Origin: Anaerolineae bacterium
GTDB lineage: Bacteria > Chloroflexota > Anaerolineae > J102
Length of the DNA stretch: 36,882 bases
Reading direction: 5' to 3'
Assembly: GCA_015485435.1 (NCBI GenBank)
Contig: WFTO01000222.1
Span: forward strand, 1 to 36,882
Part shown: in pieces, positions 1-36,882 of the stretch
Layout of the letters: each line of letters begins with the position of its first letter
How positions within the stretch are numbered: position 1 is the first letter of the stretch
Notes under the pieces: generated by a model
The model's database searches: none
What the model was told of the DNA's origin: nothing
The model's input: the letters and a program-made list of their open reading frames with translations, nothing else
Position numbers and translations under genes: made by a program

Positions 1-1
1 C

Positions 2-1435
2 TCCGGCAGCCTCAGCAACCGGCCCGGCCTCTCCCGCCTGCTGCGGGATGCGGACGCGGGCCTGTTCGACGTGGTCATCGTGCACAAAGTGGATCGCTTC
101 TTCCGCGATCTGGCCGGTTTCCTCAACGCCCTGCGCCAGCTCAATGACGCGGGCGTGGCCTTCCTCTCGGTGCGGGAGAATATCGACTTCACCTCGGCCT
201 GGGGCAAGCTGGCCCTGGTCATCCTGGCCACCATCGCCGAGATCTTCTTGGACATCCTCAAGGAGGAGACCCAGAAGGGCAAGCGCCAGCGGGTGCGCAA
301 GGGCCTGTGGAACGGCTCCGTCCCCACCGGCTACTGCCAGGGTCTCTGCGCCAATTGCACCGATCCCAACGGCCCCGGCTACTGCCCCTATGTGGGCCGG
401 GAGAATGTGGGCGACGGTCAGAACCTGGTGCTGCATCCCATCGACAGCGTGGCCATCGCCAAGATGTTCGAGTGGTACGCCACGGGCGAGTATTCCGATG
501 CGGACATCGCGGACGCGTTTAATCACTACCAGTATGAGCTGCCCGACGGCGGCACGGTGACCTTCCGCACCCGCGGCCGCGGGCATGGCAGCAAGTATCC
601 GCCTGGCCCCTACGGCAAGGACACGGTGCGCAGCATTTTGCAGCGCAAGTTCTACACCGGCGTCGTCACCTACAAGGGCGAGGAGATGCCGGGCAATCAC
701 CCGGCCATCATCGACCTGGAACTCTTCGACAAGGTGCAGGCGATGCGCAAGCTGCGGGGGAACAATCCTCGCCGCCGCAAGAACGGCAGCAAGCCCACCC
801 GCGTCTTCCCCCTCACCGGCATCCTGCGCTGCGACGAATGCGGGGGGCGCATGCGGGGCCAGGCCGGCAGCAACGGCGCCCGCTACTACGCCTGCGTCAA
901 CCGCCTGCAGAAGAAGACCGCCTGCACCCAGCCTATGGTGCCTGCTGATGATATCGAGGCCCAGGTCGCGAATCTGATCCTCTCCATGCCCCAGGGCGAG
1001 GGCTGGCGGGAGGATGTGCTGGCCCACGCCTTCCCCGATGAGGACCTGCTGGCCACGGAAGAGCGGGCCGCAGCCCTCAAGGCCCGCTACGACCGCCTGG
1101 TGGAGCTGTATGTCTCCGGCAAGATCGACCGCGAGCAATTCGACCGCGAGGAAACCGACTATCGCCGGGAGATGGCGCTGTTGACAGCAGGCAAAAAGCG
1201 TGATATGTTGGAGATGGTTCAGCTTGTCCTGGACTTCCCCGACTTGTGGGACAACGCTGACGATTTACAAAAGAAAAAACTGTTGCAGCGTTTCTTTGCA
1301 ACAGTTCATGTCAAGGGCAAAAAAATCGAGGGCGTTCAGCCTGTGAAAAGCTTCTACGCCCTCTTTGAGTATTGCTGCTACGGGAGCGACGGGAATCGAA
1401 CCCGCGATCTCCGGCTTGACAGGCCGGCGTGTTAA
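2..1435 (+). CDS. Large serine recombinase (resolvase N-terminal remnant, recombinase domain, zinc ribbon), 5'-truncated by window edge
   Basis: Open reading frame continues upstream of the GTG at 71 to the window edge (SGSLSNRPGLSRLLRDADAGLFDVVIVHKVDRFFRDL); recombinase-domain region, CDECGGRMRG...YYACVNR...C zinc ribbon and coiled-coil C-terminus. Last ~18 codons overlap tRNA-Asp antisense. Confidence 0.9.
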   Translation, partial: SGSLSNRPGLSRLLRDADAGLFDVVIVHKVDRFFRDLAGFLNALRQLNDAGVAFLSVRENIDFTSAWGKLALVILATIAEIFLDILKEETQKGKRQRVRKGLWNGSVPTGYCQGLCANCTDPNGPGYCPYVGRENVGDGQNLVLHPIDSVAIAKMFEWYATGEYSDADIADAFNHYQYELPDGGTVTFRTRGRGHGSKYPPGPYGKDTVRSILQRKFYTGVVTYKGEEMPGNHPAIIDLELFDKVQAMRKLRGNNPRRRKNGSKPTRVFPLTGILRCDECGGRMRGQAGSNGARYYACVNRLQKKTACTQPMVPADDIEAQVANLILSMPQGEGWREDVLAHAFPDEDLLATEERAAALKARYDRLVELYVSGKIDREQFDREETDYRREMALLTAGKKRDMLEMVQLVLDFPDLWDNADDLQKKKLLQRFFATVHVKGKKIEGVQPVKSFYALFEYCCYGSDGNRTRDLRLDRPAC

Positions 1436-1453
1436 CCGCTACACTACGCCCCC
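1381..1453 (-). tRNA. tRNA-Asp (GTC)
   Basis: Reverse complement GGGGGCGTAGTGTAGCGGTTAACACGCCGGCCTGTCAAGCCGGAGATCGCGGGTTCGAATCCCGTCGCTCCCG; 7-bp acceptor stem with one G-T, CCGGC-CTGTCAA-GCCGG anticodon arm, GGTTCGAATCC T-arm; no encoded CCA. Confidence 0.95.
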
Positions 1454-1476
1454 TTGCATCTTCAGTTGCAGAGGGC

Positions 1477-1505
1477 ATTCTAGCTGATTTACTCAAGTTT
1501 GTCAA
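1477..1505 (-). promoter_or_regulatory. Sigma70-type promoter for tRNA-Asp
   Basis: On the minus strand TTGACA (1505-1500), 17-nt spacer, TAGAAT (1482-1477), about 24 nt upstream of the tRNA 5' end. Confidence 0.8.
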
Positions 1506-2000
1506 GTCTGGAACGGGGTCTTTTTTGAATCATGAAGACAAAAAATGGAAGGGCATTGGGAGACTACAGTTGTCAAAAACCTAAAAAGAAAATGTTTACG
1601 AACTGATCATTCAAGGACTTTATGCAATGCAAAAACGCCCTCGGGACTTGACGAGCGATTGCCAAACGGGGGGTGATGCAAAGTCGCCTTGCGGTGTCTT
1701 GACGACAGCTAGGAAATGTTTGCCTAATTGAAGGCGTCAGTCTTGCAAGTAATGGATATCCACAATATGAAAATAGCATTGGGGTTGGACGAAAATCATG
1801 GTGCTTCATCAAAACTACAGAAAGGATCCTGCATCGAAAACCTTCCGGGGAGACTATCCGCCGGCCCGTTACCAATGAAAGATGCCACGGAAAAATGCTC
1901 TCATCCATTGGACCAGGAACCAGGTTCTTTTTCCCCCAAGCTACATCCTGATGGCAATGAAAGGCCTTTTTTCAGCCGTTATCCTCTCAAAAAGGAGCTT

Positions 2001-2080
2001 CTGTCATAGAACTCACATTCTTCATCATTTTGTCATCATTTTGACACAGTTCAGACATATTCGTGTGGTTAGTGTAGAGT
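2001..2080 (+). promoter_or_regulatory. Operator-like array of 11-bp-phased repeats followed by a possible -10 (TAGAGT)
   Basis: CTGTCATAGAA/CTCACATTCTT/CATCATTTTGT/CATCATTTTGA/CACAGTTCAGA/CATATTCGTGT in an 11-nt register (2001-2066), with exact tandem TCATCATTTTG x2 at 2022-2043; TAGAGT at 2075-2080. Confidence 0.45.
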
Positions 2081-2145
2081 AAAGGTTTCCTGATCGTAAC
2101 GGTTTTGGCAGAGTCCATCTATCTTGACCACTTAGGAGGTGTGTC

Positions 2146-2697
2146 ATGATCAACTATTTGACCCTTATCATGATTGATTTGATCGCAGGATATACGCTTC
2201 TAACCTATTTCTTGGCCATTGGTTTAGATGTTGAACGCGGGAAAGGATTGGCCGCAGCTTTCGGTGGCGTGGGTTTGCTGAATCTTGTGCTGGGCCTTGG
2301 CATCACTCTGACCTGGCCCCTGCCTGGAAGCTACAACATCTTGTTTGGCGAAGCCACAGCGATGTTTGGAATAGTCTTCCTGGCTGCAGGTATTGCCATC
2401 GCCCGAGAATGGGACCTTTATCCCATCACACTGATTGCCTCCATCTTTGGGATTTATGTACTCATCGCAGGATGGGGAATATTCAGTTTGAACATGACGC
2501 GTACACCTCTCATGACGACGGTGCTGTATCTTCTTGTTGGGATTACCGCACTGCTGGCTCCCCTGGGCTGGAAAAAACGTGAAAGTGGCGGGTTGCTCAA
2601 GGCGGGTATGGCACTGACCATTATCACGGCCTTGCTTTGGTTCGTAACCTTTGCTGGCAGTTTGCTCGGACATCTGCAGGCCAATCTCCCTTCTTGA
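2146..2697 (+). CDS. DUF981-like multi-pass membrane protein
   Basis: 183 aa with several hydrophobic helices; AGGAGGT Shine-Dalgarno just upstream of ATG. Confidence 0.75.
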   Translation: MINYLTLIMIDLIAGYTLLTYFLAIGLDVERGKGLAAAFGGVGLLNLVLGLGITLTWPLPGSYNILFGEATAMFGIVFLAAGIAIAREWDLYPITLIASIFGIYVLIAGWGIFSLNMTRTPLMTTVLYLLVGITALLAPLGWKKRESGGLLKAGMALTIITALLWFVTFAGSLLGHLQANLPS

Positions 2698-2719
2698 TCA
2701 CATCTTTTCTTAACATCAA

Positions 2720-2744
2720 GAGAGCCTCCACAGTCGGGGCTCTC
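2720..2744 (+). terminator. Candidate hairpin terminator after the DUF981-like gene
   Basis: GAGAGCC-N11-GGCTCTC inverted repeat shortly after the stop codon, followed by a weak pyrimidine tract (CTTTC). Confidence 0.5.
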
Positions 2745-3642
2745 CTTTCATGTTTCTGTTCCGGTCTTGCATCATGCACTTCGTTGACACGCCGCGATCA
2801 AAAATGGCGCTTTCTCATGGTCTGGCAAAATCCTTTATCGCCGGCACCATCACGACGGCGATTTTTTAATCATCGCCGTTATCCCCGGGGTTGGATAAAT
2901 CATCACCGAGATTATTTTTCAGCAATTGCGCACATCTGCAATGCGTTTTTTCGAAGGAGCATCGAGAACGCACCGCGGGTTCTTGGATTCGCGACGGTAT
3001 TTGCGGTGCGGTCAGTAAAATCATTCAGTGGGCAATTTACAGCGGAACCGACATGGTGGTTATGAATCCGAAAGATTTCAATTGACTGCAATTCCACAAG
3101 CTAGAACACGCTGCAATACGCCTGACTTTATATCGATAGCCGCGCCAAAAGCACCATGTTTCAACATCGTTGGCAGACCAAAGAGGTCGATTTTCATGAT
3201 GAACTTTCTCGCGGCGCCATGTCGCGGAATGGTTGGACAGCGTCATTAGTGAACACACGTTCTGCGAGGATAGAACTTACAGTTGCAATGGCTTTCCTCT
3301 GCTACATGCAGGGATTAATGTCTCCGCGCCGGTGTATCTTTCCGAAGCCTACGCCATATCTGCCCAGAAGTGTTGGTCATGCCGAACCCTGGGGGATTGT
3401 CCCCGCGGGTTCCCAATTATTCCCTGGCCTCTGTCTCAATATCCGAGCCAATCGCGTCGCCAGCCACATGGACTTTAGCAAGAACATCAAGTTTGACATT
3501 TTCCCAAAAACGCTGGACAGCTTTTATGAGCTGACCGTCAAAGGAAGGGAATATGCATTGGCTTGGTGACAAGACGACGAAGGGACCATCCCGGTGTTGA
3601 TGGATGCGGATGGGAACGGTCCAAAAGGCCATGTAGAGAGAG

Positions 3643-4443
3643 CTAGGATGACGAGGCCGCTCGCGCCTGCATGGCCCAAAAGAGGCAAATTGAGCCCGCG
3701 ACAGCAGCGTTCAGGGAATTGATATGCCCGCGCATAGGAAGCTGCACCAGCCAATCGCACGATTCGGCCACGAGGCGAGAAAGACCAAAACCTTCGGATC
3801 CTACCACCACAGCCAGAGGACCACTTAGATCGACTTCTGTGAGCGCAACGGCATCCTCCCGCGCCTCAAGCCCCACCACCCATAATCCTGCCTCTTTTAA
3901 CCTTCGAATTCCCTGAACGAGATTGCCTACAATAGCCACTTCAAGGTGTTCAACCGCGCCAGCAGAGGCGTTGACCACCGCTGGTGTAATGTGAGCGGCG
4001 CGATGTTTGGGCAAAAGGACCCCGTGCACGCCAAATGCCTCCGCCGCTCGGAACAAGGATCCCAGATTTTGTGGGTCTTGGATGCGGTCTAACAGAAGGA
4101 GAAAGGGAGCTTCTTGCTTTGTGGCCGCTTGGGCTAGCATGACTGACGGGTCGCTATAAGGATAGGGCCCCGCACTTAACACAACTCCTTGATGATTGGC
4201 GCCGTGCAACCACCCGTCCAGCGCGCGTCGGTCAACCTGGCGGGTTGGAAGTCCGTGCCGTTGGCTCAGATGGCGGATGTCACGGATGATCTCATTTTCT
4301 TTGACGCCCTTGGCCAGATACAGCCCAAACAGCTTACGTCGCCCCGCGCGTAACGCCTCTCGTACGCTATTTCGACCATAGAGGAGTTCGCCGTGCGGAC
4401 GTGGGATGGAGGTAGAGGGAGATATCCGAGTTTTCTTCTTGGG
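3643..4443 (-). CDS. rlmB: TrmH/SpoU-family 23S rRNA (guanosine-2'-O-)-methyltransferase RlmB
   Basis: LLYGRNSVREALRAGRR, LLLLDRIQDPQNLGSLFRAAEAFGVHGVLLP, VVVGSEGFGLSRLV, LPMRGHINSLNAAVAGSI motifs; start set at MPKKKTR (ORF is open to 4524). Confidence 0.9.
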   Translation of the reverse strand, partial: PKKKTRISPSTSIPRPHGELLYGRNSVREALRAGRRKLFGLYLAKGVKENEIIRDIRHLSQRHGLPTRQVDRRALDGWLHGANHQGVVLSAGPYPYSDPSVMLAQAATKQEAPFLLLLDRIQDPQNLGSLFRAAEAFGVHGVLLPKHRAAHITPAVVNASAGAVEHLEVAIVGNLVQGIRRLKEAGLWVVGLEAREDAVALTEVDLSGPLAVVVGSEGFGLSRLVAESCDWLVQLPMRGHINSLNAAVAGSICLFWAMQARAASSS

Positions 4444-4492
4444 CATACGTTTTGCCAGGGGGCGGGGAGTCGGATTGAACCTCACCCAGGGG

Positions 4493-5896
4493 TCAGCGTT
4501 TCCATGACCAAGTGGTGCCATCACGAGTGTCTTCCAGGATGACGCCCAATTCGGCCAATCGATCCCGAATCATGTCTGCCAACTCCCACTGTCGGGCCTT
4601 ACGCAACGCGCTTCGCACCTCCACCAGCAGATCGATGAACGGCGCGGCGTCGGACTGTTGAGCTTCTTTTGGCTGTAGTCGCAGCCCCAACACCCCCGTA
4701 AGCTCTTTGAGGGTGGCTTGTGCTTGGGCGAAGGGTTCGCCGCCCACGCCTGCATCTCTGGCCGTGTTGATTGCTTTTACCAAATCGAAGATATGTCCGA
4801 GTGCAGCGGCTGTGTTGAAATCGTCGTCCATGGCCTCCTCAAAGCGCTTTTTGGCCAGTCGAGCCGCCTCAAGAAGCGCTTCTGCCTCTGGTCCTTCGGT
4901 CAATTGGCCATGGGATGGGCGTAATGCACTTAGCAGTCGCTGCAAGGCCTTCTCGGCTTGGGGGACAACCTGCTCATCATAGACGAGCGGCTTTCGGTAA
5001 TGGGAGCCCATCACCAAAAGGCGAAAGACGTCTGCATCATGTTGGGCCAGAAACTCGTCGATGGTGACCATGTTGCCCAAAGATTTGGACATCTTTTCAC
5101 CGCTGAGCTGAACCATGCCATTGTGCAGCCAATATTTGGCCAATGGTGCATCATTGCAGCTTTCACTTTGGGCGATCTCATTTTCATGATGGGGAAAGAT
5201 CAGATCATTGCCCCCTCCATGGATATCGATGGTAGGGCCCAGGTGTTTACGCACCATGGCCGAGCATTCGATATGCCAGCCTGGTCGCCCCAATCCCCAG
5301 GGGCTCTCCCAGGCAGGCTCATCAGGGGTTTTTTGTGCTTTCCACAGGGCAAAGTCCAAAGGATCCTCTTTTAATTCCTCGGCGAATTTTTCCCGTTCAC
5401 CGCGCAGACTTTCATCAAGTTTGCGACGACTGAGTTTGCCATAGTCCTTATCGCGTCGCACGCGGAAGAACACATTGCCGTTGACCTCATACGCATACCC
5501 TTTGGCGATGAGCTCTTGAATCATGGCAATGATTTCATCGATGGTGCCAGAGACGCGCGGCATGACGGTGGGGCGCTTGACGTTGAGCGCATCCATCTGT
5601 TGCAGGAATTTTTCAATATAACGGCCGGCAAGTTCAAAGGGGTCCTGGCCCGTCTCTCTGGCCTTGTTGATGATTTTATCATCCACATCGGTAAAGTTCA
5701 TGACGTGGATGACCTTATACCCTTTATATTCTAGATAGCGACGGATCACATCGAAGACGATGGCGGACATGGCATGACCGATGTGGGCGTCGGCGTATAC
5801 CGTGGGGCCGCACACGTACATGCGGACAACACCGGGTTCGATGGGTTCAAAAAGTTCTTTTTTTCTTGTGAGGGTATTGTAAACTTTGAGGGGCAT
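4493..5896 (-). CDS. cysS: Cysteinyl-tRNA synthetase
   Basis: 467 aa; [70 protein letters not shown]. Confidence 0.97.
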
Positions 5897-5969
5897 GGTT
5901 CAGTTTCTGTACCGGTTGAGTTTCAGCGGAGTTGCATCGTTTGGGGTCTCAAGCGCTGGATGGATGAGG

Positions 5970-7082
5970 TCACGTTGCGGAGGGATCGTGTTGGGCCGAA
6001 TGGTTAGCGGGCGTGGCGAAGATCATCCTGCCAGCACTGGTCTGAAGCGCCTTTGTCACTTCCAGGTCCACCTCTTGTCCGATGAGAGAACGGCCATGCT
6101 CCACCACGACCATGGTCCCATCTTCCAGATAACCCACACCCTGTTCGGGCTCCTTACCTTCCTGAATAATGCGCAGACGGAGTTGCTCACCAGGCAGGTA
6201 GATGGCTTTGACGGCGTTGGCCAGGTCATTGAGATTGAGTACATTGACGCCCTGCAATGCCGCCACCCGGTTGAGGTTGTAGTCATTGGTGACGATGCCG
6301 ATGTTATGTTTGCGCGCGAGCACCATTAATTTGTCATCCACTTCGCGCACATCCGGCACATCCATATCCACAATGACCAGCTTTGGATGCTCCAATTGTT
6401 GCAAATCGTCAAGCACCTGCAGGCCTCGCCGCCCTCGCGCCCGCCGAAGTGCGTCCGAGGAATCGGCAATGTATTGCAATTCCGAAAGCACAAATCGCGG
6501 GACCAACAACGGACCTGGTAGAAAGCCCGTGCGGGCGACGTCAAGGATGCGACCATCGATGATGACGCTGGTGTCGAGCAAAAGAGGGTAAGGGCCTTGC
6601 GCCAATGGTCCTGGTTTTTCTTGAACCACGGCGCGGAAGCGACCGATCTCCTCTCCACGAAAAGTTTTGAGGATGCGAACCAGATCATCCCGCCGCAAAA
6701 TCAAAATGATCGCGCCCAAATAACCAAAGATGATGCTTGCGATGAATGGTAGGATCGGCCCGAAGGGTGGAGGCAATTTCGCCAAAGGGATGGCCACCAA
6801 TGCGGCCACAATCAGCCCCAGAAGCAATCCGATGCTGCCAGCAATCACCTCTTCGATGGGAATTTGGCGAACCACCCGGATGGCGTATTTGGCTGGGCGA
6901 GTGGTAATCCAGGGGGCGATAATCCATCCAACAATAGCCCCAACCAGCGTCAATGGTATGACATATTTCAAAGATTCCAGATCCTGTAACGGATTGGGGG
7001 TGTCGGTCACAATGGCTCCGATTTCCCAACCGATGATAGCAAAAACAATGAGTCCTAAAATTCGAAAAATCCGATCAAACAC
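5970..7082 (-). CDS. Membrane-anchored PIN/TRAM domain protein (YacL-like)
   Basis: 370 aa; N-terminal hydrophobic helices, PIN domain [24 protein letters not shown]...[32 protein letters not shown]-terminal TRAM-like [41 protein letters not shown]. Confidence 0.9.
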
Positions 7083-7469
7083 AAGAATAAGTCCTCCTAT
7101 TTGATTGTCAATGAGCCTTTGCCAGTAGCCAGCTCAGAATAAATTGAAAGAATAAATCCAAAAATAAAGGAATCTGTCTTCTAAATCATAGCACAGGGAG
7201 GAAGGATCTGACAACGTGCGTAAGCCACTTTCCTATTTTTCATGGCGGGTTTCAATTGCTTGTGCGAAGCAGTGATTTTCCATATCTCGTCGAGGCCACG
7301 TCAGCCATAGCATTACGAGGCCTGTGAGAGCTCGAAAAGCTGAGAACGACGAACCGCTATCAATGAACTTGTCGCTTCGGTGAACGTGGGGGCATCATCG
7401 TCTTACGCGAATGCATCATGTGGCGCATGCGGTTAAAACGTTCAGATGGCGCATCCTGGGCGAGCGGTT

Positions 7470-7498
7470 TTGACAAGGGCCCCGTATAAGGGCACAAT
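7470..7498 (+). promoter_or_regulatory. Sigma70-type promoter for the DUF3467-like gene
   Basis: TTGACA (7470-7475), 17-nt spacer, CACAAT (7493-7498), about 60 nt upstream of the ATG at 7561. Confidence 0.55.
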
Positions 7499-7560
7499 CG
7501 TCTTATTGGTGTGATGGTTTCCCATGTCGTCGTATCATCCTATCTCAACGAGGAGCAATT

Positions 7561-7875
7561 ATGTCCGACGCGCCAAAATCAAAGCAATTAAAGATCGAAG
7601 CCCCCAAGGATCTCAAGCCAATCTACAGTAATTTTGCGATCATCCATCACAATTATAATGAGATCGTCATTGATTTCGCTCATGTGATGCCCAATATGCC
7701 GCACGCGCAGGTGCAAACGCGAATTGTGCTTACGCCTTATCATGCGAAATTGCTGTTACAAGCCTTGATGCACAATTTGCAAAATTACGAAAAACGCTTT
7801 GGCGAGGTAAAAATGCAAGGAGCAGGGCTGCCGAAACGTCCACCGACGGGATTTGATCCCAATCAGGTGCATTGA
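7561..7875 (+). CDS. DUF3467-family protein
   Basis: 104 aa: IYSNFAIIHHNYNEIVIDFAHVMPN...QTRIVLTPYHAKLLLQALMHNLQNYEKRFGEV; Shine-Dalgarno GAGGAG upstream. Confidence 0.85.
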   Translation: MSDAPKSKQLKIEAPKDLKPIYSNFAIIHHNYNEIVIDFAHVMPNMPHAQVQTRIVLTPYHAKLLLQALMHNLQNYEKRFGEVKMQGAGLPKRPPTGFDPNQVH

Positions 7876-7902
7876 AACGACAAACCTCGTCGACTCGGGC
7901 GC

Positions 7903-8724
7903 TTACATGCCCAGCTCTTGCGCCTCCCAATCCCGATAAGCTTTCATGAGTTGCCGGGTAATGGGGCCAGGTGGACCGATCTCGATCGCATCCACTTGAC
8001 GGATGGGAAGCACCCCACGTCGGGTGGACGTGAGAAAGGCTTCTTCCCACTGGGGGATGTCCGATTCGGGCAATGGGCGACGCTCAATAGGAAGATTGGC
8101 CTCTTTCGCCAGCGCCATGACTCGCCTCATGACGGTACCCTCGAGGACAGCACCCAAGGGCGGAGCCGCCAAAACACCATTTTGCACAATAAACACATTG
8201 CAATTGGAACCCTCAGTCACATAACCAAAACGGTCCACCAGCAGGGCGTCGTGCACCCCTGCAGCGCGGGCGGCTTTGCGAGCCAGGCCAGGCACCAATG
8301 TATTGAAGGATTTGATCATCGGCATGGCGCGTTCGCCATGATAGATGATAACCGGAACGCCTCGGACATAGTCCTCTGGTGAGGGGGCCACGTAGGACAT
8401 TTCGTAAAAGTACACATCCGCATACGCATTTCCCAAGTCCAGTGCTAGCGCCCGCACAAGTCCGTCAGGACGATTCGCCTCAACAATTCGATACGCCCAG
8501 GCTGTGAGTTCCTCTAAATCAGGCGCAAGACGCAGTTGGGCGCCTTCAGCTGATTGCAGCAACCGTTCCAGATGATCGCGCAGCGCCACGTATCGCCCGT
8601 TCTTGACGAGAATGGTTTCGTAGACGCCCAAAGCCCCAACAAGCGAAGGTGTGAACACAGGAAAACAGGCTTGCTCTTTGGGAATGAATTGACCATTATG
8701 CAGGATGTGCTCGTAAATGTTCAT
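7903..8724 (-). CDS. Class IV aminotransferase (branched-chain aminotransferase / aminodeoxychorismate lyase type)
   Basis: Start at MNIYEHILHNGQFIP; GALGVYETILVKNGR, KSFNTLVPGLARKAARAAGVHDALLVDRFGYVTEGSNCNVFIVQNGVLAAPPLGAVLEGTVMRRVM fold-type IV PLP motifs. Confidence 0.9.
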   Translation of the reverse strand: MNIYEHILHNGQFIPKEQACFPVFTPSLVGALGVYETILVKNGRYVALRDHLERLLQSAEGAQLRLAPDLEELTAWAYRIVEANRPDGLVRALALDLGNAYADVYFYEMSYVAPSPEDYVRGVPVIIYHGERAMPMIKSFNTLVPGLARKAARAAGVHDALLVDRFGYVTEGSNCNVFIVQNGVLAAPPLGAVLEGTVMRRVMALAKEANLPIERRPLPESDIPQWEEAFLTSTRRGVLPIRQVDAIEIGPPGPITRQLMKAYRDWEAQELGM

Positions 8725-8857
8725 AAAAACCTCAAATGGAATGAATGACATCTTTGTTGCCGTGCATGTCGTGCATGGTGCCAAAATTGCCAACCAGCTT
8801 CGCCATTATTATACTGCTACCCAATCCAAAACCCTTAATTCACAATAAAAAGAGATT

Positions 8858-9730
8858 ATGACGACCACATTCGCCGGAACGGGCGCTGCACAGCGCCCCA
8901 TTTGGGAAAAGTACCTCACCGATTACAACGAAGGCCTGGGCCTGGTCTACGAACGTTTTGTCCTCAATGATTTTCTTGAGAAGTTGCGACGGGATTTTGA
9001 CCTGAAACGGGTGCTCGAAGCTCCAATTTATGGTATGGCGGGCGTGACTGGCATCAACAGCGTCATGCTGGCTCGGCAGGGCGTCCACGTGACCATGGTC
9101 GACGATATCTCGGACCGCGCCGAGGCGGTGAAACGGATCTGGCGCGAGCTGAATTTGGAGCCTGACCTGCATTTGATATCACCGGACAGCTGGGGCAAGC
9201 TCCCTTTTCAGGATGATACATTCGATCTGACCTGGAATTGGGCGGCATTATGGTATCTGCCAGATCCGGCCGCGTTGTTGCACGAACTGGTGCGCACCAG
9301 CCGCAAGCTCGTTTTTGTGGCGATGCCAAACAATTTACAGGTTGGCTATTGGATGCGAAAGTACGTCCTTGATAAGGATTTCTTTCACACCGTGGATGAG
9401 CGTTGGGTGGACATCGATCGTATCCGATGGCATCTGCGAAATGAAGGAGTAGAGATCATTGATAGCGGGGTTTTGGACGTGCCCCCCTGGCCCGACACGG
9501 TCATGCCAGCCAATGAAGTGCTGAAACGTTTGGGCATTCGCAGCGAGAAATTGGAGGAGCAATTCACCGGAGATAGCTGGGAATGGAATACGATGGCCTA
9601 TTATTTGGGAGAACAACCCGATCTTTACGACCGCGTCATAAAATATGCCTGGTTAGATCAAGTCGCTCTGCCATGGCAGATCAAATCGGTCTGGGCGCAC
9701 CATCGTTGGCTATTAGGTCGAGTTGACTGA
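8858..9730 (+). CDS. Class I SAM-dependent methyltransferase-like protein
   Basis: 290 aa; VLEAPIYGMAGVTGINSVMLARQGVHVTMVDDI (degenerate motif I), LPFQDDTFDLTWNWAALWYLPDPAALLHELVRTSRKLVFVAMPN. Confidence 0.8.
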   Translation: MTTTFAGTGAAQRPIWEKYLTDYNEGLGLVYERFVLNDFLEKLRRDFDLKRVLEAPIYGMAGVTGINSVMLARQGVHVTMVDDISDRAEAVKRIWRELNLEPDLHLISPDSWGKLPFQDDTFDLTWNWAALWYLPDPAALLHELVRTSRKLVFVAMPNNLQVGYWMRKYVLDKDFFHTVDERWVDIDRIRWHLRNEGVEIIDSGVLDVPPWPDTVMPANEVLKRLGIRSEKLEEQFTGDSWEWNTMAYYLGEQPDLYDRVIKYAWLDQVALPWQIKSVWAHHRWLLGRVD

Positions 9731-9761
9731 CCCTCTGCAATCCCTTTCTCCCAGTGTGATC

Positions 9762-11207
9762 ATGAACAAGCCAACCACAACATACACATTTGCTGATTTT
9801 CGCGCTCGATATCCAGACTGCGATGGCTTTCAGGTTCTGAATGAGCTGCGCCAACAGGAATATCGGCGCCTGGATCAACAAGGCCATGTCTATTTGGACT
9901 ATACAGGGGGCGGACTGTATCCCGATAAATTGGTTCGCGAACATAGTGAATTCTTGCGAAAAACGGTGTTAGGGAACCCTCATTCACAAAATCCCACTTC
10001 TCTGGCGTCGACCCACCTGATGCAACAGGCGCGTCAGGATGTGCTGCGTTATTTTCGAGCCGATCCACAGGACTATACGGTAATTTTTACAGCCAACGCC
10101 AGCGCCGCCCTGAAGCTTGTAGGCGAGAGTTATCCCTTCCAACCAGGCAGTCATTTTTGTCTTTTGGCCGATAATCACAACTCGGTTCAAGGCATCCGGG
10201 AGTTCGCGCGGCATAAAGGCACTCGGATCACCTATGTGCCGTTGGATCCGCACCGTCTTTGTTGTCCCGACCTACGTCCCTATTTGGAACATTGGGATGC
10301 AGACAAGCCCAACTTGTTTGCCATGCCAGCTCAGTCAAACTTCTCTGGTGTCCAACACCCCTTGACGGCCATCGAACTGGCTCATGAGCTCGGGTATGAT
10401 GTCATTTTAGATGCGGCGGCGTTTGTACCAACGAACCGTTTGGATTTGAGGGTGATCAAGCCCGATTTTGTGCCTATTTCATTTTACAAAATGTTTGGTT
10501 ATCCAACGGGCGTGGGCGCATTGATTGCCCGACGGAGTGCGCTCGCCAAGTTGGTGCGGCCCTGGTTCGGCGGCGGCACAGTGCAATTGGTTTCCACACG
10601 CGCGGATTTACACATCCTGGCCGATGACTACGAAGCCTTTGAAGATGGCACGCCCAATTATCTTCTTCTTCCCGCCATCAGCATGGGGTTGCGCTTGATG
10701 GAATCGTTGGATGCGGATCGTATCCATCGATGGGTTATGGCGCTCACAGGCTATCTGTTAGAAGAGATGCAAGCGTTAAAGCACGACAACGGCGCTCCAT
10801 TGGTTCGAATTTATGGTCCCACAGACACCTCCGCCCGCGGTGGAAGCATCGCCTTTAACCTCATGGATCCCCGAGGTGAATTTTTTCCTTACCAATTGGT
10901 GGAAAAAGAAGCCAATACCCGGAACATCTCCATTCGAGCAGGATGTTTTTGCAATCCGGGCGCGGGTGAATTCAGTTTGGATATCTCAGCCGAGGATGTG
11001 CGGCGTTGCGTGAAGGCAGCGACTGTGGATGGGCAATTTGATGTCAATCGCTATCATGAATGTCTTGGAAGCAAACCGAGCGGCGCGGTGCGCGCTTCCT
11101 TAGGCATGGTGACCAACTTTGAAGATATCGCTTATTTCCTCAACTTTCTTGCCACTTATCTCAATCGCTTCGCGCCCAACATCGCGGCAAAAGCCCCAAC
11201 GTGTTGA
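9762..11207 (+). CDS. Class V aminotransferase, MoCo-sulfurase N-terminal-domain-like (cysteine desulfurase fold)
   Basis: PLP-lysine context ISFYKMFGYPTGVGALIARR and IRAGCFCNPGAGE resemble eukaryotic MOCOS/ABA3 N-domain; no MOSC domain. Start set at MNKPTTTYTF (ORF open from 9723). Confidence 0.85.
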   Translation: MNKPTTTYTFADFRARYPDCDGFQVLNELRQQEYRRLDQQGHVYLDYTGGGLYPDKLVREHSEFLRKTVLGNPHSQNPTSLASTHLMQQARQDVLRYFRADPQDYTVIFTANASAALKLVGESYPFQPGSHFCLLADNHNSVQGIREFARHKGTRITYVPLDPHRLCCPDLRPYLEHWDADKPNLFAMPAQSNFSGVQHPLTAIELAHELGYDVILDAAAFVPTNRLDLRVIKPDFVPISFYKMFGYPTGVGALIARRSALAKLVRPWFGGGTVQLVSTRADLHILADDYEAFEDGTPNYLLLPAISMGLRLMESLDADRIHRWVMALTGYLLEEMQALKHDNGAPLVRIYGPTDTSARGGSIAFNLMDPRGEFFPYQLVEKEANTRNISIRAGCFCNPGAGEFSLDISAEDVRRCVKAATVDGQFDVNRYHECLGSKPSGAVRASLGMVTNFEDIAYFLNFLATYLNRFAPNIAAKAPTC

Positions 11208-11295
11208 TGGTAAAATAAGAGAGTGCGATGACTCAAAGGCCTGAGGTGGATCACCATTGGATCTGACATCAAGCCAGAACGCACCTACGCCTTGG

Positions 11296-12633
11296 TCAAT
11301 CCTGGACGCGTTCTTCTAACGAAGCCAGTGAATATTCCAGCTGCGCCAGAGCGTCGCGAAGGTTTTCGGTAGGGCGTGCAGGGGAGTATTGAGGCGAGCG
11401 CTGTTTGCGTCGAAAGCGTAGACGCCGTTCTCCCTTCTCCAACGTTTTGCGGACCACGTCGATATCGAAGTTGGCTTTGCGCATTGCATCCAACTCCTCC
11501 GCCACAAGGCGGCGCGTAATGGGGATGCCATGGCGGGCGAGGATGGCCTTCAACTCGCGATATTGGTTTTCCAGATCCAGGGTCACCGATCGGTATCCGT
11601 GTTGTGCGATGGTGACGCGAGCGGAATAGCGCATGATGTTGTAAAAAGCCATTTCGAAATCGGTGGGGCGAGGTTCGATCAGGATAATATCGATATCGGG
11701 ATAACGACGACGCAGTTGTTTAATGTGATACGCCAAGCCACTACGCATGGAAATCCGCATGAATTGAGAGAGAACCGCCTGTGCCCCCTTTTCGCTGATG
11801 AACTGACCATCTTCTCCGAGCAAAGGGATAGATTTCTTTTGGCTATTGTCAATAGGCACCAGGGGATTAATGCAAACAATCAATCGGGCACCGGCTTCGA
11901 TGGCGATGTCGAGACTGGCGTTGCCACGTACTGCACCATCCACAAATTCCTGATCGCCAATCCGCACAGGACGATACAGCAACGGAACGGCACTGGAGGC
12001 GGCGATGGCTTTGCTGATGGGGACATGTTCCCAACCTGGCGCGCCGAACACAACGCGTTTTCCAGTGTCCAGATCCGTAGCGATCACATAAAGTTCGCGC
12101 TCCACATCGCGAAAATCATCACTGAGCCCATACTCCTTCCATAACCCCTGGACAAACTGTTCCAGCACGCGATTATCGTAGAGGCCAGAAGGTAGTGCTT
12201 CGGTTAATGACCAAAGGACATCAAACAAATTCATATCATTTCGATGTCGCAGATAATGCGAGAGGGCGTTTTTGATGGTTTTGGGGAAGCGAACGCCTTT
12301 GCGTATAAATTCATGGGTGTTCAGGGCAAAAAGATGACGGGGTAAAATGCGCGACGCCCCTGGTTCGGCGCCATCAAGAGCGCGCATCATCTCCGATGGC
12401 GTGATGCCTCGGGCCAGCATGCTACCGACAAGCGCCCCGGCGCTGGTCCCCACGATGATGTCAAAATCGTTGACCGTACGGTCTAAAAGCATGGCGTCGA
12501 TGGCTCGCAAGGCGCCCACTTCGTAAACCGCGCCCGTTAACCCCCCACCAGCCAGCACAATCGCTGTCTTCGATGGTTCGGTATGGGGTAAATTTTCGAT
12601 GAATTCTGGTTGATATCCAGTAATGATGGACAT
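11296..12633 (-). CDS. Patatin-like phospholipase family protein
   Basis: 445 aa; oxyanion GGGLTGAVYEVGAL, nucleophile elbow GTSAGALVGS, DGAVRGNASLDIAIEAGA (DG dyad). Confidence 0.93.
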   Translation of the reverse strand: MSIITGYQPEFIENLPHTEPSKTAIVLAGGGLTGAVYEVGALRAIDAMLLDRTVNDFDIIVGTSAGALVGSMLARGITPSEMMRALDGAEPGASRILPRHLFALNTHEFIRKGVRFPKTIKNALSHYLRHRNDMNLFDVLWSLTEALPSGLYDNRVLEQFVQGLWKEYGLSDDFRDVERELYVIATDLDTGKRVVFGAPGWEHVPISKAIAASSAVPLLYRPVRIGDQEFVDGAVRGNASLDIAIEAGARLIVCINPLVPIDNSQKKSIPLLGEDGQFISEKGAQAVLSQFMRISMRSGLAYHIKQLRRRYPDIDIILIEPRPTDFEMAFYNIMRYSARVTIAQHGYRSVTLDLENQYRELKAILARHGIPITRRLVAEELDAMRKANFDIDVVRKTLEKGERRLRFRRKQRSPQYSPARPTENLRDALAQLEYSLASLEERVQD

Positions 12634-12649
12634 GATATCCAGGACTTTG

Positions 12650-13273
12650 TCAAGAGGAGGATGCTGTGCCCGAATTCGCCTGGGAGCTGGAATCGTCGTG
12701 ATGGTTTGGGGGCGAATCCCTCCCCTCAGTCACTTCGAGGAGTTTGTCAACGCTGGCCATCAGCTTTTCAACCTGGCTTTCCAAGGTTTTGATATCTTCA
12801 TGTGTGGGAACGTTGAGCTTATTCAAGGCGGCATCTAGCTTGATGTCGGGCAAGAGCCCTTTGGCCGTTGCGGCTGCACCTCCGTAAAGTTCCTTGCGCA
12901 GACGATCCGCTTCTTCTTGTGCAAGTTCACCTTTAGCAACCAACGCTTCAATGCGATGATCGATTTCCTCTTCTAGAAGATGCAAAACGTTGATGGAAGA
13001 CGAAACAGACTTTTTGAGGTAGTCGATGGGCGCGCTTCCGGTTCGAATTAAGGCGGTGAGGATTGACTTGGGCAAAAAGCCCGAACGTTTTTTCTCCCGT
13101 TCAAAAATAATTTGCGACAGGGTGATGCTGGTAAGATCCTCACCCGATTCATGATCAATCACCTGGATATCTTCACCCTGTTGAATCATCATGGCGATAT
13201 CATCTAGCGTGACATACCGTTTGCTGGCCAGATCGTATAATTTTCGGTTGGGATAGCGTTTAATGGTTCGCAT
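12650..13273 (-). CDS. phaR: Polyhydroxyalkanoate synthesis regulator PhaR-like with phasin-like C-terminus
   Basis: MRTIKRYPNRKLYDLASKRYVTLDDIAMMIQQGEDIQVIDHESGEDLTSITLSQIIFE is the PHB/PHA accumulation regulator N-domain; alpha-helical charged C-terminus. Start set at MRTIKRY (ORF open to 13312). Confidence 0.88.
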   Translation of the reverse strand: MRTIKRYPNRKLYDLASKRYVTLDDIAMMIQQGEDIQVIDHESGEDLTSITLSQIIFEREKKRSGFLPKSILTALIRTGSAPIDYLKKSVSSSINVLHLLEEEIDHRIEALVAKGELAQEEADRLRKELYGGAAATAKGLLPDIKLDAALNKLNVPTHEDIKTLESQVEKLMASVDKLLEVTEGRDSPPNHHDDSSSQANSGTASSS

Positions 13274-13787
13274 ATGGCCCGGGTCCTTTCGTTGCAGGGA
13301 GGTTTTTCTCATTATAGGCAGGCATGCCGCGTTGTGTCAACTCTATCGATGTCAAGAAGGGAAAAACAAAGCATTGCCAATGCAACAAATAGTAACACCC
13401 GACCGGCGCACAAGTTCCTCTGACAACATTGCCTCGACACAAAAAATGATCGTACGCTCGCGCCAAACAGGGGCATAAGGGACTTCATTTATCCGCCCGC
13501 CATGGATATGCGTCGCCACTCAGTTTGCGGCATTCGGAACAAGGAACACTGGGGGCAGCATGTTCTCGTAATCATCTATGCGTCCAGTCTGCCCTTTCTC
13601 AAATAACCCTTTTCCTCGATAGACCTATTTGTGACCGTGCCCCCGTCATTGTCACTGCAAAGTCACTATAACCCCATTCCGCGACTAACGTCTGCACCCG
13701 TTCTAAGAATCTGGACACGATGGATTTTCATTCGCATCGGCCTGGACAAGCCCGCCATTGAAATGTTCTAAAAATTGAATGAATAGC

Positions 13788-13867
13788 ACGCTGATGACGC
13801 AGAGTAGAAAGGGAAAATAAGAAAAAATCTGCGAAAACACAGTCCGTTGCATCTACGTCATCAGCGT
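13788..13867. repeat. Palindromic interspersed-repeat-like element
   Basis: Perfect 12-bp inverted repeat ACGCTGATGACG (13788-13799) / CGTCATCAGCGT (13856-13867) around an A-rich core GAAAAAATCTGCGAAAA, in a noncoding region. Confidence 0.65.
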
Positions 13868-13986
13868 TCCCATGGTCATCGGTATCGACGCATCACGCCT
13901 CAGTCGGACCCACGTCCCACCACTGAATCCACGTTCTTACTGCCACGAGATGATCCTTGCGCCATGATTGTCCGTTGCAACGCTCA

Positions 13987-14622
13987 TCAATCCTCCGTCA
14001 ATAAGCCCAACACCAGAGAGCGGGTGAGTGTTCCCAACAGACGATAGTGGGAGGTGCTGGCATTTTCGGCGAGCTGACGACCAAAATCGGGCAGCCAACG
14101 AGCGAGATGATTGCGGATGAAATACTGCAAAGCACTCTCAACAGCGGGATCTGGGACGTTGGCATTGGTGCGCAGCAACGCGCTCAGACAGGCCAGCTCC
14201 ACACCTGCATGATCCGGCGCATCCAAATGCAGCCAGTGTTCATCCATATGCAAAGTGGCAGGATCGAAACTCACAGACGCGTAAAAGGCGGCCACCTGAT
14301 GGGTGATGGGGCCCCATAGACGGCGGGTGCGCTGAGCCGATTCGTAAGGAGGTAGATAGCGCCCCGAAACAGGCACGAAAAAAAGCGCGTCGTAATCCGC
14401 CCTCAAGTCGGGCAAAGGGTCCGCCTCGTTTGAGAAATCATCAGTGAGGCCCAGCCCCTCATGCAACACTCCGATGGCCTCCGTGAAAGCGATCGTCAGT
14501 CTGCCATTGGGGCGATGAAGATACATGGCAGCCAGCATATCCGCGGCCCGAGCGTAAAAACGTTGTTCGTGTTGATTCATAGTCATGAGAACCATCGAGG
14601 CCAGGCCGCCAGACTCTGCCAA
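13987..14622 (-). CDS. TorD/DmsD-family molybdoenzyme maturation chaperone
   Basis: 211 aa, adjacent to ttrA; LRADYDALFFVPVSGRYLPPYESAQR...WGPITHQVAAFYASVSFD...HLDAPDHAGVELACLSALL typical of TorD-like chaperones. Confidence 0.88.
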   Translation of the reverse strand: MAESGGLASMVLMTMNQHEQRFYARAADMLAAMYLHRPNGRLTIAFTEAIGVLHEGLGLTDDFSNEADPLPDLRADYDALFFVPVSGRYLPPYESAQRTRRLWGPITHQVAAFYASVSFDPATLHMDEHWLHLDAPDHAGVELACLSALLRTNANVPDPAVESALQYFIRNHLARWLPDFGRQLAENASTSHYRLLGTLTRSLVLGLLTED

Positions 14623-14657
14623 CCAGCAGAGTCGCGAGGCGGCCTGGCGTAAAGGGA

Positions 14658-17600
14658 TCAGATTTTTTCGACTTTGACGGGGATTGCCTGTCGAGCATTG
14701 GAGCCGACCACAAAGTCAGCCAGGGTGGAAAATCCTTTCCGCGAGGGATCGGCAATGCCCAGGAGGTTGCTGGCGACGCCTTTGCCTCGCAAACCGCTGG
14801 CGTGCCACACTTTGTTCTCAATGGTCTCATCTCGGGCTCCCAGTCCCCAGTGACCATAGCCATGTTCAATGCCCACAGTACCGGGCCGAATGCCTTTGCG
14901 CACCGAAATCACACCTTCGACGCTGCCGCCAGGACTGGTGACCCGCACCCGATCGCCGCTACGCAAACCAAGCTTGATCGCATCACTTTGATGCATGACG
15001 ATGGCATTGCTGGGTTGTAATGCGGAAAGTCGTGGCGCACCTATGGACGGCGGAGACATCAATTGCGATTTTGTGGAGACCATTTTGAAGGGCCATTCCG
15101 AAGGAGGATACACTTCATCGATGGGGGTCTCATCAGCGAAAACAGGCTCTCGCCAGGTGGGAACGCCGACGAAGCGTTTACCGTTCATGCTGTTACGAGT
15201 CGTGCCCAATTTCTCATTGTAAATTTGTAGGGGTTTGCCGTAGCGATGAGTGAGCCAGTCACCTTGATACGCGTACTTTTCATCCTCAAAACGACCGCCA
15301 CGAGCCAGCACGTAAGCAACCTTGCGCTGTTCTTCCGGCTTGAGCACTGAAGTGATCTTGTCCCATATGCGCTCCACCCCCGTGAGCTGAAGTTCTTCAT
15401 CTGAAATATCGGGGACGGGTTCTTTGTCGAAGGCGGTATTGGCCGTAATACGCAGGAACCAATCTTCGGGATGGTTGAGTGGATGCAGGTTGCCATCCGC
15501 ATCAGGGATGGCGTCATCACCGAATCCAGGTAGCCCCATCTTCCTGGCTAGGGCGATGAGAAAGCTTTCCATACAAATGGGATCGCCATCAGGGGTTTTG
15601 GCCAGCGGGGGTTCCACCACGGGCCAGCGCACTGAATTCACCTTGGTGAGATACGCGGCCCAAGGATGCGCGTTGCCCCAGGTTTCGTAGAGCACCGTGT
15701 CAGGGACAATGTAATCGGCATAGGCGCTGGTCTCGTTGATGAAGGGATCGATGGCAATGATTAGGGGAATGATTTTGGGGTCAGCCATGGCTTTTTTGGC
15801 GCTCTCAAACAGGCCCGATTGCCCATAGAAGGGATTCGTGTTCCAAAAGATCATGGCTTTGATGGGATAAGGGTAGCCGCTGAGCGCGCCGTTGAGATAT
15901 TCGGGCTGGATAGCCATAGAGAATGGATACCAGGGCGCTTGTGCGGGATAAGGGTTTTGTCCTGCATCCTTTTTTCTCTTGAACTCGGTTGTTTTCTCAT
16001 AAGGAAAGCCACGACGACTGATGCGCACACCTTTGGGTTTGACTTTGCCCTCGAATTTGACCAGATTGTAGCGCGGTTTGGGCCCAAGATCTGCATAATG
16101 TCCGCCTCCAGCGCTGGTTCCACCCTTCCAGTTGAGATTACCGACCAGAGCATTGAGCATAACGATGGCGTAGGCGGTGTAAAATCCGGTGCTGTGCATG
16201 GTGCCCCCGTGGCAGTCAGCCACTGCTTTGCGACCATGGCTGGTGAATTCGTCGGCCAATTCCTCGATGGTTTCTACGGGGATGCCGCATCCGGCGCTGT
16301 ATTCTTCCAACGTACGGGAAAAGGCTTCTTCTTTTAACAGCTGCAGGCTGGTTTTCACAGCGACGTTTTCGCCGTTGATCGCCACAACGCCATCGTAAAA
16401 GAGGAGGGCAGGACCTGTGGCGTTGGCGTGGGCGACAGGCTGTCCGCTAGCTTCGTCAATAACCACAAAAGTGTCATTTTCCCCCTCTTCGGCCAGCCCC
16501 ACCTGTGATCCGCGCAAGAATTTTCCGAAATCCGGTCGATCCTCGTCCACGATGACCAGATGGGTGGCATTGGACCAGCTAGGCTCACCCGCAGCTTTGG
16601 CAGCATCTGCGTTGGGTTGGGCCAGGAAATGCGCATTATACCGTTCGTTCTCCAATATCCAACGGATCATACCCATGGCCAGAGCTGCATCGGTGCCTGG
16701 CTTCACCGGCACCCAGCGGCTGCGCGCCCCTGCAGCAATACTATCAGCATTGGTCAACACCGGATCCACCACTACATAGGTGAGCTTGCCGTCGCTTCGT
16801 CCCTCGGCCACCATCTTGCCCGAACGTTTGAAGGGGTTGCCGGCGTTGGCGGGCGCCGTGCCGATGGTGAGCAAAAATTCGGTGTTCTTGAAATCGGGTT
16901 TGAGATGAGGATACTTCTTCCAATCATCCAGCAATGCGGCATAGCCCGCTCGCATGGAAAGACCGCAATTGCCACGATGCCCCGTGAAATTGATGCTGCC
17001 AAAAGAAAGCACAGAGAAGCGTTTGGCCAATCCCAATCGTCCTTCCTTGAAACCAGCGATGAAGGCGAGTTGATTGGCTTTAGGGCCCAACTCCGGCGCT
17101 TCAGGGTCGATAGGGGTCTCCAGGTCGCGAATGGCGCGTAAACCATCCACATGGCCTTCGCCAAACAGATCGCCACCTTCGACCACCTCTTCCAGCAGCT
17201 GCTCGAAGGAGATAGGTTGCCATTGGCCGCTGCCGCGTGGTCCCACTCGTTTGAGCGGTGTCAGCACCCGATAGGGATCATAGAGTTTGTCCAATACGGC
17301 GTTGCCCCGCCCACATGCGGTGGAACGATGCTTCATGCCCTTATCCTGGTAGGCGCTAAGCATCAGGTAACTTTCTTTGATGGGGGTCTGGTAATCTAAG
17401 AAGGGGTCAGCGGAGAGGATATGATAGGGATTGCCGCTGACGCGCAACACTTTACCTGTCTGTTTGTCCACTCGTACGCGCACACCGCACAGCGTCGTGC
17501 AACCAACGCACACCGTATTGGCCAGATATTGATCTGGGTTGGGAGTCACCTTGCCCGTCTGTCGGTCTACGGTGAATTCCGGCTTGGGCGCATTTCCCGC

Positions 17601-17738
17601 CAGGGGGTCCAGAGGGTGAGCGCCAGCCCACCAGCCCTTACTGATGCCCTTAAGCGTGCTGGCATAGCCTGCACCAAACACTGTGAGCGCACCAGCAGCG
17701 CCCAACGCTTTGAAGAAATCACGTCGATTAAGAGTCAT
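14658..17738 (-). CDS. ttrA: Tetrathionate reductase catalytic subunit A-like molybdopterin oxidoreductase (Tat-exported)
   Basis: 1026 aa; Tat signal NRRDFFK, CVGCTTLC...ACGRGNAV [4Fe-4S] motif, putative Mo-ligand Cys in GHRGNCGLSMRAG, TtrA-like ISFEQLLEEVVEGGDLFGEGHVDGLRAIRDLETPID; in ttrB-ttrC-ttrA order. Confidence 0.88.
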   Translation of the reverse strand: MTLNRRDFFKALGAAGALTVFGAGYASTLKGISKGWWAGAHPLDPLAGNAPKPEFTVDRQTGKVTPNPDQYLANTVCVGCTTLCGVRVRVDKQTGKVLRVSGNPYHILSADPFLDYQTPIKESYLMLSAYQDKGMKHRSTACGRGNAVLDKLYDPYRVLTPLKRVGPRGSGQWQPISFEQLLEEVVEGGDLFGEGHVDGLRAIRDLETPIDPEAPELGPKANQLAFIAGFKEGRLGLAKRFSVLSFGSINFTGHRGNCGLSMRAGYAALLDDWKKYPHLKPDFKNTEFLLTIGTAPANAGNPFKRSGKMVAEGRSDGKLTYVVVDPVLTNADSIAAGARSRWVPVKPGTDAALAMGMIRWILENERYNAHFLAQPNADAAKAAGEPSWSNATHLVIVDEDRPDFGKFLRGSQVGLAEEGENDTFVVIDEASGQPVAHANATGPALLFYDGVVAINGENVAVKTSLQLLKEEAFSRTLEEYSAGCGIPVETIEELADEFTSHGRKAVADCHGGTMHSTGFYTAYAIVMLNALVGNLNWKGGTSAGGGHYADLGPKPRYNLVKFEGKVKPKGVRISRRGFPYEKTTEFKRKKDAGQNPYPAQAPWYPFSMAIQPEYLNGALSGYPYPIKAMIFWNTNPFYGQSGLFESAKKAMADPKIIPLIIAIDPFINETSAYADYIVPDTVLYETWGNAHPWAAYLTKVNSVRWPVVEPPLAKTPDGDPICMESFLIALARKMGLPGFGDDAIPDADGNLHPLNHPEDWFLRITANTAFDKEPVPDISDEELQLTGVERIWDKITSVLKPEEQRKVAYVLARGGRFEDEKYAYQGDWLTHRYGKPLQIYNEKLGTTRNSMNGKRFVGVPTWREPVFADETPIDEVYPPSEWPFKMVSTKSQLMSPPSIGAPRLSALQPSNAIVMHQSDAIKLGLRSGDRVRVTSPGGSVEGVISVRKGIRPGTVGIEHGYGHWGLGARDETIENKVWHASGLRGKGVASNLLGIADPSRKGFSTLADFVVGSNARQAIPVKVEKI

Positions 17739-18952
17739 TGTACGCCTCCTTTGGGCAAAACAACAACTTGATCTTGAGCATCGAAAGCATCGTTTACAAC
17801 GTCATCTTCCGGTTCAGCCGCATCATAGTTGCGCCACGGCAAGAACCAGGTAAAAAGAATAAAAAGGAAAAGCCAGAACGCCCAGTTAGAAATCACCTGC
17901 ATTACCCCTTTGCTACCCCAAAATTCGGGGTGATATTGGTAAAACCCGGCTGTGGTCTTGGGAATCTCCTGACCCCCAATAACCGTGTCCCACCGAAACA
18001 ACCACACACCAGCGATGGTGACCAGCGCCGAAAGTATGAGGAGGGGACGGATGCGACGCAAGCGAGGAATGAGCATCACAAGGGCAGGGATCATCAGGGA
18101 AAGCACAATCTCAATAAGCACAGTCTCCGTGAAGCGCTCCCTAAACATGAAGCGGATGACCTCCAGATAGGAGCCATAGGAATAAAAGAAACCAATGCTA
18201 TACCAAAAGAGACGGATGGTAAGGTCGGTGATGATAGTCCAGCCCAACAATACGGCTAAGCGGTCGATGAGAGTCCAGTTAATGCGACCCTTCTCATTCC
18301 GCACCATAAGCCAGGTCAAAACCAACATAAAAGCGATACCGCTGACCATAGCCGATACCAGAAAGATAAGGGGCATAAGCGGAGTGTGCCACAAAGGCCG
18401 GGCCCGCACCACGCCCAGTATGTAGCCAGTGTAGCCATGCACCGCGATGGCGAAGGGAATGCCGATGGCTCCCAAAATGTAACTCCATTTGTGATCCCGT
18501 TTTTCGGTTTCGGATGTCACCTCATGAGAGCCCAGGGCCAGGAACGCATAGAATTTTTGTTTGCTGCCAGAAGCTTGCTGGGCTTTGCGGGCAAAACCGG
18601 CCCGAAATGCGTAGACGCCTTCCAGTGCGATAAGCAATGGATATGTCGTCAATAAAAAGACACCCCAACTCATAGGCGATGTGACATGGGTGTGATAAAA
18701 CAGGGAATAAAAACGCCCCTGCTGCTCCAAATCAGCGATCAGATTCAATGGAGCGGCTATCAGCACCGTAAAGGCCACGATGAGTGAGAGTTTGGCAATA
18801 GGACGATAGTGCTCATCGCCGAAGACATAGGTGAGGGCAGAAATGAGAAATGCGGCCGCACTCAGACCCGTAAAAAAGAAGTATTGGGGAATGGCTAAGC
18901 TCCAATCAACGCCATGGAGTGCGTTGATGATTTCAATAATGTACGGATTCAT
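17735..18952 (-). CDS. ttrC: NrfD/TtrC-like membrane quinol oxidase subunit
   Basis: 405 aa polytopic protein with NrfD-type features; overlaps ttrB and ttrA by 4 nt each. Confidence 0.87.
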   Translation of the reverse strand: MNPYIIEIINALHGVDWSLAIPQYFFFTGLSAAAFLISALTYVFGDEHYRPIAKLSLIVAFTVLIAAPLNLIADLEQQGRFYSLFYHTHVTSPMSWGVFLLTTYPLLIALEGVYAFRAGFARKAQQASGSKQKFYAFLALGSHEVTSETEKRDHKWSYILGAIGIPFAIAVHGYTGYILGVVRARPLWHTPLMPLIFLVSAMVSGIAFMLVLTWLMVRNEKGRINWTLIDRLAVLLGWTIITDLTIRLFWYSIGFFYSYGSYLEVIRFMFRERFTETVLIEIVLSLMIPALVMLIPRLRRIRPLLILSALVTIAGVWLFRWDTVIGGQEIPKTTAGFYQYHPEFWGSKGVMQVISNWAFWLFLFILFTWFLPWRNYDAAEPEDDVVNDAFDAQDQVVVLPKGGVQ

Positions 18953-19698
18953 GGTTGCGCCAGCTCCTTTTTCAGCTCTTCTTCGGTCCAGGGAACGGGT
19001 TCGCCGTTGACCTTGGCCTGAAGATAATCACTCAGACCGATGTAAAAAACCCGAGGATCGGTGCCCATTTCTGGTTTAAGCACCTGTGTGGCATGTTCTT
19101 TCAACAGTTGATTGATCTCGCTATTGGGATCGTTAAGATCGCCAAAAATGCGAGCTCCACCCACACAGGTCTCCACACAGGCGGGCAGCAAACCCGCCTC
19201 AGTGCGATGCACGCAGAATGTGCATTTGTCTGCCGTGTGGGTTTCAGGGTTGATGTAACGAGCATCGTATGGGCAGGCCTGCACACAATAAGCGCACCCG
19301 ATACAAACTTCGTTGTCCACCACCACTATGCCATCGCCACGTTTGTATGTGGCCTGCGTGGGACACACCTCCACGCAGGGGGGATTTTCGCAATGGTTGC
19401 ATAGGCGGGGCAGGGTGGCGCGACGGGCCGTATCGCCAAAATCGATCTCGTAGGTGGAAACGATTGTGCGATGGTAGCCCAGGGGCACATCATTTTCCAT
19501 GGAGCAAGCGACGCTGCACGCTTGGCAACCGATACACTTGCGCAGATCGATCAGCATGCCCCAACGGTGGCTGCTTTCACTGGGTTCATCAGGGTTGGCC
19601 GCCATCGCCTCCTGTTTTGGAACCATGACGGCCGTTGTCGCGGCAACAGCAGCCCCGCCTACCATGAATTTAAGAAATTCGCGGCGGTCTGTCTTCAT
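18949..19698 (-). CDS. ttrB: TtrB-like 4Fe-4S ferredoxin subunit (Tat-exported)
   Basis: Tat signal DRREFLK; four Cys clusters CIGCQACSVAC, CNHCENPPCVEVCP, CIGCAYCVQACPYDARY, CTFCVHRTEAGLLPACVETC. Confidence 0.9.
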   Translation of the reverse strand: MKTDRREFLKFMVGGAAVAATTAVMVPKQEAMAANPDEPSESSHRWGMLIDLRKCIGCQACSVACSMENDVPLGYHRTIVSTYEIDFGDTARRATLPRLCNHCENPPCVEVCPTQATYKRGDGIVVVDNEVCIGCAYCVQACPYDARYINPETHTADKCTFCVHRTEAGLLPACVETCVGGARIFGDLNDPNSEINQLLKEHATQVLKPEMGTDPRVFYIGLSDYLQAKVNGEPVPWTEEELKKELAQP

Positions 19699-19725
19699 AC
19701 AACTCCTCCTGAAAAGATGGAAACA

Positions 19726-19793
19726 AGAACTATTGCTCCACCTATTGTAAGATTTCCCACTATCAGAACTCTAAATATTCCCCCTCAAGTTCT
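19726..19793 (-). promoter_or_regulatory. Candidate ttr promoter/operator region
   Basis: AGAACT at 19726-19731 and 19765-19770, inverted copy AGTTCT at 19788-19793; minus-strand TACAAT (19749-19744) as possible -10 without a good -35. Confidence 0.45.
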
Positions 19794-19823
19794 AAAAATT
19801 TTCTATAAAATTCAGATTGTTGG

Positions 19824-20516
19824 CTATTCGCAACGCAAGCTGTATCCCACGCCCGGATAAGTGACGATCTCTGCATCCTTGGCGTGAGCCAACTTTTGCC
19901 GTAGTCGACCAATATAAATATGCAAATATTGATTGTTGCCCCGATACTCATCCCCCCACACACCAGCGAGCAGATAATCGTAGGTGAGCACCCGGTTCTT
20001 ATGGCGTAGCAACAACGTCAGCAGGTTGAATTCGGTGGGGGTTAGGCGGATTTCTTCATGTCCAATCCAACCCTGATGTGAGGCGACATCCACCGTCACG
20101 TCGCCCGCGCGCAACGGCACATCGGGCGGGGATGCGGTCGCACTCGACGCCCGGCGCAAGACGGCGCGCACGCGGGCCAGCAGCTCCTGCAGCCCGAATG
20201 GTTTGGTCAAATAGTCATCTACGCCGCTATCTAGCAATTCGACTTTTTTGGCTTCATCGCTCAGTGCGCTGAGAACGATGATGGGGGTGTGGCTCGATCG
20301 CCGCACAGCAGCCACAACCTGGGCGCCATCCACTTTGGGCATCATCAGATCAAGGATAATCAAATCAGGCGTTTCAGAGGCCAGCATATCCAGAGCGGCC
20401 TGACCGTCGCGAGCAATGAGCACGTCGTATCCCCGCGCTTTGAGGTTGACTGACACGAATTTAATGACGCTGGGATCGTCATCAACAAGGAGGATGCGGG
20501 TTTTGGCGGCTGTCAT
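19824..20516 (-). CDS. OmpR/PhoB-family response regulator
   Basis: Receiver RILLVDDDPSVIKFVSVNL...DLIILDLMMPKVDG...YLTKPFGLQELLARVRAVLRR and winged-helix LTPTEFNLLTLLLRHKNRVLTYDYLLAGVWGDEY...YIGRLRQKL. Start set at MTAAKTRI. Confidence 0.95.
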   Translation of the reverse strand: MTAAKTRILLVDDDPSVIKFVSVNLKARGYDVLIARDGQAALDMLASETPDLIILDLMMPKVDGAQVVAAVRRSSHTPIIVLSALSDEAKKVELLDSGVDDYLTKPFGLQELLARVRAVLRRASSATASPPDVPLRAGDVTVDVASHQGWIGHEEIRLTPTEFNLLTLLLRHKNRVLTYDYLLAGVWGDEYRGNNQYLHIYIGRLRQKLAHAKDAEIVTYPGVGYSLRCE

Positions 20517-20565
20517 ACAGACGTTTTTGAAAGAAATGGATGGAAGGATGGCAACGTGATGCGTT

Positions 20566-22380
20566 TCAATGGATGCAAGGCAGTGTAAAATGAATGGTCG
20601 AACCTTCCCCAATCTGACTTTCGGCCCAAATGCGGCCGCCATGCGCTTGAACCAGCCCCTTACAAATGGCCAGCCCAAGCCCTGTTCCCGAGGTTTCGGG
20701 ATGATCGCCGCGATAGAAACGTTCGAAGAGATGAGGCAGCGCCTCAGGGGGAATGCCTGGGCCTTTGTCGTGAATATCGACCTGAATCATGTCATCCACT
20801 TTGTGAGCCGTGATGGTGATGGGGGCGCCTTCGGGCGTGTATTTGGTGATATTCTCGATGAGATTGCGCAGGATGTCAATGATCCGCTCTCGATCGCCGT
20901 CGATGGGAGGGAGATCATCAGGGATATCGACGTGCACCGGGCGTTCTCCTAACAAAGGTTGCATGCGTTCCAATGTCACCGAGACGAGGTGATGCAGGCT
21001 ACACGGGCCCCGTTGCAGGCGAAGGGTGCCCGCCTCCAGTTGCGCCATATCAAGCAACTGGTTCACCAGATCGCGTAGCTTATCCGCCTCTTCCACAATG
21101 GTCCGCAGAAAATCTTGTTGGGTGTCCTTGTCCCACGTCACATCTTCCAAAAGCAACGTTTCGGCAAATCCCTTGATGGAGGTGAGGGGTGTGCGCAATT
21201 CGTGGGAAACGGTCGCCAAAAATGCACTTTTCAACCGGTCCGCTTCCTGAGCTTGCTCCAGAGCGACCTGCAACTTTTCCGTACGCACCGCGACGAGGCC
21301 TTCCAATCCGCTGGCATACTGTTGCAACTCGGCAACCATTTGGTTGAATGCTCGGGCCAATTGGCCGATCTCATCCTGACGCTGAATGGCGCTCCGTCGA
21401 GAGAGATCGCCCTGGCCCACTGCGATGGCATCTTCGGAGAGTAGCGTGATGGGATGGGTGACGCTACGGGCGATGAACCATCCCGGAATGGCGCTGGCAG
21501 TCATGGCCAACATCACCCCCAAAAGCAGCCAGTAGAAAAGTGTGCGCACCGGCGCCAGGGCCTCGGACGCCGGCTGCTCCACCACCACCCACCATCCCAA
21601 TGCAGGAATGGCCTGGGCATTGCCCATCACGGGACGGTTCCAGGCGTCTCGATAGCGCGAGGGTAAGGGGGCGCCAGAGCGCAATGCCTGCATGAGAGGA
21701 GCCTCATCGATCCGCGTTTCGGCCAGTACAAGACTGTAATCGGGGTGGGCGAGTAGACGCCCAGAGGCATCAATAATATACATGACGCCCCCTTTTCCCA
21801 CCCGAAACGCGGTGACTTGATCCCACAATCCCCGCAGGCTTATGACGGCCATGAAATAGTGCTTAGGGCGTTGGCCGTATGGATCGCGACATGGCACGAA
21901 CACCGTCAGCAGTGGGGCGCCATTGGCAGAAAGTTGGACGGGCCCCCAGCTTACATCGCCATTCTTCGCTTTTAAAAACGCTTCATTGCCCGACAGATTC
22001 CGTAAATCCTCAGACGTAATAAGACGAATGCGAGAGACCCGGTTCATCTCCCGACCAGTTGCATCTAACAGGCTGATTTCTTGCGCCAAGGGGGCTTGAT
22101 GTATCAGGTGGCGTAAAATGCGATCTCGTTCAGCAGGCGAAACGCGACTCCAATCGGTGATTTCTGCGGAAGCCTGCAACAAAGAGACCACGTGCGTCAG
22201 CCTGGTTTCAATAAGAAGGGCCGCTCGTTTGGTCATTTCGCGCTGTGCAGCGCTGGCCGCCTGAACTTGCTGGGTGTAAAGGGTGTACAGGGAAAAACCG
22301 GCCAGCGCCAACATGGGCAGCAACGCGGCTAAGGCAGCCTGCACGATCATCCGAGTCTCTAGCCGTCGCCAGCGACTCAC
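20566..22380 (-). CDS. Sensor histidine kinase (N-terminal TM, dCache-like sensor, HAMP, HisKA, HATPase)
   Basis: GTG start; H-box FLATVSHELRTPLTSIKGF, N-box DILRNLIENITKYTPEGA, DKGPGIPPEALPHLFERFYR, TSGTGLGLAICKGLVQAHGG; extracytoplasmic ~240 aa between two TM helices. Confidence 0.95.
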   Translation of the reverse strand: MSRWRRLETRMIVQAALAALLPMLALAGFSLYTLYTQQVQAASAAQREMTKRAALLIETRLTHVVSLLQASAEITDWSRVSPAERDRILRHLIHQAPLAQEISLLDATGREMNRVSRIRLITSEDLRNLSGNEAFLKAKNGDVSWGPVQLSANGAPLLTVFVPCRDPYGQRPKHYFMAVISLRGLWDQVTAFRVGKGGVMYIIDASGRLLAHPDYSLVLAETRIDEAPLMQALRSGAPLPSRYRDAWNRPVMGNAQAIPALGWWVVVEQPASEALAPVRTLFYWLLLGVMLAMTASAIPGWFIARSVTHPITLLSEDAIAVGQGDLSRRSAIQRQDEIGQLARAFNQMVAELQQYASGLEGLVAVRTEKLQVALEQAQEADRLKSAFLATVSHELRTPLTSIKGFAETLLLEDVTWDKDTQQDFLRTIVEEADKLRDLVNQLLDMAQLEAGTLRLQRGPCSLHHLVSVTLERMQPLLGERPVHVDIPDDLPPIDGDRERIIDILRNLIENITKYTPEGAPITITAHKVDDMIQVDIHDKGPGIPPEALPHLFERFYRGDHPETSGTGLGLAICKGLVQAHGGRIWAESQIGEGSTIHFTLPCIH

Positions 22381-23381
22381 GGCGTCTCCTCCGGGAAGAA
22401 CTGGTCCCCCAGTCGCACTGTATCCTCATCGAGATGAAGTCCCATCTCGCGGGCGGTTTGCATATTGATGCTAAATTCGGGTGTGTCAGGAAATTCCACG
22501 GGGATATCTCCCGCCGGAACGCCACTGAGCGCTTTGTCAACCAAACGCGCAGCCTGATACCCCATGCTTTGGAAAGAGGCGCCATACGCGGCCAGTCCTC
22601 CTGCGGCTACAATGTCTTGATTGAGGCCCATAATGGGAATACGCGCTCGTGATGCAGCGGGCAGCAGTACGGTGGGCAAGGCGTTCTCTAGAGTGTAGCA
22701 AGGAGTGACGAGGATGGCGTCGGCCATGCCCGGTTGTAGTGCATTGGCAAAGCGTTCCAGCGATGCCTCACCATCCACGGGCTGAGGGATCAGGGTGAGA
22801 TTTAGTCGTGTGGCTGCCCATTGCGCTTCCCTCAATGCAGCCAGGCTTGGCGTGATATTGGGACTGTACAACACCAACACGCGTTGCGTTGCAGGCAACA
22901 ACAAGGTCAAAAATTCCAACCGCTTGCTGGTGATCTCGATGTAGCCATTGTCAACGCCGGTCATGTTGTGACCTGGATGCTGGAAACTTTCCACTACACC
23001 CCAGTCTACGGTCGCGGCCACGCCGATGAATACGATGGGTGGGCCATCATTCGTTGCCAGCTTTTTGGCTGTTTGCGTCTCCACCCCACCGAGTGTAACG
23101 AGGACATCGGGATGCTGCATTAGAGCCTGTTGCGTTAGATCGGGTAAGCGGTCCCCTTGATTTTCGGCGTTGAATATCGTCACAATCAGATTTTCGCCTG
23201 GTCGGTACCCGCGATCGGCCAGTCCCTTTTCCAAACTCTCCGCCTTAACCAATCGCGATTGCCCTGAAGCGATCACAGCAAGATGGTAAACGGCGGAGGA
23301 TGACGTGGCGGATTGGGTGCATCCAGAGAAAAGGAATGTCGCCAACGTGACAAGCGCAACAAGAAAATAGCGAAATGTCAT
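22377..23381 (-). CDS. ABC_sub_bind (TrpX-like) substrate-binding lipoprotein, no associated permease or ATPase
   Basis: Lipobox LFSGC; LEKGLADRGYRPGENLIVTIFNAENQGDRLPDLTQQALMQHPDVLVTLGGVETQTAKKL..PPIVFIGVAATVDWGVV resembles PF04392 family; 4-nt GTGA overlap with the kinase gene. Confidence 0.88.
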   Translation of the reverse strand: MTFRYFLVALVTLATFLFSGCTQSATSSSAVYHLAVIASGQSRLVKAESLEKGLADRGYRPGENLIVTIFNAENQGDRLPDLTQQALMQHPDVLVTLGGVETQTAKKLATNDGPPIVFIGVAATVDWGVVESFQHPGHNMTGVDNGYIEITSKRLEFLTLLLPATQRVLVLYSPNITPSLAALREAQWAATRLNLTLIPQPVDGEASLERFANALQPGMADAILVTPCYTLENALPTVLLPAASRARIPIMGLNQDIVAAGGLAAYGASFQSMGYQAARLVDKALSGVPAGDIPVEFPDTPEFSINMQTAREMGLHLDEDTVRLGDQFFPEETP

Positions 23382-23999
23382 GAAACGAAAGCATCCATTC
23401 AGATGAGAAGGATGATGATTTATTTTAGCGCATATAGCACACCAAGACTATTTTTCCATGATCAAAACCAAATGGATAGCAGCGCGCAGGGGACGCAGAG
23501 GGCATTACGCCCAACATTCCACAGTCAGAAACATTCCGGGATGCGAGGACCTCAGCGAATTTCAGACATACCGCCTGCTGCGATGCGATCCACGTTTTTG
23601 ATGGCAGAAATTCTGAAAATCCTTCGCAGCAAGGCATGATGCCTGAAAAAACCGTGATATCTCCTCGGCAATATCTCAACGGAGCGAAGTGCAGAGGGCG
23701 ATGTGCAACAGGGAAGTAATGGACGTTGCTGATGACGTATATGGCGCTGCAGCTGACAGCGTATGGGCTAGTCTGGTTGATTGCAGAGCACAGAAGCGCC
23801 CATTGAGGATCATGGGACATTTGTACCAGTTGCGAGGGGTGATTTGTCTTAGAAAAAATAAGCCCCATTACTCACGACAGCGCATCATCACGCTGCTAAG
23901 ATGAACCTATGGGGATTGACGTCGCATGGACGCTGTCTATGTTCGCGGCAATCCTCCCAATCGCCATTTTTTCAAATGCTTTACCCTACGAGGAGGTTG

Positions 24000-25709
24000 A
24001 TGATGAACACATGGACGCGTCAGCGTTTTGTTTTGCTTGGAATTATCGCCCTGGCAGTTGTGATGTTGGCCGCTTGCGGAGGATCATCGACGCCAGCACC
24101 AGCCGAGCCCACCCAAGCGCCGCCACAAGCAACGAAGGCAGAAGCGCCGGCAGCTACACAGGTTCCAACAGAGGCCTCTGCGGCAAAGAGCCCTGTCGCG
24201 TTGCGGGTGACGTTCGCCTGGCCAACCTACATCGATCCCGCGGTGGGCAACGACTTTTCCAGCTCTGCGGCTCTGGTCAACCTATATGACTCATTGGTCT
24301 TTCCTGCCAAAGATGGCGGCGTCATTCCCTGGCTGGCGGAATCCTGGGACACCTCGGAGGATGGCCTGACCTGGACATTTAAATTGCGGCAAGGCGTGAA
24401 GTTTCATGATGGAAGTGAACTGACCGCGAGCGATGTCGTCTATAGCATGAAGCGATTGCAAACGATCGGCGAAGGCTATGCCTATATGTTCGAAAACGTC
24501 GCCGATGTGTCCGCCCCCGATGACCAGACCGTAGTCTTTACCCTGTCGAAACCTAGTGGTCTGTTCCTCTTGAGTCTGGTGCGACTTTACGTCTTAAATG
24601 AGGACCTTGTCAAAGCCAATACCGCTAAGAAGGGTTCATATGGTGAAAATGGCGATTACGGCAAAGATTGGTTGTTGACTCATGACGCCGGTTCAGGTCC
24701 TTACATGGTCAAAGAATTCCCTCTTGAAGAATATTTGCTTATGGAAAAGAACGATGATTGGTGGGGAGATTTCGTAGAGAATGCGCCAGATGAAGTGCGG
24801 TTTATCGCCGCCACCGAGACCGCAACCGTGCGCACCTTAATGGCCGACCGTCGTCTGGAGATCAGCGATCAATGGCAGACCGTGCAGGCATTGAAATCGT
24901 TGGATGCCATTGACGGCATTTCTGTGGCTGCCATCCCTACGATGACGGAATTTTATTTCATGATTAATACCAAAATCCCCCCCACAGATGATGTCCACTG
25001 CCGTCGCGCCATGTCCTACGCCTTCGATTACGCCACCGCTGTGAGCCTGGAATGGGAGGGCACGAAACAGTCTCAAGGCCCAGTCCCCGCCACCCTGGCC
25101 GGCCACAATCCTGATGTGTTCGTCTTCCCCCATGATGTGGACAAGGCAAAAGAGGAATTGGCCCAGTGCAAATATGCCGACGAGCTCGACCAATATCCGG
25201 TGGAAATTCACTGGATCTCCGAAGTGCCCGATGAAGAAAAGTTTGCCTTGCTTTTCCAGTCGAACATGGCGGATATTGGCATGCCGGTCAAAGTCGTTTC
25301 CACGCCCTGGCTGAGCGTGGTGGAGAACATGAGCAAACTGGAAACCAGCCCCCACATTGTGACCATTTACGTGGGCGCAGATCTGCCCGACGCCGGAGTG
25401 ATGCTGAATCAGCGATACAGCTCCGCCACCGCCGATCAATGGCTCCAGAACGAATGGCTGCTGGACAAGGACTTCGACGCCCGGATCGCGGACGCCCTCG
25501 CCACCGTGGATCAGAACGAACGATACGCCAAATATTACGAATTGCAGGATTACATCGTAGATCTGGCCCCTTCCCTGTTCGTCTATGACCAGGTGGAAAA
25601 GCACGCGGTGCAGGATTACGTGGATTGGCCTGCAATGAAAGGAGAAATGAGCCCGATGCAGGGGTATTACTTCTTTGCTCCGCAAATTGGTGTGAACCCA
25701 ACGCAGTAA
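24000..25709 (+). CDS. ABC transporter substrate-binding lipoprotein, peptide/nickel type (SBP_bac_5)
   Basis: Lipobox LAACGG; LAESWDTSEDGLTWTFKLRQGVKFHDGSELTASDVVYSMKRL; strong Shine-Dalgarno GAGGAGG. Confidence 0.94.
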   Translation: MMNTWTRQRFVLLGIIALAVVMLAACGGSSTPAPAEPTQAPPQATKAEAPAATQVPTEASAAKSPVALRVTFAWPTYIDPAVGNDFSSSAALVNLYDSLVFPAKDGGVIPWLAESWDTSEDGLTWTFKLRQGVKFHDGSELTASDVVYSMKRLQTIGEGYAYMFENVADVSAPDDQTVVFTLSKPSGLFLLSLVRLYVLNEDLVKANTAKKGSYGENGDYGKDWLLTHDAGSGPYMVKEFPLEEYLLMEKNDDWWGDFVENAPDEVRFIAATETATVRTLMADRRLEISDQWQTVQALKSLDAIDGISVAAIPTMTEFYFMINTKIPPTDDVHCRRAMSYAFDYATAVSLEWEGTKQSQGPVPATLAGHNPDVFVFPHDVDKAKEELAQCKYADELDQYPVEIHWISEVPDEEKFALLFQSNMADIGMPVKVVSTPWLSVVENMSKLETSPHIVTIYVGADLPDAGVMLNQRYSSATADQWLQNEWLLDKDFDARIADALATVDQNERYAKYYELQDYIVDLAPSLFVYDQVEKHAVQDYVDWPAMKGEMSPMQGYYFFAPQIGVNPTQ

Positions 25710-25734
25710 GGGAAGGCTCCCTCATTTCAAGCAT

Positions 25735-25788
25735 CTGGTGCATCGCATCCTGTGCGGTCCTCACCCCTACATGGGTGCGATGCACCAG
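25735..25788 (+). repeat. Long stem-loop between SBP and permease genes
   Basis: Perfect 13-bp inverted repeat CTGGTGCATCGCA (25735-25747) / TGCGATGCACCAG (25776-25788), extendable inward to about 16 bp with one T-G pair; no T-tract follows. Confidence 0.8.
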
Positions 25789-25820
25789 CCAGATTCAGAT
25801 CGTCTTACGGGACTTTCTTT

Positions 25821-26849
25821 ATGAAACTTCTGCCTTTTATCGGCAAACGGGCTTTTCATGCCATTTTCGTATTGCTCGGCCTGTCGATCGTCATCTTCGT
25901 GATCGCACGGGTGATGCCTGGCGATCCCGCTCGGGTTGCTGTGGGAGCTCACGCACCCGATTGGGTCGTGCAGGATATCCGGGAGCAGATGCACCTTGAT
26001 GAACCATTGGTCGTGCAGTATTTCTACTGGCTGCGAGATGCGTTGCATGGCGATTTCGGCGTTTCCCTGGTGACGCGACGAGATGTTGCCCAAGATATTA
26101 TCGAATTTTTCCCAGCCTCCTTGGAGCTCGCACTCTTTGCCCTGCTGATATCCGCCGGGTTGGGCATCACCTTAGGCACGCTCTCGGCCTGGCACAAAGA
26201 CAAATTCGTCGATAATCTCGTGCGGGTGCTTTCCTACATGGGAGTGGTCACGCCTTCCTTTGTCTTCGCCATCCTGTTTCTGCTGCTTTTCGGTTATCTG
26301 CTGCACTGGTTTCCAACCCTGGGGCGTTTGAGTGAAGATGTGGCCCGACCTCCCACCGTAACCGGTTTTATGACGGTGGATTCTCTGTTAGCGGGCGATA
26401 TGGTCGCCTTTTGGGATGCGTTGAAGCATTTGGTGTTGCCTGCCTTGGCCCTGGCCATGGGTTCCATGGCTCAGGAGGCGCGCATCACCCGCGCCAGCAT
26501 GTCGGAAAATCTGAACAAGGATTACATCGCGGCCAGCCGGGCCTTCGGCATTCCAGAACGGTATGTTATGGGACGATTTCTACTCAAGCCATCGCTGATC
26601 CCCACCATTTCCATCATCGGTCTGGATTTTGCCGCCAACTTCAGCAACGCGTTTTTGGTGGAACTCATTTTCGTGTGGCCCGGGCTTTCTCGTTACGGCA
26701 TGAACGCGATCCTTCGCAAGGATTTGAACGCCATTTCCGCGGTCATCCTGGTGTTGGGCGTCGTGTTCATTATCGTGAACATCATCGTCGATATCACCGT
26801 CGCCAAACTCGATCCTCGCATTGGTTTACGCTCCGCCCGAAGTGAATAA
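25821..26849 (+). CDS. Peptide ABC transporter permease, DppB family
   Basis: MKLLPFIGKRAFHAIFVLLGLSIVIFVIARVMPGDPAR; EAA loop region ASRAFGIPERYVMGRFLLKPSLIP. Confidence 0.95.
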   Translation: MKLLPFIGKRAFHAIFVLLGLSIVIFVIARVMPGDPARVAVGAHAPDWVVQDIREQMHLDEPLVVQYFYWLRDALHGDFGVSLVTRRDVAQDIIEFFPASLELALFALLISAGLGITLGTLSAWHKDKFVDNLVRVLSYMGVVTPSFVFAILFLLLFGYLLHWFPTLGRLSEDVARPPTVTGFMTVDSLLAGDMVAFWDALKHLVLPALALAMGSMAQEARITRASMSENLNKDYIAASRAFGIPERYVMGRFLLKPSLIPTISIIGLDFAANFSNAFLVELIFVWPGLSRYGMNAILRKDLNAISAVILVLGVVFIIVNIIVDITVAKLDPRIGLRSARSE

Positions 26850-26875
26850 CGCTTCATCCCGATACAACTAGGCTC

Positions 26876-27802
26876 ATGACCCAACAGACGAACCTCTCGT
26901 TTTCTGGTTTGAACGCCCAACAAATCAAACAGCTCGAACGTGAAAGTCGCCGCGAGCATTGGGGACGGGCGTGGTACAAATTTTCCCGGAACTCCCTTTC
27001 CATCGTGGGTGCGGTCACCATTTTGATCATTGTGTTTCTGGCTATTTTCGCCCCCTATGTCACGCCTTATCCCGATCATGCCACCAAACCCTTCACCGAC
27101 TTCGCCAACGCCAGCCAGCCGCCAAGCCTGGAACATCTCTTTGGCACCGACGAGATCGGTCGGGACATTTTCAGCCGCACCATTTTCGGATTTCGGTTCT
27201 CCCTCAGCATGGGCGTCATCGTCCTCTCGCTGGTGGTGCCGGTGGGCGTGCTGCTGGGACTGATTGCCGGTTACTACCAGGGAACGCGCATCGACAGCAT
27301 CATCATGCGCACCACCGATATTTTCCTTTCGGTGCCCTCCCTGATTCTTGCCCTGGCCATTGCTTCGGTGCTGGAGCCCAATCTCTCTCACTCGATGATC
27401 GCCATTTCGTTGATGTGGTGGCCCTGGTACACGCGCCTTGTCTATGGCCAGACCACCGCGCTGCGCAACGAATTTTTCGTCAGCTCCGCAGAGGTCACAG
27501 GCGCCAGTACGGCTCATATTCTTTTCCGCGAGATCCTGCCTAACATCCTTTCGTCCATCTTTACCAAGATGAGCCTGGACATGGGATGGGTGATCATCAT
27601 CGGCGCATCGTTGAGCTTTGTGGGCCTGGGCGTGCAGCCTCCCAAGCCAGGCCTGGGCACCATGGTGGCCAGCGGCGCCAAATACCTGCCCGATCAGTGG
27701 TGGATTTCCCTCTTCCCCGCTCTGGCTATCGTGGTCATCGTGCTGGGTTTCAACCTGTTGGGCGATGGTCTGCGCGACCTCTTCGCCGCGGAGGAAGTGT
27801 GA
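26876..27802 (+). CDS. Peptide ABC transporter permease, DppC family
   Basis: LEHLFGTDEIGRDIFSRTIFGFRFSLSMG...; EVTGASTAHILFREILPNILSSI. Confidence 0.95.
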   Translation: MTQQTNLSFSGLNAQQIKQLERESRREHWGRAWYKFSRNSLSIVGAVTILIIVFLAIFAPYVTPYPDHATKPFTDFANASQPPSLEHLFGTDEIGRDIFSRTIFGFRFSLSMGVIVLSLVVPVGVLLGLIAGYYQGTRIDSIIMRTTDIFLSVPSLILALAIASVLEPNLSHSMIAISLMWWPWYTRLVYGQTTALRNEFFVSSAEVTGASTAHILFREILPNILSSIFTKMSLDMGWVIIIGASLSFVGLGVQPPKPGLGTMVASGAKYLPDQWWISLFPALAIVVIVLGFNLLGDGLRDLFAAEEV

Positions 27803-27803
27803 C

Positions 27804-28832
27804 ATGACCAGACAACCATTGCTCGAGATCGAAAACCTGCGGGTGGGGTTCAAGGTCTATGGCGGTGAATTGCACGTGCTGGACGGCGTCGATTTCGTCG
27901 TGAACAAGGGCGAAAAGGTGGGACTTGTCGGAGAAACAGGTTGCGGCAAGACCACGACCATGAAAGCGATCTTGCGCATTCTGCCCCAACCACCTGGCTT
28001 CATCGAAAGCGGCGTCATTCGATTTCACGGTCGCGACTTAATGCAAGTCAAGGACCGAGAAATGAGACACATTCGGGGCCAAGGCATTTCGATGATCTTC
28101 CAGGACCCCACCGCCGCGCTCAATCCCGTCTTTACCATCGGCCAGCAGCTGGAGCCGGTCATCAAATACGCCTCACCCGAAAATCGACGCCTACCGCGCA
28201 AGGTCATCCGCCAAAAAGCCATTCAAGCCCTTCGAGACGTCTCCCTGGCCGATCCCGAACGCCTGCTCAAAGCCTATCCCGTTCAGCTCAGCGGGGGCAT
28301 GCGCCAGCGCGTGTGCATCGGCATGGCGCTGGCCACCAATCCAGAGCTGCTCATCGCTGATGAACCTGGCACCTCCCTCGACGTGACCATTCAGGATCAG
28401 GTGCTGCGGCTGCTGCATCAATTGGTGGAAGAGCGGGACAGCTCCGTCATCCTCATCACCCACACCCTGGGCATCGTCCGTCAGATGACCGATCGGCTGT
28501 ATGTGATGTATGCGGGCAATATGGTGGAAACCGCGCCCACGCGTCGCATCTTCACCAACCCCCTGCATCCCTACACCCAGGGCTTAATGGACGCGGTGCC
28601 CAAATTGACCGGAGGCGGCGTGGCCCACGGCATTCCCGGACGCATCCCCGACTACCTCCATCCTCCCACCGGATGCCGCTTCCATCCCCGTTGCCCCCAC
28701 GCCATGGACATCTGCCGTCAGAAGAAACCGTCGTTTTACACCGTCGAGGAGGCGCACCAGGTCGCCTGTTTTCTCTATGACACATCATCCGGGGCCGACT
28801 CCGCGCCCGCCCGCAAGGAGGCGCTGGCATGA
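27804..28832 (+). CDS. Peptide ABC transporter ATP-binding protein, DppD family
   Basis: Walker A GETGCGKTT, signature LSGGMRQR, Walker B LLIADEPGTSLD, C-terminal GCRFHPRCPHAMDIC. Start set at MTRQPLLEIEN. Confidence 0.95.
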   Translation: MTRQPLLEIENLRVGFKVYGGELHVLDGVDFVVNKGEKVGLVGETGCGKTTTMKAILRILPQPPGFIESGVIRFHGRDLMQVKDREMRHIRGQGISMIFQDPTAALNPVFTIGQQLEPVIKYASPENRRLPRKVIRQKAIQALRDVSLADPERLLKAYPVQLSGGMRQRVCIGMALATNPELLIADEPGTSLDVTIQDQVLRLLHQLVEERDSSVILITHTLGIVRQMTDRLYVMYAGNMVETAPTRRIFTNPLHPYTQGLMDAVPKLTGGGVAHGIPGRIPDYLHPPTGCRFHPRCPHAMDICRQKKPSFYTVEEAHQVACFLYDTSSGADSAPARKEALA

Positions 28833-29821
28833 CCGAGGATATTCTCACCATCACCGATCTGAAAAAGCACTTTGTCATTGGTCACAACGGCCTGATCCAC
28901 CGCACGCCCATAACGGTCAAGGCGGTGGATGGCGTCTCCCTGAGTCTACGGAAGGGAGAGACCTTTGGCCTGGTAGGCGAATCGGGCTCGGGCAAGAGCA
29001 CCGTCGCTTACATGACCGTGGGCATGTATCGCCCCACCTCGGGCACGATTCGATTTCGCGGTGAAGACCTGTTCGATGGCTCCAAGGAACGCTCGAAACG
29101 CCATAAAAAAGAGATTCAAATCGTCTTTCAGGACCCTGGTTCCTCTCTGAACCCGCGCCGCAGCATCAAAGACATCCTGGACCTGCCTTTGCGTATCCAT
29201 CAGCCGCAAAAGAATCGGTTGGAAGAGATCGTGCGTCTGCTCAGTCTGGTCGAGCTTCCTCCAGAATACATGTACAAGTACCCGCGGCAGTTGAGTGGCG
29301 GAGAGAAACAGATCGTCGCCATCGCTCGCGCCCTAGCTACGGACCCATCCATCATCGTCCTCGATGAACCCACTTCCGCGCTGGATGTCTCTATTCAGGG
29401 CAAGGTCATCAATCTGCTCATCCGCCTGCAACAGGAATTCGAGCTCTCCTTCCTGTTCATCACCCACGATCTCAGCCTGATGCGGAACGTCGCCTCGCGG
29501 GTGGCCATCATGTATCTAGGCAAGATCTGCGAGGTCGCGGACGCCGCAGAATTTTTCGAAAACCCGCTGCATCCCTACACCCAAATGCTGCTCTCCTCGA
29601 TTCCGGTCCTGACCGAGGAGGAGGAAGCCCTGAAACCGGTCAAGGTCGAATCCCGGGGCGAGATTCCCAGCCCTGTGAATGTGCCGCCAGGATGCAGCTT
29701 TCACTCCCGATGCCCCTATGCCGAAGCCATCTGCAAACAGGTCGATCCCGAGATGAAAGAAATTCGCCCCGGACATACGGTGCGGTGTCATCTCTTTGCA
29801 TCTGACAGGAGTCAAGCTTAG
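28829..29821 (+). CDS. Peptide ABC transporter ATP-binding protein, DppF family
   Basis: Walker [52 protein letters not shown]; 4-nt overlap with upstream gene. Confidence 0.95.
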
Positions 29822-29906
29822 AGGTTTCGCAATCACCAAGGTCGGCGCAAGCGTTGTTTCATTATTTTGTAACGGTTTCATCCTCTTGCGAGTGTGGAGT
29901 TCCCAA

Positions 29907-30710
29907 ATGCAGCCCATCAAAGTCATGTTTTTAAATCCCGTTGGCAGCGATGCTTACGACGCTTTCATGGCGGATTGGATCAAGGCGTACAAATATCCAA
30001 ACACGGAAGCGCACGTGACCTCCTTTGATCCCGCGCGGATTGGCCCCATCACCAATCTGGAGTATCGAACTTACGAAGCCATGGTCACGCCCGAAATCGT
30101 CCGCGCCACCCACCAGGCCGCGCAAGAAGGCTTCGACGCTCTAGTCATCGGCTGTTTTTATGACACCGCGTTGCTTGATGCACGGGAGATATCGGGAGAG
30201 ATGGTGGTCGTAGCGCCTTGCCATGCCTCCATCGAGACCACCTTAACCCTGGCCAATACCTTCTCCATCATCGTGGGGCAATACAAGTGGGTCCATCAAA
30301 TGCACAATACTGTGCGACATTATGGCTTTGCGGACAAACTCATGTCTTTCCGGCATGTGGATATGAACGTGGTTGAATTTCAACAGGACCATGAACGGAC
30401 TCGAAACCGCTTAGTGGCGGCTGGTCGAAAGGCGGTGGAAGAAGACCATGCCGAGGCACTCATTTTGGGATGCACCCTTGAAACTGGGTTTTACAAAGAA
30501 CTGCAGGCCGAGCTTGGCGTTCCCGTCATCGATCCATCGATTGCCGCATTCAAGGCGGCTGAACACGCTGCACAATTGAAACATTTGTGTGATTGGCGGC
30601 CTAGTCGCATGTGGAGTTGTGAAGCGCCTCCCGAATGGGAACTGGCAGAATTCGCCCTGTTTCGTCAGCCCTACCAGTTTGGCAACAGAATCGTGGTTCC
30701 ACGGACATGA
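29907..30710 (+). CDS. Asp/Glu/hydantoin racemase family protein
   Basis: Two candidate catalytic Cys motifs, ALVIGCFYDTALLDAREI and ALILGCTLETGFYKELQ; start set at MQPIKVMFLNPVGS. Confidence 0.88.
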   Translation: MQPIKVMFLNPVGSDAYDAFMADWIKAYKYPNTEAHVTSFDPARIGPITNLEYRTYEAMVTPEIVRATHQAAQEGFDALVIGCFYDTALLDAREISGEMVVVAPCHASIETTLTLANTFSIIVGQYKWVHQMHNTVRHYGFADKLMSFRHVDMNVVEFQQDHERTRNRLVAAGRKAVEEDHAEALILGCTLETGFYKELQAELGVPVIDPSIAAFKAAEHAAQLKHLCDWRPSRMWSCEAPPEWELAEFALFRQPYQFGNRIVVPRT

Positions 30711-30779
30711 AAACCCATTGCATCACCGATAACGCATTCAATCATTCTTATCATCGCAACCTTCTCAGGAGTAAGCCCC

Positions 30780-32849
30780 ATGATACGAGTAGCCACTGAT
30801 ATCGGTGGAACGTTCACCGATCTGGTCTGCGTGCATGCAGACGGTACTGTGAGCACGGCCAAAAGCCATACGACACCCCAGCAGTTTGAACAGGGCGTGA
30901 TGGATGTCATCAAAGGGGCCGGACTCACTCCCAGCGAATTCATCTCCTTCGTGCATGGCACGACCATTGTGATCAATGCCATCACCGAACGCAAGGGCTC
31001 CAAAACCGCACTTATTACCAGCGAAGGCTTTCGTGATGTGCTGGAAATTGGGCGGGGAAATCGGCCCGATTACTTCAACCTCGAATATCAAAAACCCAAA
31101 CCTTTTGTCACCCGCTTTCTGCGCCGCGAGGTGCCGGGGAGGATCAATTACAAGGGAGAAGAGACAAAAGCGCTCGATCTATCGGACCTGCCCGCGATCC
31201 TCGATGATTTTCGCGCCGAAGGGGTAGAAGCCATTGCTGTATGTCTCATCAACTCCTACGCCAATTCGGCGCATGAAGAAGCCACTGTCCAGCGTATTCG
31301 TGAGCTTTGGCCCGAGGTCGCCGTGGTCGGCTCATATCAAATCACGCGGGAGTGGCGGGAGTATGAACGCACCAGCACGGCGGTGTTGTCTGCTTACGTG
31401 CAACCCATCGCCCATCGCTATCTCGACAATCTTACAGGACGACTGCGCGAAGAGGGCATGACTTGCACGCCTTACATCATGCAATCAAACTGTGGCGTCG
31501 ATACGGTGCACAATGCCCGGCAGATTCCCATTACCATGATCGAATCGGGGCCTGCCAGCGGCGTGTGGGGCGCCGCGATTTTGGGGCGTTTGATCGGAGA
31601 ATCGGAGGTCATCGCCCTGGACATCGGCGGCACCACCGCCAAATGCGGCCTGATCACCGGCGGCGAGGTGACATTAAACACCAACTACATGGTAGAACAA
31701 ACCGAGGTTTTCGCCGGGTATCCGGTGATGGTTCCAGTTGTCGATCTGGTGGAGATCGGCCAGGGGGGCGGCTCTATCGCCTGGATCGATGAGTTTAATC
31801 GACTCCATGTCGGCCCACAGAGCGCCGGCGCGGACCCGGGACCGGTATCCTATGGTATCGGCGGCACCGAGGCCACGACCACCGACGCAAATCTGGCGTT
31901 GGGACGCATCAATCCCAATTATTTCTGCGGGGGAACCATTGTCGCCGATATGGATGGTGTTAACAAGGCCCTGGACAAACTGGCTAGGCAACTGCACATC
32001 AGCCGCCAGGAGACGGCCCGCGGCATCATTCGCCTGGCAAACAACAACATGGTCAACGCCATCAAGCTGATCTCCGTCAATCGCGGCCATGATCCCCGAG
32101 ATTTTACTCTCATCGCTTTCGGCGGCGGGGGCGGCATGCACGCCTGTACTCTGGCCAAAGAGCTGGGCATCAAGAAAGTCGTCATTCCACACCTCTCCGG
32201 CGTTTTCTCCGCCTGGGGCATGTTGTTGAGCGACCTGCGACGCGATTATCTGCAGACGCAGATCGTGGAGTTTAACTCCCCCGAGGCCGCACAACAGATG
32301 AGTGATGTGTTTGCCGCCCTGGAGGAGCAAGCCTATGCGGAATTCGAAGCCGAGGGCATCGACCGTTCGCGAGTGAGCTTCATGCGCTACGGACGCTTCC
32401 GTTATCAGAATCAGGAACATTCTACGGAGATCGACCTCCCTAATGGCCCGATTACCCCAGACATGATGGATGCTATCTCCGAGCATTTCCACGTGAATTA
32501 CGAACGGGAATACACCTATCGTCTAGACGCCCCCATCGAGCTGGTCACTTATCACCTCATTGCTATCGCCGAAGTGGATAAACTCAAACCACAACCATTG
32601 CCTCCCACCAACGCCCGGTTGGAGGACGCCATCAAAGGCCAACGGCAGGTCGATTTCCTGGAGGAAGGCGTGCATGACGCCACCATTTATGATGGCGCGG
32701 CGCTCTACCCTGGCATGCAATTTGAGGGACCGGCCGTCGTCGAAGAGGCCGAAACCACCATTGTCATCCCGCCAGCGATGTCGTGCGAGATCGACGAATA
32801 TGGCAACTATCAGATTTTGACTGCGCCCCAAGGAGGAAGCAATGCCTAA
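30780..32849 (+). CDS. Hydantoinase/oxoprolinase family, HyuA-type subunit
   Basis: 689 aa; VATDIGGTFTDLVCVH, FVHGTTIVINAITERKGSKTALITSEGFRDVLEIGRGNRPDYFNL, ALDIGGTTAKCGLI, FGGGGGMHACTLAKELGI. Confidence 0.95.
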   Translation: MIRVATDIGGTFTDLVCVHADGTVSTAKSHTTPQQFEQGVMDVIKGAGLTPSEFISFVHGTTIVINAITERKGSKTALITSEGFRDVLEIGRGNRPDYFNLEYQKPKPFVTRFLRREVPGRINYKGEETKALDLSDLPAILDDFRAEGVEAIAVCLINSYANSAHEEATVQRIRELWPEVAVVGSYQITREWREYERTSTAVLSAYVQPIAHRYLDNLTGRLREEGMTCTPYIMQSNCGVDTVHNARQIPITMIESGPASGVWGAAILGRLIGESEVIALDIGGTTAKCGLITGGEVTLNTNYMVEQTEVFAGYPVMVPVVDLVEIGQGGGSIAWIDEFNRLHVGPQSAGADPGPVSYGIGGTEATTTDANLALGRINPNYFCGGTIVADMDGVNKALDKLARQLHISRQETARGIIRLANNNMVNAIKLISVNRGHDPRDFTLIAFGGGGGMHACTLAKELGIKKVVIPHLSGVFSAWGMLLSDLRRDYLQTQIVEFNSPEAAQQMSDVFAALEEQAYAEFEAEGIDRSRVSFMRYGRFRYQNQEHSTEIDLPNGPITPDMMDAISEHFHVNYEREYTYRLDAPIELVTYHLIAIAEVDKLKPQPLPPTNARLEDAIKGQRQVDFLEEGVHDATIYDGAALYPGMQFEGPAVVEEAETTIVIPPAMSCEIDEYGNYQILTAPQGGSNA

Positions 32850-34512
32850 ACATTACGATCCCATTACCATCGAAATCATCCAGAATTCGGTGCAGGCCGC
32901 AGCCGATGAGATGTTTGCGGCGCTGAGAAGAACCGCCATGAGCGCCATCATCTACGAAGTGCTGGACATGGGCACCGGCATCACCGATCGCAACGGCGAG
33001 ATCGCAGGCTCAGGAGCGGGCATTCCTGCGTTTGTGGGCGTGCTGGATAAAACCGTCAAACGCATTCTGGCCAAATTCGATCAACCCGGCGATATCGAGC
33101 CCGGGGACGTCTTCATCACCAACGACCCGTACAACGGCGGCGTCACCCATCTGAACGACATGGTGTTGACCATGCCCGTGTTCGCCGATGGGCAGCTCAT
33201 CGCCTGGACCGCGAATATCGCTCACTGGAATGATGTGGGCGGCATGGTGCCGGGCAGCATGTCCACCGAAGCCACCGAGATCTTTCAGGAGGGCATGATT
33301 TACCCAGGCGTAAAACTGATCTCGCGCGGGGAGCCCATCCGCTCGGTATTTGACATCCTGACCGCCAATTGTCGCATGCCCGATTATCTCATCGGCGATC
33401 TATGGGCGGGCATCGCCTCGGTGCGGGTGGGCGAGCGCCGCATCTTGGAGATCGCCAACAAATATGGAGTGGATGTTTTCCTTCACGCCCTCGATGAGTA
33501 CATGGATTATGGCGAACAGGTCATTTTGAACGCGCTGAAGAAGCTGCCCAACGGCGTTTATTCGCTGGAAGAGGCGCAGGATGACGGGCAGATTTGGAAG
33601 GTGACGGTGGAGATCACCGATAACGAGTTTATCGTCGATCTACGCGACAACCCTGATCAAAATCCTGGCCCCTTCAATATGAGCGCGGATGACGCCATCA
33701 TCGCCTGTCAGATTGCGCTGAAGAACGTGACAGTGCCCGACCGCATCGCCAATGGCGGCACCTTCCGGCCATTGAAGGTGAAATTGCGACATGGCAGCAT
33801 CTTCAATCCCAAATACCCCGCGGCCATGGGCATTTATTACGAGCTCAGCATCCGCCTGCACGATCTCATCATCCGCTGCCTGGCCGAAAACATGCCCGAT
33901 CAGCTTCCTGCGGGTGGATTCGCCTCCATTTGCGGCACGTTGTTCGGTGGTATCCATCCCGACACAGGGCGGCCCTATGCGGTGATCGAACCTGAATTGG
34001 GCGGATGGGGCGGCTCTCCGCGCGGAGATGGCATGCCCGGCCAGTTCTCCGCCTTCCACGGCGAAACGTACAACTGCCCCGCGGAGGTGGCCGAGGCGCG
34101 GTATGGCGTTACCGTGGACTACCTCAGCTTCCACGATGAGGATGGCGGCGCGGGGCTGCACCGTGGCGGCAAAGGCGTCCGTATCGACTATCGCATTCGC
34201 TCCGACAACGCATGGCTTACGGTGGCGTACACCCGAGACAAGGTGCCGCCATGGCCCCTGAAGGGCGGGCAGCCCGGGTCTAGTAACCACGTCATCATCC
34301 GGCGCGCCGATGGCACCCAGGAGCGCCATGCGGTGGTCAGCGGCCTTACGCTGAATAAGGATGACGTGATTCAGATTATGACCGCCACCGGCGCGGGATG
34401 GGGCGATCCCATGGAGCGTGACCTGGAGCTGGTCAAAGAAGACCTCAAGAACGGATACATCACATTAGAGCAGGCCAACAAATATTATGGCCTGGATAAA
34501 CGATCCGCATAG
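32842..34512 (+). CDS. Hydantoinase B/oxoprolinase family, HyuB-type subunit
   Basis: 556 aa; DPITIEIIQNSVQAAADEMFAALRRTAMSAIIYE, GDVFITNDPYNGGVTHLNDMVLTMPVF, GGWGGSPRGDGMPG; 8-nt overlap with hyuA-type gene. Confidence 0.95.
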   Translation: MPKHYDPITIEIIQNSVQAAADEMFAALRRTAMSAIIYEVLDMGTGITDRNGEIAGSGAGIPAFVGVLDKTVKRILAKFDQPGDIEPGDVFITNDPYNGGVTHLNDMVLTMPVFADGQLIAWTANIAHWNDVGGMVPGSMSTEATEIFQEGMIYPGVKLISRGEPIRSVFDILTANCRMPDYLIGDLWAGIASVRVGERRILEIANKYGVDVFLHALDEYMDYGEQVILNALKKLPNGVYSLEEAQDDGQIWKVTVEITDNEFIVDLRDNPDQNPGPFNMSADDAIIACQIALKNVTVPDRIANGGTFRPLKVKLRHGSIFNPKYPAAMGIYYELSIRLHDLIIRCLAENMPDQLPAGGFASICGTLFGGIHPDTGRPYAVIEPELGGWGGSPRGDGMPGQFSAFHGETYNCPAEVAEARYGVTVDYLSFHDEDGGAGLHRGGKGVRIDYRIRSDNAWLTVAYTRDKVPPWPLKGGQPGSSNHVIIRRADGTQERHAVVSGLTLNKDDVIQIMTATGAGWGDPMERDLELVKEDLKNGYITLEQANKYYGLDKRSA

Positions 34513-34586
34513 CGCGTCTACACCAACCGACAGGAATCCGTCGAGCTGAGTTGGCACTTGGCGGCTTCCTGTCACGGCAACATAAC

Positions 34587-35672
34587 ATGAACGAGCGCAT
34601 CACGCAATTACAACAATCTTTGATCGCCCACAACGTCGATCTGGTGGCCATCGGCCCGACGAACAACATGCGTTATCTTGCCGGGTATGCCCCTCATCCC
34701 GATGAGCGTTTGTGCCTTTTGCTCATCTCGCCCGAGAGGGTTCAGGTGGTGGTGCCGGCATTGAACGCCGAGGACTGGATGATGCATACCGGCATTCCGC
34801 CCATCATCTGGGAGGATAGCGCCGGGCCCGATAAGGCGTTGGCCGCAGCGTTGGCCCAGATACCTGCGCTCCGGCGTCTGGCTTTCGATGGCGCCACAAG
34901 GGCGGATTTCCTCATGACGTTGCTCACGGCGGCCAGGCCCGATGCCGTGCAATCCGCGGACGCCCTGTTGACCCCGTTACGCGCCCGGAAGTCCAGTGAG
35001 GAGATCGAGGCGTTGCAGCGGGCGGCAGCCCAGGCGGATCGGGCCATGCAAGCCGCGATGGCAGCCTGCAAGCCGGGCGTCACCGAGGCTGAAGTGGCCT
35101 GGGAGGCGGAGACCGCTTTTCGTCGGGATGGCGCGGAATCGGTTGAGTTTACGTTGATCGCGTCGGGGCCGAACGGCGCTTTTCCGCATCACCACAGCGG
35201 CAACCGTGCGCTGCAAGTGGGCGACGCCATCATCATCGACATCGGCGCCTCGCTGAACGGCTACAAATCGGACATCACCCGGATGGTCTTCCTGGGGAAG
35301 CCTTCGACAGAGTTCCTGGCTGCTTACAACGCGGTGTTGGAAGCGAATCGGGCAGGAAGAGCCGCGGTGCGCCCGGGCATTCCCGCCCAGGAGATCGATC
35401 GCGCTGCGCGGGGCGTGCTGCATGCCGCGGGCCTTGGCGACTACTTCGTTCACCGCACCGGCCACGGCATCGGACTCGATGTCCATGAGCCCCCGTGGAT
35501 GATGGAGGGCAACGACATGCTTTTGGAGCCGGGCATGACGTTCAGCGTAGAGCCGGGAGTGTATCTGCCTGGCCGTTTTGGGGTACGCATTGAGGATATT
35601 GTGGCCGTCACCGAGACGGGCGTGCGCATCCTTACAGGTTTCGAACATGCGTTGGTCGTCAAGGATTTCTGA
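34587..35672 (+). CDS. M24-family metallopeptidase (Xaa-Pro aminopeptidase-like)
   Basis: Metal ligands apparent: IDIGASLNGYKSDITRM (D, D), HRTGHGIGLDVHE (H), FSVEPGVYLP (E), GVRIEDIVAV (E). Confidence 0.92.
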   Translation: MNERITQLQQSLIAHNVDLVAIGPTNNMRYLAGYAPHPDERLCLLLISPERVQVVVPALNAEDWMMHTGIPPIIWEDSAGPDKALAAALAQIPALRRLAFDGATRADFLMTLLTAARPDAVQSADALLTPLRARKSSEEIEALQRAAAQADRAMQAAMAACKPGVTEAEVAWEAETAFRRDGAESVEFTLIASGPNGAFPHHHSGNRALQVGDAIIIDIGASLNGYKSDITRMVFLGKPSTEFLAAYNAVLEANRAGRAAVRPGIPAQEIDRAARGVLHAAGLGDYFVHRTGHGIGLDVHEPPWMMEGNDMLLEPGMTFSVEPGVYLPGRFGVRIEDIVAVTETGVRILTGFEHALVVKDF

Positions 35673-35696
35673 TGATTCACCCAAGGAGATGTTGAC

Positions 35697-36020
35697 ATGA
35701 TCAAACTAACCGTTCTCTACAACCTACCTCCAGGCGCGGACCACGATGAATTCATTCGCTGGCGCACCACCGAACATCAGCAGGAAAACATGGCCATTCC
35801 CGGCGTGATCAAAAGTGATTTTTATATCATCCGCGAAGCCTGGCAACAGGAGACGTTGCCCTATCGATACATGACCGAAGCCTATTTCCCCGATATGGAG
35901 ACCTTCCGCAAAGCGTTTTTCGATCCCGAATACCAAAAGGATCTGGCCGTGGCCCTGCAGCGCATTGCTGACCCCTTGTTCCTTATCTCCGAAGAAGTCA
36001 TCAGCGAAGAAGCCAAGTAA
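35697..36020 (+). CDS. EthD-domain (dimeric alpha/beta-barrel) protein
   Basis: 107 aa: MIKLTVLYNLPPGADHDEFIRWRTTEHQQENMAIPGVIKSDFYII...YMTEAYFPDMETFRKAFFDPEYQKDLA; Shine-Dalgarno AGGAGAT. Confidence 0.75.
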   Translation: MIKLTVLYNLPPGADHDEFIRWRTTEHQQENMAIPGVIKSDFYIIREAWQQETLPYRYMTEAYFPDMETFRKAFFDPEYQKDLAVALQRIADPLFLISEEVISEEAK

Positions 36021-36045
36021 GCCGCCTATCGGGAGAGACATACCC

Positions 36046-36882
36046 ATGCTGCGACGGTCTATGTTGGCGTTATCCCATAGCGCCACGCTCCAACGGTTGA
36101 GTCGTGACTTTCCACCGGCGCGTCGGATGGCGCGCCGTTTTGTGGCAGGAGAACGACGCGAGGACGCGCTTCGCGTCATCCGGCGGTTGAACGATGCAGG
36201 AGTACATGTCACATTGGACTATCTGGGCGAACATGTCACCGAGGCGAAGGTGGCGCGATCATGCGTCGACGAATATCTGGCAGTGTTGGAAGATATCACC
36301 AGGGCGGAGCTGCAAAGTGGTGTGTCGTTGAAACTTTCAGCCATGGGTTTGCACATCGACGCGGCGTTTTGTTATGAAAATGTGTATCGTATCGTAAAGG
36401 CCGCGCAATCCCACCGTCGCTTTGTTCGCATCGACATGGAGGAGGCCGCCCATATCGACGTCACGCTGGACATTTATCGCCGCCTGCGAAACTCATTTGA
36501 CAATGTGGGCGTCGTACTGCAAGCATATCTTTACCGCACCAAAGAGGACTTGCAGTCACTCCTGAACGAGGGCATCGCGGATGTGCGTTTGGTCAAGGGG
36601 GCTTACGATGAGTCCGAGGATGTGGCTTGGCAGCGGCGAGAGGATATTCAGCGATCATTGATCGAACTTTCGCAGATGATGTTAACTCCTGCTGCCCTGG
36701 CCCAGGGCGGGCGTCTGGCCCTAGGCTCACACGATGACGCGGTTTACAATGAGGTCATCGCCTTCGCCGAATCACAGCACATCGCCCCCGATCGATGGGA
36801 GATACAGTTCTTGTATGGCATTCGCAGAGATGAACTCTGGCGTTTGGTTCGGGCAGGGCATCGGATGCGGGTGTATGTGCCC
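36046..36882 (+). CDS. Proline dehydrogenase, 3'-truncated by window edge
   Basis: Not in the ORF track because no stop lies in the window. Translation MLRRSMLALSHSATLQRLSRDFPPARRMARRF...SLKLSAMGLHID...RFVRIDMEEAAHIDVTLDIYRRLR...VGVVLQAYLYRTKEDL...VRLVKGAYDES...LALGSHDD...WEIQFLYGIRRDELWRLVRAGHRMRVYVP matches PRODH motifs. Confidence 0.92.
   Translation, partial: MLRRSMLALSHSATLQRLSRDFPPARRMARRFVAGERREDALRVIRRLNDAGVHVTLDYLGEHVTEAKVARSCVDEYLAVLEDITRAELQSGVSLKLSAMGLHIDAAFCYENVYRIVKAAQSHRRFVRIDMEEAAHIDVTLDIYRRLRNSFDNVGVVLQAYLYRTKEDLQSLLNEGIADVRLVKGAYDESEDVAWQRREDIQRSLIELSQMMLTPAALAQGGRLALGSHDDAVYNEVIAFAESQHIAPDRWEIQFLYGIRRDELWRLVRAGHRMRVYVP

Follow-up and report, generated by a model that had tools for sequence, protein, structure and literature searches.

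In an uncultured bacterium of the Anaerolineae (Chloroflexota), an orphan substrate-binding lipoprotein, a sensor histidine kinase and an OmpR-type response regulator, encoded directly upstream of a ttrBCA operon, probably form a dedicated three-component sensor of tetrathionate or a related sulfur oxyanion (we put this at roughly 60%). The set would work in the manner of LuxPQ or ArrXSR and lacks the sensor parts of TtrSR. The main evidence is a conserved gene order, the joint occurrence of the lipoprotein and TtrA across the class, and a candidate operator that is found only before ttrB.

Gene layout and identity of the enzyme

The analysed stretch of 36,882 nt (hereafter the window) carries these genes in the transcription order SBP, HK, RR, ttrB, ttrC, ttrA and TorD-like chaperone:

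22377..23381, minus strand: orphan substrate-binding lipoprotein (SBP), PF04392, class I binding-protein type; proposed ligand-binding component
20566..22380, minus strand: sensor histidine kinase (HK); TM, periplasmic dCache_1, TM, HAMP, HisKA (SHELRTP), HATPase_c
19824..20516, minus strand: OmpR/PhoB-type response regulator (RR); Response_reg and winged-helix Trans_reg_C; ATG at 20516, stop ending at 19824
19744..19807, minus strand: putative ttrB promoter/operator block; conserved half-sites and -10 box
18949..19698, minus strand: ttrB, iron-sulfur subunit; PRK14993 TtrB at 327.7 bits (cut-off of 416 not reached)
17735..18952, minus strand: ttrC, NrfD-type membrane subunit
14658..17738, minus strand: ttrA, molybdopterin catalytic subunit; TAT-like signal
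13987..14622, minus strand: TorD/DmsD-type chaperone; syntenic in loci L084, L085 and L088

The initial annotation had described a lipobox-bearing ABC_sub_bind protein whose gene overlaps that of the kinase by 4 nt, with the regulator about 49 nt further on and all three co-oriented upstream of ttrB-ttrC-ttrA. These features were confirmed: the SBP matches PF04392 (E=2e-45) and has the lipobox FSGC with Cys21, its stop codon and the HK start share GTGA at 22377-22380, the HK-RR gap is 49 nt, and all of the genes lie on the minus strand. The kinase had also been credited with a periplasmic domain of its own of the dCache type, and the region indeed matches dCache_1 (E 1.9e-16). No ABC permease or ATPase gene was found next to the SBP at any triad locus, either in the window or in the readable flanks of relatives. 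The dpp-type transporter (23901-29821) is encoded divergently from the triad. It has a binding protein of its own (SBP_bac_5), as had been noted, and in relatives with a readable upstream flank it does not stand beside the triad.

By homology, tetrathionate reductase is the best reading of the TtrA-like enzyme. TtrA matched NF011567 over its full length at 1179 bits, which does not reach the curated cut-off of 1750 and is seven times the score of the second-best family, PhsA (163 bits). Aligned along its full length with the annotated ttrA product of an E. coli plasmid, the protein shows 45% identity; identity to an Azospirillum protein is up to 54%.

Conservation of the triad with ttr

Relatives of the SBP with at least 51% identity were detected in six of 396 genomes of the class (G000, G010, G011, G013, G034 and G311), and true TtrA was found in exactly the same six. 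TtrA scored at least 648 bits in five of these genomes, and G013 has a truncated end of the protein that is 82% identical. The remaining five genomes of the genus had neither a close SBP nor TtrA. Since four of the six triad genomes belong to one genus, they represent only about three independent lineages. In a sample of 400 genomes of the phylum, there was no additional close SBP and one TtrA-like protein, distant and partial.

The order SBP-HK-RR-ttrB-ttrC is intact in 5/5 readable loci, with ttrA next wherever the contig continues; in G013 a contig break inside the RR gene leaves the ttr side unreadable there. In G034, ttrC encodes a divergent NrfD protein (32% identity), and the SBP, HK, RR, ttrB and ttrA are orthologous. 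The lipoprotein is present in every ttr triad, in most of them with the 4-nt overlap with the HK gene. No adjacent SBP-HK-RR triad is seen at the plasmid ttr loci of Azospirillum, Pseudomonas and Paracoccus in their listed annotation, which is incomplete.

The split-sensor architecture and the attachment of the triad to ttr, as claimed in the initial annotation, are thus supported by conserved gene order, by perfect co-occurrence in the class sample and by a ttrB operator common to all readable ttr loci. Two observations that would have spoken against it were also sought: a cognate permease in conserved synteny was absent from the readable triad loci, and no ttr-independent copies of the ttr-linked SBP clade were found. 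The triad is real and conserved, and we consider it highly probable that it is the dedicated regulator of ttrBCA.

A candidate operator upstream of ttrB

The intergenic stretch upstream of ttrB ranges from 125 to 1344 bp and is mostly unalignable, apart from one ungapped block of 64 bp in which 26 columns are invariant (shuffles: mean 5, maximum 8). The half-sites in the window begin at 19807 (TATAG), 19796 (TTTAG), 19775 (TTTAG) and 19764 (GATAG), with a spacing of 11-21-11 bp; across relatives they read TATAG, TWTAG, TWTAG and GATAG. The -10 box TACAAT (19749-19744) begins 15 nt past the start of the last half-site; across relatives the box reads TACAAT or TATAAT, and TATGCT in G311. The block stays adjacent to ttrB even where 1.3 kb separates ttrB from the RR gene.

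Searching 337 genomes of the class for TWTAGN6TWTAGN16TWTAGN6GATAG returned exact matches in five, once each and only before ttrB. These are five of the six ttr genomes, the sixth being unassembled at that region. The exact pattern was absent from the other 332 genomes, a reversed control pattern had no match in the 337, and allowing two mismatches gave no extra site in the 11 genomes tested. Given that the operator is unique to ttrB, the signal appears to be dedicated to the TtrA-like enzyme.

The binding sites of PhoB/OmpR-family activators are 11-bp direct repeats, arranged as two pairs over the -35 position. Similarly, at the level of the pattern, the tandem direct repeats of ~11 bp found here (half-sites at 0, 11, 32 and 43) overlap the ttrB -35 region. 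A generic sigma-70 scan found no promoter upstream of ttrB, which is compatible with a regulator's box in place of a -35 element. The block fits a putative PhoB/OmpR-type operator that would tie the regulator to ttrBCA. The recognition-helix region of the RR, QYLHIYIGRLRQKL, is nearly invariant across the set, and this RR is probably the protein that binds the TWTAG block. As the triad lies upstream of the block, ttrBCA would have its own regulated promoter; a promoter ahead of the SBP gene presumably serves the sensor genes. Together, our results indicate a dedicated switch of three proteins, made of parts other than Salmonella TtrS and TtrR, with a candidate ttrB control site in all readable ttr loci.

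A wider PF04392 and dCache module

The pairing of an SBP with a dCache kinase is not unique to ttr. That idea was rejected by the class survey, in which the module is widespread and the ttr set makes up a single clade of it. Of the 26 other PF04392 loci surveyed, 20 (19 by direct match) have the SBP gene followed by that of a transmembrane receptor with a sensor region like that of the window kinase. Distances between SBPs and between the adjacent receptor sensors were correlated (Mantel r=0.87 with n=26, falling to 0.78 when the ttr clade is left out), and no permutation reached as high a value. This fits a functional pair, but shared inheritance also yields such a correlation.

In the SBP tree, transport-type proteins form one clade (three with PDB structures and one encoded beside a permease-like protein gene), and most dCache-linked proteins form another, apart from it. 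The six ttr-linked SBPs are a single clade (98/97). Its sister, the SBP of G314, adjoins a dCache-PAS-PAS-GAF protein and has no ttr genes near it in the stretch analysed. This implies that ttr took over a sensing module of wider use.

The kinases of the set match dCache_1, but only some of them pass the Pfam cut-off. Searched against PDB sequences, the ectodomain of the kinase returned Cache matches that were no more than marginal (E >= 0.04), and the LuxQ-periplasm model did not match the window kinase, which is therefore no member of the LuxQ family. The SBP is very likely a partner of the kinase. It is in our view an even question whether PF04392 proteins paired with dCache receptors make up a large class of split, LuxPQ-like sensors in Chloroflexota that has so far gone undescribed, one branch of which gained a sulfur-oxyanion pocket and became a tetrathionate sensor of an origin separate from TtrS, acting with a regulator of the OmpR type and a TWTAG operator that is new.

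Ligand, proposed mechanism and alternatives

The SBP is similar in sequence to the PF04392 structures 3LKV, 6HNI and 3LFT. Crystal structures of CD0873, VC_1101 and SP1069 contain Tyr, Phe and Trp, whose amino and acid groups are held in a common way (PMC6816091). The binders of aromatic amino acids have TDP/SDP and DN motifs in common. In the ttr clade, DN is replaced by SF or CY in 6/6 SBPs, with loss of the conserved Asp, and TDP by ADT (AAT in the window SBP). Residues new to the clade include an SGQSRL loop with Arg43, and also Lys46 and Arg57. Judged from these sequence motifs, the loss of an acidic residue would suit a dianion ligand. To our knowledge, no oxyanion-binding motif has been described for PF04392. 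AlphaFold2 models built from two-row alignments (pLDDT 53 for the SBP, 48 for the kinase ectodomain) were too poor for the pocket or the interface to be read.

We propose that the lipoprotein, tethered on the outer side of the membrane, binds either tetrathionate or some closely similar sulfur oxyanion; that tetrathionate itself is the ligand is slightly favoured. In its loaded or unloaded form, the lipoprotein would contact the kinase by docking on its periplasmic dCache domain, in the way that LuxQ receives LuxP on its Cache-superfamily domain. The kinase would then phosphorylate the OmpR-type regulator, which would bind two tandem 11-bp direct-repeat sites (TWTAG half-sites) over the ttrB -35 position and probably activate, rather than repress, ttrBCA.

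Three other explanations were weighed against this mechanism. The triad may control ttrBCA with the dCache domain of the kinase sensing the signal or another cue, the lipoprotein being an accessory or scavenging component that carries no signal. In favour of this, the kinases of the set carry dCache_1, a fold that itself binds ligands. Nevertheless, the retention of the lipoprotein in all ttr triads, mostly with overlapping genes, and the recurrent, divergence-correlated pairing of PF04392 proteins with dCache-type receptors elsewhere argue against it, and we regard this explanation as unlikely. Marginally less probable still is that the lipoprotein senses another compound (thiosulfate as the reduction product, selenate or some other oxyanion, or an organic compound) and that ttr is induced by a proxy cue. 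Such a cue is suggested by ArrX, which binds phosphate too (PMC5908839), and by pocket motifs that depart from those of amino-acid binders, in a family with no known oxyanion motif; moreover, sequence does not prove the substrate specificity of TtrA. Against this stands the restriction of the operator to ttrB, with its implication of a signal dedicated to the TtrA-like enzyme.

Since aromatic amino acids are the ligands of the structurally solved PF04392 relatives (PMC6816091), the SBP could also be an orphaned or relict component of a TrpXYZ-type amino-acid importer that lies beside the kinase by chance. We find this very improbable: cognate transporter genes are missing from every triad locus, the transport-type proteins form a separate clade whose DN motif the ttr clade has lost, the SBP is the sole PF04392 protein of its genome, and its place beside the kinase is kept in all relatives.

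If the proposed sensing of tetrathionate by the triad is correct, it would represent a tetrathionate sensor of independent evolutionary origin, with three separable parts and a short defined operator suited to a reporter assay. PF04392, which is known as a transport family, would also gain a role in signalling; no such role is apparent in the titles and abstracts that name the family, in a search that covered a minority of subscription journals.

Comparison with known sensor systems

In the TtrSR system of Salmonella and Shewanella, as here, kinase and regulator genes adjoin ttrBCA and a fold of the binding-protein type is the proposed sensor; the regulator works at the ttrB promoter (PMC5408782). 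However, TtrS has PF12974 (PhnD-like) fused to the kinase, whereas the window encodes a separate PF04392 lipoprotein and a dCache kinase, and TtrR is of the LuxR/GerE type, whereas the window regulator is of the OmpR type (Trans_reg_C). The reference TtrS of the E. coli plasmid pKL53-L matched PF12974 (4e-31) and HisKA, and the reference TtrR is Response_reg-GerE; PF12974 had no match in the window kinase or SBP. The architecture had been described as different from canonical TtrSR, and the two systems indeed differ in both sensor domain and DNA-binding domain.

TrpX, CD0873 and VC_1101 belong to the same Pfam family as the window SBP but to a separate clade, and the ttr-linked SBPs have neither their DN motif nor cognate permease and ATPase genes. 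TorT-TorS-TorR likewise places a respiratory-substrate binding protein, a kinase and a regulator over a molybdoenzyme operon. TorR is of the OmpR type, and TorT belongs to a binding-protein family other than PF04392. The sensor of TorS is all-helical, unlike the dCache domain of the window kinase (PMC8534201).

AioXSR, ArxXSR and ArrXSR also consist of a separate binding protein, a kinase and a regulator that adjoin a molybdoenzyme operon, and the binding protein senses the substrate of the enzyme (PMC5908839). Their X protein differs in that it is a class II protein related to PhnD, with no relation to PF04392. The genome of the window itself carries an ArrXSR-like set upstream of an ArrA-type gene (a PF12974 binding protein, an sCache/HisKA_3 kinase and a GerE regulator) and thus two unrelated X-S-R designs. 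The two sets offer a natural comparison of repeatedly invented, binding-protein-first sensors for respiratory molybdoenzymes.

LuxP has a class I fold. In LuxP-LuxQ, a periplasmic binding protein passes its signal to a kinase by way of a domain of the double-Cache superfamily, a likeness to the window that lies in the domain types only. LuxQ receives its signal via LuxP and does not bind the ligand directly (PMC8534201, PMC4822843). LuxQ-periplasm is another Cache family, and LuxP is not a PF04392 protein, binds AI-2 and serves quorum sensing. On the basis of these comparisons, the window triad most resembles LuxPQ in its putative mechanism and ArrXSR and AioXSR in its genetic logic.

Probable tetrathionate reductase genes and neighbouring cluster

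At its equivalent of the TDP motif, which is conserved in aromatic-amino-acid-binding PF04392 proteins, the window SBP (22377-23381) carries Ala (VAATVD) where its five relatives in the ttr clade retain Asp (VADTV), so its predicted pocket may differ even from theirs. A divergent membrane subunit occurs in the relative G034 (locus L088):

L088 5772-6830, ttrC, a divergent NrfD protein (32% identity)

Because this gene lies between orthologous ttrB (77%) and ttrA (81%), replacement of the membrane subunit is suggested. The window TtrB (18949-19698) scores 255.7 bits against the DsrO NCBIfam model, above the cut-off of 200, but fits the TtrB model better (327.7 bits, though the cut-off there is 416). 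TtrB-like proteins are annotated as DsrO in Azospirillum, Pseudomonas and Paracoccus records, a name that is apparently misleading for them.

Beside the triad lies a further cluster:

23901-34512, divergent dpp/opp-type ABC transporter, then a racemase-like and two hydantoinase-like genes

The hydantoinase-like genes appear, from their sequence, to be of the HyuA/HyuB type, and the cluster probably serves utilisation of hydantoin or a pyrimidine derivative. Where the flank of a relative could be read, this cluster does not lie close to the triad.

TtrA-like enzymes and sets with PF12974 binding proteins

Related arrangements were read from the class sample (G125) and the window's own genome (G000):

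L089 (G125:C164) 2338-10928, PF12974 lipoprotein, sCache/HisKA_3 kinase and two-component regulator, then a TtrA-like enzyme
L113 (G000:C228) 120-4490, member of a second TtrA-like family
L108 (G000:C389) 140-6929, PF12974 binding protein, sCache/HisKA_3 kinase and GerE regulator, then an ArrA-type and an Fe-S gene
L109 (G000:C68) 5285-7690, a further such set at a contig end, with the end of the PF12974 binding protein, sCache/HisKA_3 kinase and GerE regulator

The second TtrA-like family is frequent in the class (~80 genomes) and could be miscalled as tetrathionate reductase; its members score ~500 bits or less against the TtrA model NF011567 and share ~40% identity with the window TtrA. L089, whose enzyme scores 561 bits against that model, is a second binding-protein-first design adjoining a TtrA-like enzyme. 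A molybdoenzyme fragment lies close to the L109 genes. At L108, the open frames of binding protein and kinase share 4 nt, and the regulator immediately precedes the arsenate reductase gene of ArrA type, which scores 1306 bits against NF041714; this set is an ArrXSR-like system.
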